Made by a program: the position numbers and the translations under genes. DNA of 62,401 bases from Pseudomonadota bacterium (GTDB lineage: Bacteria > Desulfobacterota > Desulfobulbia > Desulfobulbales > Desulfocapsaceae). This document shows positions 1-62,401 of the stretch, piece by piece. Location: positions 1 to 62,401 of the forward strand of contig JAHJKP010000036.1 of assembly GCA_018821985.1 (NCBI GenBank), written 5' to 3'. The notes under the pieces are model-generated. The model was not told the origin of the DNA. It searched no databases and saw only the letters and a program-made list of their open reading frames with translations. How positions within the stretch are numbered: position 1 is the stretch's first letter; each line of letters starts with the position of its first letter.

Positions 1-141
1 CCCATTCTCAGAACCGGTCCCTGGCTCCACTCTCTTTGGTGGAAATACCTTGACTTGGAGAACAAAAAACAGCGAAAATAAAGAAAATACAACAGACTAA
101 TTTAATAAGAAAAAACAGGTTTTGTTACGTATACTCAGGAA
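1..141. repeat. Left terminal inverted repeat (141 bp)
   Basis: Bases 1-141 are the exact reverse complement of 62261-62401. The match stops at base 142, although weaker similarity continues inward because both ends run into copies of the same dispersed repeat. The outermost part is GC-balanced and the inner part is A-rich. It could be a true terminal repeat of a linear replicon, an inverted repeat in a circular plasmid, or a graph-overlap effect, since 141 is a standard largest k-mer of a common metagenome assembler. Confidence 0.95.
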
Positions 142-335
142 ACATATTAACTTGCGGTTTTTCTTAAATGGTTAACCTTGTCACTAGCATCCTCTTAATT
201 TTTTCCCCGAAATTTCTGTTAAAAATGTTTCAACTGTGATTTGATTAATAGTCTAGGATTTGTGGAGAGAGAATCAGGATTAACTTCAACCAGCTTTTTC
301 TAAAAAACGGTTAAGGTTGCCAATGGCTTTATACA
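125..335 (+). repeat. Dispersed upstream repeat, copy 1
   Basis: This copy begins with GTTACGTATACTCAGGAAAC and contains TTAAATGGTTAACCTTG. Related copies lie at 2571-2675, 9037-9273 and, on the minus strand, 62155-62277. Each copy sits upstream of a gene and points toward it; here the target is the cytochrome gene at 475. The copies differ by substitutions and internal deletions. The function is unknown; a mobile leader or promoter is my inference. Confidence 0.75.
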
Positions 336-345
336 TATCGTAGAG

Positions 346-376
346 TGAGTGGTATCAGGTTTCCTGATACCACTCA
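346..376 (+). promoter_or_regulatory. 31-bp perfect palindrome upstream of the cytochrome gene
   Basis: TGAGTGGTATCAGG (346-359) is exactly complementary to 363-376, with a 3-nt loop. It lies about 100 bp before the ATG at 475. No T-run follows, so it is unlikely to be a simple rho-independent terminator. An operator or a leader hairpin fits better. Confidence 0.6.
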
Positions 377-474
377 TATGGGGCATGATATCTAGATAGA
401 AACCGGATGTTTGTGTCAGAAATTCCTGTCTAACCATCATTTGATTGAATCAAATCCAGATAAGGAGCAAATAA

Positions 475-1929
475 ATGAAAACGAAGTTCTTTCCCATCCT
501 GTTTGCATCAACCCTGCTGGTGCTTAGCATGCCCCTCGCTTCAGTTGCTGAAAAAAATATCCCAAAGGTGGATAAGGAGTTTTATCCCTATGCGCCTTCT
601 CTTATTAAATGGGATAAAACCAGCGCCGGGTTCAATGAGCCGGCAACTTGTGGAGAATGCCATCCAGACAAATTTGAAGAATGGTCAAGCTCCATGCATG
701 CCATGGCCTTTCAAGATCCGGTCTACCAGGGGGAACTCCACGCCGCTATCGAGGCCGTAGGGCATGACATTGCCCGCCAATGTGAAGGCTGCCACACCGC
801 CGCCGCTGTGGTGCAGGGCGAAATAAAGGGGGCCGGGTTCAAGGGGTTAAGCCCTCTAGCCATGAGCGGTGTATCCTGTGATGTCTGTCATTCCATCAAG
901 AGCCATACGCACTGGCAAACCCCCACCCACCAGCCAGAGAACGGTTCGTTGGTACTTTCCCCAGGAAAAGAGGGGCCGGATGGTCCTGTTCTTACCAAGT
1001 ATGGCCCCTTCCCTCCAGAAGAGGGTTGCGGCGAGGGCTTCCACGAATGTGTCGAGTCGCCGCTGCATCTAACCAGTGAGCTCTGCGCCTCCTGCCATCA
1101 GGTCAACCATTACGAGACCCATACCCCCCTGGAGGCCACCTATACGGAGTGGAAAAACGGCCCCTATGCGGTGAACAATATCCAGTGCCAGGATTGTCAT
1201 ATGGTAGATATCGAGACCTTTAAACGCTCGGCCGATGATTTTATCAGGCCCCAACGTAGTGAGTATCGCCATTATTTTAACGGCGCCAACTTCCTGCTCT
1301 ACCACCTGTCTGAACTGGCGGCAAAGAAGGCGGGCAACGACGAACTTGCAGCCAATGCCCATAAAAAATTCGAAATGGCAGTAGCCCGCCTCCAAGCCGC
1401 TGCCGAGCTGGAAGTTTCTCCGGTATATCGAAATGGCAACTTAGCGGAAATCAAGGTGCGGGTAAAAAACAAGCGGGCTGGTCATAATCTGCCCACCTCC
1501 TTGAACAATATCCGCCAGATGTGGCTTGAGATCACGGCCAAGGATGGCAAAGGCAATATCCTGATGTCTTCCGGCACCGTGAATGCCGCAGGGAAACTCC
1601 CCGAAGACGTTCGGATCTTCAACTCGGAAGGCCAGCATGAAGGGTTTCATTTTGCCATTGATCCATGGGAGATCCAATCTTTTGGTAAAAATAACACCAT
1701 ACCCCCAAAGGGGTACAGTGACGTCTATTATGGCCTGGCAGCCCCAAAGGGCACGCCCCTCACCATTGAGGTCAAGCTCCGCTACCGGCAGGCTGACCAG
1801 AAGGTGGCTGAAAAACTCCTTGGTCATGTGCCAGAGGACATCAATCTTGAGGCCATTTACGGCATCAAGGAGATTCCCGCCCTGCCCATAATCGATATGA
1901 TCAACACCGTGGTCACCATCAATAAATAA
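475..1929 (+). CDS. Periplasmic pentahaem c-type cytochrome
   Basis: This 484-residue protein starts with a signal peptide (residues 1-25, ending in ASVAE) and is expected in the periplasm. Five CxxCH haem-binding motifs are visible, beginning at about residues 59, 103, 135, 204 and 238, all in the N-terminal half. The C-terminal half (about 320-480) has no haem motif and looks like a beta-rich domain (motif AGHNLPTSLNNIRQMWLEI) found in other multihaem cytochromes of sulfate reducers. AAGGAG precedes the ATG. A rho-independent terminator follows, so it is a single-gene unit. It is probably an electron carrier or oxidoreductase subunit; the substrate cannot be told, and there is no obvious active-site haem variant such as CxxCK. 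Confidence 0.85.
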   Translation: MKTKFFPILFASTLLVLSMPLASVAEKNIPKVDKEFYPYAPSLIKWDKTSAGFNEPATCGECHPDKFEEWSSSMHAMAFQDPVYQGELHAAIEAVGHDIARQCEGCHTAAAVVQGEIKGAGFKGLSPLAMSGVSCDVCHSIKSHTHWQTPTHQPENGSLVLSPGKEGPDGPVLTKYGPFPPEEGCGEGFHECVESPLHLTSELCASCHQVNHYETHTPLEATYTEWKNGPYAVNNIQCQDCHMVDIETFKRSADDFIRPQRSEYRHYFNGANFLLYHLSELAAKKAGNDELAANAHKKFEMAVARLQAAAELEVSPVYRNGNLAEIKVRVKNKRAGHNLPTSLNNIRQMWLEITAKDGKGNILMSSGTVNAAGKLPEDVRIFNSEGQHEGFHFAIDPWEIQSFGKNNTIPPKGYSDVYYGLAAPKGTPLTIEVKLRYRQADQKVAEKLLGHVPEDINLEAIYGIKEIPALPIIDMINTVVTINK

Positions 1930-1953
1930 GCTGCAACAAACATAGCTGTTACA

Positions 1954-1998
1954 TAAAAAAACCTGCGAACATTCTGAAAATGGCGCAGGTTTTTTTAT
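1954..1998. terminator. Rho-independent terminator after the cytochrome gene
   Basis: AAACCTGCG pairs with CGCAGGTTT across a 16-nt loop and is followed by a T-run. An A-run precedes the stem, so it could work in both directions. Confidence 0.85.
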
Positions 1999-2206
1999 GT
2001 AGCGCTCGCATTCCTTTTTCAGACAAAAGCACTCTCACCAAAGCAATCTGCGCTATCACTATCTGTCAAAGCAAACCGACGGCTATAGATACAGCCTTGC
2101 ACGTGGCGAATAGCACAAATAGGAGTTGATCTCTGAATGATACTGAGAGATGGCCCCAGTTGTTTGGACAGGTTAGCAGCGAAAACAAGGTAGATAGCCT
2201 TCATAT

Positions 2207-2449
2207 TTATACCGCCAGCTTGATGATCCGTCGGGCAAAGTATGCCTCATTCGAGGTTCTGTCGTCCAGACTTGAATGAGGACATCGTGTGTTATAAAAG
2301 TCGATCCAGTGTTTGAGACCTTGCCGAACCTCGCTCCCGGTCTCAAAGGCATGGAGGTAAATGCATTCGTATTTCAGAGAAAGCCAGAGCCTCTCGATCA
2401 TAACGTTATCCATCCAGCGCCCTTTACCATCCATAGAGACACAAAGACA
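2207..2449 (-). pseudogene. IS3-family transposase OrfB, C-terminal fragment
   Basis: The reading frame encodes about 75 residues matching the end of the IS3-family integrase core: SMDGKGRWMDNVMIERLWLS, then a segment with YNTRCPHSSLDDRTSNEAYF. The frame remains similar for only a couple of codons upstream of the MDGKGRW motif before reaching hairpin sequence, so the catalytic D,D part is missing. It is a decayed insertion sequence. The stretch 2010-2206 downstream has no gene I can support and is probably part of the same remnant. Confidence 0.85.
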
Positions 2450-2509
2450 AGCGTCTTTGTGCCTAAAGGTAAAAACGTCGCTGGTAAAACTACTAACCGC
2501 GACGTTTTT
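2440..2509. terminator. Two adjacent hairpins at the IS3 remnant edge
   Basis: ACAAAGAC/GTCTTTGT (2441-2460) forms a short hairpin. AAAAACGTCGC (2471-2481) pairs with 2499-2509, which ends in a T-run. The second looks like a bidirectional terminator at the truncation point of the transposase fragment. Confidence 0.6.
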
Positions 2510-2570
2510 ATTAGCACATCAGATATCAGGCTTTTTCAAACTGCCCTTCGGTGAAGGTGACTACTGTGCG

Positions 2571-2675
2571 GTTACGTATAATCAGGAAACATCTCAACTT
2601 GCGGTTTTTCTTAAATGGTTAACCTTGCCAAGAGACATCTTTCTCTGCTGAAATTCTGTTTGAGTGACAATCCAT
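2571..2675 (+). repeat. Dispersed upstream repeat, copy 2 (internally deleted)
   Basis: It starts GTTACGTATAATCAGGAAAC and ends with a stretch shared with copy 3 (CTGCTGAAATTCTGTTTGAG). Compared with copy 3, about 130 bp between two AACCTTGCCAA-like segments is missing, as expected from recombination between these short direct repeats. It lies about 340 bp upstream of the DsrE-like gene at 3017. Confidence 0.75.
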
Positions 2676-3016
2676 AGGAGAGAGTTTGCCTCTCTGACTC
2701 AGAGATTCGCTACATATATTTTCTGATTCCCCTCATCGTCATAAAAATGAAAGTTGATTCAAACAATCACAGGCAAAATATTTTTAATGGGATTTTGGAA
2801 AAAAATAAAAAGATGCAGAGATCCTTTAAGGGATGGCCTTGTGGCTTCTACCATAGACAACCTTGTCAAACTCTCTCTGAATCCCACTTTAACAAATTAA
2901 CGAAAAAATCATTTTTTTATTGCACTCTTTTCACATGGGAGTTTAGGTGCATATGTTCGTTATCTGCGATTCTATCCATCTACAAACGTTACTTTTTCCT
3001 GAAGGAGAGTTATAGA

Positions 3017-3367
3017 ATGGCAAGTTTCCTCTTCGTGTTACGGTCAGATGATAATGAGAAGGCCACGAGATGTTTCCAGTTTGCCAATATTGCTCATGGT
3101 AAAGGTCACAACGTTAACATCTTTCTTGTGGATGACGGGGTTTTCTGGGCAGACAAGGAAAAAGACGGCAGCAGAAAAACGATTACCGGCGATTGCCCCG
3201 CTGATTATCTTTCTTCTCTGGTTGAAGCCAATGTCGAGGTAGGGGTGTGTACTCCCTGTGCCAAAGGCCGTAACCTGCCTGAAACTCAATTTTATGCCAA
3301 CATGAAGCTGGATGGCGGGCCCCACCTGATTGATATGGCGGCAGAGGCAAAAGTTTTTAATTTTTAA
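3017..3367 (+). CDS. DsrE/DsrF-like sulfur-relay family protein
   Basis: This 116-residue cytoplasmic protein has the DsrE-family fold pattern: a hydrophobic first strand (SFLFVLRSDD), then an alpha/beta arrangement with VNIFLVDDGV and a Cys-containing loop VCTPCAKGR near residue 80. In the family such cysteines carry persulfide. I start at 3017 because GAAGGAG lies 8 nt upstream; an upstream in-frame extension to 2747 has low-complexity content and no ribosome site. The flavodoxin-like gene follows after 15 bp, so the two are probably co-transcribed. Its function could be sulfur trafficking or a related thiol role. Confidence 0.8.
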   Translation: MASFLFVLRSDDNEKATRCFQFANIAHGKGHNVNIFLVDDGVFWADKEKDGSRKTITGDCPADYLSSLVEANVEVGVCTPCAKGRNLPETQFYANMKLDGGPHLIDMAAEAKVFNF

Positions 3368-3382
3368 TTACGGGGCAATCCA

Positions 3383-3856
3383 ATGAAAAAAATCGTTATT
3401 TATTCTTCGCAGACCAGCAATACTAAAAAATTGGCAGAAGGGGCTGCGGCTGTTCTTGCTTGCGGGATGCTGCCCGTCACTGAAGTTGGTGAGATTGACC
3501 ACTATGATTTTCTGGCCGTAGGCTTCTGGTTCAAGGGTGGACAGCCAGATCCGTCCATACAGGAATTTCTGCCGAAACTTGTTGGCAAAAAGGTGTTCTT
3601 TTTTGCCAGCCACGGCGCGGCAACAGATTCTGATCATGCCAGAAACGGAATGAATCAAGCGATAGAGTTGGCCGCTGGCGCCGAAATTATCGGTAGTTTC
3701 CATTGTCCCGGCGAGGTGCCGGAAAAAGTGCAGGCAGCCGTACGGGAGAAAAACCCCAAGGCCCCATGGTTGCTCAATGCTCCGGATGCTGCCGGACATC
3801 CTAATGCCCAAGATATTGACCATCTGCAAACAACATTGCTGGCAGCTATGAAATAA
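3383..3856 (+). CDS. Flavodoxin-family protein
   Basis: The protein has 157 residues. The N-terminus IVIYSSQTSNTKKLAEG matches the flavodoxin FMN phosphate-binding loop (S/T-x-T-x-N-T). A second loop, AVGFWFKGGQPD, is in the place of the 50s loop, and FFFASHGAATDS follows the third strand. It is probably an FMN electron carrier or flavodoxin-like accessory reductase. It sits directly downstream of the DsrE-like gene, so a shared sulfur or redox role is likely but unproven. Confidence 0.75.
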   Translation: MKKIVIYSSQTSNTKKLAEGAAAVLACGMLPVTEVGEIDHYDFLAVGFWFKGGQPDPSIQEFLPKLVGKKVFFFASHGAATDSDHARNGMNQAIELAAGAEIIGSFHCPGEVPEKVQAAVREKNPKAPWLLNAPDAAGHPNAQDIDHLQTTLLAAMK

Positions 3857-3979
3857 TTAGCAATCATAACGAATAAACGCCTTGAATATTCCACACACTT
3901 TGCAAACAATTGAGAAATGACAAGGATGGACTGTGCATGAAAACCCCTTTTGTTTATCTGTCTAATCAAACCACTTCAT

Positions 3980-4993
3980 ATGTCTGATTTCTCTCAGCAT
4001 CGGCAGCGAATAGAAGAGACCTTTGACCAGCTTCGAGAGCTGATCAACAGGCTACAGGCTTTGGAAAATGAGTATCGCCAGCAGGAAGAGACTCTTTTTA
4101 TCATCTCTGAATTTGCCAATGACTGGGAATACTGGCAGGAAATCGACGGTCATTACAAATATGTTTCTCCCTCCTGCAAACTGGTGACAGGGTACGCTCC
4201 AGAAGAATTCTACAACGACCCGGCAATGCTGAAAAAAATTATTGTTCCTGACAACTGGGAGAAATGGAAGGCCCATAGCCACAGCATGGAAAAAAATGGT
4301 CGGGTTGCTCCCATTGAGTTCACAATCCGCACCAAGGAAGGAAAAAAACGTTGGATTCACCATGTCTGCCGAACAGTTATCGGAAAAGACGGAAAAAATA
4401 TTGGGGTTCGCGGCAGCAATAGAGACATAACTGAACTAAAAGAGTTGCAGGAACAGCTCAAACACATGGCCGGCCATGATCCGCTTACTGGCCTGCCCAA
4501 CCGCGCCCTGTTCATGGAACATCTGGAGCAGACAATCAAGGAGGCAAAGCGTGACTCCACCATATTTGGTGTGGTCTTCATTGACCTTGATGGTTTCAAG
4601 GAAATCAATGATACCTATGGCCATGAAGCCGGTGACATGGTTCTGAAAAAAGTGGCACACACCCTGTCCGAGGTAATCAGAGATAATGATATTGTTGCCA
4701 GGCTGGGTGGAGATGAATTTATCGGAATATTTAATGTTACCCATGAACGTGATACGGACATTATCAGGGAAAAGATTATTGCTCTTCTTCCCCATGAAAT
4801 TCACTGTTCTACCTATAACATCATGATCCATTACAGTCTGGGGATGAGCCTCTATCCAACGGAAGGCAACAGCCTCAATATCCTTCTTAAAAAAGCTGAC
4901 CAGTCCATGTATCGACAAAAAGAAATAAATAAGGCAGAACGAAAATTACTTCAAGCTTCAGGCACACAAGAGTACTCTTCTTCCGGTAATTAG
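3980..4993 (+). CDS. PAS-GGDEF diguanylate cyclase
   Basis: With the ATG at 3980 the protein has 337 residues: a short coiled coil (about 8-38), one PAS domain with PAC-like end (about 40-155), and a GGDEF domain. The active-site motif GGDEF is intact near residue 243. RDND five residues before it fits the RxxD product-inhibition site. It should make cyclic di-GMP from GTP. There is no signal peptide or membrane segment, so it is cytosolic. Eight bases separate it from the HD-GYP gene. An upstream TTG at 3950 is possible but has no better ribosome site. Confidence 0.9.
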   Translation: MSDFSQHRQRIEETFDQLRELINRLQALENEYRQQEETLFIISEFANDWEYWQEIDGHYKYVSPSCKLVTGYAPEEFYNDPAMLKKIIVPDNWEKWKAHSHSMEKNGRVAPIEFTIRTKEGKKRWIHHVCRTVIGKDGKNIGVRGSNRDITELKELQEQLKHMAGHDPLTGLPNRALFMEHLEQTIKEAKRDSTIFGVVFIDLDGFKEINDTYGHEAGDMVLKKVAHTLSEVIRDNDIVARLGGDEFIGIFNVTHERDTDIIREKIIALLPHEIHCSTYNIMIHYSLGMSLYPTEGNSLNILLKKADQSMYRQKEINKAERKLLQASGTQEYSSSGN

Positions 4994-5001
4994 ACTCCAG
5001 T

Positions 5002-6210
5002 ATGAATAAGGAAACAGACAGGCAAAACGGTTTTCAAAAAAGTGATTCCGTGGAGCGCCTGCTCGGGTTCAGCACTAATCTGCTCATCAAGGATCTGTTT
5101 GAGGTCATGAATGAGATCCTGGCCCACCGTGACCTCTCCACCTATAAACATACCTTGCGCGTTGCCCAGATCGCCAAAGCCCTGGGGAAGGAAATGGGCC
5201 TGTCTGAAGAGGATATGACCATTCTGGAACTGGGCTGTCTTGTCCACGACATAGGAAAGACCGCCATCCCTGATGCGGTACTGCTCAAACCGGATCTCTT
5301 TAACGACCAGGATCGACGGATCATGGAGTATCATCCGCTGATCGGCGCCAAACTCTTTGCCCCGCGGCTTCACGATGACCGTATCACCAATATCATTCTT
5401 AAGCACCATGAGCGACTGGACGGAAGCGGATATCCACAGGGGCTTCTTTCCACCGAAATCGATCGCTTGTCACGTATTACCGCCGTGGCAGATGAGTTCG
5501 AGGCGCTCACCAGTAGACGGCCCTACAAAACCTCTTTTTCCACTGAAACCGCCCTGGCCATCCTTCAATATGAAGCGGAAAAGGGAACCCTGGACAACAA
5601 TATCATCAACGTCCTTGCACGGATTGCCGGTTCCCTTGTCCTGGAAGAAATAACCCTGCAACCCACCGGCCATTTCATGGAGGAAATCGAACATTTTCGA
5701 CGGGATACCTTTTTTCGTGACACCCTGAGCGAACTGTACAATTATCGTTACCTTCTTGTGCTCAGTGATCTCAAGGTGCTGGGAGAAAAGGGTACGGCCG
5801 GCTATCTCCTGCTTCTTGTTGGTTTCAGGGGAATGGGTCGTTTCCAGGTAGAGCATGGAGTCATTATTGCCGGACAGGTTCATGATGAAATTGGCCAGCG
5901 ACTGAAAGATACCGTTGCCCAGTATCGGGAGAAACGACTAAATTACGACGGATCAGTCATGCTCTTCCGCAAGTACTGCGACTACATGATCTACGCCGAA
6001 GGAGACAGTGAAGATTCCTTGCAGGAGTTTATTCATGCAATCCGGCAACAAGTCAACCAGACCCACGACGAATGGGGCATTGAAGCCAACATTTATCGAA
6101 TCTGGTTTCCTCGCGCTACGCCCATCGATAAGGCCATGACTAGACTTTTTTCATTGGAGGTCAAAGATTTGGAATCCTGCAGAACAACAAGCCCTACTCC
6201 TGCCGCCTGA
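5002..6210 (+). CDS. HD-GYP phosphodiesterase with degenerate GGDEF-like C-terminus
   Basis: The 402-residue protein has an HD-GYP domain (about 30-210) with metal-binding HDIGKTAIP (82-90) and the signature HHERLDGSGYP (135-145), which is expected to hydrolyse cyclic di-GMP. The C-terminal part (about 225-385) aligns in layout with GGDEF domains (DTLSELYNYRYLLVLSD resembles the usual DxLTGLxNR start), but the GGDEF motif is replaced by FRKYCDY, so no cyclase activity is expected. It follows the PAS-GGDEF gene by 8 bp, making a synthesis/degradation pair in one operon. Confidence 0.85.
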   Translation: MNKETDRQNGFQKSDSVERLLGFSTNLLIKDLFEVMNEILAHRDLSTYKHTLRVAQIAKALGKEMGLSEEDMTILELGCLVHDIGKTAIPDAVLLKPDLFNDQDRRIMEYHPLIGAKLFAPRLHDDRITNIILKHHERLDGSGYPQGLLSTEIDRLSRITAVADEFEALTSRRPYKTSFSTETALAILQYEAEKGTLDNNIINVLARIAGSLVLEEITLQPTGHFMEEIEHFRRDTFFRDTLSELYNYRYLLVLSDLKVLGEKGTAGYLLLLVGFRGMGRFQVEHGVIIAGQVHDEIGQRLKDTVAQYREKRLNYDGSVMLFRKYCDYMIYAEGDSEDSLQEFIHAIRQQVNQTHDEWGIEANIYRIWFPRATPIDKAMTRLFSLEVKDLESCRTTSPTPAA

Positions 6211-6718
6211 ACATCTTGATGCGACAAAAAATAAAGATTCAGGAATAAGCTCTGCGGACCGGGGTATACGACAGTCAGTGAGCAGTCCGAAGTGGCTCGA
6301 GCCGAAGGGGGAACTACTTCTTTGCCCCCCTTCACAATCTTTCCTTATTTGTTAGTGCCTTACAGATTGTTTTCGTTCATACTCTTTTCAGCACCCACTT
6401 AAGGGGTGAAAAATAAGAAAAATAATCTGCGAAAGGCACTTATCCCTCACAAGGGGACTGAACTGAGTACCCGTCAAGCGAGTACTGAATAGAGTACCTC
6501 CTCGTGGGTGTTAGAAGTATCCACTCGCCTAAAAGGCAAAAAGGATTTCGCTATTTTTACTCTGACCCCGTTTTCCGTTTTTAGTTTTGGACGTATGCTA
6601 ACATCGCGTTGCACTCACCGCCGGGCCAGCTGACTCGCCTCTTTTACAAGTGCCTAGGCTAGCGTAGGATCGTTGAAAAACTAGGCGATAGACGGTTGAG
6701 TGCAAAGGACTCCAGTAT
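6211..6718. other. Intergenic region with imperfect inverted repeat
   Basis: No gene is supported here. AGTGCCTTACAGATT near 6354 is imperfectly repeated in inverted form near 6423-6441 (AATCTGCGAAAGGCACT). The phrase TTTTTACTCTGACCCCG near 6555 recurs as TTTACTCTGACCCT near 59112, suggesting scattered remnants of a common element. Confidence 0.4.
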
Positions 6719-7096
6719 CTATAAAAGTTTCTCTGCTCCCTTATAGACCTCTTCCACTTTCAATGCCGCCGCTCCATGTCCTGGATGGTTTTTCGGATTC
6801 CACTTTTTCATATCATCAAAGATAACACCTTCTTTGTGGTATTCAATACTCCCCTTAATCTGATAGGATGTTCCTTCTTTTGTTATAAAAAGAATCGTTC
6901 CCTTGCTGCCTGAAAGTATATTCTCTAGTGTTTTAGAGAAGTAGTTATTCGCAATGACTATAATATCTTCGCTGAATTTTGATACGCAGGTTGCATATAT
7001 CGCATTAGGATGTCCAGCTTTATCTACAGTTGCTAAAATGATGGGACCTTCATGGTTTTCCCATGCCTTACTCACTTTCTCAGGTAATTTTGCCAT
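6719..7096 (-). CDS. Pyridoxamine 5'-phosphate oxidase-family flavin protein
   Basis: This 125-residue protein starts MAKLPEKVSKAWENHEGPII. The motif ILATVDKAGHPNAIYATCV is typical of the split-barrel FMN-binding family, and it continues through DIIVIANNYFSKTLENILSG and a strand with GTSYQIKGS. I choose the ATG at 7096 because AAGGAG lies 8 nt upstream; a longer in-frame version would run through promoter-like sequence. The family binds FMN or related cofactors; the substrate is unknown. It stands alone on the minus strand, facing the cyclic-di-GMP operon. Confidence 0.8.
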   Translation of the reverse strand: MAKLPEKVSKAWENHEGPIILATVDKAGHPNAIYATCVSKFSEDIIVIANNYFSKTLENILSGSKGTILFITKEGTSYQIKGSIEYHKEGVIFDDMKKWNPKNHPGHGAAALKVEEVYKGAEKLL

Positions 7097-7453
7097 AATA
7101 TTTCTCCTTATGATGTAGTATAATAAAAAAATTTCGGCCGCACCGTAACCTGCCGACGCGATTGCCATCTAACAAAAAAAAGGTGCCAGGAGACAGGAAA
7201 AGAACGTGAGAAATGATAACAAGGGGCTTGATCTCGTTAATGAAATCAATGCTTTCCTGAATCGCCTTTCACATCCAGTAGACTACCCCTTCCGTTATAA
7301 AATTGACACTTGATATCGCAAAACAGATTATCTTGAGTCCACGTGCGATGATTTGTTTGCAGACTGTTTTTTGTCTTTGTCGTTGAGCTGATTTGATTAT
7401 TCAGATTCAGATACATACTCAAACCTTGGTATTTGTCTTCCATTCACTTCAAC

Positions 7454-7493
7454 GAGTGGGATCGGTCTCCACTATTGTCGACCGATCCCACTC
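7454..7493. terminator. Hairpin after the permease pair
   Basis: GAGTGGGATCGGT (7454-7466) pairs with ACCGATCCCACTC (7481-7493). It starts 9 bp after the stop of the leftward permease operon. No clear T-run follows, so termination may be inefficient. The rest of 7097-7501 holds no gene I can support. Confidence 0.55.
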
Positions 7494-7501
7494 ATGTCCT
7501 G

Positions 7502-8041
7502 TCACTTTTCCAATGTGTCAAGAGGCTGCTTTTCGTCCGGCATAAACCATTCTACGGCAAGTCCCAGCGGGATTGCCAGCAGGATGGTCAGGCCACCACG
7601 AACCAGCGCAAAAGGAAAACCGAGAAACTCCGCCTCAATAGGCAGCATCTGAGGTTTAATTGCCCAAGCGGCAAGGACAATGGCGATCACGGCCCATCGT
7701 GCCCCAAGATGGCGCAGGCTCATGAGGAGTGGAAAAATGACATAGGACGGCCCGATGAGAATGGACCCGCAGACGACTGCAATCAGCAACCCCTTGAAGC
7801 CGCCTTCCTTGCCGAGCAGGGAGCCGATCAAATCGCGGTTGACCCAGACCTGGATCAGGCCAATCAGGGCAAATACCGCCATGATAAGAATAGTTACCGA
7901 GGCGAAGAGGTTTGCCCCATACCTTATAGCCTCAAGGGCCTTCTGAGGAGAAACATACCAGGCCCCCAGGTAAAGAAAACCTACGAACAAGATTATGTAT
8001 TGCCGGAATAGACAGCCAAGGAAATTTTTAGCCCAGTTCAT
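7502..8041 (-). CDS. Half-permease, ArsP/DUF318-like (second of pair)
   Basis: The 179-residue protein has about five hydrophobic helices. It contains the repeat-type motifs of the COG0701 predicted-permease family: ANLFASVTILIMAVFALIGL, then GSLLGKEGGFKGLLIAVVCG and the SILIGPSYVIFPLLMSL helix. It is about half the length of classical ArsP-like permeases. Its start overlaps the stop of the upstream partner by 4 bp (ATGA), so the two halves are translationally coupled and probably form a heterodimer. Some relatives export organoarsenicals, but the substrate here is not shown. Confidence 0.75.
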   Translation of the reverse strand: MNWAKNFLGCLFRQYIILFVGFLYLGAWYVSPQKALEAIRYGANLFASVTILIMAVFALIGLIQVWVNRDLIGSLLGKEGGFKGLLIAVVCGSILIGPSYVIFPLLMSLRHLGARWAVIAIVLAAWAIKPQMLPIEAEFLGFPFALVRGGLTILLAIPLGLAVEWFMPDEKQPLDTLEK

Positions 8042-8526
8042 AGCAGACCTCCAAGCAAGAGACCCGAAAAAAGTGCGGCAATAAAGGTCAGGCCGTTGCG
8101 GACCAGGGCAAAGCGCCAGCTGAAAATAGTGGCTTCAAAAGGCAAAGTCACTATTCCCACTGAAATCCATGCTAGGATAAAGGCCGCCACCGTCGGCGGC
8201 CAGGCGCCATTCGCCAAGAGGGAACCGGCAATGGGATATGCCGCAAGCGGCGGGCCGATGGCAATAGCACCGAGCAGGCCGCCCATGAGCAGAGACAGGA
8301 GGCGATTCCCCTTGCCCAAGACGGATTCGATCAACTCAGGCGGCAGAAATTCTTGAAACAGGCCAACCAAGGCAAAGATAGCCAGGAGCAATGGCAGGAT
8401 ATTAAGCAAGGCTCGGGCGCCGCTCTTGATTGCGACCTGCGCCTTCTGTTTATCACGACTCAATGTCCAAAGGTAGGCCAGGCCGACCAGAAGCAGATAG
8501 ATTAGTCCGGTATGTACAATAGTCAT
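8038..8526 (-). CDS. Half-permease, ArsP/DUF318-like (first of pair)
   Basis: This 162-residue protein has about five transmembrane helices and is homologous in layout to its partner: ARALLNILPLLLAIFALVGL, then SVLGKGNRLLSLLMGGLLGA and GAIAIGPPLAAYPIAGSLL. The paired GK-G and IGP motifs in both proteins suggest that an ancestral gene duplication stayed split rather than fused. GAGGAG precedes the ATG. Substrate unknown. Confidence 0.75.
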   Translation of the reverse strand: MTIVHTGLIYLLLVGLAYLWTLSRDKQKAQVAIKSGARALLNILPLLLAIFALVGLFQEFLPPELIESVLGKGNRLLSLLMGGLLGAIAIGPPLAAYPIAGSLLANGAWPPTVAAFILAWISVGIVTLPFEATIFSWRFALVRNGLTFIAALFSGLLLGGLL

Positions 8527-9036
8527 TGTGTATACTCCTCTTGCTACATTGGGCCGCCGAAGATGATGGGCATCGGATTCCTATTCGGTTATGAAAGATG
8601 GTAAAAGTGATGTCTTGTTGTAACAATCAAAAAAATTTGATTTCGGATTGTGCAGGAATGCCGAGATGGCGCGATTTTTTTTTAGAGGTAGTATGATACC
8701 ATCAAGATCCTCCCGCTCAAATAGTTTTCCTTCTGTCGGCCTCCGATCACCATATCAAGCCACCTGACTAATGCTCTTGCGAAAATGGATCAGGGAGGCG
8801 ACGAATATTGAAAAAATGGGTCGCGTCGTTGCTTTCCTCATCTTCTGATTCATCCTTAGTGCTATAGCATTGAAGACTCCAAAAAAATCAATGCAGATCG
8901 TTTTCAACAATTACTCTTCGCTATTAAGATTACCACATCGAATATCTAAAAATATCAAATTCTCCTCCGGTTGAGATGTCTACTGTTCCCGTCTGATTTT
9001 AGCCTTAATCATTTATAGGCTGCTATGAATGAGAAA
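8527..9036. other. Long non-coding region before the hybrid kinase
   Basis: No open frame with coding character was found in this roughly 500-bp stretch. It is AT-rich and merges on the right into the dispersed repeat at 9037-9273. Confidence 0.4.
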
Positions 9037-9273
9037 AATCAGGAAACATCTTAAATTGCAATTTCCCTTTAATGGTTAAACCATTGCCAATGGCTCCTTT
9101 CTGATATTTCTTTCCATCTATCTGTTAAAAAAAAATCAGGTGTGATTAAATAAATCGAGAAGTATTTGTGAAGAGGTGGTCAGGATGAAGGTTAAGTCAC
9201 CCTGTATTGCTCGAGTTTGAACCTTGCCAAGGACATCTTTCTCTGCTGAAATTCTGTTTGAGTAAAAATCCAT
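9037..9273 (+). repeat. Dispersed upstream repeat, copy 3 (fullest copy)
   Basis: It contains both halves of the family: AATCAGGAAACATCTTAAAT at the left and AACCTTGCCAAGGACATC near 9221. The middle part (CTTTCTGATATTTCT) is shared with the right-end copy, and the last part is shared with copy 2. It ends about 60 bp before the start of the hybrid kinase at 9332. Confidence 0.75.
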
Positions 9274-9331
9274 GGCAGTAAGCTTTAGTTCGACTAGATA
9301 GCATTCAGAAATACTGATGACCAGGATAGAG

Positions 9332-12061
9332 ATGAAACTAACAATTCAAAATTTACAATATTTCTGTTCATTATTTTTTCTTCCCAAGAGAAAAACGGAC
9401 TTTTTTCGTCTGGTTGTCTTTTTTATCCTTACAGTAGGCGTCTGGCTATCCCTTGGTAGCGGCCAAACGTTTGCCGGTACTGGTAATTCCCTTGAGAAAG
9501 TCTCGCTGCAGTTGAAGTGGTATCACCAGTTTCAATTCGCTGGCTACTATGCTGCTAAAGCCCAAGGATTTTATCAGGAAGAAGGCCTTGATGTGACAAT
9601 CGTTGAAGGCGGCCCCCCTAATCCCTCCCCACTTGAAAGTGTTTTGTCGGGTCAAGCTCAATACGGTGTACTTGATGGAGAACTTCTTAATGTGCGTCTC
9701 CGTGGAGAGCCGGTTGTCTTACTTGCCGTGATCTTTCAGCATTCACCTAATGTCTTAATGAGCCGTAAAGATAGCGGCATCACAAAACCCTCTGATTTTA
9801 TCGGCCGGACAATCATGTTTACAAAGGGTCACTCTGAAATCGAGTTTAAGTCCATCTTCATCTATGAGGGAGTTCCGCTGGATAAAATTAAATTCGTGCC
9901 GCATACAGGCTCGATTGATCCTATAATTGATCGGCGCGTGGATGCCGACACTGCCTACCTCACCAATGAACCATACATGATGCTCAAGCGCGGCGTTGAG
10001 CCAGCTCTGCTCAAACCGATCGATTACGGAATCGATTTTTATGGGGACTCGCTCTTTACTACAGAAAACGAAATTCGCCTTCACCCCGAGCGCGTCGGCG
10101 CCTTCCGACGTGCCAGCATCAAGGGATGGGAATACGCCCTGAATAACATCGACGAGATGATCGATCTCATTATGACCTTCCCATCTGTAAAAGAACACAA
10201 TGTCACCGCTGCTCAGCTTCAGTTTGAAGCTGAGAAAATGAAAGAGTTGATTCAACCTCAATTGATCGAAATTGGCCACGTGAATCCATTACGCTGGAAA
10301 CACATGGCGGATACCCTTGTCCATCTAAAGCTTTTTAAGCCTGATTATTCGCTTGATGGATTTATTTACGATCCCAATCCCAAACCCGACTACAAACGGC
10401 TGCTATTGGCCATTGGCATCATAACTTCTATACTCTTGTTCGTCGGCATTTGCGCTATCGTTCTCTTGTTATTTAATCGACGCCTGGCACGGGAGGTCGT
10501 AGAACGCAAGCAGAGCGAGGCGCAACTCGTAAAAGCCAAAAAAGAATGGGAGTATACCTTTGATGCCATAGCTGACATCATCACTATTCAGGACAAAGAT
10601 ATGCATATTGTCCGAGCCAATAAGGCTGCCCATGATTTTTTCCAGGTACAGTACGGAGAACTGAACGGCAAACGTTGCTATGAACTCTTCACCGGTGGTT
10701 CAGAGCCTTGCTCGGAATGTCCTCAGTTAGCTACCCTTCAGGATATAGGCAAGCATTCAATAATCATACAGCATGAAAATCTGGGTAAATTTTTTCAGGT
10801 ATCCTCTTCTGCTGTCCTTGCTGACAATGGGGACATTCAGTATCTCGTCCATGTAGCCAAAGACATCACCGAACAGAAAAAACAGGAACAACTTGCACAG
10901 CAAATAAGCAGACAACAGGAACAGTTAAAACGTTTTGAAAGCCTGAGAACAATGGCTGGAGCGATCGCCCATCGTTTTAACAATGCCATGATGGCGGTTC
11001 AGGGTAATCTTGAGCTCATGCTCATTACTCTCCCTGATAATTTAAAAGAAAAAAAATTGGCATCTGATGCGTTACGGGCCGCGAAAGGGGCATCCCTTGT
11101 AGGTTCCATGATGCTGTCCTATTTAGGCCAGCGGCCTCTGCACCTTCAGGTCTCGTCTCTTTCAGAATTGGCCGGAGAATGTGCCACAGAATTGAAGAAT
11201 CAAATGGAGCCTTCCATCTCACTCAAAGTTATTTCACCCCCTGCCCCCCTTATCTGCTCCATGGATAAGGAGCAGATAAGAGAAGTACTGACCAACATAC
11301 TCATCAATGCCATTGAATCGTTGAACGATGAAGCCGGCGAAATAGAAATAAGCTTTGGGACTGATCATTTTGAAGTGGCTTCTTTCCCTGTTGTTTTTCA
11401 AGATAATGACACGAAAAACGGTATGTACATATTTTGTCAGATAAGGGACACGGGTCAGGGCATTCCCGCGGAAAATCTGCAGCGTCTTTTTGAACCATTT
11501 TTTACCACGAAATTTGTTGGTCGTGGTTTAGGGCTTGCTTTGAGCGTAGGTGTTATGCGGCTACACCATGGAGCCATTCTTGTTGAAAGCAAGCCTGGTG
11601 CTGGAACCACTGTCAGAATCCTGTTGCCTGGCATGGAACATTCTGAAAAAGAGATAACGTCTTCTGCCGGTAGCAAGAAAGATGTCGTGAAATTATCAGG
11701 TGATCTTCTGTTTGCTGATGATGATGACCTCGTTCGTGATCTTGGTAAAAGAATGCTGGAGACACTGGGTTTCACTATCCATACTGCTGTCAATGGCCTA
11801 GAGGCCGTGGAAATGGTGCAAAGACAGGACATTAATTTTCGGGCAGTGGTACTGGATATTTCCATGCCGGTGATGGATGGTATGGAAGCAATGCGGGAAA
11901 TAAAAAAGAGCAATCCCGATCTCCCCATTTTACTGAGCAGCGGTTACTCCGAAAAGGATTTTCCTATTGAAAAGGATTTGGCCACCAAGCCAGATGGTTT
12001 TCTGCAAAAGCCGTTTCTCTTCTCTGATTTGCAACAGAGTCTGGAAAAATTACTCTCCTGA
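9332..12061 (+). CDS. Hybrid sensor kinase: NMT1/THI5-like sensor, PAS, HisKA/HATPase, receiver
   Basis: With the ATG at 9332 (AGGA 5 nt upstream) the protein has 909 residues; ATG 9317 is an alternative. After an N-terminal membrane segment it has a periplasmic NMT1/THI5-type solute-binding domain (about 45-340; LQLKWYHQFQFAGYYAAKAQ), then a second membrane helix (about 355-385), a PAS domain, a histidine-kinase core with the phosphoacceptor in AIAHRFNNAM, an ATPase domain (NILINAIES, DTGQGIP, GRGLGLAL) and a receiver with the acceptor Asp in VVLDISMPVMDG. Such kinases use a solute-binding fold to sense a small molecule; the ligand is unknown. No response-regulator gene is adjacent. Confidence 0.9.
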   Translation: MKLTIQNLQYFCSLFFLPKRKTDFFRLVVFFILTVGVWLSLGSGQTFAGTGNSLEKVSLQLKWYHQFQFAGYYAAKAQGFYQEEGLDVTIVEGGPPNPSPLESVLSGQAQYGVLDGELLNVRLRGEPVVLLAVIFQHSPNVLMSRKDSGITKPSDFIGRTIMFTKGHSEIEFKSIFIYEGVPLDKIKFVPHTGSIDPIIDRRVDADTAYLTNEPYMMLKRGVEPALLKPIDYGIDFYGDSLFTTENEIRLHPERVGAFRRASIKGWEYALNNIDEMIDLIMTFPSVKEHNVTAAQLQFEAEKMKELIQPQLIEIGHVNPLRWKHMADTLVHLKLFKPDYSLDGFIYDPNPKPDYKRLLLAIGIITSILLFVGICAIVLLLFNRRLAREVVERKQSEAQLVKAKKEWEYTFDAIADIITIQDKDMHIVRANKAAHDFFQVQYGELNGKRCYELFTGGSEPCSECPQLATLQDIGKHSIIIQHENLGKFFQVSSSAVLADNGDIQYLVHVAKDITEQKKQEQLAQQISRQQEQLKRFESLRTMAGAIAHRFNNAMMAVQGNLELMLITLPDNLKEKKLASDALRAAKGASLVGSMMLSYLGQRPLHLQVSSLSELAGECATELKNQMEPSISLKVISPPAPLICSMDKEQIREVLTNILINAIESLNDEAGEIEISFGTDHFEVASFPVVFQDNDTKNGMYIFCQIRDTGQGIPAENLQRLFEPFFTTKFVGRGLGLALSVGVMRLHHGAILVESKPGAGTTVRILLPGMEHSEKEITSSAGSKKDVVKLSGDLLFADDDDLVRDLGKRMLETLGFTIHTAVNGLEAVEMVQRQDINFRAVVLDISMPVMDGMEAMREIKKSNPDLPILLSSGYSEKDFPIEKDLATKPDGFLQKPFLFSDLQQSLEKLLS

Positions 12062-12183
12062 TATTTGAATTTTTCTTGCACAGAAAAATCTAGGATGACC
12101 ATCTTGAAGGTAACTTCCTAAAAATGTTAGTTACAAGTACAAGAGGATATCTGTCATTTTCATCAACAAAAAAAAACAGAGCG

Positions 12184-14109
12184 TTATAAGTTTTTGGCGA
12201 TTGATATGAAAAAAGTAATACCTTTAATTAATCCATGCTCAATCCATACTCTCCCCTGATGTTGTTCCGCAATCTCTTTGACTATGGCTAGCCCGAGACC
12301 CGTTCCTTTGACGTCAAGAGATTTGTTTTTTCGCTTGAACATTCTAAATATCCCATGAGAATCTTCACGTTTTATACCCTCGCCGTCGTCTTTGATAGAC
12401 AGTATGTGATGCTCATCTGTTTCCTTATAATCTACTTCTATTACACTTAATTTTTCTCCACCATATTTCAAGGAGTTGTCGACAAAATTGCTCAAAGCCC
12501 GCAAGATTGATATCCGATCAGCCTTTATATTCGGCAAAGAGTCAGGCTCATGGAATTTAATAGATCTGATATCAATTTGTGGCGAAAGCTCATCCCTGAT
12601 CATTTGCACCGTCTTTTGAAGAGAAACCATTTCCAGCCGTAATGGACTTTCTTTAGTCGATATGAAGGTATTGATTTTTCCAACCAGGTTCTCAACATTC
12701 TCAGCAGATCGCAAAATTTGATCGCATAATTTAAGCCCATTTTCATTCAAGGCTTCACTGTGCTGTTCTTTAAGGCGTTTCGCTAATCCATAAATAGCTA
12801 CAGCAGGATTTTTGAGGTCATGAGCAACAGAGTAAGCAAAAAACTTGATATTTTCCGTGGCCTTTTTCAACTCTTTCTCAGCGGATTTACGATCGGAAAT
12901 ATCCGTGTGTGTCCCGACGAACCGGAGAGGACGACCATTTTCATCCCACTCAACCACCTTGCCCCTGGCAAGTGTCCATTGCCAATCCCCCACCGTATTT
13001 TTTAAGCGAAATTCAGCAACATAACGAGACGTTTTACCTTCAAGATGATCGTTTACAGCGCTGAGGGCTTGTTGTTTGTCTTCGGGATGCAAAAGGCTTT
13101 CCCAGGTGATCTTCTGTTTCTGTATGTCATCATCATTATACCCCAAAAGAGAGGCCCAATTCTCACCGTAAAAAACATCACCAGAACAGATATTGCGGTC
13201 CCATACCCCATCAGAAGCGGCATCAAGTGCTAAATGAAAATGCCGTTCACTTGCTCGTAGAGCTTCTTCCATTTGTTTACGTTTTGTAATATCCCGGTTG
13301 CTTGCTCTTCTGCCGAGATGTTTTCCATCTTGAGCATATACCGGTTGACAGCTGTGCGCGAGCCACCGGGTTTCACCAGTTTTTGATACTATTCGGAAAT
13401 CAAAGTGAAAGTCTGTTTCCTTGGTAAGTTCTTGTTGTATATGGTCAGCAAACCGGATTCGATCTTCAAAATATGTTATGGAGACTAATAGTTCTGGATC
13501 ATTGAGATAATCTTCTGGGGCATAACCAGTAATACGCTCACATGATGGGGAAGTGTAAAGGATTTGTCCGTCTGGGGTGATCCAGTATTCCCAGTTATAG
13601 GTAAAATCAGCAAAAGTGTGAAATTTTTCTTCACTCTTTCTGAGCTTTTCTTCGTATTGTTTCCGGTTAGAGATATCGGTTGCTATTTCCAGACGTACTA
13701 TACGTCCGTCAACCCAGATAATTGCCCTGTCAGCAATAGCATACCATCTTCCATTAATCGTATTTTGGAATTCCCAGCTATAAACCCCAGCCAGCAGACC
13801 ATATTTGTTAAGCAATTTTTCGTTTGTACAGAATGGACATGGGCCAGACTGATTGACTTGTAACTTTTCCCAACACTTTTTTCCGACAATATCGCCGAAT
13901 TTTTTTGCAGTATACTCATTTACAAAGAGAATCTCATACGTGTCCATATCGGCAACATAAACAATAGCCTCTAAGCTATTTAAAACAGCATACAGCTGAT
14001 CAGGAATATCCCATAAAATTTTTTCAACTTGCTGGCAGCCAGCAACTTCTATTTCCAAGTCTTTTACTCTTTGGAGTAATTCATCATAATCAGGGTTTTT
14101 GCGAGTCAT
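12184..14109 (-). CDS. Cytosolic multi-PAS histidine kinase
   Basis: This 641-residue protein has no clear membrane segment. Three PAS/PAC units are visible (about 40-150, 165-280 and 285-405), including the PAC-like ends DISNRKQYEE, NRDITKRKQME and HTDISDRKSAE. A HisKA region with SVAHDLKNPA (about 430) and an ATPase domain (FVDNSLKYGG, IKDDGEGI, GTGLGLAIV) follow. AAGGAC precedes the ATG. The second PAS resembles the PAS of the diguanylate cyclase at 3980 (both contain NWEYW and SPSC motifs), so the two may sense similar cues. It converges with the hybrid kinase. Confidence 0.88.
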   Translation of the reverse strand: MTRKNPDYDELLQRVKDLEIEVAGCQQVEKILWDIPDQLYAVLNSLEAIVYVADMDTYEILFVNEYTAKKFGDIVGKKCWEKLQVNQSGPCPFCTNEKLLNKYGLLAGVYSWEFQNTINGRWYAIADRAIIWVDGRIVRLEIATDISNRKQYEEKLRKSEEKFHTFADFTYNWEYWITPDGQILYTSPSCERITGYAPEDYLNDPELLVSITYFEDRIRFADHIQQELTKETDFHFDFRIVSKTGETRWLAHSCQPVYAQDGKHLGRRASNRDITKRKQMEEALRASERHFHLALDAASDGVWDRNICSGDVFYGENWASLLGYNDDDIQKQKITWESLLHPEDKQQALSAVNDHLEGKTSRYVAEFRLKNTVGDWQWTLARGKVVEWDENGRPLRFVGTHTDISDRKSAEKELKKATENIKFFAYSVAHDLKNPAVAIYGLAKRLKEQHSEALNENGLKLCDQILRSAENVENLVGKINTFISTKESPLRLEMVSLQKTVQMIRDELSPQIDIRSIKFHEPDSLPNIKADRISILRALSNFVDNSLKYGGEKLSVIEVDYKETDEHHILSIKDDGEGIKREDSHGIFRMFKRKNKSLDVKGTGLGLAIVKEIAEQHQGRVWIEHGLIKGITFFISIAKNL

Positions 14110-14211
14110 AAAAATGTCCTTTTAAGCCTATTTATTCATGATTCATGCATGGAAAGAGGGCTTTGATTATTGGTAGGGTCAAAAAAATCAGGTAGCTTAA
14201 AGCTAGATTTC

Positions 14212-14330
14212 TCATACAACCAGCCATTGTTTGGATGCAATCCCATATGGCTTCATCTTTTCGTAGAGAGTCGTTTTGGCTAAACCGAGTTGTTCAGAAA
14301 CGTTGTTTTGCTTTCCTTAACAGTTCCTCG
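14212..14330 (-). pseudogene. Fis-type HTH remnant of a sigma-54 activator
   Basis: A short minus-strand frame reads NNVSEQLGLAKTTLYEKMKP and ends in a stop at 14212. This is the C-terminal Fis-like helix-turn-helix of NtrC-family activators. Upstream the frame is shifted and no AAA+ domain is left, so it is a decayed fragment. Confidence 0.5.
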
Positions 14331-14526
14331 GTCGAGTCTTTACCGTTCATTCATCACTTCGATTAAGTATATGATTAAATTGTAATAAAATACAACCCTG
14401 TAATAGTTAATATAATGCAGAGTTTTGCATCTGTATTATGTATGGAACTTATAGTTTCACATAAGCGGATTCAACTTTGAAGTGCAACTCCCTGTGGCGA
14501 TGTACCATAGCACATCATCTTACCAT

Positions 14527-14751
14527 TCATGGGAAAGAGGACAAAATGAGAATACCAACGGGTTACTTCGCCAATACTTTCCAAGATCAATGTAACTGGT
14601 TGATGTTGCGTCCGAGGTAGTAATTGAAGCTGTCCACAAACTCAATAGCCGACCACGGAAATGTTTGGGGTGTAGCACTCCATATGAAGTATTTGAAGAG
14701 GCCACGGGGGTTGATATGAAAAACTTACGGGGCTATGCATTTATCACTTGA
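14527..14751 (+). pseudogene. IS30-family transposase, C-terminal remnant
   Basis: The frame reads WERGQNENTNGLLRQYFPRS, then an in-frame TAA near 14606, then HKLNSRPRKCLGCSTPYEVF and a stop at 14749. This is the characteristic end of IS30 transposases. The stop codon and missing N-terminus show it is dead. It marks an old insertion just upstream of the sigma-54 control region. Confidence 0.8.
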
Positions 14752-14906
14752 ATCCAAGTTCAAAGATATTCCGGCGGAGAAAGGATATTCCTGGTCTCTC
14801 CCAAAAAGGCAATTGGGCGGCAGCGATCATCACCCCTGATTGAGGTTTCACTCATTCTCTGAAACTCCCGAGTCCAGCAGACTGACAACCATTCGGTCCC
14901 CACCGA

Positions 14907-14957
14907 TACCACACATCTGTTGCCACACAAGTGTAGTTTGGCAACAGATGTGTGGTA
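14907..14957. promoter_or_regulatory. 19-bp inverted repeat, likely activator-binding site
   Basis: TACCACACATCTGTTGCCA (14907-14925) is exactly complementary to 14939-14957, with a 13-nt spacer containing ACAAGTGTAG. A similar arrangement occurs at 25864-25905. Both share outer TACCACAC/GTGTGGTA half-sites and an inner CCACAYAAGTGTRG. It lies about 280 bp upstream of the sigma-54 promoter at 15215, a normal enhancer distance. I infer a binding site for the regulator at 29195. Confidence 0.55.
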
Positions 14958-15214
14958 AAGCCTCTTCTCCTTTTTCACTTTTTTCCCACCCCCTCTGCTC
15001 ATCTCTCTCATTGCGTCACCCGCAAATATTCAGCGCTATCATCAGCATACTTTTTAAAATATATCAGCATGTTATTCGCGCAAGATCTCAGTTCACAATG
15101 AAAACATCCAGAGAAGAATACCTTCATCTCTACTGAGAGGCCCATCTTTTTTTACCTACGAATACAATATGATACCAAAACATTCACCCCGGGAGACGAA
15201 GAGCCACCAAAACA

Positions 15215-15230
15215 TGGCACCATATGTGCA
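15215..15230 (+). promoter_or_regulatory. Sigma-54 (-24/-12) promoter of the ftsH operon
   Basis: TGGCACCATATGTGCA has GG and GC elements separated by exactly 10 nt, with a near-consensus TGGCAC upstream half. It ends 50 bp before the first start codon of the operon at 15280. Confidence 0.7.
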
Positions 15231-15279
15231 ATAACTCTAATCAAAGTGGATAGGTCAGAAAACTATACCTGGTGGCACG

Positions 15280-16203
15280 ATGAATGAGCCGTTGAATCGC
15301 ACAAACACCTTCTCTGTGAACGAACAGCAGATACAGAAATGGCTCACCGATGAAGAGGGCTGCCTCGCTTTTCTTTTTCACAAACGCTGGCCGCAAGGCT
15401 TCCACTGTCCATACTGCCGATGGCAACACCAGCAATTACCCCCATCCCGTACTGTTATCTGCGCACACTGCGGCCATCCATCCTCTATCAGCACCAATAC
15501 CATTATGCATGGCAGCAAAAAAGCCCTGTCCAAATGGCTCCTTGCCATCTGGTGGATCTGCGCTAATGAGACTGAAACCAGCGCCAAAAATCTGCAACGT
15601 CTTCTCAAGCTCTCCAGTTATCAGACCGCTTGGACCTGGTTGCAAAAATTACGCATGGCCATGGGGACGGCAGACAACACCGCCTGTCATGGTTTGGTCG
15701 AACTGGGATGCGCCCCTGTCATGCCCGCCTGGGAAAAACCCAATCAGGCCCTGGTCGTTGCTGCTGCAGAGACCATTCTTCCTGCAGGGATAACCGGAAG
15801 AATCAGAATGACCACCATCGAAAGACTGGAACCATCGGCAATCAATGCATTTTTGAGAACAGCCGTCACAGCAGGAAGCTCTGTCTTTGCCCCTGGACTC
15901 CCCGCCTACAGAGAAGTAGCGCAGGAAGGATATCTATATGTCGTCGACGCTCCGACTCAAAATCCCCATCGAGCAGAACAACTTATCAAAAGCTTTGAGA
16001 TATGGCTAAACAAGGTCCATCGCGGCGGCGTGGCGTTGAAGCACTTGCAGCTCTATCTGAATGAGTTTTGCTTCAGAAGCAACAGTGCCATGCTGCCAAA
16101 TATGGAGGCAGTCTTCAATCTCCTGCTCGAAGGTGTTCTGGCCCATAAACCTAAACCGTATCGAGAACTGGTATCCACCAGGATCGCAAAGGAGACTTCA
16201 TGA
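15280..16203 (+). CDS. Domesticated IS1595/ISXO2-like protein lacking catalytic Asp residues
   Basis: The 307-residue protein keeps the architecture of IS1595-family transposases: an N-terminal zinc ribbon (CPYC at 43-46, CAHC at 61-64), a helical linker, an RNase H-like core and the C-terminal signature KHLQLYLNEFCFRSN. The usual core start VExDE reads VELGC (Asp to Gly, about 143), and the usual TDG of the second acidic site reads APG (about 204-206). A DNA-cutting role is therefore unlikely, while zinc-ribbon DNA binding may persist. The frame is intact, overlaps ftsH by 4 bp and lies behind a sigma-54 promoter, so it is a host gene of this operon rather than an insertion. A regulatory or adaptor function is my inference. 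Confidence 0.75.
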   Translation: MNEPLNRTNTFSVNEQQIQKWLTDEEGCLAFLFHKRWPQGFHCPYCRWQHQQLPPSRTVICAHCGHPSSISTNTIMHGSKKALSKWLLAIWWICANETETSAKNLQRLLKLSSYQTAWTWLQKLRMAMGTADNTACHGLVELGCAPVMPAWEKPNQALVVAAAETILPAGITGRIRMTTIERLEPSAINAFLRTAVTAGSSVFAPGLPAYREVAQEGYLYVVDAPTQNPHRAEQLIKSFEIWLNKVHRGGVALKHLQLYLNEFCFRSNSAMLPNMEAVFNLLLEGVLAHKPKPYRELVSTRIAKETS

Positions 16204-18032
16204 ACAACATACAGATAGGATTACTGATGCTCCTTCTCACCACCCTTGGCCTTGTCGGCTATAACGTCTGGCTGCGGGAAACCACACCTCCTGCCATGAC
16301 CTACAGTGCCTTTCTGGCTGATCTTGAAAAGGCGGAGATAAAAAAGATTCACCTCCGGGGCGGGGAAATCACTGGTGAGAACAAAAAAGGCCACACCTTC
16401 AGCACCTTCTCTCCAGATGTGCCGGGACTCATGCCACAGCTCATCGACAAATCCGTTGAAATAAGCGCCGACCCTTCTGAGCCTGGTCTTGGAAACTTTT
16501 TTCAGTCCATGATCCCCGTCATCCTGATCCTTGGCGGTTGGCTGATCTTCAACAAAACCAAGTCAGGGAAGGCCTCGGGGTCAGGATTCAGTAAAGGAAA
16601 AAGCTCCCACCTACTCCCCATCGGACTCAGTAAGATCACCTTTAAGGATGTGGCAGGAATTGAAGAGGCCCAAGGGGAGCTCACCGAGATCGTCGACTCA
16701 CTCAAAAACCCTGAAAAGTTCAGCAGACTTGGCGGACATATTCCCAAAGGGATCCTCCTGCAAGGCCCTCCCGGCACCGGAAAAACCCTGCTCGCCAAGG
16801 CCATTGCCGGCGAGGCATCCGTTCCCTTCTTCTCCATCGGCGGATCTGATTTTGTGGAGATGTTTGTCGGTGTCGGGGCCTCAAGGGTGCGTGAACTCTT
16901 CACCGAGGCCAAAAAAAATGCCCCCTGTATTATTTTCATCGACGAGATCGATGCCATAGGCGGAAAACGCAGTGGCGGCAATGCCAGCGGCTCTAACGAT
17001 GAGAGAGAGCAGACCCTGAATGCCCTGCTCGTGGAAATGGATGGATTTGCCTCTGACGAGACCGTCATCCTGGTAGCTGCCACCAACCGGCCTGACATGC
17101 TTGATCCGGCGCTGCTTCGGCCTGGCCGTTTTGATCGTCAGGTCACCATATCCCTGCCGGATGCCAAGGGCAGACTGAAGATCCTGGAAGTCCACAGTAA
17201 AAAAATTGTTATGAGTCCGGGCATCAATCTGGCAGAGATCGCCAAAAGCATCCCAGGCTTCAGCGGGGCGGACATTGCCAATCTGGTCAATGAGGCAGCA
17301 CTTACCGCCGCCCGGCACGGCAAGGATTCGGTCACGCAGCCCGATTTTGAAGAGGCCAAAGACAAGATCGTCATGGGTCTGGCCCGCAAGAGCGTGGTCA
17401 TCAGTGAAAAAGACCGCCGGCTTACCGCCTATCATGAGGCTGGACACGCCATAATCGCCACTCTGCTTCCGGAAACAGATCCGGTCCACAAGATAACCAT
17501 CATTCCCCGGGGCAGGGCCCTGGGCCTGACGCAGCAACTGCCGCTGGATGACCGCTACACCTACTCCTATGAATATATTATCAACAGGATCAAGATCCTC
17601 ATGGGGGGACGGGTTGCAGAAGAACTGATCTTCGGCAGACTGACCACCGGCGCCAGTAACGATATTCTCACGGCAACCGAAATTGCCACCCGCCTGATCT
17701 GCGAATGGGGGATGAATCCGACCATTGGCCCGGTCGCCCATATGCAGGAGCAGGGCGGCTTCCTGGGTGGCGGCTCTTCGGTCAAACCCTACAGCGAGCA
17801 GACCGCGCAGACCATCGACCACGAAATCAAAAAAATCATAGAAGAATGCTACGAGGCCACCAGGCAACTGCTGTCGGATCACAACAAATTTCTCCATAAA
17901 CTGGCGGAGGCTCTCCTGGTCAATGAAACCGTAGATGCCGAAGAAATGGCCATCGTTTATCACTGTTATCTCAATCAAAAAGAAATTGAAGAATCATTAA
18001 AATCAAAAAGGAACAGGACAGAACACCCATGA
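16200..18032 (+). CDS. ftsH: ATP-dependent zinc metalloprotease FtsH
   Basis: The 610-residue inner-membrane protease has two N-terminal helices (about 4-25 and 103-118) flanking a short periplasmic loop, then the AAA+ ATPase with Walker A GPPGTGKT (189-196), Walker B IIFIDEID and the second region of homology [20 protein letters not shown]. The M41 protease domain has the zinc site HEAGH (412-416). All catalytic motifs are intact. FtsH extracts and degrades membrane and regulatory proteins. It is probably a second, specialised copy beside the chromosomal one. Co-transcription with cytochrome and quinone-complex subunits suggests quality control of that complex. Confidence 0.93.
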
Positions 18033-18086
18033 ACTGATCATCGCACATCTTTGTTTTGTTAATTTTTTTTTCAAGGAGGAAGACGT

Positions 18087-18623
18087 ATGCGAACAAGAAA
18101 GAAAATGCTCCAAGCCACCCTGGCCATTGCCATTGGCGGCATACTGCTCTGGCCGGAACCAGGCAGGACCATGGAGGCTGCCGATGCGCCGGAAACGGTG
18201 GAAATCAACAGCCTGGCCCGACTCTACAGCGGGGTTGATTTCAATCACGCCATGCATACGGAAATAGCGAGCTGTGTGCAGTGTCATCATCACACCACCG
18301 GTGGAGAGGTGACCGACCCCAACTGTATCCGCTGTCACGCCAAAAGCGGTGAGGCCGATACCGTTTCCTGTAAGGAGTGTCACAGCAGTGATCGTTTCAG
18401 TAAAGATGACCTGAGCAAACGGGATAACCCTGCACTCTATCATATTGACAAGCCTGGACTGAAAGGCGCCTACCATCTCAACTGCGTGACCTGTCACCAG
18501 AAGACGGGCGGGCCGACCGGATGTCAGGATTGTCATACCATGACCGAGGCAGGGGAAAAGATGTTTCAAACCGGCCAACACGCCCCAAGTGAAACCACAG
18601 GCGGTGAACACAGTGGCCATTAA
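18087..18623 (+). CDS. Exported pentahaem cytochrome of class III type
   Basis: The 178-residue protein has a signal peptide (about 1-29) and five CxxCH motifs (63, 80, 95, 133, 146). HH follows the first motif, as in cytochrome c3-like proteins, and the spacing resembles one module of the Hmc-type high-molecular-weight cytochrome. AAGGAGG lies 6 nt before the ATG. It is followed by the ferredoxin and NrfD-type genes, so it should be the periplasmic electron acceptor or donor of that membrane complex. Confidence 0.85.
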   Translation: MRTRKKMLQATLAIAIGGILLWPEPGRTMEAADAPETVEINSLARLYSGVDFNHAMHTEIASCVQCHHHTTGGEVTDPNCIRCHAKSGEADTVSCKECHSSDRFSKDDLSKRDNPALYHIDKPGLKGAYHLNCVTCHQKTGGPTGCQDCHTMTEAGEKMFQTGQHAPSETTGGEHSGH

Positions 18624-18668
18624 GCATCTTTCCAGATCCAGATTGTTCAAAAAAAGAGGTAACCAGCA

Positions 18669-19598
18669 ATGAAAACAACTGTAAGCCGCAGAACTTTTAT
18701 CAAGGGCGGACTTGCCGGAACCGTTGTCGCAACCGTGCTCCCAGAAAAAAAGAGCCAGGCAGCAACCTTTGAAGGCTATCCGGATGGCATGGGCGTACTC
18801 GTCGATCTGACCCGTTGTGTCGGCTGTCGAAGCTGCGAAGCCGCCTGCAACGAGGAACAGAAGCTTCCCCAACCGGACAAGCCTTTTGATGACTTCTCAG
18901 TTTTTGACGAGATCCATCACGGTCAGAAACGACGAACCGACGAGACCCGCTACACCGTTGTCAACCGCTATGATGTCCCTGGTCTTGACCACCCACTGTT
19001 CCGGAAGATTCAGTGTAACCATTGTCAGGAACCGGCCTGTCTGACCTCATGTTTTGTCAATGCCTATACCAAGACCCCGGAGGGTGCGGTTATCTACAAC
19101 CCCAATGTCTGTGTCGGCTGTCGTACCTGCATGATCGCCTGTCCTTTTAATATCCCCACCTTCAAATACTCCAGCGCCTTTAATCCGCGGATCATGAAAT
19201 GTATATTCTGCTACGATACACGCCTGAAGGAAGGAAGACCTCCGGCCTGCGTTGAGGCCTGTCCCCAGGAGGCCCTGACCTTCGGCAAACGTAATAAGCT
19301 GCTCGAGATCGGTCGTCAGCGGATAAGAGAAACCCCTGATAAATATGAAGATCATATCTACGGTGAACATGAGGTTGGCGGCACAGCCTGGATGTATCTC
19401 TCAAGCGTTCCCTTTGATCAGGTTGGATTTGACACCCATGTCCCCAAGGAACCGATTCTTAATTACGTCAAGGACTTCCTCGGTATCGTTCCCATGGTAC
19501 TGACCGTCTGGCCGGCCCTCTTTGCCGGTTTTCATCTCCTGGCAACTCGGAAGGACTGGCTGAAGAACAAGAATGAAGATACACACGAGGAGGAATAG
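18669..19598 (+). CDS. Tat-exported four-cluster ferredoxin subunit, HmcB/DsrO-like
   Basis: The 309-residue protein begins with a twin-arginine signal (SRRTFIKGG at about 6-14). It carries four cysteine groups typical of the NrfC/DsrO/HmcB family: CVGCRSCEAAC, CNHCQEPACLTSC, CVGCRTCMIAC with the CP that follows, and CIFCYDTRLKEGRPPACVEA. These should hold four [4Fe-4S] clusters. A C-terminal hydrophobic helix (about 274-293) anchors it, as in HmcB. It should pass electrons between the cytochrome encoded upstream and the NrfD-type subunit encoded 3 bp downstream. Confidence 0.88.
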   Translation: MKTTVSRRTFIKGGLAGTVVATVLPEKKSQAATFEGYPDGMGVLVDLTRCVGCRSCEAACNEEQKLPQPDKPFDDFSVFDEIHHGQKRRTDETRYTVVNRYDVPGLDHPLFRKIQCNHCQEPACLTSCFVNAYTKTPEGAVIYNPNVCVGCRTCMIACPFNIPTFKYSSAFNPRIMKCIFCYDTRLKEGRPPACVEACPQEALTFGKRNKLLEIGRQRIRETPDKYEDHIYGEHEVGGTAWMYLSSVPFDQVGFDTHVPKEPILNYVKDFLGIVPMVLTVWPALFAGFHLLATRKDWLKNKNEDTHEEE

Positions 19599-19601
19599 AA
19601 C

Positions 19602-20855
19602 ATGAGATTTTTTTCCCATCAACGACCTGAACTCCCCATTGTCGACCATGTCAAACCGGACGGCAGCCAATGGACACTCAAAGAAAAGCTGTGGCTGGGA
19701 CTCTCCGGCTCAGACTACTTTAAACAATTTTTTCGCAATCCCGTAAACTGGCTGATGATCGGTATCTTTGCCGTTGGCATCCCTCTTCTCTTTCAGCGCT
19801 ACATTTACGGACTGAGCGCCGTCACCCATGCTTCCAATGATTATCCATGGGGACTGTTCCTGGGCTTTGGCCTCTTTGGCATGGTGCCGCTCTCTGCTTC
19901 CGGCTTCATGCTGGGCACAACGGTAGAACTCTTTGGGCGCAAGGATTTCCACCCCATTGAGCGGCTGGCCCTGCTCAATGGTCTGCTGGGTTATTTCTTT
20001 GCCGTAATCTTTTTGGAGATTGATTTAGGGATGTGGTGGCGTCTGTACTATCCCATGATTGTATCCTTGGGACCGGCGGCCGTGCTCTTCCTGGTGGCCT
20101 GGCATGTTGCCACCTATCTCTCAGTCCAGGTTGCAGAGGTCCTGCCCGCCTTATTCGAATGGATTGGCTGGCTCAAGGGAAAACGAATCATCCGCTCAAT
20201 GACCCTGGGACTGACCATCGCCGGTATCATCCTCTCCACCCTGCATCAGGGCGCCCTGGGTGCGCTCTTTACCTATGCGCCGGCAAAGGTCCATCCTCTC
20301 TGGCTGTCAGCAAATTTCCAGTGGATACACTTTTTCTGTTCCTCCATCTTTGCCGGTCTCTCGATGGTCATTGTCTCCTCGACCCTGATCAGAAATTTTG
20401 CCGGCTGGCGCTGTGATGATGAATTCAAAAACTCACTGGACGACATCACCATTAAACTGGGCAAAGGATGTTCCTTGGCCATGATCACCTATCTGGTCAT
20501 CAAGGTAGTCGCTATTGCCCATGACCAGGAATGGGCCTATCTGCTCACCGGCTGGGGAAGTTATTACCTGCTGGAACTGGGAGTTGGAGTTGTCCTGCCC
20601 ATGTTCATGTTTGCCATCGGGGTCAGAAACAATCGCGCCAGCCTGGTACGTTTTGCTGCGGTCATCGCTGTCTTGGGCATCGTCTGGAACCGTCTGAATA
20701 CTTCCCTGGTCTGCTTTAACTGGCAGCTCTATCAGGAAATTCCGCACTGGAAGGAAGTATGGATCACAATCACCATCTACTCACTCTATTTTCTGACCTA
20801 CCGTTTCATCGTTTACCGTCTCCCGATAGTCTATAGCTGGAAAGGAGAGAAGTAA
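19602..20855 (+). CDS. NrfD/HmcC-type quinone-interacting membrane subunit
   Basis: The 417-residue protein has about ten hydrophobic helices in the pattern of NrfD/PsrC/HmcC proteins (NWLMIGIFAVGIPLLFQRYI, WGLFLGFGLFGMVPLSASGF, a helix with STLHQGALGALF). GGAGG precedes the ATG. The family exchanges electrons with menaquinol and may contribute to ion translocation. With the ferredoxin and cytochrome it makes a minimal HmcABC-like complex. Homologues of HmcD, E and F are not recognisable, although the small membrane proteins at 23285-25653 might fill such roles. Confidence 0.88.
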   Translation: MRFFSHQRPELPIVDHVKPDGSQWTLKEKLWLGLSGSDYFKQFFRNPVNWLMIGIFAVGIPLLFQRYIYGLSAVTHASNDYPWGLFLGFGLFGMVPLSASGFMLGTTVELFGRKDFHPIERLALLNGLLGYFFAVIFLEIDLGMWWRLYYPMIVSLGPAAVLFLVAWHVATYLSVQVAEVLPALFEWIGWLKGKRIIRSMTLGLTIAGIILSTLHQGALGALFTYAPAKVHPLWLSANFQWIHFFCSSIFAGLSMVIVSSTLIRNFAGWRCDDEFKNSLDDITIKLGKGCSLAMITYLVIKVVAIAHDQEWAYLLTGWGSYYLLELGVGVVLPMFMFAIGVRNNRASLVRFAAVIAVLGIVWNRLNTSLVCFNWQLYQEIPHWKEVWITITIYSLYFLTYRFIVYRLPIVYSWKGEK

Positions 20856-20866
20856 GCAAACAGCAG

Positions 20867-20894
20867 CAAGGTCCCTGATTCGCCAGGGGCCTTG
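20867..20894. terminator. Hairpin between the Hmc-like operon and the kinase gene
   Basis: CAAGGTCCCTG (20867-20877) pairs with CAGGGGCCTTG (20884-20894) with one mismatch. No T-run follows, so it may only attenuate transcription into the kinase gene. Confidence 0.5.
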
Positions 20895-20921
20895 CCGTAT
20901 ACTCAAACAAGGATGGCAATC

Positions 20922-22940
20922 ATGACCTCAGAAAAAAAAGGTGGTTTGATCCAACAATTTCTTCTCGGACTGCCTCTCAGAAAGACATTGCTGGCAAGCA
21001 CCGGGATTGCCATCCTGCTGTTACTTGTGGTGAGTATTTTGGGTATCAGACAATATATCCTCTATCAACATTGCGAACAGGTCGTCACTACCAGTAAACA
21101 TCTGCTCTTTCAGTTCAGCTCCATCAAGGAACATATCAATGAAGCTCTTATAACCAAGGAAAAGTTGCACTTCAAAGATATCCAGGGTGAAATCGAAGAT
21201 CTGGATAGCATTATTGATCTCATCCAAGATGACATCCTGATTCCTGAGGAGTTCAAACAGGGATTCATGAACCAGACTGATCTGATTGGACTGGTCGTCA
21301 AATTACGGTCGGTACAAGAGACAAATGACACGCCATCATCAGAACAGCTTTCTGCCGTAACAACATTACTCCGCTCAATGTATGGAAGCATAGCACAATT
21401 CCATCAAGGCCTTTCGTCCTATACCCAGGCCCTGCTGCTCGGCCTTCACAAAACATTTGCCGGCTGTCTTGCCCTGGTCATCTCTGTGATCAGCACTCTG
21501 CTCTTTCTCATAAACCGATCCATCTCCGGCCCTCTCCTGCAACTGGGCCAACAGTTGCAGGGCATCACAGAGGGAGGCAAGAAAGCGCACAAAGAGCAGA
21601 ACACGAACCTTGACCTCTCAGTTCATGAAATTGTGAACTCCGTTACCATTCTTTCTGCGGAACATCAGCGCCTCTCCAGGATATTCAGCGCCATTACCCT
21701 TTATGAAACACTCGACCAAAAAGCCACCTCACCAACAGAACGCTGGCATGATATCTGCTCTGCCCTGCAGGCCAATGCTGACTATTGTCTGGTCTGGGTC
21801 GGCGACCTCCTGCAGGATGAAGAGCTGCCGCACCCGGTCAGCGCCTGTGGTTGCCTGGGGGCAACCGAGGAAGGATGTCTGGATATCCTTGATCATCTCC
21901 TCAAATATTGCAAAAAAGATGGTGGACTGTGCGACTCTGTGAGCAAGGCCATGCAGACCAGAAGGACGACTGTCTCACGCCTTTTTACCTCTTCGCTTCC
22001 TGAATCCTTACGCGGCCTGCTGCCGTTTACCGATGATACCTTTTCCAGCGCCTCTTTTCCCATACCATCCCGAGACAAAACAGTTGCCATTATCACCCTT
22101 TATAATCCCGGCCATGACTGTTTTCAAACCTGTGAGACAAGACTTCTTGCTTATTTTTTCAATCATCTTGTCAATAATCAGAGAGAAGCGGCCCCTTCGA
22201 CTTTGAGCTCCACCCCGGCCGACACTGTATCCATCCAGACACTGTCACGTATATACCGATACTACGCGCTGGGAAGCCTTACCACCGGCCTTGCCCATGA
22301 ACTCACCGACCTCTCCAATGGGGCCATAAACTATACCCAGGCCCTGCTGGATCTGACTGATGATCAACCGCAGACCATGGAACCAAAAGCCCTTCTGGAT
22401 AAGCTGTTGGCAGAAGAGAAAAAGATATCGCGCCTGGCGGTGGATCTCCAGCAATTCAATCGAGACACCGGTGAAGAAAGCAGACAATACTCAGTTCAGG
22501 AACTGCTTCAACCCATTGACACCCTGACCAAAGGACAGGCACGAGCAGAAGGGATTGAACTGCAGGTCTCAATCGATCCGGGCCTTCCGCTGATCCCCAA
22601 AAATGGTCCAGACATCCAGCTGGTCATCCTCTCCTTGGTCCAGAATGCCAGAAACAGAATTTCAGCCAAATATCCCGGAGGCAGAGATAAAAAGAAAAAG
22701 ATTCAGATACGAGCCACCCTGGCCCAACAAAAAGCTTACAACCAAGTGCTGATTACCATCCAGGACCAGGGAACTTCCTGGCCATCTCTCGAACCGGCTC
22801 AGAATGATTCCGGATCTGCCCCGGAACCATGGCTTGAACTGCACCAGTGTAGACTGTTTCTGCAAAATTTCGGCGGTGATCTTGTCATTGAATCAGATTC
22901 TGACCAGAAGAACATCTGCTCGTTATTCTTGCCCTGCTGA
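20922..22940 (+). CDS. Membrane sensor kinase with degenerate ATPase domain
   Basis: I start at ATG 20922 (AAGGA 8 nt upstream), giving 672 residues. Two membrane helices (about 22-45 and 175-198) flank a roughly 130-residue periplasmic helical sensor. A HAMP-like stretch, a GAF-like cysteine-rich region (CGCLGATEEGC) and a HisKA-like helix with GLAHELTDLS (about 458) follow. The ATP-binding region is unusual: the N-box reads LVQNARNR, DxGxG is replaced by DQGTSWPS and no GLGL motif is seen. It may therefore be a phosphatase, scaffold or pseudokinase. It sits between the Hmc-like operon and the small membrane-protein cassettes. Confidence 0.75.
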   Translation: MTSEKKGGLIQQFLLGLPLRKTLLASTGIAILLLLVVSILGIRQYILYQHCEQVVTTSKHLLFQFSSIKEHINEALITKEKLHFKDIQGEIEDLDSIIDLIQDDILIPEEFKQGFMNQTDLIGLVVKLRSVQETNDTPSSEQLSAVTTLLRSMYGSIAQFHQGLSSYTQALLLGLHKTFAGCLALVISVISTLLFLINRSISGPLLQLGQQLQGITEGGKKAHKEQNTNLDLSVHEIVNSVTILSAEHQRLSRIFSAITLYETLDQKATSPTERWHDICSALQANADYCLVWVGDLLQDEELPHPVSACGCLGATEEGCLDILDHLLKYCKKDGGLCDSVSKAMQTRRTTVSRLFTSSLPESLRGLLPFTDDTFSSASFPIPSRDKTVAIITLYNPGHDCFQTCETRLLAYFFNHLVNNQREAAPSTLSSTPADTVSIQTLSRIYRYYALGSLTTGLAHELTDLSNGAINYTQALLDLTDDQPQTMEPKALLDKLLAEEKKISRLAVDLQQFNRDTGEESRQYSVQELLQPIDTLTKGQARAEGIELQVSIDPGLPLIPKNGPDIQLVILSLVQNARNRISAKYPGGRDKKKKIQIRATLAQQKAYNQVLITIQDQGTSWPSLEPAQNDSGSAPEPWLELHQCRLFLQNFGGDLVIESDSDQKNICSLFLPC

Positions 22941-23002
22941 TCCTCTGCTTTGTCATCCTTGAATCACTTCTCCTCATATTCTGATTCAGCCATCCCTCCT
23001 CC

Positions 23003-23200
23003 CCCTATCCACAATAGCTCACCACACTTCCGTAGAAACCACGCCACACTCTTTATTCTCAACACCACGCTTATGCCGTTTTCTTCGGGCCACACCTCAC
23101 TTCTGTAGCAAGCTCACGATGGACAAGTCGAAGGCAATTTCATCTATTTTTATAATAAAATCAGTATGTAAGAAAAATAAAAATAATATCTTACCTCATA
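23003..23200. promoter_or_regulatory. Upstream activating region of cassette 1
   Basis: Repeated CCACAC elements occur in one orientation (ACCACACTT at 23021, GCCACACTC at 23043, GCCACACCT at 23089), 110-190 bp before the sigma-54 promoter at 23210. They resemble half-sites of the palindromes at 14907 and 25864. GTAAGA/TCTTAC (23168-23194) forms a weak inverted repeat nearer the promoter. The region is repeated almost unchanged 1,522 bp downstream. Confidence 0.5.
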
Positions 23201-23209
23201 ATGACAAAC

Positions 23210-23225
23210 TGGCATCATTAATGCT
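23210..23225 (+). promoter_or_regulatory. Sigma-54 (-24/-12) promoter of cassette 1
   Basis: TGGCATCATTAATGCT has GG and GC separated by exactly 10 nt. It lies about 60 bp before the ATG at 23285. An identical 16-mer is at 24732. Confidence 0.65.
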
Positions 23226-23284
23226 TTAAAGAAGGTAAAGAATGACAAAAAAGATGGAAAATCAAACACATAAAGGAGGACATC

Positions 23285-23482
23285 ATGAGAACAAACACAC
23301 TGACCAGCAGAGAAACAAACGTCGATACCGGATACGAAGCTTCTAAGTTTGCCATGGCAACCGGCATCACCATGGCAGCCATGGTTGGAATCTGGGCATG
23401 TGCCTGCATGATCAACGCCGTGTTGAGCGGTGGGATCGGCAGTGTGATCAAAGGATTTCTGACTGCAGTAACCGGCGCTTAG
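23285..23482 (+). CDS. Small single-helix membrane protein A1
   Basis: The 65-residue protein has a polar N-terminus (residues 1-20, with NVDTGYEASKFA) and one long hydrophobic stretch with a conserved cysteine pair, VGIWACACMINAV, then a glycine-rich turn and an amphipathic end. AAAGGAGG precedes the ATG. I do not recognise the family. Four paralogues of this type (A1-A4) occur in two cassettes here. The position downstream of an Hmc-like complex and its kinase suggests a small accessory subunit of a membrane redox complex, but this is inference. Confidence 0.8.
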   Translation: MRTNTLTSRETNVDTGYEASKFAMATGITMAAMVGIWACACMINAVLSGGIGSVIKGFLTAVTGA

Positions 23483-23539
23483 GTCTCATACCATAAAATC
23501 CGAACAACTTGATAGAAACAACCAGAGAAGGAGAACATC

Positions 23540-23728
23540 ATGAGAACAAATACACTCACCAGCAAAGAAACGAAAATCGATACCGGATACGAAACTTCTA
23601 AATTTGCACTGGCAACCGGAATCACCATGGCGGCTCTGGTTGGAATCTGGGGATGTGCCTGTATGATCAGCGGCCTGGTAAGCGGCGGGCTCGTGAAAGG
23701 ATTTATTACTGCAATAACCGGACTTTAA
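23540..23728 (+). CDS. Small single-helix membrane protein A2
   Basis: The 62-residue paralogue of A1 reads KIDTGYETSKFALATGITMA then VGIWGCACMISGLVSGG. The Cys-x-Cys pair is kept. AGAAGGAG precedes the ATG. The 57-bp gap after A1 and the shared sequence show they arose by duplication and are probably expressed together from the sigma-54 promoter at 23210. Function unknown. Confidence 0.8.
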   Translation: MRTNTLTSKETKIDTGYETSKFALATGITMAALVGIWGCACMISGLVSGGLVKGFITAITGL

Positions 23729-23784
23729 GACGTATACAATAAATTAGAAGACCTTACTATAAACAAACACAGAAGGGGAACACC

Positions 23785-24084
23785 ATGACACAGGAATCTT
23801 CAAAAACAGCAAGTAGAGTTATCCTTGGAATCGGAACGATCATGTGTCTGTGGGTTGGCGCGGCACTTACGGCGGCTCTCTCTCAGGCCAACTGGTCCAT
23901 CAGCGCACTGGCAGGACAGTATATGGTGGCAACGGGAATGATTAAACCTTTACACACAATGGTTGATTTCTACACCCACATCAAGGGCATTGAATATCTG
24001 ATCTGTGTTGCCTTCTTTGCCGCCTTCCCGGCTTTTTACCAATACGTTAACAAGGAACAGAAAAAGGTTCAGGTCACCAAATAA
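23785..24084 (+). CDS. Small two-helix membrane protein B1
   Basis: The 99-residue protein has two hydrophobic helices (about 11-33, and 68-88 with YLICVAFFAAFPAFYQYV) joined by a loop containing GMIKPLHTMVDFYTHIKGIE. The His residues in the loop could bind a ligand, but nothing shows this. GAAGGGG precedes the ATG. It ends cassette 1 and is followed by a strong terminator. I do not recognise the family. Its paralogue B2 ends cassette 2. Confidence 0.78.
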   Translation: MTQESSKTASRVILGIGTIMCLWVGAALTAALSQANWSISALAGQYMVATGMIKPLHTMVDFYTHIKGIEYLICVAFFAAFPAFYQYVNKEQKKVQVTK

Positions 24085-24100
24085 TAATCAACTCTCTTCA

Positions 24101-24143
24101 ACAAGGCCGGAAGATCTGACACTGAAAGATCTTCCGGCCTTGT
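24101..24143 (+). terminator. Strong terminator after cassette 1
   Basis: ACAAGGCCGGAAGATCT (24101-24117) pairs perfectly with 24127-24143, and TTGTTA follows. The rest of the gap to 24525 holds no supported gene. Confidence 0.9.
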
Positions 24144-24731
24144 TTGTTATTACCCGCTCTACCTCATCACCCGCCCATCTCGAAGTCCTTCACTCCCCCA
24201 TAGCGTTTCATCTCTCATCAATGTGAATCCGGCACGATTGATAATTTGCGCCCAAGAAAAAGTCTCAACCTACAGATCCGCTACTGCTTCATGAAAATCC
24301 TACGCCAGCCCAAAGCCATCCAAAATCACAAGATCCGGGCAGGAGCAGAAGACGGATAAGGCAAATCATCCTCCGGTGGTAAGGGTAACATGCTGTCTTG
24401 CCGTAGAGTAAATCTCCATCAATCCCCTTTGAAAAAATGGAGGCAAGGAGACCTGGCTGCTTTGATGGATATGGCAATCATCGTGAAAAATTTTGGCAAG
24501 ACAGACGTGCAGAACACTTCATCACCCTATCCACAATAGCTCACCACACTTCCGTAGAAACCACGCCACACTCTTTATTCTATACACCACGCTTATGCCG
24601 TTTTCTTCGGGCCACACCTCACTTCTGTAACAAGCTCACGATGGACAAGTCGAAGGCAATTTCAACTATTTTTACAATAAAATCAGTATGTAAGAAAAAC
24701 AAAAACAATATCTTACTTCATAATGACAAAC

Positions 24732-24747
24732 TGGCATCATTAATGCT
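24732..24747 (+). promoter_or_regulatory. Sigma-54 (-24/-12) promoter of cassette 2
   Basis: The same TGGCATCATTAATGCT found at 23210, with GG and GC 10 nt apart. It lies about 60 bp before gene A3. Confidence 0.65.
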
Positions 24748-24806
24748 TTAAAGAAGGCAAAGAATGACAAAAAAGATGGAAATTCAAACACATAAAGGAG
24801 GACATC

Positions 24807-25004
24807 CTGAGAACAAACACCCTGACCAGCAGAGAAACAAACGTCGATACCGGATACGAAGCTTCTAAGTTTGCCATGGCAACCGGCATCACCATGGCAG
24901 CCATGGTTGGAATGTGGGCATGTGCCTGCATGATCAGCGCCGTGTTGAGCGGTGGGATCGGCAGTGTGATCAAAGGATTTCTGACCGCAGCAACCGGCGC
25001 TTAG
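24807..25004 (+). CDS. Small membrane protein A3 with ATG-to-CTG start change
   Basis: This 65-codon frame is almost identical to A1 (changes include Ile to Met before WACACM, Asn to Ser, Val to Ala), but the start codon is CTG where A1 has ATG, at the same distance from AAAGGAGG. CTG can start translation weakly, so the gene is either expressed at reduced level or newly silenced. The frame is otherwise open to TAG at 25002, and no new stop has appeared, so the change is recent. Confidence 0.7.
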   Translation: MRTNTLTSRETNVDTGYEASKFAMATGITMAAMVGMWACACMISAVLSGGIGSVIKGFLTAATGA

Positions 25005-25061
25005 GTCTCATACCATAAAATCCGAACAACTTGATAGCAACAACCAGAGAAGGAGAAGATC

Positions 25062-25259
25062 ATGAGAACAAATACACAGACCAGCAACGCAACAAACGTC
25101 GATACCGGATACGAAACCTCTAAATTTGCACTGGCAACCGGAATCACCACGGCAGCCATGGTTGGAATCTGGGCATGTGCCTGCATGATCAGCGCACTGT
25201 TAAACAGCGGGATAGGTGGAGTTGTCAAAGGATTTTTAACGGCAGTCACAGGCGCTTGA
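25062..25259 (+). CDS. Small single-helix membrane protein A4
   Basis: The 65-residue paralogue reads NVDTGYETSKFALATGITTA then VGIWACACMISALLNSG. It corresponds by position to A2 but resembles A1 and A3 in its C-terminal part, as expected from gene conversion between copies. AGAAGGAG precedes the ATG. Function unknown, as for A1. Confidence 0.8.
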   Translation: MRTNTQTSNATNVDTGYETSKFALATGITTAAMVGIWACACMISALLNSGIGGVVKGFLTAVTGA

Positions 25260-25290
25260 TCCTCATCCACGCATATTTGCTCAACTTGAG

Positions 25291-25324
25291 GCGCCTTGAA
25301 AAAAACATCTTTCAAGGCGCTTTT
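25291..25324 (+). terminator. Terminator/attenuator between A4 and B2
   Basis: GCGCCTTGAA (25291-25300) pairs with 25311-25320, followed by TTTT. It would lower expression of B2 relative to A3 and A4. Cassette 1 has no equivalent hairpin between A2 and B1. Confidence 0.75.
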
Positions 25325-25353
25325 CATGGAAACGAAAACACCAAGAAGACACC

Positions 25354-25653
25354 ATGAGAACAACATCTTCGAAAACAACAAGCACAATTATCCTGGCGAT
25401 CGGCTCCATTATGTGCCTGTGGGTTGGCGCAGCAGTGACCGGCGCTCTCTATCAGACAAACTGGTCGATCAGTGAACTGGCAAGACAATATATGGTTGCA
25501 TCCGGCATGATCAAACCTTTACACACCTTGGTTGACTTCTACACCCACATCAAGGGCATTGAATACTTGATCTGTGTGGCCTTTTTTGTCGCCTTCCCGG
25601 TTTTCTATCAATATGTAAACAAGGAACAGAAACAGGTTCCCGTTATCAAATAA
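25354..25653 (+). CDS. Small two-helix membrane protein B2
   Basis: The 99-residue paralogue of B1 starts MRTTSSKTTSTIILAIGSIM and keeps GMIKPLHTLVDFYTHIKGIE and the second helix. Differences are spread over the gene, showing an older split than the promoter half of the cassettes. The ribosome site (AGAAGACACC) is weaker than for B1, and a terminator precedes the gene. A perfect hairpin terminator follows. Function unknown. Confidence 0.78.
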   Translation: MRTTSSKTTSTIILAIGSIMCLWVGAAVTGALYQTNWSISELARQYMVASGMIKPLHTLVDFYTHIKGIEYLICVAFFVAFPVFYQYVNKEQKQVPVIK

Positions 25654-25670
25654 TCCCCAAACCCCTCCAT

Positions 25671-25712
25671 CCAGCAAAGAAGACCCGCTTACCAGAGGGT
25701 CTTCTTTGCTGG
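25671..25712 (+). terminator. Strong hairpin terminator after cassette 2
   Basis: CCAGCAAAGAAGACCC (25671-25686) pairs perfectly over 16 bp with 25697-25712. Confidence 0.85.
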
Positions 25713-25782
25713 ATGACTCAATTCATCTCCGATATCTCCCTCCTCCCCATCATTGTCGGTTGTTACTCCCCCTCTGTTAATC

Positions 25783-25798
25783 CGGCACGATAGATGCA
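25783..25798 (+). promoter_or_regulatory. Possible sigma-54 promoter of the kinase operon
   Basis: CGGCACGATAGATGCA has GG and GC 10 nt apart and a consensus-like GGCACG. A decayed relative of this sequence follows cassette 1 near 24233, where the spacing is broken. It lies about 150 bp before the kinase ATG at 25931, so the leader would contain the palindrome at 25864. Confidence 0.5.
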
Positions 25799-25863
25799 AC
25801 AGCAAACCCATACTGACAAAATGCCTGACATCTGACACAGATGTGTAGTACGATCTGTCTGAA

Positions 25864-25905
25864 TACCACACTTTGTGCCACATAAGTGTGGTTCAAAGTG
25901 TGGTA
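25864..25905. promoter_or_regulatory. Nested palindrome before the kinase gene
   Basis: TACCACACTTTG (25864-25875) pairs with CAAAGTGTGGTA (25894-25905), and the spacer holds an inner palindrome CCACATAAGTGTGG. The outer and inner elements match those of the repeat at 14907-14957. It is 25 bp before the kinase ATG. An imperfect ACATCTG/CAGATGT pair lies near 25830. A common regulator-binding site with autoregulation is my inference. Confidence 0.55.
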
Positions 25906-25930
25906 TATGAAAAAATGCAGGGAGTGCTTC

Positions 25931-27991
25931 ATGACCGTTACCCTATCGCAAAAAGAGATTAAACTGTTACGACAGCATGAACGACGCAACAAACTGCTCA
26001 CCGCCATAAGCGAGCTCAACGCCACTGAAGATACACAGCAGACTCCTCATTCTCTTTTGAAGGAATGCTGCCGCATCATCCTCGACAAAGAAGAGTTCTG
26101 CCTGGTGTGGGCCGGCATAAGAGATGCGGAAGATACCTGTATCACCCCCCTCGTGGTATTGACCTCTGGAAGGCTGCCAAAGGAAGATTGTATGCGTCTG
26201 GTCGAACAGGTCATCATTGAGATGAATGAGAGCAACCCTGCCGCCTGCGCCCTTCTGTCCGGGAATCGGGTCGTCATTCAAGACATCACCGTCGGCCAAT
26301 ACTCTCCAACTCTCCATGAAATGGCTGCAGAAACCGGCGTTCGCTCCTGCTCCTCCTGGCCGCTACTCCACAAAGGTTATGAATACGGGGTTATCAACAT
26401 CCACTCAGACCAGGCCGGTGTTTTTACAGAATCCGAGGTCGATTTCCTGTCCCTGGTCATTGCCGATATCTCACTTGCCCTCTATTCCCAGGAGATGAGA
26501 AGCCGCCTGGAGATTGAGCGCGACTTCAACCGTGAGATCGTTGATACCGTGCAGGCCCTGATGGTCTCAATTTCGCCCGGCGAGGAGATACTCTCCTTTA
26601 ATTCCAAGGCAGAAGAGGTGACCGGATATTCTCAGGAAGAAGTATACAAAAATTACTGGGTTGACGTGCTGATGTCCCCGGAGAATCGCATACAATGCCA
26701 AAATCTGGTTTCTGAAATTCTTAAAGGCAGTAGCGACAATATGAATTTTCAGACAACGCTGTTGACCAAGAGCAACGAGACCAGAATTATCAAGTGGCAC
26801 GCCTCCAACCGCCCCGATGTCCAGCAGAGCAAGGTTGGCCTGGTTCTCTTCGGCATAGACATAACCCAGCAGGTACAAGCCGATCTGGCACTGAATCGCG
26901 CCATAGCGAAATGGGAGAATCTCTTTACCTCCATCCAGGACCCGGCCTTGATTGTTTCCAGTGATAATATTATTCTTGACGCCAATCCGGCCACCTTTGC
27001 TGCCGCCCGAAAGACCAGGGAGGAGGTGATCGACAAGAAGGTGTGCGACATCCTCCACGGCGGAAGGGCAGCCGGTGCCCTTTGCCCCTTAGAGGCTCAG
27101 ATCAGCACCAGAAAAAGCATGATCAATGAAGCTGAACTGAGAGGGTTGAATGGAAACTATCTTATCACACTCAGCCCCCTTACCCCAACGAAAGGCCATC
27201 AAGAGGCCACCCTGCTGATCGCCAGAGATCTCACCGAAGAAGAACAGATGAAGGCCGAGGCCATGCGGGCAGCTCAACTGGCCTCTGTTGGCGAACTGGC
27301 AGCAGGCGTCGCCCATGAAATCAACAATCCCATCAACGGGATCATCAATTACGCCCAGATCATCCTGGACGACCCCCATGATAGCGAGAACATCGACAAC
27401 CTCCATCGCATCATCAAAGAAGGCAAACGAATAGCGGGAATAGTCAGCAACCTCCTTGACTTTGCCCGCCGTCACGAAGACTCACAGGCCCCGGTGGTTC
27501 TCCAGCAGATCATCATAAACTGTATTGACCTGATCAATCATCAACTGAAAAAAGACAGTATCATCCTTGAGCTCAATGTACCTGACACCCTGCCGCTCAT
27601 CATGTGTAACTCTCAACAGATCCAGCAGGTGCTGTTAAATATCATGAGCAATGCACGCTATGCCCTGAATAAACGCTATCCGGAGGAAAATCCGAACAAA
27701 CGTATAATAATAAAAGGTGAACAGATAAACCAAAAACAAAAATCATATATTCGCCTGACCATCAACGACAAGGGAACAGGAATCGAGCATGACATCATGG
27801 ATCGTCTGTTTGATCCTTTTTTTTCAACGAAACCAAATGGTGAAGGAACAGGACTTGGACTCAGTATCAGCCATGGCCTGGTCCTGGAAAACAATGGTTT
27901 TCTCAGGGTCAGCAGTGAAATGGGCCGTTCCACTTCCTTGATCATTGACCTGCCTGTTGCCGAGGCCTCTGGAGGCGCAGATGACAACTAA
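25931..27991 (+). CDS. GAF-PAS-PAS histidine kinase, NtrB-like
   Basis: From ATG 25931 (AGGGAG upstream) the protein has 686 residues and no membrane helix. A GAF domain (about 35-195) has CRIILDKEEFCLVWAGIRDA. Two PAS domains follow (about 205-320 and 325-425, the second with a CxxL site in GGRAAGALCPLE), then HisKA with GVAHEINNPINGIINYAQII (about 460) and a complete ATPase domain (NIMSNARYAL, NDKGTGI, GTGLGLSIS). It overlaps the PAS-only gene by 11 bp and lies upstream of the sigma-54 response regulator, its likely partner. In-frame GTG/ATG codons upstream fall in the palindrome and are unlikely starts. Confidence 0.9.
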   Translation: MTVTLSQKEIKLLRQHERRNKLLTAISELNATEDTQQTPHSLLKECCRIILDKEEFCLVWAGIRDAEDTCITPLVVLTSGRLPKEDCMRLVEQVIIEMNESNPAACALLSGNRVVIQDITVGQYSPTLHEMAAETGVRSCSSWPLLHKGYEYGVINIHSDQAGVFTESEVDFLSLVIADISLALYSQEMRSRLEIERDFNREIVDTVQALMVSISPGEEILSFNSKAEEVTGYSQEEVYKNYWVDVLMSPENRIQCQNLVSEILKGSSDNMNFQTTLLTKSNETRIIKWHASNRPDVQQSKVGLVLFGIDITQQVQADLALNRAIAKWENLFTSIQDPALIVSSDNIILDANPATFAAARKTREEVIDKKVCDILHGGRAAGALCPLEAQISTRKSMINEAELRGLNGNYLITLSPLTPTKGHQEATLLIARDLTEEEQMKAEAMRAAQLASVGELAAGVAHEINNPINGIINYAQIILDDPHDSENIDNLHRIIKEGKRIAGIVSNLLDFARRHEDSQAPVVLQQIIINCIDLINHQLKKDSIILELNVPDTLPLIMCNSQQIQQVLLNIMSNARYALNKRYPEENPNKRIIIKGEQINQKQKSYIRLTINDKGTGIEHDIMDRLFDPFFSTKPNGEGTGLGLSISHGLVLENNGFLRVSSEMGRSTSLIIDLPVAEASGGADDN

Positions 27992-29099
27992 AACACGCAT
28001 TCTCTCTTTCATAACTCTCCTTTTTGTCGGATGTACTCTGGCCCTCTATTATCTTGACCGACTGCAGGCAGACAGAACATCAACCCTTCAGCTCCCGCAT
28101 GCCCTCTGGTCTGCTATCATTATGACCGGACTCTGTGTTGCCACATTGGCCCTGATTCATAAGGGTTGCAAACAGTACACCATGCTCCTTGCCGAAAAAG
28201 GCATACAGCTTGCGGAAAGCACCCGTTCCCTCCTGGAGACCCAGGCCAGCCTGGAAGAAATCGTGGAACGAAGAACATTTGAGCTGGCAGTCGTGAACGG
28301 CTCTTTGCACCGGGAAATTGCCGAACGTATCCAGACCGAGACAGAAAGCAAAAAACTGCAAAAACGGTTTGAGATCATCCTTGATTCGGCTGCGGAAGGG
28401 ATATTCGGAATCGACACCAAAGGCAATGTCACCTTTATCAACAAGACCGCTTCCCGTTTACTGGGATGGCGGCGAGAGGATCTCATCGGCAACTCACACC
28501 ACGACATTGTGCATCATTCCCATAATGACGGCAGCAAGTACCCCATCTCCGAATGCCCGATCCACAGGAGCTATAAAGATGGATCCGTCCACTATGAAGC
28601 CGATGAAACGTTCTGGACAAAATCAGGGAAAAGTTTCCCCGTGGAATACACGAGTACTCCCATTGTTGAAGACGAGACCCTTAGCGGTGCGGTGGTGGTC
28701 TTCCGGGATATTTCCGAAAGCAACAAACTCAAGAAACAGCTTGAGCTAATTGTCAATTCAGCCGGTGAAGGAATCTTTGGACTGGATGCCCAGGGCAATG
28801 TCACCTTTATCAATAAAGCCGCCTCGATCATGCTGGGCTGGGAAGCGGAAGATCTGATCGGGAAATCCCATCACGACCTTGTCCATCACACCCATGCCAA
28901 CGGCGAGCACTATCCCGAAGAAAAATGCCCTATCTATATGGCTTACAAAGACGGTGCTGTTCACTTCAAGTCGGATGATATCTTCTGGACCAAGAGTGGT
29001 GAAACCTTCCCTGTCGAATACACCAGCACCCCCATCCGGGAAAATCGACAACTCACCGGGGCGGTTGTGGTCTTCAGAGACCTGAACACGTTTACCTGA
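27981..29099 (+). CDS. Membrane protein with two near-identical PAS domains and no output domain
   Basis: The 372-residue protein has two N-terminal helices (about 5-20 and 35-55), a coiled coil (about 70-120) and two PAS/PAC units that are close copies of each other (both contain GNVTFINK, HHDIVHH or HHDLVHH, CPI and FPVEYTSTPI). No kinase, cyclase or methyl-accepting segment is present. The likely role is sensing, passing a signal to the adjacent kinase by contact. A GGAGG site precedes ATG 27981, which overlaps the kinase stop. Confidence 0.82.
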   Translation: MTTKTRILSFITLLFVGCTLALYYLDRLQADRTSTLQLPHALWSAIIMTGLCVATLALIHKGCKQYTMLLAEKGIQLAESTRSLLETQASLEEIVERRTFELAVVNGSLHREIAERIQTETESKKLQKRFEIILDSAAEGIFGIDTKGNVTFINKTASRLLGWRREDLIGNSHHDIVHHSHNDGSKYPISECPIHRSYKDGSVHYEADETFWTKSGKSFPVEYTSTPIVEDETLSGAVVVFRDISESNKLKKQLELIVNSAGEGIFGLDAQGNVTFINKAASIMLGWEAEDLIGKSHHDLVHHTHANGEHYPEEKCPIYMAYKDGAVHFKSDDIFWTKSGETFPVEYTSTPIRENRQLTGAVVVFRDLNTFT

Positions 29100-29194
29100 A
29101 AAAGAACTCCGGTTATGTGGAGTCTGTAGGGGTTGAGCCAACAGACTACCGTCTCAATAAGCTGAGGAGTTATTAACCTGTCAAGGAAAATGCC

Positions 29195-31009
29195 ATGTCT
29201 GAATATGAAGAGAACAACTCTGCCATTCTTGTTGTTGACGACGAGGAAAGCCTGCGCCACACCTTTCAGATCTTCCTGAAACGCCAGGGCTATTCACCGG
29301 TAATCATGGCCGCCACCTTTGAAGAGGCCGTCACCGCCCTGACCAGCCATTCCTTTAGCCTGATCATCAGTGATATTGTCCTTGAGGGCGCCTCCGGAAT
29401 CGACCTGCTGAAACGAACCAGGGAATTGGGGATGGATTGCCCGGTTATCATGGTCACGGGCTACCCCAACGTGGAGACAGCAGCCGAGGCCGTGCGCCTG
29501 GGAGCCTTTGACTATATCCCTAAGCCCGTTGAGAAAGAGACCCTGCTGCGGACCGCGCGCCTGGCCCTGCAACAGTATAAACTGACAACTGAAAAAAAAC
29601 GGGCCGAACTGGAACGGGAGCAATACCGTAGCTCCCTGGAAACCATCTTCCGCAGTGTCACCGACTCCATTCTGACCGCAGACCGTGACCTCAACATTCT
29701 CAGGATGAACCCGGCTGCCCGGATTCTTTTCCGTGAAGTACGGCCACAAATGGTTGAGGGCGCAAATCTTGTCTCCAGTTGCGGCAGCGACGACCTCTGT
29801 TCCTTAAAAGATGATGCTGAAAAAGTCCTGCGCACCGGCATTGAAATCACGGAACATCGGATTGAATGCGCCACCCCCGACAACCGGCAGAAGGTCCTCT
29901 CCATCTGTCTCTCTCCTCTGGAAGATGGAAGGGGTGGGTTTCAGGGTATCGTCATCGTCGTTCGTGACATGACCAGTAAAATCCCCCTGCAGGCCGGCAG
30001 ACGATCCACCTTTCACCGGATCATCGGGGCCAGTGATGTCATGCAGACCGTCTATACCATGATCGAAAACGTGGGCCGGGTTGACACCACGGTTCTTGTT
30101 ACCGGGGAGTCCGGCACCGGCAAGGAGTTGGTTACCGAAGCCCTGCATCTTGAGAGTCACCGCAAAAATCGCCCCCTAGTCAAGGTGGATTGTACTGCGA
30201 TCCCTGAAAATCTCCTGGAGAGTGAACTCTTCGGTCACAAAAAAGGTTCTTTTACCGGAGCCGACCAGGACAGAATGGGCCGTATCCTTCAGGCAGACGG
30301 CGGCACCCTGTTTCTGGACGAAATTGGCGATATCTCCCCGATGATGCAGTTACGCCTGCTGCGCTTTCTCCAGGAAAAGACCTTTTATCCAGTGGGCCGG
30401 GACACCCCGATTCAGGTGGATGTCAGGGTCATTGGCGCCACCAATGTGGATCTGAAGAAGAAAGTCCAGGAAGGGGGATTCCGTGAAGACCTCTACTTTC
30501 GCCTGCGGGTTATCGATATCATCCTGCCTCCACTGCGGGAACGCCAGGATGATGTTATCCTTCTGACCAACCACTTTATTCATAAATTTTCCAGCAGGAT
30601 CGGCAAGACCGTGAGCGGCATTTCTGATCAGGCCAGAGCACTCCTTTCCGCCTATCCCTGGCCTGGGAATATCCGGGAGCTGGAACATGTCATCGAACGG
30701 GCCTGCGTCCTCTGCTACGGCTCAACCATATCCACAGAACATCTTCCCCTTGAGGTCACCACCTACAGACCGGAACAGGCCCCATTTGGTCACAGTATCA
30801 TAACGCCAATCCCATACCCGGAGACCACGCCTAGCGGCGACTACATGGTCCCTCTTGAACATATGCCCATCGCCGACCGAATAGTGGCCGCACTCAGTAA
30901 AGCCGGAGGGAACAAGGCAAAAGCGGCCCGCATCCTGGGCATGGATCGCTCCACCCTCTACCGGAAGGTGCGAGAGTTACAGATTGACCTGAATACCCTT
31001 TCCCTTTAA
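29195..31009 (+). CDS. Sigma-54-dependent response regulator with internal PAS domain
   Basis: The 604-residue protein has a receiver (about 10-125, acceptor Asp60 in LIISDIVLEG), a PAS domain (about 145-260), an AAA+ domain with Walker A GESGTGKE (304-311), the sigma-54 contact loop GSFTGA (351-356, a known variant of GAFTGA) and GGTLFLDEI, and a C-terminal Fis-type helix-turn-helix (KAARILGMDRSTLYRKVREL). AAGGA precedes the ATG. It is the only intact sigma-54 activator in the window and is the natural candidate to act at the -24/-12 promoters at 15215, 23210, 24732 and 25783. Confidence 0.92.
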   Translation: MSEYEENNSAILVVDDEESLRHTFQIFLKRQGYSPVIMAATFEEAVTALTSHSFSLIISDIVLEGASGIDLLKRTRELGMDCPVIMVTGYPNVETAAEAVRLGAFDYIPKPVEKETLLRTARLALQQYKLTTEKKRAELEREQYRSSLETIFRSVTDSILTADRDLNILRMNPAARILFREVRPQMVEGANLVSSCGSDDLCSLKDDAEKVLRTGIEITEHRIECATPDNRQKVLSICLSPLEDGRGGFQGIVIVVRDMTSKIPLQAGRRSTFHRIIGASDVMQTVYTMIENVGRVDTTVLVTGESGTGKELVTEALHLESHRKNRPLVKVDCTAIPENLLESELFGHKKGSFTGADQDRMGRILQADGGTLFLDEIGDISPMMQLRLLRFLQEKTFYPVGRDTPIQVDVRVIGATNVDLKKKVQEGGFREDLYFRLRVIDIILPPLRERQDDVILLTNHFIHKFSSRIGKTVSGISDQARALLSAYPWPGNIRELEHVIERACVLCYGSTISTEHLPLEVTTYRPEQAPFGHSIITPIPYPETTPSGDYMVPLEHMPIADRIVAALSKAGGNKAKAARILGMDRSTLYRKVRELQIDLNTLSL

Positions 31010-31250
31010 AGCGTCATTCAACAATAAACATAACCGTCTTTGGTTCCCATACGGTGCATGGAAACCAAAGAGGTATAACGAGTTGGCAGGTCGGACTTCA
31101 GTTCAACAAAACGAGGGTGGCACGCCCTGCTGTCGGGTTGAAACCTGACCCTGGTCGGCCGGCCATTCCCGGCATGATGGTGTTTCCGCAGAGACGCGAC
31201 AAGGAAAATTTGGTGAATCCGGGGAGTTGGGAGAGTATTTATGCCCCCTC

Positions 31251-32111
31251 TTATCTGGTTCGCAAATCTTGCCAGATCTGGCGGATGGCCGCAGCCGCCG
31301 GGCTTTGCTCATTACAGACCACCGGAATGCCCTGGATCTGACAGGCGACCACTATGGGGTCAAAAGGAATACGACCTAACACCTCTACCCCTCTTTGGGC
31401 GCAGGATGCCTCTATCGTCTGTGCCATTTCCGGGTACAGATCCCATTTATTGATACAGACAAAGGATTGCAGCCTGAAATGAGCAGCCAGATCAAGGACT
31501 CGCTCCAGGTCATGCCAGCCGGACTGACTTGGTTCGGTCACTGCCAGCACCATATCGACACTGGCAAGGGAGGCGATAACCGGGCAACCGATCCCTGGCG
31601 CGCCGTCAATCAGGATCAGATCAGCCCCTGTTTCTTCTGCCAACTCACGGGCCTGCCGCTTAATAAAAGAGACCAGTTTCCCTGAATTTTCTTCACCGGC
31701 AAAGAGCTGGGCGTGAACCAGAGGACCATATTTGGTATCCGAGATGAACCAATTCCCACAGTAATTTTCTTCCAGGATAATGGCCTGCTCCGGGCAGAAA
31801 TGTGCACAAACACCACAGCCTTCACAGCGTAAGGAATTAATCTGGGCCACATGAGACAGGGAAATGGCCTCAAACTGGCATAGATCAACACAGACACCAC
31901 AGCCACTGCACCGATCGCTGACAACTTTTGCCTTAACCCCGGAACGGAATTCATTCTGACTACGGGCCTGAGGATCAAGCAGCAGATGCAGATCAGCGGC
32001 ATCCACATCGCAGTCCACCAGGATCTTGTTTTCCGCAAGACAGGCGAGCGACCCAACCAGACTGGTCTTGCCGGTCCCGCCTTTGCCACTTAAGATGACA
32101 ATTTCTTTCAT
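31251..32111 (-). CDS. MinD-family ATPase with inserted ferredoxin domain (ORP-type), second copy
   Basis: The 286-residue protein has the deviant Walker A motif of the Mrp/MinD group (SGKGGTGKTS at about 8-17) and an inserted dicluster ferredoxin (CSGCGVCVDLC, CEGCGVCAHFCP) at about 68-110, as in COG1149 proteins. It continues with the family motifs IDGAPGIGCPV and VTEPSQSGWHDL. Related paired ATPases belong to the 'orange protein' complex of Desulfovibrio, whose operons depend on sigma-54. Its start overlaps the upstream gene's stop by 4 bp. It converges with the sigma-54 regulator. It is not a plasmid partition ParA. Confidence 0.87.
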   Translation of the reverse strand: MKEIVILSGKGGTGKTSLVGSLACLAENKILVDCDVDAADLHLLLDPQARSQNEFRSGVKAKVVSDRCSGCGVCVDLCQFEAISLSHVAQINSLRCEGCGVCAHFCPEQAIILEENYCGNWFISDTKYGPLVHAQLFAGEENSGKLVSFIKRQARELAEETGADLILIDGAPGIGCPVIASLASVDMVLAVTEPSQSGWHDLERVLDLAAHFRLQSFVCINKWDLYPEMAQTIEASCAQRGVEVLGRIPFDPIVVACQIQGIPVVCNEQSPAAAAIRQIWQDLRTR

Positions 32112-32935
32112 GCACTCACCTTCTGTATCAAGGCCTGCAGAAAGGGACGCAGATCCGGGCGAATCTTCACCAGGGTTTGGCCCCGGGCATAGCCTTCCGC
32201 AACTTTTCGGTCAAAGGGAATTTTGAGCAGAACCGGGATCTTTTGCTGCTGGCACCACTGCTCAACCCGCGCGTCACCCAGATCAGCCCGATTGATGATC
32301 ACACCACACGATTTGGAAAAATTAACAAGGACTTCGACGGCAAGTTTCAGATCATGGAGCCCAAAAGGAGTGGGCTCGGTGACCAAGATCACATAATCGG
32401 CATCAGAAATAGCCTCAACAAAAGGACAGGATGTGCCAGGCGGCGCATCAATGATGACCAGCGCCTCCTGGTCCGCCTTCTTCTTCACCGCCTTCAAAAG
32501 AGGAACACCCATGGCCTCTCCCACCCGCATCCGGCCATGGACAAAGCTGATATTCCCAGCCATTCCCGCCTCCAGCACTCCAATCTCCCGCTCACTGCGG
32601 ACAATGGCGCCTTCCGAACAGACCTGAAAGCAGCCAAGACATGAATGACACATCTCGGGAAAGGTCATGATAGTCTTGGCAAACAGGGTTATGGCGTTAA
32701 AGCGGCAGATATCGCGGCACTTTCCACAATAGGTGCATTTCTCTTCCAGGATCTGGGGAACAATAACCGTGCACCGCTCGCGGGAAGTGAGATCTGGTTT
32801 GAGGAAGATGTGACCATTGGGTTCTTCCACATCACAATCAAGGTACTGGACCGGGCCGGGGGCACACAGGGCCAGACTTGTTGAAATAATGGTTTTGCCG
32901 GTTCCACCCTTGCCGCTGGCAACTGCTATCTGCAT
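32108..32935 (-). CDS. MinD-family ATPase with inserted ferredoxin domain (ORP-type), first copy
   Basis: The 275-residue paralogue of the following gene has SGKGGTGKTI at the N-terminus and a ferredoxin insert CTYCGKCRDICRFNAI plus CHSCLGCFQVC (about 67-110), then IDAPPGTSCPFVEAISD and TEPTPFGLHDLKLA. The two ATPases are translationally coupled and probably act together in Fe-S or metal-cofactor handling. The NifX-like gene lies 9 bp upstream. Confidence 0.87.
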   Translation of the reverse strand: MQIAVASGKGGTGKTIISTSLALCAPGPVQYLDCDVEEPNGHIFLKPDLTSRERCTVIVPQILEEKCTYCGKCRDICRFNAITLFAKTIMTFPEMCHSCLGCFQVCSEGAIVRSEREIGVLEAGMAGNISFVHGRMRVGEAMGVPLLKAVKKKADQEALVIIDAPPGTSCPFVEAISDADYVILVTEPTPFGLHDLKLAVEVLVNFSKSCGVIINRADLGDARVEQWCQQQKIPVLLKIPFDRKVAEGYARGQTLVKIRPDLRPFLQALIQKVSA

Positions 32936-32944
32936 CTGTGCACC

Positions 32945-33442
32945 CTATCTCTTCCTGTTTTGACCTTTGCCGGCACCCTGGCCACGGCCCATACCCGCCG
33001 CACCTCCTCCTTTTCCCTGACCGCTTCCGCAACCGCGGCATCGTCCACCACCCATGCCACTGCCGGAGGTGTCAGTTTTGGTGGGGGTACCGGGAGGAGA
33101 AGAAGCACTGGCCTGAGCCTGTGACCCGAGCCGGAATTTTTCCACGGCCTCACGCACCATACCACTGACATCAGAGACAACCTGAATACCCGCCTTTTCA
33201 ACCACCGGCATGGCTTTGGGCCCGACCCGTCCGGTGAGAATTGCTTTGACACCTTTATCAGCAACCAGGGCTGCCGCGCTTATCCCAGCCCCTTGGGCCG
33301 CATCACGACCCATGGAATTGTCTATTGCCTCAAGGATCGCACCGGTATCACTGTCAACAATGAGCAGAAAGGCTGCCCGGCCAAAGCGGGGATCAACGCT
33401 GGAATCCAGTTCCATGCCTGTGGCGGAAACAACAATTTTCAT
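32945..33442 (-). CDS. NifX/NafY-like (dinitrogenase cofactor-binding family) protein with Gly/Cys-rich tail
   Basis: From ATG 33442 (GGAGGG 4 nt upstream) the protein has 165 residues. Residues 1-105 form the NifX/NifB C-terminal-type domain (FGRAAFLLIVDSDTG, VKAILTGRVGPKA). The C-terminal 55 residues are Gly-rich with CRGCG and many basic residues, a possible metal-binding tail. In Desulfovibrio the related ORP protein binds a Mo-Cu cluster and is encoded with two MinD-type ATPases, as here. A promoter-like TTGATT-18-TATTCT lies upstream near 33490-33520. Confidence 0.8.
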   Translation of the reverse strand: MKIVVSATGMELDSSVDPRFGRAAFLLIVDSDTGAILEAIDNSMGRDAAQGAGISAAALVADKGVKAILTGRVGPKAMPVVEKAGIQVVSDVSGMVREAVEKFRLGSQAQASASSPPGTPTKTDTSGSGMGGGRCRGCGSGQGKGGGAAGMGRGQGAGKGQNRKR

Positions 33443-34167
33443 CATACCCTCCATTTCTATTACAAGGGATTTCCGTAAAAACCCTCAGAAAATCATATCC
33501 ATTACGTGATTATACACAGAATATAATGAGATATTGCACAAAATCAAGAGGAAATATGATTATCGTGAAAAAAAGTTTCTGGTCTGAAGAAACCAACGCC
33601 AGCCTTTTGATCAATGGGTCAACACAGAATAGCTCGGGGCGGGTGAAAGTCGGTATGGGCGGTTGTATTGGGCATCAAGATACCTTCTTTGCCAATCAGG
33701 GTACCGGGGTTGGTCACGGAATTGCAGCCAGTCTGAAGTGGCCCGGGAATCTCTATAGGTGATAGCTCAATTTCCTCTAAAGGTACTTTAGAAATTAATC
33801 AAAACCGAGTCAGCATAACTTTGTTGGACATAAACACCGGATGTTCCCCACGGGTTCGGGTATGAACAGGATCTCTCGTAAGCGGGAGATAAGCGAGTGA
33901 ACAGGGAAGCTTGCCAGGTGTAGCAACGTGGAACAGCGGGTCAGCGGAAGAAGTATCAGACCTGTCTGATGGATTTGCCCTTGGAACAAATAGGGGTTTA
34001 AAAGGTCGCAGCAGAAACGCCAGTTATCTGACTCCCCTACCGCGACCCAATAGTGAGTTTCAAGCTGGCGCAGATGGCCGCCCATTTTGCACTTCGCCGA
34101 AGAGGGTCAGTCAACATACCTTTTGCTGTGTTTAAAGATAGTTTCCTGTTGACTTTCCTCTAATATA
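33443..34167. other. Intergenic region with possible structured-RNA remnant
   Basis: No gene is supported across this roughly 700 bp. The part 33840-34130 is GC-richer, full of short complementary segments (CTCTCGTAAGCGGGAG near 33872) and purine-rich links. It reads like a degraded structured RNA, perhaps part of a group II intron, but I see no domain V or reverse transcriptase. An open frame at 33526-33762 has no recognisable similarity and I do not call it. Confidence 0.3.
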
Positions 34168-34196
34168 TTGATTTCATTATTATGATATCGTACAAT
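34168..34196 (+). promoter_or_regulatory. Sigma-70-type promoter of the fic gene
   Basis: TTGATT and TACAAT are separated by 17 nt. They lie about 40 bp before the ATG at 34237. Confidence 0.6.
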
Positions 34197-34236
34197 TAAA
34201 GATAGTCAAACACTACCATTACAGAAGAATATCACC

Positions 34237-35400
34237 ATGCCCGTATTTAGCCATCATGACCTGACCCTGCTCAACCCCTCGTTTGACTCGCCCTTGGTTG
34301 ATGTCTTGACGGAGCTGGAACATCTGCGCCGACTGCAACTGCAGGGCACGACCCCGGCTCAGGTTTTTTTTCAACTCAAGCACATCTTCCACATGCTGGA
34401 AAGTTTGGGCTCAGCCCGTATCGAGGGGAATCACACCACTTTGGCCGACTATGTGGAAAGCAAGCTGGAAGGCACCCGGCAGACTCCCTCTGACCAACTG
34501 CGGGAAATGGAAAATATTGAAGCCGCCATGGCGTACATTGAGGAGAGTATTCAGCCTGGCGACGGGCTGACAGAGCATTTCATCCGTGAGCTGCACACCA
34601 TCACGGTCAAAGAGCTGGAGCGGGAGGGAGATGCCACGCCAGGAGCCTACCGGCAGACGCAGGTAAGAATTGCGCAGTCTGAACACCTGCCGCCCGATCT
34701 CATCCAGGTGCCACACTACATGCAGGAACTGGTGGCGTTCATCAACGAAAATCACCCGCCAAAATATGACCTGATCAAGGTGGCCATAGCGCATCATCGT
34801 TTTGGCTGGATTCATCCGTTTGGCAACGGTAATGGCCGCGTGGTTCGGCTGCTGACCTACGTCCTACTGATCAAATACGGTTTCAATGTCAAAACGGGCG
34901 GCCGAGTGTTGAATCCAACAGCGGTCTTCTGCAATGACCGTGACCGCTATTACGCCATGTTGGCAGCCGCTGACACCGGCACCAAGGAAGGGCTGGAGAC
35001 ATGGTGCCTTTATGTATTACAAGGCATTCTAGACGAATTGCGCAAAGTGGATCGCCTTACCGACTTCAGCTACTTAAGCAGCAGGATTCTTGGCCCGGCC
35101 CTTATCATTGCCAAGGAAAGAGGACTCATCACGGCGATAGAAGAAAATGTGTTGCACATAACCGCCAAAATCGGCGTAGCCAAGGCTGCTGATCTGGCGG
35201 CTGCCATGCCAGGCATGTCACCCGCCCAGCGCACCTATCAAATCAGAAAACTGGTGGAGCGCAAGATGTTGCAGCCCATCACGCAAGGGGCGCGCCAATA
35301 CACCATTGGCTTCAGCAGTAACTATCTGATGCGAGGTGTAGTTCGATCCCTGTCCGATGAAGGATTTATCCCCGCAGCACTGAATAGAGCAGGAAACTGA
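34237..35400 (+). CDS. Fic-domain protein, N-terminal inhibitory-helix class
   Basis: The 387-residue protein has the inhibitory-motif region SARIEGN (59-65) ahead of the Fic core, which defines the class whose own N-terminal helix blocks ATP binding. The Fic motif reads [12 protein letters not shown] (193-204), with Asn in the position usually Asp or Glu; the catalytic His and GNGR are kept. A winged-helix-like C-terminus (about 300-375) follows. Such proteins usually AMPylate targets. The acidic-to-Asn change may alter metal binding and activity. It forms a one-gene unit in a plasmid toxin/stabilisation region. Confidence 0.88.
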
Positions 35401-35439
35401 CAGTGAAAGGAATGAAAGCTTGAAGCGAATAAAAAGGGA

Positions 35440-35580
35440 AAAGAGATGATGAACGCGGATGGCGTCTTCCACCAAACGCATATCTGCCTTGGATAAAATA
35501 CCAAACTGACTTTTCAGGCGGCTTTTATCAGCAGCCATGATCTGATTCGCCATGTAGATACGAGAGTGGTTGCTGAACTG
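35440..35580 (-). pseudogene. Possible PemK/MazF toxin C-terminal fragment
   Basis: The minus-strand frame reads SRIYMANQIMAADKSRLKSQ then FGILSKADMRLVEDAIRVH, resembling the last third of PemK/MazF-family toxins. No upstream part or antitoxin is found, so it would be a dead fragment. The remaining sequence between 35401 and 35830 shows no other gene. Confidence 0.4.
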
Positions 35581-35832
35581 CCACCTTCTCATTCCCTCGT
35601 GGCTTGGTTGCATCAGGATCTCTGTTGAATAACCAAAGCCCTATTTTCCTGTCACATTTCACCCTGCGCCACATTGGAGCAGATGACAACGAAATGCGAA
35701 TTGAATATCAGGAATGGCAATTGAAGGTATTTTCTTGACATCAGCAGATCAACATGATCCTATATCCATAATAGCCCATTAAAAGGCCATAATTCTCATT
35801 TCATGCACACAAAAGCCTTCTTTAAGGATATT

Positions 35833-36165
35833 ATGGATCTCTACTCAATGACAGACAAGGCCCTTGAGGCCGAAATCGGGGTCCGCCTCAAGACCTTACG
35901 CCTACGCAGGAATCGTACCCAGCGTCAGGTGGCAGACGCGGCGGCCGTGTCGCTCAATGTTATCAAGGCACTGGAGTCCGGCAGAGGAAAGCTCTCCTCT
36001 CTCATCGCTGTCCTGCGCGAGCTTGAAGCCCTTGACCACCTGGATCAATTTCTTCCGGTGCCGGAAGTCAGTCCCCTGCAGCTTGCGAGACACCAAGGCA
36101 AAAAGCGACAGAGGGCCACCGGCATTCGTGGAGACAAAGAACCTGGGGGGAAACCTGAATGGTAG
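35833..36165 (+). CDS. hipB: XRE-family HipB-like antitoxin/regulator
   Basis: From ATG 35833 (AAGGA 4 nt upstream) the protein has 110 residues with an XRE helix-turn-helix (about 15-70; LRLRRNRTQRQVADAAAVSL then IKALESGRGK). The C-terminal tail is basic. It overlaps the HipA-like gene by 7 bp. In HipBA systems the small protein binds DNA and the kinase and silences both. A start at 35803 or 35848 cannot be excluded. Confidence 0.8.
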   Translation: MDLYSMTDKALEAEIGVRLKTLRLRRNRTQRQVADAAAVSLNVIKALESGRGKLSSLIAVLRELEALDHLDQFLPVPEVSPLQLARHQGKKRQRATGIRGDKEPGGKPEW

Positions 36166-37496
36166 AGAAAGTCGACACCGCCGTTGTCAGACTCTGGGGA
36201 GAAGATGCAGGTGCGGTCTCCTGGCTTGCCGAACGGGACTATGCCCTCTTTGAATACGACCCGGGATTTCTGAAAAAGGGTCTGGATATCTCTCCCCTCC
36301 ATATGGGCTTGAGCGCCGCCAGGCAGGGTGACAACATCTTTTCCTTTCCCGCCCTCAACCGGGAAACCTTCCGCGGCCTGCCCGGTCTGTTGGCCGACGC
36401 CCTGCCGGACAAGTTCGGCAACGCCGTCATTGATACCTGGCTGGCTCGCAATGGTCGCGACAGTAGAGCCTTCAGCCCCGTTGAACGTCTCTGCTATACT
36501 GGAAACAGGAGCATGGGTGCCCTGGAATTCCGGCCAATGGTCAGCCAGGGCCTTGACAGCGCGGTGCCTGTTGAGATTGCCGAACTCGCGCGCCTGGCCC
36601 AGGAGATCACTGCCAGACGCTTTTCCCTGGACGTCTCCCTTGGCAACAGCAGTAAAGAGAACAATGAGGCCCTGATGGATATCCTCAGGGTCGGCACCTC
36701 GGCCGGCGGAGCCAGACCTAAGGCCGTCATTGCCATGAATGACACCGGTCATGTCTTGTCCGGTCAAGCCGGAACCCCGCCCGGCTATGAATACTGGATC
36801 CTCAAGTTTGACGGAGTCAGCGACCTGGAACTTGGCAAACCAAAGGGGTATGGCCGTATAGAATATGCCTACTCCTTAATGGCCGGAGCCGCAGGCATAG
36901 AGATGAGTGAATGTCGCCTCCTTGAAGAGCACGGCCGCGCTCATTTCCTGACCAGGCGCTTTGACAGAGAGGCAGGAGAGAAGATCCACATGCAGTCCTT
37001 ATGCGGCCTGGCCCATTACGATTTCAATATGGCCGGAGCCTATGGCTACGAGCAGGCCTTTGCTGTGATGCGCAAGCTGCGGATCAGCAAGGCAGAGGCC
37101 ATCCAGCAGTTCCGGCGGATGATCTTCAATGTGCTGGCCCGCAACCAGGATGACCACACCAAGAACATTGCCTTTCTCATGGGCAAGGACGGTAAATGGC
37201 ACCTCTCCCCGGCCTTTGATGTCACCTACTCCCATAACCCGGCGGGAAAATGGACCAACCGACACCAGATGACCATCAACGGCAAACAGGACCATTTTCA
37301 GCTGGCCGACCTTATCGCCGTGGGTGAAGGCATCAGCCTGCCCAGACCTGAAGAAATTATCAGAGAAATCGCGGATGCTGTCCGACAATGGCCGGTTTTT
37401 GCAGGAAAGGCCGGGCTCAGCAAAGAGCGAATTTCGGAGATTGCCCGCTATCATCGTCTCGACTTGTCGGATAGTCGCAGGAGTTCACAGTTTTGA
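36159..37496 (+). CDS. hipA: HipA-family serine/threonine kinase toxin
   Basis: The 445-residue protein has the HipA N-terminal domain, the glycine-rich GTSAGGARPKAVIA loop (about 188-200), YWILKFDGVSD, the catalytic VLARNQDDHTKNIAF (Asp and Asn conserved, about 330) and the metal-binding LSPAFDVTYS. All the kinase hallmarks appear intact. HipA kinases phosphorylate a tRNA synthetase in studied cases and cause growth arrest; the target here is unknown. It is coupled to the XRE gene and probably stabilises the plasmid. Confidence 0.9.
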   Translation: MVEKVDTAVVRLWGEDAGAVSWLAERDYALFEYDPGFLKKGLDISPLHMGLSAARQGDNIFSFPALNRETFRGLPGLLADALPDKFGNAVIDTWLARNGRDSRAFSPVERLCYTGNRSMGALEFRPMVSQGLDSAVPVEIAELARLAQEITARRFSLDVSLGNSSKENNEALMDILRVGTSAGGARPKAVIAMNDTGHVLSGQAGTPPGYEYWILKFDGVSDLELGKPKGYGRIEYAYSLMAGAAGIEMSECRLLEEHGRAHFLTRRFDREAGEKIHMQSLCGLAHYDFNMAGAYGYEQAFAVMRKLRISKAEAIQQFRRMIFNVLARNQDDHTKNIAFLMGKDGKWHLSPAFDVTYSHNPAGKWTNRHQMTINGKQDHFQLADLIAVGEGISLPRPEEIIREIADAVRQWPVFAGKAGLSKERISEIARYHRLDLSDSRRSSQF

Positions 37497-37560
37497 GGGC
37501 ACCCTGCTCACTACAGCCTGGAAGGTCATCGACAGATACACCAAGGAAGGAGAAGAATAG

Positions 37561-37692
37561 GTCGACTGGCTCAATGCGGATTTCTGGCAGGTAATTGCCA
37601 AAGACCTGGGAGACCAGTTAGATGAAGAGGATGACTTTGAGTGCACCGTGTCCACCTACTGCAGGCCGACACTATTTGATATCCGGAGATGA
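37561..37692 (+). pseudogene. Short fragment of an unidentified gene
   Basis: A frame after the stop at 37558-37560 reads VDWLNADFWQVIAKDLGDQL then DEEDDFECTVSTYCRPTLFD and stops at 37690. It has coding character but no start. It looks like the end of a truncated gene of unknown family. Confidence 0.35.
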
Positions 37693-37706
37693 ATGGTTTA
37701 TAAAAA

Positions 37707-37982
37707 TCAGACCAGGGCTACCTGGATATGCCGGCCAACGGCTTTAGCAAATTTCTCCAGAGTGGAGAGGCGGATATCAACGGCGTGATTCTCCATTCTG
37801 GAAATGACGGATTTGGTGGTTTCGAGCTCTTTAGCAATTTGGGCTTGGGTCATCCCTGCTTCCTGGCGGGCCTGTTTCAACAGCACACCTAATTTGAAGG
37901 TTTCAAAGCGCTCGTCGTGATCCTGCCAGAAGGCTGGATTCTGGGCTGCCCGTTTGTTTTTATATTTTTGCAGATCGCTCAT
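37707..37982 (-). CDS. higA: XRE-family HigA-like antitoxin
   Basis: The 91-residue protein has an N-terminal leader, then an XRE helix-turn-helix (about 30-85; LKQARQEAGMTQAQIAKELE then TTKSVISRMENHAVDIRLST). AAGGAG lies 8 nt before the ATG. The toxin-like frame upstream ends over the start codon (ATGA overlap), the toxin-first order of higBA systems. It should neutralise that toxin and bind the palindrome at 38341. Confidence 0.85.
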   Translation of the reverse strand: MSDLQKYKNKRAAQNPAFWQDHDERFETFKLGVLLKQARQEAGMTQAQIAKELETTKSVISRMENHAVDIRLSTLEKFAKAVGRHIQVALV

Positions 37983-38332
37983 AACATGCTCCTTTTCAAA
38001 GAAGAGTCCTTCTTTCTTTGCTCGGCTATTTTAATTTCCTTTTTCGGGGCTTCCTGGGTCTTCTTGGTGAAGGCATGATTCAATACAATCAGGTCTTGGC
38101 CACCAAGAAAGCCGAACAAGCGAAAAATGTTATTTTCATATTGAACTCGAACCTCCCAGATATCGTCAGTTGCTGCCAGTTTTTTGAAAAATTTACTGCG
38201 TGGACTGGTAATATTTTCAAGCAGCTCAGGGACGAAGAAGACCTTTCCTGTCTGCTTGTCTGAAAGAGAATCAAGGTAATCCTCGATGGGGCATTTACCG
38301 TTCTCGAGACGATAGAAGATTATTTATTTCAT
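37979..38332 (-). pseudogene. higB: HigB/RelE-like toxin with stop at codon 3
   Basis: The frame from 38323 to 37979 encodes a complete Gp49/HigB-like toxin (FYRLENGKCPIEDYLDSLSD, IWEVRVQYENNIFRLFGFLG, VLNHAFTKKTQEAPKKEIKI). The expected start ATG AAA at 38332-38327 is followed directly by TAA, then ATA ATC TTC TAT. This looks like a 3-bp insertion that created an in-frame stop. No ribosome site is obvious. Either the toxin is silenced, or translation starts at the AUA after the stop. Confidence 0.7.
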
Positions 38333-38340
38333 ATAATGAG

Positions 38341-38358
38341 GTTAGCATATATGCTAAC
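38341..38358. promoter_or_regulatory. 18-bp palindromic operator of the higBA-like pair
   Basis: GTTAGCATATATGCTAAC is a perfect palindrome 9 bp upstream of the ATG of the toxin frame. This is the usual place for antitoxin autoregulation. Confidence 0.65.
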
Positions 38359-38389
38359 TTTCAGCAATGTAAAGTTCAAATGATGAGTG

Positions 38390-38440
38390 ATTGGAACGGG
38401 AATGGGATTAAGTATTGTGTATGCACTCACACAGAAAACG
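38390..38440 (+). pseudogene. Histidine-kinase C-terminal scrap
   Basis: About 16 codons read IGTGMGLSIVYALTQKT, the G2 box of a kinase ATPase domain. No other kinase motif is nearby. Confidence 0.4.
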
Positions 38441-38447
38441 GTGCAAC

Positions 38448-38488
38448 ATTCAAAAGCGAAGGAGCTGCCCCCCCCTTCGCTTTTGAAT
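38448..38488. repeat. 15-bp perfect inverted repeat
   Basis: ATTCAAAAGCGAAGG (38448-38462) is complementary to 38474-38488, with a C-rich loop. It stands between the kinase scrap and the small gene at 38524, and may end transcription from the right. Confidence 0.6.
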
Positions 38489-38523
38489 GGCATGAAAAAC
38501 TCCTACACCATTACTTCTTCTTT

Positions 38524-38682
38524 TTACCGCCTATTTTCAATTCCCAACCTGGGGGCAAGGGAGGTGGCGTTTTTGATCGTTAGATTTTGGTGTTGCTGTT
38601 CCATAAGGGACTGAAAGTCCTTACGCAATTCATTCAATTCCTGATTCAACATCTCCATCGCTTTGATAATCAGATCATTCAT
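38524..38682 (-). CDS. 52-residue coiled-coil-like protein
   Basis: ATG at 38682 is preceded by AAGGGAG. The product starts MNDLIIKAMEMLNQELNELR and continues with KDFQSLMEQQHQNL, a heptad-like amphipathic helix, then a basic end. No family recognised. It sits downstream of the CI-like repressor gene and in the same direction. Confidence 0.55.
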   Translation of the reverse strand: MNDLIIKAMEMLNQELNELRKDFQSLMEQQHQNLTIKNATSLAPRLGIENRR

Positions 38683-38838
38683 GGCAAAATCTCCCTTAAG
38701 TGCATGTTATCCTGGCATGTATAACACCAGAGCAAAAAAATGAGACCTCTTTATAAAAAAAGAATTATTTCGGCAATATATTATTATGAATGTGATGATA
38801 AATCTTGAAAGGGATAATTCTTTTCAGCTTTACACCAA

Positions 38839-39354
38839 TCAAGAGATGCGTGAAGACTCTTTGTCTTTGTTGTTCTGCAATATCGAAATATCTCTCCGCA
38901 ACTCTCGAACATCTTCCCTGAGTTCTTGCAGTAACTGCAATGCATCTCGTTCCTGACCACTGTCCAAGGCCTTGTAATACTTTTGAATGTTTTCTGTAAG
39001 CAACTGTTTATACGCTGTATTGCTGTTAAGAATCTGCGTAGCCATCTCCATTAGACTGATGGCAGGACTGTCTGTCCCTGTCACCTGCTCCTGCTCCAAG
39101 CTATTCGGCTCAATCATACTCTGGCTTTTGAGAATCCGTCTGCCCAAAACAAGCATTTCTTCAATGGAAAGACCAAAGCTCTGGGCAAAGCGTTCTTTTA
39201 ATTGCTGTCCGGCATTTCTACGGAGCCCCAGAATATCACTTAAGTGATTAGGTGACACACTGGCTTCTTGGGCCAATTTTTTCTTGGCCCCCCTGCCCTG
39301 CTCTTTCAACTTATGTTGGAGTGCTGCTACGAAGCAGTCATTTGATGTATTCAT
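38839..39354 (-). CDS. CI-like HTH repressor with C-terminal coiled coil
   Basis: The 171-residue protein has a helix-turn-helix near the N-terminus (KLAQEASVSPNHLSDILGLR, about 26-45). Its C-terminal third is a long amphipathic helix (YYKALDSGQERDALQLLQEL, then REDVRELRRDISILQNN) suited to oligomerisation. It is divergent from the small Cro-like gene at 39449, whose N-terminus is similar (QHLSDILSRRKNPS). The two probably form a switch for the rightward sigma/transfer operon. Confidence 0.75.
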   Translation of the reverse strand: MNTSNDCFVAALQHKLKEQGRGAKKKLAQEASVSPNHLSDILGLRRNAGQQLKERFAQSFGLSIEEMLVLGRRILKSQSMIEPNSLEQEQVTGTDSPAISLMEMATQILNSNTAYKQLLTENIQKYYKALDSGQERDALQLLQELREDVRELRRDISILQNNKDKESSRIS

Positions 39355-39363
39355 AACTTTATA

Positions 39364-39447
39364 TTAAGCAATTAGCTTAAAAAAGCAAGCACAATTTTGT
39401 TTAAAAATTCCCCTTGACTTAATTATGTATTTTTCTTAATTATTAAG
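39364..39447. promoter_or_regulatory. Divergent control region with TTAAG palindromes
   Basis: TTAAGCAATTAGCTTAA (39364-39380) and CTTAATTATTAAG (39435-39447) are palindromes between the two repressor genes. TTGACT near 39414 with TAATTA 17 nt later could be the rightward promoter, overlapped by the second palindrome. Confidence 0.6.
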
Positions 39448-39448
39448 C

Positions 39449-39691
39449 ATGAAACGTGGAACAAATAAAAAATTGGCTGAATTCTGCCAGATAACGCAGC
39501 AGCACTTAAGCGACATTCTAAGTAGAAGAAAAAACCCATCAGCGAAACTTGCCGTCATTCTTGAGGAATTTACATCTGTCCCAAGAACGCTCTGGGTATG
39601 GGGAAGCCGCGAAGATCTACGGGAAGCCTTGGAGTCTGCATTTAGGGAACCTATGCAAAAAGACATTGTCCATGAAACCTCTGAATTATGA
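39449..39691 (+). CDS. Cro-like small HTH protein
   Basis: The 80-residue protein is almost entirely one helix-turn-helix unit (KKLAEFCQITQQHLSDILSR). It overlaps the next gene by 4 bp (ATGA). It is probably the first gene of the rightward operon and a counterpart of the CI-like repressor. Confidence 0.7.
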   Translation: MKRGTNKKLAEFCQITQQHLSDILSRRKNPSAKLAVILEEFTSVPRTLWVWGSREDLREALESAFREPMQKDIVHETSEL

Positions 39692-40221
39692 ATGCTGATA
39701 AAAAGATCATCTGGCAACTTGCTCAATCATGGGTGCGATCTAACAGGGTGTTGATCTGGTGCATAGCCGCTCCATATTATCGGTACATGTCCTGTGATTC
39801 TAATGATTTGGCTGGAGAAGCTCAACTTGTTGCGTATCAGGTGATTTCACGCTTAATCAAAAACAAGGATTTAACATCTACGTCGAGGTATTTCAGGGTC
39901 GTCTTTCGCACCAGATGTCTCCAAATGGCCGCTGGAGTCGCAATCAGCAATGAGATTCAACCTAACGTAATGATGGATAAAAAACAACTCATTGACCTGG
40001 ATGAGACCATAATCCAAAAGTCACTGGTAGCCTTGACCCAACGGCAACGGCAAATTGCTCAATGGATTCTTGCACAACCAGAGCCGGTCAACTTTACCAC
40101 AATTGCTAAACACTTTGAAATTCACCATCAAACAGCCAGAGAGATTTTATCTAATTCAATCAAGAGAATCGAGAGATATGGACATCAAGGGATACGCGGC
40201 AAACTCACGGTTGCCACTTAA
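39688..40221 (+). CDS. Sigma-70-like factor (region 4 recognisable)
   Basis: The 177-residue protein has the size of a short sigma factor. The C-terminal part matches sigma region 4 (ALTQRQRQIAQWILAQPE, then FTTIAKHFEIHHQTAREILS). The N-terminal part (DLAGEAQLVAYQVISRL) is a plausible region 2. It is coupled to the Cro-like gene and overlaps the next gene. A plasmid-borne sigma controlling transfer genes is likely but not shown. Confidence 0.65.
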   Translation: MNADKKIIWQLAQSWVRSNRVLIWCIAAPYYRYMSCDSNDLAGEAQLVAYQVISRLIKNKDLTSTSRYFRVVFRTRCLQMAAGVAISNEIQPNVMMDKKQLIDLDETIIQKSLVALTQRQRQIAQWILAQPEPVNFTTIAKHFEIHHQTAREILSNSIKRIERYGHQGIRGKLTVAT

Positions 40222-40651
40222 AACGCTGAAATGGATGGTAGCAAAAGCGATTATCAGCGATCCGCTCACGGACAATGAATTGATTGGCTTGGAATTGTTA
40301 AAAAAACTCTGGGGGAAAATGGATTTTATACGTCCTCAGTTAAGGCAGATGAACAAAAAAAATAGAAAACCATTCATTGAAACCTGCAAGTTCGACACCA
40401 AATGGGAACGCTCCGCATACTCCAGGATGATGAATATCGAATCCGGTGAACGGCTCTCTATGAAAAAACTGATACGCGATATTGAAGTTACCTTTCTGTT
40501 TGAGTTGTCAATTTTCCAAATCAAGAGACTCTATCAGATACGAGAGATCGCATACAAAGCCAGAAAAAAACAGAACCAAAATCCTCAAAATGATGACACA
40601 AAAAAGTCAAATAATGACCCTGATAAAAGTGAATTTGTAGCTACAAAATAA
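40178..40651 (+). CDS. Unrecognised basic protein, transfer-region gene
   Basis: ATG 40178, with GAGAG upstream, gives 157 residues. The protein is rich in Lys, Arg and Asn, with hydrophobic patches (VTFLFELSIFQIKRLYQIRE) and a low-complexity polar tail. There is no signal peptide. It overlaps the sigma-like gene by 44 bp, so it belongs to the same operon. No family recognised. Confidence 0.6.
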   Translation: MDIKGYAANSRLPLKTLKWMVAKAIISDPLTDNELIGLELLKKLWGKMDFIRPQLRQMNKKNRKPFIETCKFDTKWERSAYSRMMNIESGERLSMKKLIRDIEVTFLFELSIFQIKRLYQIREIAYKARKKQNQNPQNDDTKKSNNDPDKSEFVATK

Positions 40652-40717
40652 CCACTAAAAAAATTGGAAAAAACAGAAACAAAGAAAAAGAAATAGTATT
40701 TCTTTGATTGGAAAAAA

Positions 40718-41212
40718 ATGACCCCTGCAATTACAAAAGTTATTCTGATCGCCTGGACAATTCTGATGCTCACCAGCCCAGCTTGGGGGCTTGAAATCCG
40801 GCAGGATTTATACATCTATTCGTCTGTCATAAACACACCTGTACAAATTTCCATCCATCAAACTTTCATCATCGACAACCAACCATCTTTTTTTGCCAGA
40901 CCAGAAAGCCGTCCCTTCCCTGTCGCCTATTTTGACCTGGGCAGCGCATCGTTATCCCCATATGCCAGCAGCAAGCTCCTGATGGACTTGCGAGAATGTT
41001 GTGCCGCATGTCCTCTATATCTCACGGGCTACACCTGTTTTCTTGGGGTGGAAAACCAGAATCTGAAACTTTCAAGGCATCGGGCCGAGACTGTTGCCGC
41101 CCTGCTTCGAAAGAACGGCTACAAAGTGGCCTCAGTGGAAGGAAAAGGGATGATTTACGGTAACAACCCTGAAAACAACCGAAGGGTAGAGATAAGACTT
41201 ACGAAAAAATAA
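40718..41212 (+). CDS. OmpA-like periplasmic peptidoglycan-binding protein
   Basis: The 164-residue protein has a signal peptide (about 1-24, ending SPAWG). The OmpA-like domain (about 65-164) has VAYFDLGSASLSPYASSKLL, LTGYTCFLGVENQNLKLSRH and the closing NPENNRRVEIRL. It probably anchors part of the conjugation apparatus to peptidoglycan, since it sits just upstream of the pilin gene. Confidence 0.75.
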   Translation: MTPAITKVILIAWTILMLTSPAWGLEIRQDLYIYSSVINTPVQISIHQTFIIDNQPSFFARPESRPFPVAYFDLGSASLSPYASSKLLMDLRECCAACPLYLTGYTCFLGVENQNLKLSRHRAETVAALLRKNGYKVASVEGKGMIYGNNPENNRRVEIRLTKK

Positions 41213-41335
41213 AACTAAGGGGCTAAATTTCAACGATTACCCCTCGCAACGCCTTATGGGTCAACCAGATAAACCTTTTCAGCTACAGAGCGAATAAACC
41301 TTTCTGACAACAGAATTAAAAAACGCACAATCTCG

Positions 41336-41362
41336 TGCAACAACTGCAACAACTGCAACAAA
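41336..41362 (+). repeat. Three tandem 9-bp repeats before traA
   Basis: TGCAACAAC is repeated three times (the last copy ends AAA), directly before the ribosome site of the pilin gene. Confidence 0.7.
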
Positions 41363-41375
41363 AGGAGAAGCAACC

Positions 41376-41669
41376 ATGAAAAAAGTAACTTTTTTTGCCA
41401 TCTTAACCGTTTTACTGCTCCAGACAGTCAATGTCTTTGCTATGGCGACTCCGGCGGCTGGCTCCTTTGCCTATGATCTTTACGACATTGCAGTAAATCA
41501 GATTTTGCTTGGCCCCATAGGATTTGTCGCCGGTGTCGCCTCTATGGTCTTTGCGGCAATCCTTGCTATCCGGCAGATGATTCTCCCTGCAGCTGGCGTT
41601 GTCCTTGGTGGTGCCTTCCTGCTTTCTGCTGATACCGTGGTGCAGACTATCGGCTCCGTAATCATCTAA
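41376..41669 (+). CDS. traA: TraA/VirB2-like pilin precursor
   Basis: The 97-residue protein has a signal-like N-terminus (residues 1-22) and two hydrophobic helices (about 45-65 and 70-95), as in F-type propilins (QILLGPIGFVAGVASMVFAA, ILPAAGVVLGGAFLLSAD). AAAGGAG precedes the ATG. It is first in a type-F transfer gene order (A, L, E, K, B, V, C). It should be the conjugative pilus subunit. Confidence 0.8.
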   Translation: MKKVTFFAILTVLLLQTVNVFAMATPAAGSFAYDLYDIAVNQILLGPIGFVAGVASMVFAAILAIRQMILPAAGVVLGGAFLLSADTVVQTIGSVII

Positions 41670-41684
41670 CGAGGCACACGAACA

Positions 41685-41954
41685 ATGATCGCCAGAAAGT
41701 TTCCACAATATCTGTCTAAACCGTTTCAAGTCCTGTGGTTTGAGGTGGATGAGCTAGTTTTGTTCCTCTTCTTTCTGACCCTGTCATTGCTCTACGGCAA
41801 GCTGATGTGGGTTATTTTTCTGGTGTCTCAATATTCCTACACCAAAACCAAACGATCTCAGGCTCGGGGATTTTTGAAACATATCCTTTATGTCTTTGGC
41901 CTGGTCAAAATGAAGAATTATCCAGACTATTTCCAGCAGGAGTTTCACGAGTGA
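41685..41954 (+). CDS. traL: TraL-like pilus assembly protein
   Basis: The 89-residue protein reads YLSKPFQVLWFEVDELVLFL then a second hydrophobic stretch, and ends with a Tyr/Phe-rich tail (KNYPDYFQQEFHE), matching TraL/VirB3-like proteins of type-F systems. Its stop overlaps the GTG start of traE. Confidence 0.82.
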   Translation: MIARKFPQYLSKPFQVLWFEVDELVLFLFFLTLSLLYGKLMWVIFLVSQYSYTKTKRSQARGFLKHILYVFGLVKMKNYPDYFQQEFHE

Positions 41955-42538
41955 AAGCAGATATTTTCGTACAAAAATCCAGTAATTTATTCGTGGAAAA
42001 CAGGCTACTAAAATTCGTGGTCGTGGTTATGGCCATAGCAGTCTGTTTTAACTCCCTGATGGTGTATCGGGCCGTTAAATATCAGCGTACAGTGCTGATT
42101 CCACCCACCATGACCGGCACGGTGGAGTTTGTCCAGGGCAAGCCTACCGAGTCTTACGTCAAGGACATGAGCAGACGGATTGTCAACTTGGCTACTACTT
42201 ACTCCCCACCAACGGCCAGAGGGCAGTTTGATGATCTACTTGCTCTCTACACCCCCGAAGCCTATCCCGAAGCCTCGAAAAGCTGGTACTCCTTAGCTGG
42301 CCGAATTGAAGAATCACAAGTCAGTTCTGCATTTTACATGGAGAAAATCACTTTAGGCGAAAGCACTATCGAAATGTTTGGAAAATTAGTGCAGTTCGCT
42401 GGGGATACACCGCTTGAACAGGCAGCCAGGACCTATGTGGTCAATTATCGCATTCGTGATGGTCGCTTTGAAATAAGCGAGTTCAAGGAGAAAAATCTTA
42501 AACCGGATGCTGAAAAACCAGAGGATACAAAGAAATGA
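41951..42538 (+). CDS. traE: TraE/VirB8-like transfer protein
   Basis: The GTG at 41951 overlaps the traL stop and gives 195 residues. One N-terminal helix (about 20-40) is followed by a periplasmic domain typical of TraE (VLIPPTMTGTVEFVQGKPTE, FYMEKITLGESTIEMFGKLV, YVVNYRIRDGRFEISEF). It is an inner-membrane scaffold component of the type IV secretion channel. It overlaps traK by 4 bp. Confidence 0.82.
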   Translation: MKADIFVQKSSNLFVENRLLKFVVVVMAIAVCFNSLMVYRAVKYQRTVLIPPTMTGTVEFVQGKPTESYVKDMSRRIVNLATTYSPPTARGQFDDLLALYTPEAYPEASKSWYSLAGRIEESQVSSAFYMEKITLGESTIEMFGKLVQFAGDTPLEQAARTYVVNYRIRDGRFEISEFKEKNLKPDAEKPEDTKK

Positions 42539-43488
42539 GAAAAATCTTACGGTTAAGTCTGTGCCTATTGCTGGCTGCGTCCTCGGTGCAAGCTGAAGAA
42601 AAATCAACGCCTGTCCCACCTGTTCCCTCTGTTGCTCCAGAACCAACACCAAAAGAAGAACACGTTCCTGCTTTGAAGGCGCCAATGAGGGAACAGGCTC
42701 CTGACCTGAAAGATCAGACCTCTATTCTTCCAAAACAGGATCCTGTTGTAATAGAGCCAAAACCAATCAAACCTACAAAAGATTCAACCGCAGCCTTTGA
42801 TGAACCAGTGCCGGTCAGCTTCATTGCCGCTGAAATGCCTACTATAGTACAGTTGTCCAATCGTGACATCAACCGGATTGTCTGTTCCGGGCCGATGAGT
42901 GATCTGATTTTTTCTGAAGAAAAAGGCGTTACTGGTCATTTTTCTGGCAATAGTGCTTTTATTAAATTCAAGGCCGAGGAGATGAACGGCGAGTTGCTGT
43001 ATGCCGAAACTCCCAGCGAGTTGTTTGTTGTCTGCAATGGGGCAGTCTATACCCTGATTGCGGAACCTCACGAAATCCCTTCTGTAACCCTGCATCTGGC
43101 CGCACCAGCAAAGGATGTTTTTCAAAAGAATATCGACCATTACAAAAATCTGCCCTTGGAAAAACAGGTCTTGCAAATCATCCGTGAAGGTTATGAAGGC
43201 GGCTATCCCTCCAGCTACAAGGTATCAAATGCCGACACCCTGATTCCCCTGTGTGGTGATCTAAGCGTCAACCTGTTGCAGACCGTGGATGTGGAAGGGG
43301 TAGGATTGCGATTGAAGCAATACAAGGTTGTCTCTACCAAGGGTGAGACGATGGAATTGCAGGAAAAAACCTTTTTGTCGCTTGGTATCAGTGAATCAAT
43401 CCTGGCCGTGGCCATAGAGGATCATGTTTTGAATACCGGCGAGGCAACCAGGGTGTTTGTGGTTGAGAAAAGGGAGCAATCGCAATGA
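42535..43488 (+). CDS. traK: TraK/VirB9-like secretin-type protein
   Basis: The 317-residue protein has a signal peptide (about 1-20), a Pro/Glu-rich linker (about 25-95) and a TraK domain starting IVQLSNRDINRIVCSGPMSD. In F-type systems TraK forms the outer-membrane core with TraB and TraV. The long Pro-rich linker is an extension compared with F TraK (about 242 residues). It overlaps traB by 4 bp. Confidence 0.85.
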   Translation: MRKILRLSLCLLLAASSVQAEEKSTPVPPVPSVAPEPTPKEEHVPALKAPMREQAPDLKDQTSILPKQDPVVIEPKPIKPTKDSTAAFDEPVPVSFIAAEMPTIVQLSNRDINRIVCSGPMSDLIFSEEKGVTGHFSGNSAFIKFKAEEMNGELLYAETPSELFVVCNGAVYTLIAEPHEIPSVTLHLAAPAKDVFQKNIDHYKNLPLEKQVLQIIREGYEGGYPSSYKVSNADTLIPLCGDLSVNLLQTVDVEGVGLRLKQYKVVSTKGETMELQEKTFLSLGISESILAVAIEDHVLNTGEATRVFVVEKREQSQ

Positions 43489-44702
43489 CCCTGAAAGAGA
43501 GGTTCAACAACCTGACACCTGGCAATAAAAAGGCACTGGTCTGGTCGGTAGTCGGTCTCGTTGTCCTGGCAATCGCTGTCACTGGTTATAACTCCCGCTC
43601 CAAACGGATAGATGTTGCAGCGGTACAATCAAACAAGACCATTCACCTTGACCCTGACATGATTGAGAAAACCATGCTCAAGGAACAGGGGCGGCAGATT
43701 GATACCCTGAAAAAGACCGTGAATGATCTGCAAAAAAGCCAGACCGACTTTCTGGATATTGAAAAGCAGAAAAACAAAGACGAACAAAACAAGAGATTAG
43801 TTATCCCCAGCCCTGACCAATTAGCTGAAGGAAAACCGCTGATGGATGCAAAGGGAAGATCTTTGCTGGATGAAAAAGGTCTTCCTCTGTTTGACAATAG
43901 TCAACAAACACCTTTGATGGGAAGGAACTTGGGGCCGCAACCGCAAGGGAGTGGTCGTGGGGGCCAGCAAAAGGAAAAAAAGATCGTGGGCAAGATTGCG
44001 GTGGTTTCAAATCAGACCGCTATCCCCAAAGATGATAGTAAAAAAAAAGTGAGGACGGTTTATCTCCCCCCTTCCTTCATGGAGGCGAGCCTTTTGACAG
44101 GTTTCGATGCTGCTACTTCGAGCGGTGCCAAGGGGGGCAACTCCGAACCTCTTTTGCTCCGTATCCAGACCCCGGCAGTCCTGCCAAATGACATCAAGGC
44201 GAACCTGTCCGGTTGTTTTGTCATTGCCGAGGCCGTAGGCAGGTTGGACAAAGAACGGGCCGATGTACGCTTAGTTTCGCTTTCATGTCTGTCCAACGAG
44301 GGCAGCGCCGTTATCGACACCCCAATCAAGGGCTTTGTAACTGATTCTGACTCCAAGGTTGGCTTATCGGGACGAGTGGTTTCCCGGATGGGAGCGAGCA
44401 CAGCCAGGGCGATCATAGCCGGTGTGTTCGGTGGAGCTGGTGAAGCGTTAAAGGCAGCGGCCACCACAACCTCAACATCCGCCTTGGGAGCTACCTCGTC
44501 TATTGATGCGTCGCAGATCGGTAAGTATGCCGTCGGTGGTGGATTATCCGAGGGAGCGAACACCCTGCAAGATTTTTACATGGCACTGGCGAAACAGACG
44601 ACTCCGGTTATCGAAGTTGCTGCCACCAAGAAAATTACCGTCATTGTCTCGGAAGGTAAGGATCTGGAAATCAAAGAAAATAAAAGAGATCAGGAAATAT
44701 GA
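43485..44702 (+). CDS. traB: TraB/VirB10-like channel scaffold
   Basis: The 405-residue protein has an N-terminal membrane helix (about 18-36), a coiled coil (about 55-100), a charged linker, and the VirB10-type beta-barrel domain (about 190-395: FMEASLLTGFDAAT, LLRIQTPAVLPND, GCFVIAEAVGRLDKERADVR, VVSRMGASTARAIIAGVF). It spans the inner membrane and links to TraK and TraV. Confidence 0.87.
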   Translation: MTLKERFNNLTPGNKKALVWSVVGLVVLAIAVTGYNSRSKRIDVAAVQSNKTIHLDPDMIEKTMLKEQGRQIDTLKKTVNDLQKSQTDFLDIEKQKNKDEQNKRLVIPSPDQLAEGKPLMDAKGRSLLDEKGLPLFDNSQQTPLMGRNLGPQPQGSGRGGQQKEKKIVGKIAVVSNQTAIPKDDSKKKVRTVYLPPSFMEASLLTGFDAATSSGAKGGNSEPLLLRIQTPAVLPNDIKANLSGCFVIAEAVGRLDKERADVRLVSLSCLSNEGSAVIDTPIKGFVTDSDSKVGLSGRVVSRMGASTARAIIAGVFGGAGEALKAAATTTSTSALGATSSIDASQIGKYAVGGGLSEGANTLQDFYMALAKQTTPVIEVAATKKITVIVSEGKDLEIKENKRDQEI

Positions 44703-45277
44703 TGAAATCACTGTCTGTCATTCTCCCTTTGTTGCTTCTGCTGCTCCTGTCAGGTTGCGGCGGGTTCAAAAGTATCATCAATCCCTATGAAGAAAACTTC
44801 AAGTGCCGCACCAGGGATGATGCCGGCAAGTGCATTGATACGCCATCCGCATACAAAGAGGCCAGGTTCCCCGATGCTGATGATGCTACCGATACTACAT
44901 GCACGAACGCCAATGGTGACAAGATCCCCTGTCCTGACAGTAACGGCTCAAAAAACACCTGTACAGATGTCGAAGGCACAGAGATCCCCTGCCCTCCTGC
45001 TACTGTGGCCGATGAATCCAAGATCACTATAACCAGAGTTTCAAAGACCAATATCAACCAGTTAACCGCTCAAAACAGCCGCTACAAGGCACTCACGGAA
45101 CTCCTGGAGGAACCGGACAAGCCCATGCTGGAGCCACCCAAGATCATGCGGGTGCTGATGCTGCCCTACAAAGGAGAAAGTGATGAACTGTTCATGACTC
45201 GCTATGTCTATTTGAAACTGAAAGAGTCGCAATGGGTTCTGACAGATATAAGTGAAAAGCCAAAGGCGAGACAATGA
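44699..45277 (+). CDS. traV: TraV-like lipoprotein
   Basis: The 192-residue protein has a lipoprotein signal with the lipobox LLSGC (Cys about 19), then GGFKSIINPYEENFKCR, typical of TraV, and cysteine-rich repeats (TTCTNANGDKIPCPDSNGSK, TCTDVEGTEIPCP). It ends with the conserved RVLMLPYKGESDELFMTRYV. It should anchor the channel core in the outer membrane. It overlaps traC by 4 bp. Confidence 0.83.
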   Translation: MMKSLSVILPLLLLLLLSGCGGFKSIINPYEENFKCRTRDDAGKCIDTPSAYKEARFPDADDATDTTCTNANGDKIPCPDSNGSKNTCTDVEGTEIPCPPATVADESKITITRVSKTNINQLTAQNSRYKALTELLEEPDKPMLEPPKIMRVLMLPYKGESDELFMTRYVYLKLKESQWVLTDISEKPKARQ

Positions 45278-47817
45278 TTGATTTTTTGCAACGGGTCATC
45301 TACGGCAATACCGAATACCTGAAACACAGCGATCTGGCAAAATTGACCAGGCGGCATCCCTTTTCTGCCTTCTTAAACTATCTCGCCTACGACCAGAAAA
45401 ATGAAATCTATGTGAATCAGGACAGTACCCTTGGGATGCTCTGGGAGTGTTCCCCACTGACCTACGCAGGGGAAAGGGCCATGTCCTCGTTAGAGGGCAT
45501 TTTCAGGGCGGGTATGCCGCACGGCACTATTATTCAGTTTATCTTACATGCCGATTCCCATATTGAGCCAATCATTGAGCGGTATCGAACAAGCCGGACC
45601 AGAACAGAAGCAATCGTCACCACCAATACCGAACGGGTTACTGAATTTTTAACCAAGGGGAAAAAGGGGCTGGAGGCATGCAGTAACATTCCGGTCAGGA
45701 ATTTCCGGCTGTTTATAGCTGTTAAAATCCCAGGAGATAGCCCAGGTCTTCCTAAGCCGGACGAACTCGGCAACAAGGAAAAAGTTGCACCCTTGCTGGA
45801 CATCAAACGGCAGATCAACGAGACCCTGAAAGCGACCCAGCTTTATCCCAGGCATCTGTCACCGGGAAACTTGCTTGAATGGTTGCGCCGGTTGCTCAAT
45901 AGCTACCCAGAGGGGTATCCAGAGCACAATTTTTCTTCTTACAGCCCGGATATTCCTCTGCTGAAACAGATCGTCAATGCGGACACGGTTATCAAGGAAG
46001 GCAGCGATCATATCCAGGCCGGAGACAATTTCTTCTGTTGCACTACGCCTAAGAGCTTTCCTCGTGAAGTTGACCCCCTGCAAACCAATTCCCTGTTCGG
46101 CGGGATATGGGGCATTATCTCTGATGCCGACCAGATCAAGACTGATTTCCTCTATTCCTTCAATATCGTCTTTCAAAAGGGACTGGATGTATCAATCCAC
46201 GCAAAAACCAATCTGATGCTCAATCAGCAAGCGGTTGGTTCGTTATCTACCCTGCTTCACCGTAAACAAGCGGAACACATGGAGGCCACCGATGATCTGG
46301 AACATGGAGTTAAATTCCTCAAGATCATCCCTGTTTTTTGGGTATGGTCGGATGATCTTGAAAAGGCCAGAGATTCATGTACCCGTGTAAGACGGTTGTG
46401 GGAGAATAACGGCTATGTAATGCAACAGGACAACATGGTTCTGAAGATCCTGTTTATCTCGTCTTTACCGTTATGCCTTTACGCTGACGGCAAGAATATT
46501 GAAAACCTGGAGCGGGATTTTACCGCACCAGTACCTTCAATCACCCCGTTGCTACCGGTTCAGGGCGATTTTGCAGGCTCAGGCGGCATCCCAAATCTGA
46601 TCTTTACTGGCCGGAAGGGGCAGTTGATTTCGCTGGATTTTTTCGCAAAAGGGGCAACCAACTTTAATGCCTTCTGCTGTGCCACATCAGGCTCAGGCAA
46701 GTCGTTTCTGGTCAACTTCATAGCGTTCAACTATTACGCTTGCGGTTCCATAGTTCGTATTATTGACATCGGTGGTTCTTACAAAAAGATCGCTGATATG
46801 CTGGGAGCAAGGTATCTGGATTTCAGCCCAGAAATAAAAATGTGCCTCAATCCCTTCACAAACATTCTGGAACCGGATGAAGAATTAAAGTCCGTGGCCG
46901 CAGTGTTCGCACAAATGGCCTACGCCAACTCGGATACAAGGTGTGATGATACGGAATTAAATCTTTTTCGTCTGGCGGTTCGTTGGGCTTGGGACCAAAA
47001 GGGTCAGGATGCTGATTCTGATACAGTCTATGAATTTTTACAAAAATTCCCAGATCTCCCTGGCATGGAAAATCTCAAGGAGATGACCGACAACAAAGAG
47101 TTGATTGCGACAGCCAGAAGATTGGGCTTCAACGTACTGAATTTCACATCAAAGGGCTTTCACGGCAAGTTTTTTTGCGGCCCCAGCACCTTTGATATTC
47201 GCAATGACGAGTTTGTTGTTTTGGAATTGGAGAACCTGAAAGTACAGCCTGATCTGTACAAGGTTGTCACCCTGCTCATTATCAATGCCGTTACCCAAGA
47301 CCTCTACCTTTCTGATCGTTCCCGACACCGACAGATTATTTTTGATGAAGCCTGGCAGTTCCTGGATAAGTCCGCCATGCTCGCCCCGGTAGTCAACGAA
47401 GGCTACCGCCGGGCCAGAAAATACTCCGGCAGCTTCATGGTCATCACCCAATCCATTCTTGATCTGGAGTATTTTGGCGAGGTAGGCAGTGTTATCAAAG
47501 GTAACTCGGCCTTCAAAATATTTTTAGAATCATCTGACTTTGACCAGGCGAAGAAAAAAGGGCTGATTGATTATGAAGATTTTTCCATGAAACTCCTCAA
47601 AAGCATCAAATCCAACCCCCCGCACTATTCAGAGATTTTCTTCGATACGCCCTTTGGAATCGGCCCGACCCGGTTGGTAGTAAACGATTACGCCTATTTT
47701 ATCTACACATCCAAGGCCTCTGAAATCGCCATGATCGAACAGCGTGTTAAATCTGGCATGACCTATCATGAGGCCATTCTGGAAATGGTCGAGTTGCGGA
47801 AAAATGGCGAACTGTAG
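45274..47817 (+). CDS. traC: TraC/VirB4-type ATPase
   Basis: The 847-residue protein has the TraC N-terminal domain and a C-terminal AAA-like ATPase domain with Walker A ATSGSGKS (about 471-478), VRIIDIGGSYKKIADMLGAR, and the Walker B-like QIIFDEAWQFLDKS. It powers pilus assembly and transport. It is full-length by comparison with F TraC (875 residues). Confidence 0.9.
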   Translation: MIDFLQRVIYGNTEYLKHSDLAKLTRRHPFSAFLNYLAYDQKNEIYVNQDSTLGMLWECSPLTYAGERAMSSLEGIFRAGMPHGTIIQFILHADSHIEPIIERYRTSRTRTEAIVTTNTERVTEFLTKGKKGLEACSNIPVRNFRLFIAVKIPGDSPGLPKPDELGNKEKVAPLLDIKRQINETLKATQLYPRHLSPGNLLEWLRRLLNSYPEGYPEHNFSSYSPDIPLLKQIVNADTVIKEGSDHIQAGDNFFCCTTPKSFPREVDPLQTNSLFGGIWGIISDADQIKTDFLYSFNIVFQKGLDVSIHAKTNLMLNQQAVGSLSTLLHRKQAEHMEATDDLEHGVKFLKIIPVFWVWSDDLEKARDSCTRVRRLWENNGYVMQQDNMVLKILFISSLPLCLYADGKNIENLERDFTAPVPSITPLLPVQGDFAGSGGIPNLIFTGRKGQLISLDFFAKGATNFNAFCCATSGSGKSFLVNFIAFNYYACGSIVRIIDIGGSYKKIADMLGARYLDFSPEIKMCLNPFTNILEPDEELKSVAAVFAQMAYANSDTRCDDTELNLFRLAVRWAWDQKGQDADSDTVYEFLQKFPDLPGMENLKEMTDNKELIATARRLGFNVLNFTSKGFHGKFFCGPSTFDIRNDEFVVLELENLKVQPDLYKVVTLLIINAVTQDLYLSDRSRHRQIIFDEAWQFLDKSAMLAPVVNEGYRRARKYSGSFMVITQSILDLEYFGEVGSVIKGNSAFKIFLESSDFDQAKKKGLIDYEDFSMKLLKSIKSNPPHYSEIFFDTPFGIGPTRLVVNDYAYFIYTSKASEIAMIEQRVKSGMTYHEAILEMVELRKNGEL

Positions 47818-48409
47818 GCAGGTTATTATCATTCTTGGCCTTTTGCTTCTGGCCTCCCCTGCCTACGCAAAACAGCTTGGCACCATCGGCCCCGTTTATC
47901 CCGTAGTGGAGCCGGATTTGGTTGAAGAGTTAAAAGCCCGAGTCGATCAAGAAAAGATGGCAAAGATCATGGAGGAACACAAGCAGCAATACAAGGCAAA
48001 GGACATTCATACCCTGCCTACAGCCCTGAAAGACCGGACGTTTGTAGTAGATATGACGTACACCTTAGATCATGACATACCTGGTGAAGATGGGGAGATC
48101 ATGTTCAAGCAAGGGCTTACCTGGAACCCCTTGGATTATGTCTCTCTGCCCGGTGGTCTTGTGGTCATCAATGGTGAGGAGCCGAAGCAAGTGAAATGGT
48201 TTGAGAAGTCACCCTATTACCAAAACCGTCAAATCAAATTGCTGGTTTCCGGCGGATATGCGGCCCCTCTGATGAAGCAATTGCAGAGGCCGGTCTTCTA
48301 CCTGACCAAAATCATGGCTGATCGTCTGCAACTGGCTGCTGCACCCTGCGTAATCATGCAAGAGGGGAAAAGGATGATGGTGCACGAGGTAAAGATAGAT
48401 GAAAAATAA
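47804..48409 (+). CDS. traW: TraW-like pilus assembly protein
   Basis: From ATG 47804 the protein has 201 residues with a signal peptide (about 1-20, ending SPAYA), then LGTIGPVYPVVEPDLVEEL, the characteristic TraW start, and a conserved FVVDMTYTLDHDIPGEDGEI. The start lies inside the end of traC, so they are coupled. It acts with TrbC in the periplasm during pilus assembly. Confidence 0.83.
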   Translation: MANCRQVIIILGLLLLASPAYAKQLGTIGPVYPVVEPDLVEELKARVDQEKMAKIMEEHKQQYKAKDIHTLPTALKDRTFVVDMTYTLDHDIPGEDGEIMFKQGLTWNPLDYVSLPGGLVVINGEEPKQVKWFEKSPYYQNRQIKLLVSGGYAAPLMKQLQRPVFYLTKIMADRLQLAAAPCVIMQEGKRMMVHEVKIDEK

Positions 48410-49343
48410 GCATTTGATTGTTTTGTTTTTTTTGCATTTGCTTTGTTATTTTTTTGCATCTCCCGCCCTTGCTGCCCTTACCAAATCAGGTGATTCCTTC
48501 AATTTATTTTCAGATATAAATTGGGAGGAAGTTGAGTTTACGTTTTTGGGGATTTGTATCTGCCCCAGACCGCCACCAGTTTTTTTTGAGGAAGGTGAAA
48601 TTTATGAATACTGGGAGCCTTTTCTGCTCATTGATACGGTTTCAGTGGCAAACTATTCCCCGTTTATGGGGTCTGGCGGAGAATCAACTACAGGGACAAT
48701 AGCGGATGAATTAGGCGGAAAGAATAAGAGTTCGGATGCGGTATCTATTGCCGACGAGTCAACCTTTTTCCAGGCGCATGGTTTTCTCATACCGCTCATG
48801 GAGGGCATGTGCGCCCGTGACGATTTTGGCGCCTGGTGGAGCGAATATGATTCTATGTGGCAGAACGATGAACTTGCAGCGATTATCACCCCCGAAGTTG
48901 CCTTATACGCCAACAAAGCCATGCAGTTACTTTGTATGACAGATGCAGCGGCGGTAAATGTCGGCTTCCCACTTGACGTTATGCCCTGGTGTATAGGGAG
49001 CAGCGGGTCCACCTATCCCCTTAGCGGCCATGTTGACAATGACAATATCGTTCAGGCCAGTAATACCGTAGCGTCAAGGCTGATCTTCAAACTGTGCCGT
49101 TTGTTCATGATCTGCGACCCATCACCTATTTGTGGCTGCGAATACACACCTATCTGGACAAAAAGCCATTACAAGATGCACACGGCCCGGCCTGCACTTC
49201 GGGCCACCTATCCCATCGGCAAAGCGGCCAAGGTGTATGATTCTGGCCTCAATCCTCCCTATCAGGGAGAGAAGGGGTCTAACGATGAATTTCTCTGGGT
49301 GGTATTCAGAAAACAATTATGTTGCACTTGTTGTGAAGATTGA
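48399..49343 (+). CDS. traU: TraU-like protein
   Basis: The 314-residue protein has a signal peptide (about 1-25) and the cysteine-rich pattern of TraU (FLGICICPRPPPVFFEEGEI, YEYWEPFLLIDTVSVANYSP, ICDPSPICGCEYTP, a final LCCTCCED). TraU is needed for DNA transfer and pilus assembly. It overlaps traW by 11 bp. Confidence 0.87.
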   Translation: MKNKHLIVLFFLHLLCYFFASPALAALTKSGDSFNLFSDINWEEVEFTFLGICICPRPPPVFFEEGEIYEYWEPFLLIDTVSVANYSPFMGSGGESTTGTIADELGGKNKSSDAVSIADESTFFQAHGFLIPLMEGMCARDDFGAWWSEYDSMWQNDELAAIITPEVALYANKAMQLLCMTDAAAVNVGFPLDVMPWCIGSSGSTYPLSGHVDNDNIVQASNTVASRLIFKLCRLFMICDPSPICGCEYTPIWTKSHYKMHTARPALRATYPIGKAAKVYDSGLNPPYQGEKGSNDEFLWVVFRKQLCCTCCED

Positions 49344-49344
49344 C

Positions 49345-50103
49345 ATGCAAAGACGAATTCTCTTTTTCATAATGCTTGGCGGTTTGGTTGTCGGTTCAAC
49401 GGTGCAAGGTGCTGAAACTTCTTGCACCGATACGACTGCCCCTGGAACGACCAAGGCTCTCGTGGAAAAAGCCAGGGAACAGGCCAGAGAACTGGCCAAG
49501 ACCATGACCATCCCCGAGAACAGGCATAGCGAGAGAGGAAAAAAGGCCGCTGAAGCGGCTAATGCCGTCTTTCTTTCCAAGGAATTTCAGGAAAAGGTAC
49601 AAGGTTACGAAAATTGGGAAGAACTTGTCCCAAGAGCCAAGAAAGTAAAAAAAGAGCAGGAGAAAGGCATCCTTGCTGATTCTGAAAAAGTTTATCTCTT
49701 CCTGTCCAGTTCAATACCGGAGGCATCTTTTCAGGCGTACATGACCTATCTCGATGGAGTACCAGAGATCGTTCCGGTCATGCGAGGAATGGTGGGTGGC
49801 ATGGACAAACAGAACAAAAAAGAAAGGATCAAATGGTTCAGCAGGGTTCTTACAAAAGATACCACCTGCCAAGACAAACCAGAGGCACGATGCGACAGGC
49901 TCAAAATCCCCATTACGATTAAACCGAAGCTCTTTTACCAGTACGAGATTACCGAAGTCCCTACCCTGGTCTATATCAGAGGCGATGAAATCTTTCAGAT
50001 TCAGGGCGATGTGGGCCTGAATCCCCTGTTAGAAAGAGTTAATCAGGAAGCCAAAAGCCCTGGCCTGACTAATCTGATAGCCATGATCAGGGGAAGCCGA
50101 TGA
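49345..50103 (+). CDS. trbC: TrbC-like type-F assembly protein
   Basis: From ATG 49345 the protein has 252 residues, with a signal peptide (about 1-22) and the TrbC_Ftype core (YLFLSSSIPEASFQAYMTYL, ITEVPTLVYIRGDEIFQIQG). It is a periplasmic partner of TraW. It overlaps the small wHTH gene by 4 bp, so the replication genes that follow are physically part of the transfer operon. Confidence 0.82.
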   Translation: MQRRILFFIMLGGLVVGSTVQGAETSCTDTTAPGTTKALVEKAREQARELAKTMTIPENRHSERGKKAAEAANAVFLSKEFQEKVQGYENWEELVPRAKKVKKEQEKGILADSEKVYLFLSSSIPEASFQAYMTYLDGVPEIVPVMRGMVGGMDKQNKKERIKWFSRVLTKDTTCQDKPEARCDRLKIPITIKPKLFYQYEITEVPTLVYIRGDEIFQIQGDVGLNPLLERVNQEAKSPGLTNLIAMIRGSR

Positions 50104-50414
50104 ACCGATTGGAATTAAAAATTCCCATACGATCAGAGCAAGATTTTAAAGCTCTGATTGACAGCGGGGATATTGCCATAATCGGGCCACACGCATTAAC
50201 TGTGTATCTAATAATCAATGGAGAGCAAGAGTTTCCGACAGTGAAATTTCTTTGCAAAAAAAGCGGAATTTCCAACAAGCCGGTACGCCGGTCTTTAGTG
50301 GTGCTTGAGGAATATGGGGACATAGGCAAGATAGAGACACAACAGACCCGAGGCTGCTCAGTCTTTCCTCCGATCAGGATAGCGCCACAGGAGAGCAATG
50401 AAGATCAACCCTGA
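50100..50414 (+). CDS. Small winged-helix protein preceding the replication gene
   Basis: The 104-residue protein contains a probable winged helix-turn-helix (FPTVKFLCKKSGISNKPVRR, then SLVVLEEYGDIGKI), about residues 45-82. No membrane segment. It overlaps trbC by 4 bp and the initiator gene by 17 bp. It may control replication-gene expression. Family not identified. Confidence 0.6.
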   Translation: MNRLELKIPIRSEQDFKALIDSGDIAIIGPHALTVYLIINGEQEFPTVKFLCKKSGISNKPVRRSLVVLEEYGDIGKIETQQTRGCSVFPPIRIAPQESNEDQP

Positions 50415-51327
50415 GCAAAATGGCGCATATTCTGAATGCGAAGAAGAAACAGCTATTCTCAACACAAAAGTAAATAAGCAGATCGACAATATGCAGCGAA
50501 TGGCCTTTTTGAATAGCAAAGGCATCAATCCCAATAACAACTTTCAACTTGATTTGATTTTTCCTGAAACCATTGGCAAGCGCAGCGACTTGCGGCATAT
50601 CCCGAATGACTACGCCCGTTCATCCCTTTTCACGGCCACGAACAAAAGCCAGCCGCGAAAAACGCTATTACGCGAAAAGCTGTTCCACTACAACGAATTT
50701 GTTTCGATTCTCTACACCGGCATCGAGCTACGAGCCGAGGACGATGAAATCGTTTGGCTGCAAATCCTCAACTACGGGAAAGGCGTACCGCTTGGCAAGC
50801 CCTTTGAATTTTCTGTCAGAGACTTGGTGCGGGATGTGAACTGGTCAAAAAGCGGACGCAACTACGACAGGGTGCGGAATTGCATTTCACGGCTCAGGGC
50901 CAATGAAGTTTTGGCACTGAATACCAAGGCCTACGGAAAAAGTGGCTCAATCTCCCTCATTGGCAATTATGAAGCAGTCAATAACGAAGAGGGCAAGCCG
51001 ACACATTACCGCATATTTATAGACCCTAACCTGATTATGCTATTTGCCGGTAGTGCCTTTACATGCCACACCTGGGAAATTTACCGCAATTTGTCGCCAG
51101 TGGCCCGTCGCTTGGCCGATTACATTGAGAGCCACAAGCACCCATTCCCGCTTAGCCTTGAGACATTTCGGAAAATGTGCGGCTCGAAAGATTCCAGCAC
51201 CAGGAGTTGGCGGCAGACAGTCAAAAAAGCGTGCATCGAGGTGCATAAAATCAAGATTGCCGCCACCGCAATCCTCACCAAAGAGGATAAAATATGCTGT
51301 GTTCGACATAAAGACCGTAACGGATGA
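50398..51327 (+). CDS. trfA: TrfA-like plasmid replication initiator
   Basis: The 309-residue protein matches the TrfA pattern: IPNDYARSSLFTATNKSQPR, EFVSILYTGIELRAEDDEIV, WLQILNYGKGVPLGKPFEFS, YDRVRNCISRLRANEVLALN, and LSPVARRLADYIESHKHPFP. TrfA binds iterons and opens the origin in IncP plasmids. The iteron cluster starts at the end of this gene. Finding it between trbC and trbI, in the same direction, is unusual. The frame is intact. Confidence 0.85.
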   Translation: MKINPEQNGAYSECEEETAILNTKVNKQIDNMQRMAFLNSKGINPNNNFQLDLIFPETIGKRSDLRHIPNDYARSSLFTATNKSQPRKTLLREKLFHYNEFVSILYTGIELRAEDDEIVWLQILNYGKGVPLGKPFEFSVRDLVRDVNWSKSGRNYDRVRNCISRLRANEVLALNTKAYGKSGSISLIGNYEAVNNEEGKPTHYRIFIDPNLIMLFAGSAFTCHTWEIYRNLSPVARRLADYIESHKHPFPLSLETFRKMCGSKDSSTRSWRQTVKKACIEVHKIKIAATAILTKEDKICCVRHKDRNG

Positions 51328-51800
51328 CCTACGAAATCGTGTCGTATGACCTACGTTTTTTCTCTGTTTCGTGTCGTATGACCTACGGTCGTGTCGTATG
51401 ACCTACGGTGTTTTTGTTAAATGCAGGTCATACGACACGGTCTTTCTTGTTTTAAGTGTCAAATCGAGACCATTTCAAGATAGTCATGTCGTATGGCCTA
51501 CGAAATCGTGTCGTATGACCTACATTTTTTTCCTTTTCGTATCACATGACCGACGATTTGACAGAAAACCTATGAAAACGTGACAGATGACCTGCAAAAT
51601 ACGTGTCGTATGACCTACGAAATCGTGTCGCATGACCTGCGGAATCGTGTCGTATGACCTACGGGCACTTTTTGCAATCAACTGATTCTATGACAGAAAA
51701 AGGCTGTTTCTTGAGTCGCTAACCATTCTTTTAACCGTATATTTAACCTAACGAAATTTTGAAAAAAACAAATTTCCAGGAAAACTAAAAACAAATTCAG
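51319..51800. other. Iteron-type replication origin (oriV)
   Basis: The consensus TCGTGTCGTATGACCTACG is present exactly or nearly so at 51337, 51369, 51389, 51484, 51506, 51601, 51623 and 51645. Degenerate copies lie at about 51321, 51537 and 51578, and one inverted copy at 51421-51440. The spacing is irregular (20-50 bp, often 20-22). The stretch 51664-51800 is AT-rich with short TAACC direct repeats and could be the unwinding region. Spacing and degeneracy exclude a CRISPR array. Confidence 0.88.
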
Positions 51801-51811
51801 AAGAAAAAAGC

Positions 51812-52141
51812 ATGTCGGAAGAAAAACCACAATCAGAAGAAAAAAAAACAGAACCAAAGACAACTCCTGGCTATCTGGAAATAATCGTCATCACAATTCT
51901 GATCGTTCTGGGTGCGATCTGGGGTTACGACCATTTTTTTGCCCAGAAAGTTTTGACCTTTGACCTTAAGGGGTATCTGCGGGAACAAACGGCTTTGATA
52001 AAAGCAGGAGAAATGACGGAAGAACAATTCAAATCAAAGCTGGACAGGATTGAAGCTATTCTCAATGCAGAAAAAAGCAATCACGTCATACTGTTAAAAG
52101 ATGTAGTGGTCCGAAATGGCGATGAAATTTCTCCAAAATAA
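51812..52141 (+). CDS. trbI: TrbI-like type-F protein
   Basis: The 109-residue protein has a charged N-terminus, one membrane helix (about 22-42) and a short periplasmic part starting KVLTFDLKGYLREQTALIKA, the pattern of F-type TrbI. It is the first transfer gene after the origin. It overlaps the S26 peptidase gene by 26 bp. Confidence 0.72.
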   Translation: MSEEKPQSEEKKTEPKTTPGYLEIIVITILIVLGAIWGYDHFFAQKVLTFDLKGYLREQTALIKAGEMTEEQFKSKLDRIEAILNAEKSNHVILLKDVVVRNGDEISPK

Positions 52142-52661
52142 CCGTTTGGCCAGCTTTTTGTTTCGGTTGACTCGCTGGGAAAAGACCGTGGCAATGGTTT
52201 TTCTGGCTGCCTTGCTGCTGGGATCATTTCTTCCTGGACGGCTCATTGTCGCGATCAGCGATTCACTCGATTACCGGCTGTTTTTCCTGACAGCAATCAA
52301 CCGGGATAAAATCAAAAATGGAGATTATCTCGTTTTCCAGGGAGACAAAAACGAAGTGGAAAAACATGCCAAGCCTATGCTGAACAAAGACCTCGACCGG
52401 CTGATAAAAAAAGTCGGTTGCGCTCCTGGTGAAGTGCTTACCCATGATGCCCAAGGGCAATTCTTCTGCCAGGGTGTTTTTATCGGCAAGGCATTGGAAG
52501 CTGATAGCCTCAAGCGTCCTTTGCCAAAATTTCAATTTTCAGGGCATGTACCAGAAGGCAGTTTTTTCATGATCGGTACTAATCCCCGCAGTTATGACAG
52601 CAAATATTTCGGATTCGTTGATGCAAATCAGATTCTTCACAAGGCCTTACCGCTATGGTAG
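52116..52661 (+). CDS. S26-family signal peptidase of the transfer region (TraF/TrhF-like)
   Basis: The 181-residue protein has one N-terminal helix (about 25-45) and the S26 pattern: a Ser-containing ISDSLDYRLFFLT, KIKNGDYLVFQGDKNE, VGCAPGEVLTHDAQGQFFCQ, FFMIGTNPRSYDSKYFGFV. It probably processes the propilin or other transfer proteins, like RP4 TraF. In F the host LepB does this, so a dedicated peptidase follows the SXT/IncH type. Confidence 0.75.
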   Translation: MAMKFLQNNRLASFLFRLTRWEKTVAMVFLAALLLGSFLPGRLIVAISDSLDYRLFFLTAINRDKIKNGDYLVFQGDKNEVEKHAKPMLNKDLDRLIKKVGCAPGEVLTHDAQGQFFCQGVFIGKALEADSLKRPLPKFQFSGHVPEGSFFMIGTNPRSYDSKYFGFVDANQILHKALPLW

Positions 52662-53599
52662 CTGGATTTAACAACTGGCTGTGTCGCCGGATCGGTTGCT
52701 GGCTTCTAGCCGTCACCATGACGACCATGACGACCAAGGCCCTGGCCGAAGAGATTTCTTCATCGGAACCAGCTTTCTATGAAACCACCAAAGAAGGATG
52801 GTTCTGGTATCAAGAACCCCCTCCTGAAATGCCGGAGGAATCGGATCGCCCAGAAAATTCAACCATAACACGAGAGGCCGGGCCCAAGGTATTCGAGACC
52901 AAAAACCCGTCAATGGACAAGTACACCATCAATGACATCTGGAATTTACATCCAGACGAATTTCAAGGGCTGTTGAATGGAGTGCAGAAAAAAGCGGTAC
53001 AGACTCCTACTGAAAAAAACATCCTGGAATATCTGACCATGCAGGATGTGGCTCGGCGGAAGGCTCTGGCCTATGCCAATGCCACAAAATTTGTCACTCA
53101 AAAATACAGCGATAAATTCAATATCAATCAGGTTTATCCGACAACTGCGCCGGGTGTATCTGCCAGGGTACAGACCCAACAAAAGGAAATATCCAGCACC
53201 ATTCTGGCGGCTCGCGAAGATCATGCCTTACTGTTTTTTGTAGGACAGGGCTGCGGCTTTTGTGACAAGCAGGCGGCTATTCTCGCTTATTTTGTAGAAA
53301 AATACGGCTGGCAGATCAAACCCATTGATATTGGCCAGCACACCACTTTGGCAGCTCGGTTTAACATCACTACCACCCCTACCTTGGTTCTGATCAAAAA
53401 CGGAACAGAAAAATCCATGCCGGTATCAGTCGGGGTAGTGGCTCAATCGGAGCTTGAAAGAAAACTGTATCAGGCCATCCGCTATCTGGGCGGGGAAACG
53501 AACATAGAGACCTTCCAGACGTATGATTATCAGAAAGGCAGTGCCCTTGACCCTGATGCAATTTTAGAGACAGAAGAACAGCCCTGGAGGGAAAGATAA
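52655..53599 (+). CDS. traF: TraF-like conjugation protein with thioredoxin fold
   Basis: The 314-residue protein has a signal peptide (about 1-31) and the TraF layout: WFWYQEPPPEMPEE, then a thioredoxin-like domain with the redox-type CGFC (about 199-202) in FFVGQGCGFCDKQAAILAYF and TTTPTLVLIKNG. F TraF has lost this CxxC, so a catalytic motif here suggests a role in disulfide formation for the cysteine-rich TraU, TraV and TraH. It overlaps traH by 1 bp. Confidence 0.83.
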   Translation: MVAGFNNWLCRRIGCWLLAVTMTTMTTKALAEEISSSEPAFYETTKEGWFWYQEPPPEMPEESDRPENSTITREAGPKVFETKNPSMDKYTINDIWNLHPDEFQGLLNGVQKKAVQTPTEKNILEYLTMQDVARRKALAYANATKFVTQKYSDKFNINQVYPTTAPGVSARVQTQQKEISSTILAAREDHALLFFVGQGCGFCDKQAAILAYFVEKYGWQIKPIDIGQHTTLAARFNITTTPTLVLIKNGTEKSMPVSVGVVAQSELERKLYQAIRYLGGETNIETFQTYDYQKGSALDPDAILETEEQPWRER

Positions 53600-55029
53600 T
53601 GAAAAAGATGATATTGGCTTTATTCGTGAGTTTGTTATGTCCAATTTCAGCTCAAGCCGGCTGGGTGGATGACTGGTTGCAACAGAGCAACACTACACAA
53701 TCCGGTTATTTTGAAGGGCAACAGCGGGGATATTATTCCGCTGGCAGTTTTTCCGGTCGCTGGAAAAGTACCGCTGACTATCCGGTAACTATCGAACCAC
53801 CCCGCATGAAAAGCGGCTGCGGTGGTATTGATGTGTTTATGGGCGGCTTTTCGTTTATGGATTCTGATTATCTGGTGGATAAGCTCCAAGCCATCTTGTC
53901 CAATGCAGCAGGAGTGGCCTTTGACCTGGGGCTTAAAACCCTCTGTGAGCAATGCTCCAACACAATTAAAAACTTTGAGGCATTGGCTGACAACCTCAAC
54001 CAGATGCAGATTGACGAATGTGGAGCGGCCAAGGAATTAGTTGGCGTAGTGATGGATGAAAATGGAGTCCATTCGGCTGAGGTCATGCAGGAAAAACTCG
54101 GTACTGCTGTCAAAGAAAGCAAATTAGCCAGCGGTGTATCGGACATGTGGACAACACTTGTTTCAGAAGAGAAGGCAAACAACGGTCTGGTCCAGTCTGC
54201 TGATGTAACAATGGTGACCCAAGGATGTAATGCAGACATAAAGGCTGTCTTCTTCACTGGCAACTCGATGCTTGATAATGTCGGCACCAAGATGAACATA
54301 CCTGGGCCTCATATTGATCTGATTCGTGGTCTTGTTGGTGATCTCAAGCTATCAACCGCGGCTAACGCTTACAAGGTCTCCTACATGCCGCCATGCTCTG
54401 AGAATAATACTGATTCGATCAAATCTATTGCCAATGGTGATATTTACACCAAAAGTTCCGGAGGTCAATGCCAGCAGGTTACTGATGGCAATAGGGATAT
54501 GGGGGCATACATTAGACTTATGCTGACCAATATAGCAGCAAAAATACGGACTAAAACCGCATTTACAGCGGCAGAGCAGACTTTTATGGACACTAATCCG
54601 CTTTCTCCATTGCCTATTCTCAAAAGTGCCGTTGGTACCAATACGGACGATGCAACCATAAGCGGTCTGGCCGACATAACCGCCAGTGCCTACAGCCTGC
54701 AAATGATCTCAGACCTGTATATTCGGGCGGAAATGATTGCGAGGAAAGCCAAAGAGATGTTGGAAAAACAGTCAACGGGAACAAGTGGCGGCGGACCAGA
54801 AAATTGCGCCGCTGTTATTTTTGCGGAACACGCAGATCAGGACATCTCTGTCATGTTGACCAAAATCCAACAACTGAAAGAAGGGGCCAAGGCCAGTTAT
54901 ATCGCCTCGACATCAGAGATGAACGCTATCTTGGGTTATCTGGAACACATGCAGAACCTTGAAAGCAAGATGAACTCAGAACTTACCCGCAGGTACGGAA
55001 AAGATGTGGTCGCAAGGGTTAAAGACTAA
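53599..55029 (+). CDS. traH: TraH-like pilus assembly protein
   Basis: The 476-residue protein has a signal peptide (about 1-20) and the TraH signature (GYYSAGSFSGRWKSTADYPV, MKSGCGGIDVFMGGFSFMDS, LGLKTLCEQCSNTIKNFEAL). C-terminal coiled coils (about 400-470) are also typical. It acts in the periplasm or outer membrane for pilus assembly. traG starts directly after its stop. Confidence 0.87.
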   Translation: MKKMILALFVSLLCPISAQAGWVDDWLQQSNTTQSGYFEGQQRGYYSAGSFSGRWKSTADYPVTIEPPRMKSGCGGIDVFMGGFSFMDSDYLVDKLQAILSNAAGVAFDLGLKTLCEQCSNTIKNFEALADNLNQMQIDECGAAKELVGVVMDENGVHSAEVMQEKLGTAVKESKLASGVSDMWTTLVSEEKANNGLVQSADVTMVTQGCNADIKAVFFTGNSMLDNVGTKMNIPGPHIDLIRGLVGDLKLSTAANAYKVSYMPPCSENNTDSIKSIANGDIYTKSSGGQCQQVTDGNRDMGAYIRLMLTNIAAKIRTKTAFTAAEQTFMDTNPLSPLPILKSAVGTNTDDATISGLADITASAYSLQMISDLYIRAEMIARKAKEMLEKQSTGTSGGGPENCAAVIFAEHADQDISVMLTKIQQLKEGAKASYIASTSEMNAILGYLEHMQNLESKMNSELTRRYGKDVVARVKD

Positions 55030-58000
55030 ATGAAGAAAGCCACCGTCATATTCCCAGCCATTCTGTTCCTGGTGATCCTGGTTGCAGCCATATTTCAGGC
55101 CACCCCTGCCTATGCCATGGACATGGAATACTATACCTACGGCGGCTTTGGCCCGATTACGCAAGCATTTACACGGCTGGCCCTCATCTTCAGCGATGTC
55201 GGGTATATAGGTTTATTTACGGTGGTTACGGTTTTGGGTTTTCTTGCAGGGGGTATATCTTGGCTTGTCCAGGTGTCCAATGGCGGAAAAGCCACCCCTT
55301 TAATCTGGGCCGTACCTGTGATCTTCGGGGTAGTCCTCTATCTGGGCCTGTTTGTTCCCAAAGGGAATATCACTATTTACGACCCCACGCTCAACAGATT
55401 TCAGACTATTGGCGGAATCCCTGATGCAGTTGTCTTTACCGCTGGCGTACTGAATAAAGTCGAAAGAGGGCTGGTTGAGATTATTGATACCGCAGCCGCA
55501 CCAGGATCTTCATACAAGAATGGGGCTGGTGGAATTGGTTTCAAGACGCTGGATGCAGTTAAAAACTCCTACCCCAAGGATAACAATCTCCGCACAAGCA
55601 CCATCCGCTATGTCAAAGACTGCGTGACCTTTGAACTGATGCGCCCCGGAACTACCTTGTCACTCGATACTCTCCGCAATGATACCACGGATTTCCTGGC
55701 CCTGTTGGGACTGGCTGTGAATCCAGCAATCTATACGGTTTATTATGATGCGGCCAATCCCGCAGGTTTGACTAAGACCTGCACCGAAGCATGGAACCTT
55801 ATCCGGCCAGCTTATCAGAATCCAAGCAACTATGACGAAGCACTCAAGAAGGCTTGCGGTAAGGCTACATTCAATTCAAACAATACGAATGAGTTTAACA
55901 CCTGCAAACAACTCTTGAGCGACACCATGTTATTTACCACCAGCAACACTGTCACACCGGACAGGCTTGTCATGCAACGGCTGATAGCGGAAATTCTTTA
56001 TACTTTCTACTACCAGGACGATGTAGAAACTGCGGTACTCATGGAGGCGGACCGGAAAATCACATCTACTGGCTTAGGTGTCGGTCTGACCATGAATGAA
56101 TGGATTCCGATCATCAAGGCGATCATGACCGCCATTGCCATTGGCATGATTCCATTCCTTGCCTTGTTCCTGCCGACGCCTGTAGTCGGCAAGGCCCTTT
56201 CAGCCATGTTTGGATTTTTCTGCTTCTTGACCATCTGGGGCATAACTGATGCAGTGGTTCACACTGCGGCTATGGATTATGCGGCCTACGCCTTTGAAGA
56301 TGTGCGGCAGTCATCTTTGGGCGTTTATTCGATGGCGGCCTTCCCGTCCAAATCGCTCAAGATGCTGGCAATGTTCGGCATCATCCGCTCTTCCGGAATC
56401 ATGCTGGCAAGTCTCTTTACCATGATGCTGATTAAATTCGGTGGTCATGCCCTGGCTATGATGGCAGGGAGCTTGAGCGGTGCGGTAAGCGGAGCAGGAG
56501 GACAAGCGGGAGCCTTGTTGACCCCGGAAGGTACCTCGGCGGCCATGAACCAACAGGTAAAATCAGCGGGGTTGCTTGAAGGTATGCCGGAGCATCGATT
56601 TGCCAATCAGGCTTCAGCTGGAGCATTCAATAGTGTCCACAGTCCGGTAGGTGGATATAATTCCTCTATGAACGCCAGGAGTGCATTGGAAAAATCAGGG
56701 CAAATCCCAAAAGGAACATCAGATGCCCAATATGCAGAGACGCAAAAGAACTTCCAGCAAAATGCGGGGACAGCATCAGGTCAATCATCGGTTTCTCTTG
56801 GCCCGAATGGACAAGCGACCCAGGGACAAACCAAGTCTGTCAATGCAGACGGCTCAACCAGTATGACCACTACCAGCGGGGCTGGTGGGGTTGGCGTACA
56901 AACGGATAACATGGCATCAGGTCAAGCCACCCATGCGACGGACGGTCATGGTGGTACAACACTGACGAAGGCCAGCGTCAACGGGATGAGTCCGATCGCG
57001 ATGGCACATCAAGCCGCATACATAAAAACAAAAGGAGCAGGAGATAGTCTTGCCACCAATGAGAATTGGGCAAATGGGCAGAGCTATATAAAGAACGCAG
57101 CCCTAACCAGCAGCGAGGCCCGTACTTATGGTGAAAACCTTAATAATTCAGTATCTGCAAAACTGAACAAGGCTGTTGATAGTAGCTCCAGCTTTAAGGA
57201 TAGTGTGGGTGAAGAGACAGCAGCCAGGCTTAATGCTTTTGCTCAAGCAAGTGGTGGAGTAGAAATTTTTGGAACCGGTGCTAAAGGCGGTGGTAGGTAT
57301 GACGTAACAGCCACAGGAAAAGATGGTAAAACTGTGAGTTTTGATGTGGACCAGAAAACATCGGAGGCTATTGGTAATGAAATAACCAAGGCACGAGCTG
57401 AGGCCCTACAAGAAAGTATGGGAAGTAGCCAGGGTCTTGCTTTTGCCAATAATATGGCACACAATATTGGCGCAACGAAAGCGTCATCGTTGATGAATGA
57501 TGCCAGAGATATGCAGCGTTCAACAGAAACAACGGGTGCTGATCTGACGACTGCCTTTGTTGGACACTATGCGACACAACGCTACGGTTCAGATAGTCCT
57601 GAGAATGTCCGCAAGGCTACGGATGCTCTTAACCACATGGCAACAGGCGGGTCTGCTGGCATTGACCAATTGAATGGGCATATCAATTCGTTTCTTAAAA
57701 ATGGAGATTACAGTTGGGGTGATGGAAAGGCTCAGGTAGGTGCTGCGGTTGGTGCAGCCGGTGGGCAGGTTGGAGGGCAAGTCTCAAACATCCAAGGACA
57801 GGTTGGGCCGGCAGTAGGAGAATCAGCAAGTTATACATCCAGGATTACCCCTGGTGATTTCAGCGGCAATCCTGGAGTTAATCATGCTCCATTGGTCGGG
57901 CCAGAAGAAATTACAGGCCATGTTAATGCTACAGCAGATCAAAGGCTCCATGAACACCAAGATGCAAAGTTGATGGGGCCTAATGGAGCATTAGTTGATA

Positions 58001-58122
58001 ATTTGACGGGTGTGAATATACCTGCGGGAATCAAGGATTTAGCGAACAACTTAACTGAAAATAAAAAGGTTGTTGCACCTGAAGATACTTCTGAACCAGA
58101 GGGAGGATTCAGTGGCCCGTAA
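55030..58122 (+). CDS. traG: TraG-like mating-pair stabilisation protein
   Basis: The 1030-residue protein has an N-terminal signal/membrane helix and further helices (about 48-75, 90-110, 355-400, 440-480), matching the TraG_N domain. From about residue 490 it is a long hydrophilic Gly/Ala/Ser/Gln/Asn-rich region with little hydrophobic content, ending with repeated GGQVGGQ-like segments (about 905-925). In F, TraG helps pilus assembly and stabilises mating pairs. It is the last recognised transfer gene in the window. Confidence 0.82.
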   Translation: MKKATVIFPAILFLVILVAAIFQATPAYAMDMEYYTYGGFGPITQAFTRLALIFSDVGYIGLFTVVTVLGFLAGGISWLVQVSNGGKATPLIWAVPVIFGVVLYLGLFVPKGNITIYDPTLNRFQTIGGIPDAVVFTAGVLNKVERGLVEIIDTAAAPGSSYKNGAGGIGFKTLDAVKNSYPKDNNLRTSTIRYVKDCVTFELMRPGTTLSLDTLRNDTTDFLALLGLAVNPAIYTVYYDAANPAGLTKTCTEAWNLIRPAYQNPSNYDEALKKACGKATFNSNNTNEFNTCKQLLSDTMLFTTSNTVTPDRLVMQRLIAEILYTFYYQDDVETAVLMEADRKITSTGLGVGLTMNEWIPIIKAIMTAIAIGMIPFLALFLPTPVVGKALSAMFGFFCFLTIWGITDAVVHTAAMDYAAYAFEDVRQSSLGVYSMAAFPSKSLKMLAMFGIIRSSGIMLASLFTMMLIKFGGHALAMMAGSLSGAVSGAGGQAGALLTPEGTSAAMNQQVKSAGLLEGMPEHRFANQASAGAFNSVHSPVGGYNSSMNARSALEKSGQIPKGTSDAQYAETQKNFQQNAGTASGQSSVSLGPNGQATQGQTKSVNADGSTSMTTTSGAGGVGVQTDNMASGQATHATDGHGGTTLTKASVNGMSPIAMAHQAAYIKTKGAGDSLATNENWANGQSYIKNAALTSSEARTYGENLNNSVSAKLNKAVDSSSSFKDSVGEETAARLNAFAQASGGVEIFGTGAKGGGRYDVTATGKDGKTVSFDVDQKTSEAIGNEITKARAEALQESMGSSQGLAFANNMAHNIGATKASSLMNDARDMQRSTETTGADLTTAFVGHYATQRYGSDSPENVRKATDALNHMATGGSAGIDQLNGHINSFLKNGDYSWGDGKAQVGAAVGAAGGQVGGQVSNIQGQVGPAVGESASYTSRITPGDFSGNPGVNHAPLVGPEEITGHVNATADQRLHEHQDAKLMGPNGALVDNLTGVNIPAGIKDLANNLTENKKVVAPEDTSEPEGGFSGP

Positions 58123-58129
58123 CTTCTTA

Positions 58130-58294
58130 CTAATCATTACCCCATCGATAACTGGAATCATATTCAAAATCTGGCTCACCCATCCGTTTAATTTCTTCAA
58201 TATTTATGAGTTTCATATTTTTTCCAATAAAGGTGGCAAATATCTTTTTGGTGATAGGCTCAAGCAATTTATCAATCGCATCGAAAAGTCCCAT
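58130..58294 (-). CDS. 54-residue protein convergent with traG
   Basis: ATG 58294 is preceded by AAGGAG, 8 nt away. The product reads MGLFDAIDKLLEPITKKIFA, then TFIGKNMKLINIEEIKRMGE, ending DSSYRWGND. It has an amphipathic N-terminal helix. The stop is 8 bp from the traG stop on the other strand. Good ribosome site and balanced composition suggest a real gene; the family is unknown. Confidence 0.6.
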   Translation of the reverse strand: MGLFDAIDKLLEPITKKIFATFIGKNMKLINIEEIKRMGEPDFEYDSSYRWGND

Positions 58295-58340
58295 GATTTT
58301 TTCTCCTTACAATTTTTGGAATCACTTCCGGTAAACCATC

Positions 58341-58387
58341 GAAGATCAACGGCCACCGAGAATGGGCCTCCAAAAAAGCTCGTCGGA
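58341..58387. repeat. Left arm of ~47-bp inverted repeat around the HU gene
   Basis: The arm starts GAAGATCAACGGCCACCGAG and matches the reverse complement of 58805-58852. The first 30 bases are identical; the rest differs by small indels. Confidence 0.85.
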
Positions 58388-58507
58388 GGTTGCCACCCTT
58401 CTGTTATCTCTTTCTATCTTCTTGGCATCTTGATAATATGTTCATCTAAAATTCTGTTATCATAAACCAACAACAAAATCAAAACCCTTTACTATGGCAG
58501 AAAATTT

Positions 58508-58780
58508 ATGACTAAAATTGAACTTGTCAACATCATTGCACAAACACCTGGAGTCACCAAGGTTGATGCTCAAAAAGTCATTCAGGCTTTCATGTCTTCA
58601 ATTACCAAGGCACTCTCTACGGGTGAGAAAGTGACTTTAATGGGTTTCGGATCACTTCAACCTGTCAAAACCAAGACCAGAATGTATCGGGATATTCAAA
58701 GTGGGGAGTCAAAAAAAGCCCGAGGGAAAACAATTGTCAAATTCCGAACCGGTTCTAATTTATCAGAAAAGATAAATTAG
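58508..58780 (+). CDS. HU/IHF-family DNA-binding protein
   Basis: The 90-residue protein has the HU layout: MTKIELVNIIAQTPGVTKVD, ITKALSTGEKVTLMGFGSLQ, the beta-arm region (RMYRDIQSGESKKARGKTIV) and FRTGSNLSEKIN at the end. The arm has RDIQSGE where typical HU has RNPxTGE; Pro at the arm tip is missing, which may affect DNA bending. It is a single gene, framed by inverted repeats, suggesting a mobile or invertible cassette. Confidence 0.88.
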   Translation: MTKIELVNIIAQTPGVTKVDAQKVIQAFMSSITKALSTGEKVTLMGFGSLQPVKTKTRMYRDIQSGESKKARGKTIVKFRTGSNLSEKIN

Positions 58781-58804
58781 CAAATAACAAGAAGGACGGC
58801 CCTT

Positions 58805-58852
58805 TCCGACGAGCCTTTTTGAGAGGCCCATTCTCGGTGGCCGTTGATCTTC
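58805..58852. repeat. Right arm of ~47-bp inverted repeat around the HU gene
   Basis: It begins 25 bp after the HU stop codon. It could be part of a transcript-end structure, but the partner lies 420 bp away, so it is more like a cassette boundary. Confidence 0.85.
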
Positions 58853-59429
58853 ATTGAGATATCAGCGCGGCAATGACAAGATTGTTTTAATTATTTTTTA
58901 ATAGTATTTAATATTAATAATGAGCTTTATTCGCACTACTTCTTTTCTGCAACCTGACAGGCAGGCGGTGGGCAAACTTCCCAAGATGCATGGACAGATT
59001 GAATCAATATGATATTTTGACTCCCGGTATCAGCGATTCACAGTAGACACCTCAACTTGGGATGGATTTGCGAAATGTAGAGGTGTCCTCTGGCAGTTTA
59101 CATAAGTTTAAATTTACTCTGACCCTAAATATTTTTCATCGAAGTGCTCTGCCATCAACCGGTATAAGGGTGATTCCGTGGGAGACATCGGACGATAGAC
59201 CACAGCATCTTGACTAACTTCTTGTGTCAGGCTTATACTGGGAGCTTATCACTTTTCCCTCACCGCTAATATAAAGAAAGCCCGTGTTCTCCAGTCAGCC
59301 CCTCGTTTAAGCTGGTTTTTTCCACCAGTATAGTTATCCGTGCCATTCTGCCACCTCTGATCCTTTATCACCCATTTGACGTAAACTATCTATCCTGCTC
59401 ATGCGCTTCAATAATTGAGAGAATTCTTC
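58853..59429. other. Non-coding region right of the HU gene
   Basis: No gene is supported. GACACCTC (59046) and GAGGTGTC (59080) form a hairpin. TTTACTCTGACCCT near 59112 recalls a similar phrase near 6555. Confidence 0.35.
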
Positions 59430-60365
59430 TCATATACGAATCCGAAAGGTTTCATACCCCTTATATAAGATAACGGCCACCCCAGGATCAGACCTCAGCT
59501 GTTCGAAAATCCTGTCGATATCCGAGCATCCCCTTGAGCTCAAAAAGCTGCTGATTTCAAACTGAGTCATCGGATGTCTTTTGACAATACTGATGACAGC
59601 ATCATAATCCTCGGCATCCGGGCTGTAAAATCCCTCGGAAACCAGCATGTTGATGGCAATCCCCCCTAAGACATCCACTGCATACATTATCGTTTCACCG
59701 TCAGGCTCCTCGATGCCGTCTTCGGCAGGAGGCCTGACTGGCGCGTTGATGTAGAGCCGATCATAACGGATCGTCTTTAATAGTCTTTTTAGCTGCAGCA
59801 GATTCTCAGGACTGTCATTCATGCCTCTGATCAGCATGATTTCTATCCATAAGTGCCCGCAAAACTGCTTGGAAAACAACTGGAGTCCTTCAATCACCTC
59901 GGTGAATTTCAATGTTCCATAGGGTCTGTTTATTATGTGGTAGGATTTTTCGTCATAGGCATCCAGGGATGGCAAGACGATATCTGCTGCCATCAGTTCT
60001 TCCCTGACCTGCGGATCACTGAGAAGGGCACCATTGGTAATCACGGCAATCGGCTTGGATGTCATTTTCTTCAGTTCCCGAATCAGCTTACCAAGTTTCA
60101 GGTAAAGCGTCGGTTCTCCTTCCCCGACGATGGTGACCACATCATAATGAATGCCCTGATCTTGAATATGCCTGAATTCATCTATGATTCCCTGAAGGGG
60201 GAAAAATTCCTGACGTCGGTTCGTCAGATTATTTGTCCGCCCCAACTGGCAATATACGCATGAATAGTTGCATGTTTTTGAAGGAATCGGGCTGATTCCC
60301 AAGGATTCCCCCAGCCGCCGGGATGGAACAGGACCATAAATATATTCATATCGGGTCTCAGGTAT
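59430..60365 (-). CDS. Radical SAM protein, COG0731-type, with apparent AUA start
   Basis: The conserved family N-terminus YEYIYGPVPSRRLGESLGIS is only encoded if translation starts upstream of the first ATG/TTG. The first codon after AAGGAGG (6-nt spacer) is ATA at 60365. From there the protein has 311 residues with the [4Fe-4S]-binding CNYSCVYC (Cys 33, 37, 40), IVGEGEPTLY, a SAM-binding strand and a C-terminal helical domain. The family is related to wybutosine-type and other uncharacterised enzymes; the substrate is unknown. It could also start at TTG 60302, losing part of the conserved region. Confidence 0.8.
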   Translation of the reverse strand: MPETRYEYIYGPVPSRRLGESLGISPIPSKTCNYSCVYCQLGRTNNLTNRRQEFFPLQGIIDEFRHIQDQGIHYDVVTIVGEGEPTLYLKLGKLIRELKKMTSKPIAVITNGALLSDPQVREELMAADIVLPSLDAYDEKSYHIINRPYGTLKFTEVIEGLQLFSKQFCGHLWIEIMLIRGMNDSPENLLQLKRLLKTIRYDRLYINAPVRPPAEDGIEEPDGETIMYAVDVLGGIAINMLVSEGFYSPDAEDYDAVISIVKRHPMTQFEISSFLSSRGCSDIDRIFEQLRSDPGVAVILYKGYETFRIRI

Positions 60366-60717
60366 TTTATTCCTCCTTGTTATAGAAAATCGATCCCTGC
60401 ATAATCGGTTTTGTCTTCAGTTAAGACCACATTCATTATATTCTTTAATGCCTCTATAGGAAACTCAGCTGTCACTTCCCTGAACTCCCGGATACGTAGA
60501 AATGACGCAGCATTTAATGAATGTCATTTCTGTGCGGCCAGGAACCCATTATTTATGGCCAGGAACTTTTAGCTGAGTATTGTATAGAGCCACTTAAAAT
60601 TATTGAAGTGACTCCTTTGTAATGCACCGAAGTTTCCCTATCCCCTTATCATTCTTCTAAGTGGGATTGATTCCTTCCGAATCTGTTTCGCTGGCATCGG
60701 CCGCTCATCGATCATCG
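60366..60717. other. Non-coding region with hairpin and direct repeats
   Basis: AGAAATGAC (60498-60506) pairs with GTCATTTCT (60523-60531). GGCCAGGAAC is repeated at about 60537 and 60557. No gene supported. Confidence 0.4.
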
Positions 60718-60846
60718 TCAGCTCTGAGATTTCTTTTCTTTTCCTTCCTCCTTTTCTTCACACTCTTCCTCAAGTTTTCGCCGCTCTCCTCGCATCCGGT
60801 TGGAGTACCAGCCGTGGTAGCGGACAAGCTGAAAGCTCTTCTCAGA
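60718..60846 (-). pseudogene. IS91-like transposase fragment
   Basis: A minus-strand frame reads SFQLVRYHGWYSNRMRGERR then a Lys/Glu-rich stretch before a stop at 60718. VRYxGxYSNxxRGxR is a signature of IS91/IS1294-type transposases. Only about 40 codons remain. The fragment abuts the end of psd: its first codon overlaps the psd stop. Confidence 0.6.
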
Positions 60847-61660
60847 CATTAACCTCCGCGATCGTCTGGCCGAAACGGACGTTCTGAGCGGCTTCGATAT
60901 TTAAATCGATCATCCCTTTCTCGCAGAGTATCACAATCGTCGATCCCATGTGGAAACATCCGAAATCTTCCCCTTTGCTCAACCAAAGGTCGCTGTAGGA
61001 ATGGACACTCGAAGACGTATCCTGATTGGTCTGGATACAAGGCTCAAAACTCACTTCCATTTTCCCGACATTGAGGGCACCCACGAGGATCAGAAAAAAC
61101 CGTTTCCCCTCGCGGCTCAGACACTCCATCACAACCCGCTCGTTTTCGATGAAAAGGTTCACCCTTTTGTTGAGCGAGGGGATATTGACGGGATAGAGTT
61201 TACCCGGAATATGGACCGCTTTGAGCACCTTCATATCGATCGGGGCATGATAGCGGTGGTAATCGCGCGGCGAGAGGTAGAAGTTGGCGAATACCCCATC
61301 GTGCACCGCTTCTTTTGAGCCTTTGGAGATGTGTCCCCCCAAAACCTCATCGACCGAATAGCTCATCCCCTTGATCTGCAAAGCAAGGTCGTTTTCGATC
61401 GTTCCGCACTCGGTGATCAGCGAATCGCACGGGCTGATCATCGCCTGGGGATCGTCTGAGAATGGGCGCATAACCAGAAATTTACGGGTGAACAGGGCAT
61501 TGAGGGTCGGATAGCTTTCGCTCGATTCGAATTCGCCCATATCCAGCCCCTTCATCCGTACATAGCTGCGGTTGATGATTTTCTGGGCCGACGGGGAATG
61601 CTTTTTCGACGCAAAACGGCCAAAAGCCTGCGAAAGTGCCGAGGTAAAATGTTGTTTCAA
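60842..61660 (-). CDS. psd: Phosphatidylserine decarboxylase precursor
   Basis: The 272-residue protein has the Psd motifs YPTLNALFTRKFL, ISPCDSLITECGTIENDLAL, FYLSPRDYHRYHAPIDMKVL and the self-cleavage site GST in HMGSTIVIL (Ser about 237 becomes the pyruvoyl group). It makes phosphatidylethanolamine at the inner membrane. The start is TTG 61660 with CAGGAG upstream. The sequence looks like Campylobacterota Psd (Sulfuricurvum type) and unlike the Desulfobulbales-type surroundings, which suggests transfer. It follows the frameshifted gene directly. Confidence 0.88.
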   Translation of the reverse strand: MKQHFTSALSQAFGRFASKKHSPSAQKIINRSYVRMKGLDMGEFESSESYPTLNALFTRKFLVMRPFSDDPQAMISPCDSLITECGTIENDLALQIKGMSYSVDEVLGGHISKGSKEAVHDGVFANFYLSPRDYHRYHAPIDMKVLKAVHIPGKLYPVNIPSLNKRVNLFIENERVVMECLSREGKRFFLILVGALNVGKMEVSFEPCIQTNQDTSSSVHSYSDLWLSKGEDFGCFHMGSTIVILCEKGMIDLNIEAAQNVRFGQTIAEVNV

Positions 61661-61663
61661 AGT

Positions 61664-62190
61664 CTACTCCTGATATTCATCTGTTTGGATTTGGCGTTTG
61701 GCGATCTCTTCGATCAATACGGTCGCAACGAACCTTTGGAAAGGGTGAAATGGAGCTCGTACCACGCCTCATGCTCCTTGTACTTCCCTTCCACCTCTTC
61801 GGGGAAAATCCAGCCGTAGCGGCGGGCGGCGTCGATGCCGCTCGTGATGATGTCGTAGTTTTTTTCGATCTCGCCGGCGAGCCCTTCGGCCAGGGTGGCA
61901 CGTTTGCCGCTGAGCAGACCGCTGACCGAAATATCACGGGAGCGGAAGGTGACAGGTGATAAGAATTCGCTTTCCAGTGGAAAGGTACAGCCGACAAAAA
62001 CAGGCATTTCCTCCTCCCAACCGGTACGGAATGGTACGGAATATACCCTGGATTGTTCCCTGAGGACGACCTTTAATCCCCTCCCACCGACAACACTCTC
62101 GGCAGCAAAAACCCAAAAGTCATAACCCACTCCAATTCCAGCCAAAATCAGTAAAAAAAGCCTACAATACAACCACCAATACAGCAACAT
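61664..62190 (-). pseudogene. Frameshifted small membrane-anchored protein upstream of psd
   Basis: From ATG 62190 a frame encodes 158 residues with an N-terminal helix (about 6-24) and a soluble part (VFVGCTFPLESEFLSPVTFR, ITSGIDAARRYGWIFPEEVE). After HFTLSK the frame shifts: another frame continues FVATVLIEEIAKRQIQTDEY and stops at 61664, just before the psd ribosome site. The continuation looks like true coding sequence, so a 1-bp change near 61725-61745, or a sequencing error, broke the gene. The family is not identified. Confidence 0.65.
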
Positions 62191-62277
62191 CGAAATAGAA
62201 ATATCAGAAGGGAGCCAGTGGCAAGGTTAAGCATTTGAGAAGAACTGCAACTTTAGCATCTTCCTGAGTATACGTAA
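62155..62277 (-). repeat. Dispersed upstream repeat, copy 4
   Basis: Read on the minus strand it starts GTTACGTATACTCAGGAA and continues with AACCTTGCCACTGGCTCCCT and CTTCTGATATTTCTATTTC, as in copy 3. It lies directly upstream of the leftward gene starting at 62190 and overlaps its first codons. Confidence 0.75.
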
Positions 62278-62401
62278 CAAAACCTGTTTTTTCTTATTAA
62301 ATTAGTCTGTTGTATTTTCTTTATTTTCGCTGTTTTTTGTTCTCCAAGTCAAGGTATTTCCACCAAAGAGAGTGGAGCCAGGGACCGGTTCTGAGAATGG
62401 G
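62261..62401. repeat. Right terminal inverted repeat (141 bp)
   Basis: Exact reverse complement of bases 1-141; see the left repeat for interpretation. Confidence 0.95.

Follow-up and report, generated by a model that had tools for sequence, protein, structure and literature searches.

The stretch of DNA analysed here (62,401 nucleotides; hereafter the window) includes a mobile element of Desulfocapsa-like bacteria with a transfer operon on the forward strand at 39688-58122, delimited by profile matches, gene position and synteny. The operon begins with a sigma-like gene, an ORF at 40055 and an OmpA-like gene, continues through traA, traL, traE, K, B, V, C, W, U and trbC, and then holds a wHTH gene, trfA and a candidate oriV before resuming with trbI, an S26 peptidase gene, traF, H and G. 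The labels traA and traL were assigned by position alone. Profiles matched E, K, B, V, C, W, U, trbC, F, H and G, which with traL make up the F-type (MPF_F) set, and no match to TraN was found among the scanned operon proteins. From traA to traG the gaps between successive ORFs range from -212 to +15 nt, with the exception of the trfA-trbI gap of 484 nt.

The F-type trbC gene (49318-50103, + strand; PF09673, E 8e-13) forms the left edge of the site; its ORF spans 49132-50103 and its start codon is uncertain, the true start probably lying near 49318. The end of trbC and the start of the wHTH gene (50100-50414, + strand, 104 aa) have the sequence ATGA in common, and the wHTH gene in turn overlaps trfA by 17 nt, in keeping with the continuous operon that the initial annotation had described. 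The wHTH product matched HTH_36 and GntR below their cut-offs (for HTH_36, 22.1 bits against a cut-off of 25 in the Pfam profile search). The trfA gene (50398-51327, + strand) encodes a full-length IncP-type replication initiator of 309 aa, identified by PF07042 (E 1.9e-64, 218 bits against a Pfam cut-off of 22) and by its place in a tree. On the right the site is bounded by a trbI-like gene (51812-52141, + strand), for which TIGR02744 gave a weak match below its cut-off (E 0.012), so that the call rests on position and synteny in relatives. A sequence search of solved structures gave no useful relative of either TrfA or the wHTH protein. A consensus scan of 50100-51812, confined to sigma-70-like promoters and terminator-like sites and with totals not clearly above those of shuffles, found no such promoter and no terminator-like site on the + strand; the three terminator-like sites that it did return all lie on the minus strand.

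The trfA-trbI gap is filled by an iteron array (51316-51663, + strand, consensus CGTGTCGTATGACCTACG) together with an AT-rich tract (51706-51760, + strand); the initial annotation had the iterons begin at the end of trfA and lie between trbC and trbI. The consensus matched ten times at up to three mismatches in the 62,401-base window, always within 51316-51663, against a chance expectation of 0.03, and none of 100 shuffles reached ten. Nine of the copies are direct, starting at 51316, 51338, 51370, 51390, 51485, 51507, 51602, 51624 and 51646 on the + strand, and the first of these overlaps the trfA stop codon; a single inverted copy lies at 51422-51439 on the minus strand, and looser copies occur near 51538 and 51579. 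The repeats are non-palindromic and are spaced like those of TrfA origins elsewhere. The AT-rich tract is a candidate unwinding element, recognised from its sequence, from a four-genome alignment and from repeats in relatives; TAAC repeats recur in it every 12 nt (51720, 51732 and 51744) after a conserved CTGTTTCTTGAGTCGC block. An alignment of four such gaps retains the iterons, the inverted copy and a block, CTGTTTCTTGAGTCGCTAAC, with the TAAC repeats, and the initiator, iterons and AT-rich repeats are kept as one unit in four genomes. The right halves of the iterons vary between elements and largely agree inside each element, as expected of working binding sites: they read TATGACCTACG in the window, are mixed at locus L016 (for instance GATGAAACACG and TATGACGCACG) and are mostly GATGGAACACG at L017 and L018. 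No DnaA box (TTATNCACA, up to one mismatch) was found in the window origin, L017 or L018; the L016 origin has one site with one mismatch, and exact boxes occur in all five Pseudomonadota origins scanned. Of the other features of an IncP-type oriV, an array of iterons of ~17-22 nt, an inverted copy and AT-rich repeats are present in the window. RK2 likewise has direct iterons with an inverted copy, as does plasmid p1 of Nitrosomonas eutropha C91, and at least one inverted copy lies behind trfA in 17 of 17 TrfA loci compared at up to five mismatches, several having two or more.

Upstream of the operon lie an HTH_3 gene (39449-39691, + strand), which overlaps the sigma-like gene by 4 nt, and a divergent gene (38839-39354, minus strand) that matched no Pfam family above cut-off and has homologues, 25-29% identical, upstream of the operon in five relatives. 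The first operon gene itself (39688-40221) resembles a sigma factor (sigma70-ECF model, E 5e-4, below cut-off), and it is possible that it serves as a dedicated activator of the transfer operon. In the window, the block homologous to that of relatives spans 39687-58857, and its flanks vary among genomes. At its right end is an HU-like gene (58508-58780, + strand; PF00216, 82 bits), flanked by the arms of a 47/48-nt inverted repeat (58341-58387 and 58805-58852).

A TrfA of the window kind was found in three of 16 other genomes of the same genus, some of which are incomplete. The order TraU-TrbC-wHTH-TrfA-gap-TrbI is present in all three, the contig of genome G012 being cut inside trbI. The layout recurs in these genomes and is therefore not chimeric in the window, a possibility that the initial annotation had raised for the junctions at 50100 and 51812. 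No second TrfA was found in the window's genome; among the 40 window proteins scanned against Pfam there was no match to another replication-initiator family, and the one further replication match was RPA, on TrfA itself. The proposal that the transfer operon contains an initiator gene together with an iteron origin is supported for the window and for these three relatives. At a wider scale, 39 genomes among 257 from the order have a TraU match (E <=1e-20), and not every such match need be this element.

The nearest TrfA proteins outside the genus are 56-75% identical and come from Methylobacter, the Aromatoleum plasmid pLuFRes1, Thauera, N. eutropha and others. Within a plasmid collection, three of 598 matching records exceeded 60% identity, the best being N. 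eutropha C91 p1 (69.9% over 90%). Iterons directly behind trfA are also a property of these nearest relatives: copies at up to five mismatches, at least one of them inverted, follow the gene at 12 of 12 Pseudomonadota genomic loci and on the N. eutropha plasmid. The four window-type TrfA proteins fall together as a clade (100/100) that has Methylococcaceae as its sister group (95/90) and is nested in Pseudomonadota, far from the order's own TrfA in a tree with some long branches. The case shows how an IncP-like replicon passed from Pseudomonadota to Thermodesulfobacteriota, carried by an element whose transfer system is of a different type.

Beyond the initial annotation, comparison of relatives indicates that replication modules of more than one kind occupy the position after trbC, depending on the element. 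We examined 25 of 59 TraU places, made up of the 14 best (>=73% identical) and 11 of the 45 more distant. All 14 of the closest elements have a module behind trbC, and trbI is seen past it in 13, the contig of G199 ending first. At each of the 11 distant junctions, the matches to trbC and to trbI are no more than ~20 nt apart, with no module between. The TrfA of distant relatives is 22-26% identical to that of the window and its gene is located at the operon head, before the sigma-like gene, at seven loci and also in G134. The iterons there are of 22 nt, with the core GGGGGCATAGC followed mostly by GGTCGYAA and a variant in G080 C35; together with an AT-rich tract they lie between trfA and the sigma-like gene clearly at five of the seven loci, are degenerate in G042 and are absent from G051a (G134 is outside this count). 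G080 C30 has iterons too, but no operon was seen behind them. In the window, the 4-nt overlap between the HTH_3 gene and the sigma-like gene means that this head-of-operon TrfA and its iterons are absent.

The modules behind trbC are of three types. Type A (the window and three others) consists of the wHTH gene, an IncP-like TrfA and iterons. Type B (five elements: G195, G029 twice, G199 and G198) has a TrfA that shares 40-42% identity with the one encoded at the operon head in the order, and 7-18 iterons whose core, GGCATAGCGGT, is common to the head-of-operon iterons; a wHTH match was found in three of these, one of them partial. Type C (five elements: G008, G006 twice and G012 twice) is a putative replicon without TrfA; its wHTH protein is 193-204 aa long and is accompanied by dyad repeats and by an AT-rich tract. 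The 104-aa wHTH protein of the window is homologous to this longer protein over the N-terminal half of the latter. For the type C protein, the family ranked first is one of unknown function (E 2e-24), and phage replication-initiation families come next (E ~1e-9), so that the protein may be an initiator. The simplest history would be one in which the order's own replicon moved from the operon head to the site between trbC and trbI, giving type B, and was then exchanged with types A and C.

The modules and the backbone that carries them have differing histories. We compared an upstream flank tree (TraC, W, U and TrbC; 20 rows) with a downstream one (TrbI, S26, F and H; 17 rows). Neither type A nor type C forms a single group on either tree, where some other nodes are weak, and nodes at 100 part the two type C groups on both flanks; type B is one clade. 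The wHTH proteins of type C nevertheless group together at 100. Forcing either type A or type C into a single clade was rejected on both flanks (AU p <=0.004; 12 rows, 2000 resamplings), which indicates that module and backbone differ in history. The types could also come apart on trees through recombination between coexisting elements, and the two histories differ either way. It is from the sequence that the anatomy of the module, its conservation and these separate histories are read. In genome G006 a type A element coexists with two of type C, and all three differ in repeat sequence, which would fit selection for compatible replicons, and the two type C elements of G012 are alike, which would speak against it.

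Several close relatives of the window element are chromosomal and integrated, and any coupling of replication to transfer would therefore act on the excised form. Three tRNA genes lie beside the block on contig C71 of G006, along with genes for proteins that we take, from inspection by eye, to be GroEL-like and aminotransferase-like; G051 is a single contig of 6.3 Mb carrying two copies of the element; and in G029 a 20.7-kb block is present twice, at 94-96% identity, once in a contig of 1.69 Mb and once in one of 444 kb. At its left end, the element carries genes for a tyrosine integrase and a repressor in G006 and G002. These observations bear on the possibility that the window element is an ordinary conjugative plasmid, with IncP-type replication, an F-type channel and a replicon in its normal location, an explanation that is compatible with a replaceable replicon between trbC and trbI. 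In its favour, or against integration of the window copy, the window contig ends in a dispersed repeat and so is not placed in a chromosome; no integrase was seen beside the window copy; no convincing attachment repeats or tRNA genes were found at the element ends and none at the edges of the window copy; and a related F-type operon (TraC 44% identical) is carried by a circular plasmid of Desulfosarcina BuS5. Placement in the chromosome through the genes of the left flank (~31.2-33.7 kb, with a match of at least 0.8 kb in eight of 16 other same-genus genomes) was undercut by an 80% copy of a gene pair on contig C34 of the same genome, so that flank matches cannot decide the matter; the right flank matched mainly dispersed repeats. 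Circularity was sought and no terminal overlap was found. The contig ends (1-197 and 62208-62401) form an inverted repeat, exact over 141 nt and 93% identical over 197 nt, of a dispersed intergenic family, and neither circularity nor linear telomeres follow from it. Related copies of this repeat lie near 2571-2675 and 9037-9273, and a separate group of imperfect repeats, the longest reaching 693 nt at 94%, clusters at 22997-25715. Given the chromosomal setting of the relatives, the framing as a plain plasmid is doubtful, the window element may not be one, and we regard this explanation as possible and on the unlikely side.

The genes that would complete a transfer system were sought in the wider set of genomes. 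TrwC and Relaxase profiles matched in none of nine genomes, TraI_2 gave short matches in all nine and exceeded its cut-off in one, and MobA_MobL matched in one of ten, G195, on contig C46 and not on C60, which carries the element concerned. In five elements (two in G051 and one each in G019, G198 and G195) traG is followed, 29-44 kb downstream and on the same strand, by a TraD-like gene. The one profiled, from G198, gives a match to SXT_TraD (E 8e-54) and lies next to a gene for an HD-domain protein, which may be a divergent (MOBH) relaxase. The idea of an element lacking relaxase and coupling protein was dropped once this pair had been found in the five elements. No TraD-like gene is present on the window contig and none matched in G029 or G002. 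The TraD module comprises a ~250-aa protein, the TraD-like protein, the HD-domain protein, and proteins of ~250 and ~127 aa; the TraD-like gene and a neighbour of 440-480 aa occur in 11 of 11 stretches (L156-L166), the other module genes in 7-9 and a weakly Rad52-like gene nearby in five. The window's genome has three TraD-like genes (on contigs C6, C24 and C49; L161-L163) and one traU match, hinting that the extra copies belong to partial sister elements. The region downstream of traG (L141, L139, L046-L048 and L085) looks like a cargo site for defence genes: it presumably encodes a BrxC-like protein in G029 C3 and SIR2/HerA-like and SbcCD-like proteins in G051, and on the BuS5 plasmid (L085) TIR and phospholipase-D anti-phage genes are annotated there.

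Known elements share parts of this arrangement. In SGI1, a small HTH gene, rep and an iteron oriV follow one another in one operon under a transfer activator (PMC7433901), and replication is linked to transfer by AcaCD/SgaCD (PMC7433901, PMC8409611); the same sources describe yicC elements with a TrfA and a predicted AcaCD site upstream. The window element resembles SGI1 in being of a probably integrated kind, in the order of HTH gene, initiator and iteron origin (the S004-rep-oriV layout) and in a replication that would be switched on with transfer functions. It differs in that SGI1 is mobilisable and not self-transferring, its replicon forms an operon of its own under AcaCD/SgaCD outside the channel genes, S004 is of the HTH_17 kind whereas the window protein is HTH_36-like, and Rep is described as uncharacterised and not as TrfA (PMC7433901, PMC8409611). 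The IncP-1 plasmids (RP4, pJP4) and N. eutropha C91 p1 share the TrfA family and a trfA that adjoins trb genes. The initial annotation had set the layout against F and IncP plasmids with separate origin and transfer operons; for IncP this contrast was overstated, as replication and transfer of RP4 are tied by opposed promoters, with trfA under its own repressed promoter (PMC7314908). What does distinguish IncP-1 is that trfA is read away from trb in its own operon, and that the channel is P-type and the relaxase MOBP. SXT/R391 elements resemble the element as proposed here in being integrated with plasmid-like copies, and an SXT-type TraD relative lies in the far module of the one relative tested. 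Their channel is F-like. The plasmid-like copies are transient and replication appears to start at oriT with the relaxase TraI (PMC4489591), in contrast to a start from an iteron origin inside tra genes. Plasmid pPRO1 of Pelobacter propionicus has a similar F-type order (OmpA-traL...traC, U, trbC, small gene, S26, traG), and differs in having its initiators outside the operon, ~2 and 5 kb upstream; a 219-nt gap follows its trbC, with no annotated replicon. The replication genes of the Agrobacterium Ti plasmid lie outside the channel operon, and its replicon is of the repABC kind. In the Ti plasmid, TraR raises expression of both tra/trb and repABC and so couples copy number to transfer (PMC7856919). 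Coupling of copying to transfer is thus known by other routes; an iteron replicon within the channel operon, or a slot for its exchange, is something for which we found no description in open-licence papers, judged by title or abstract.

We propose, with a probability of about 0.68, that 50100-51811 is the replication module of a probably integrated conjugative element with an F-type channel, and that the trbC-trbI site is a replaceable replicon slot that ties replication to expression of the channel. The competing idea of a passenger replicon, inserted between trbC and trbI without joining in the regulation and replicating from a weak promoter of its own, draws on the origin of the IncP-like TrfA outside the order and on the repressed promoter that trfA has in RP4 (PMC7314908). 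It sits poorly with the finding that the closest elements all carry a module behind trbC, of three unlike types, that distant relatives keep a replication module at the operon head, and that the genes overlap with no sigma-70-like promoter detected by the consensus scan at 50100-51812; we consider it unlikely. Less probable still is that the repeats are operators of the wHTH protein, with TrfA a relic and no origin present. The type C relatives, which lack TrfA and have dyad repeats and a wHTH protein whose top-ranked family has no known function, could be read in that way, but the window repeats are non-palindromic with the spacing of a TrfA origin and an AT-rich repeat tract beside them, TrfA is full length, and phage replication-initiation families are among the matches of the type C protein.

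Under the proposed replicon slot, derepression of the operon would yield one message for both channel proteins and TrfA. TrfA would bind the iterons just behind its gene and open the AT-rich tract before trbI. With the operon on and the element excised, the channel and plasmid-like replication would begin together, and replication of the excised circle would add template for transfer and stabilise the circle. We infer from the layout that the operon is transcribed through the site, that TrfA binds there and that the origin is active; such transcription may itself hinder the origin. The coupling of replication to channel expression that the initial annotation had put forward seems a reasonable idea, and one strengthened by the arrangement across the element family. 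The slot would hold an IncP-like module in the window lineage and others in relatives, so that the identity of the replicon changes while its link to transfer is kept, and unlike modules would let several elements share one cell.

More tentatively, at slightly worse than even odds, we suggest that trbC-trbI is a dedicated slot: that replication moved from the operon head to its middle, that whole modules of initiator and origin were then swapped, in one case with IncP-like replicons of a different phylum as the source, and that replication would be wired to channel expression whatever the module, so that a cell can hold several copies with different, compatible replicons. The arrangement bears on what determines the placement of replication and transfer genes in mobile elements and on how such elements switch incompatibility group; with at least three unlike modules at one address on closely related backbones, coupling by address and coexistence by module both become testable.
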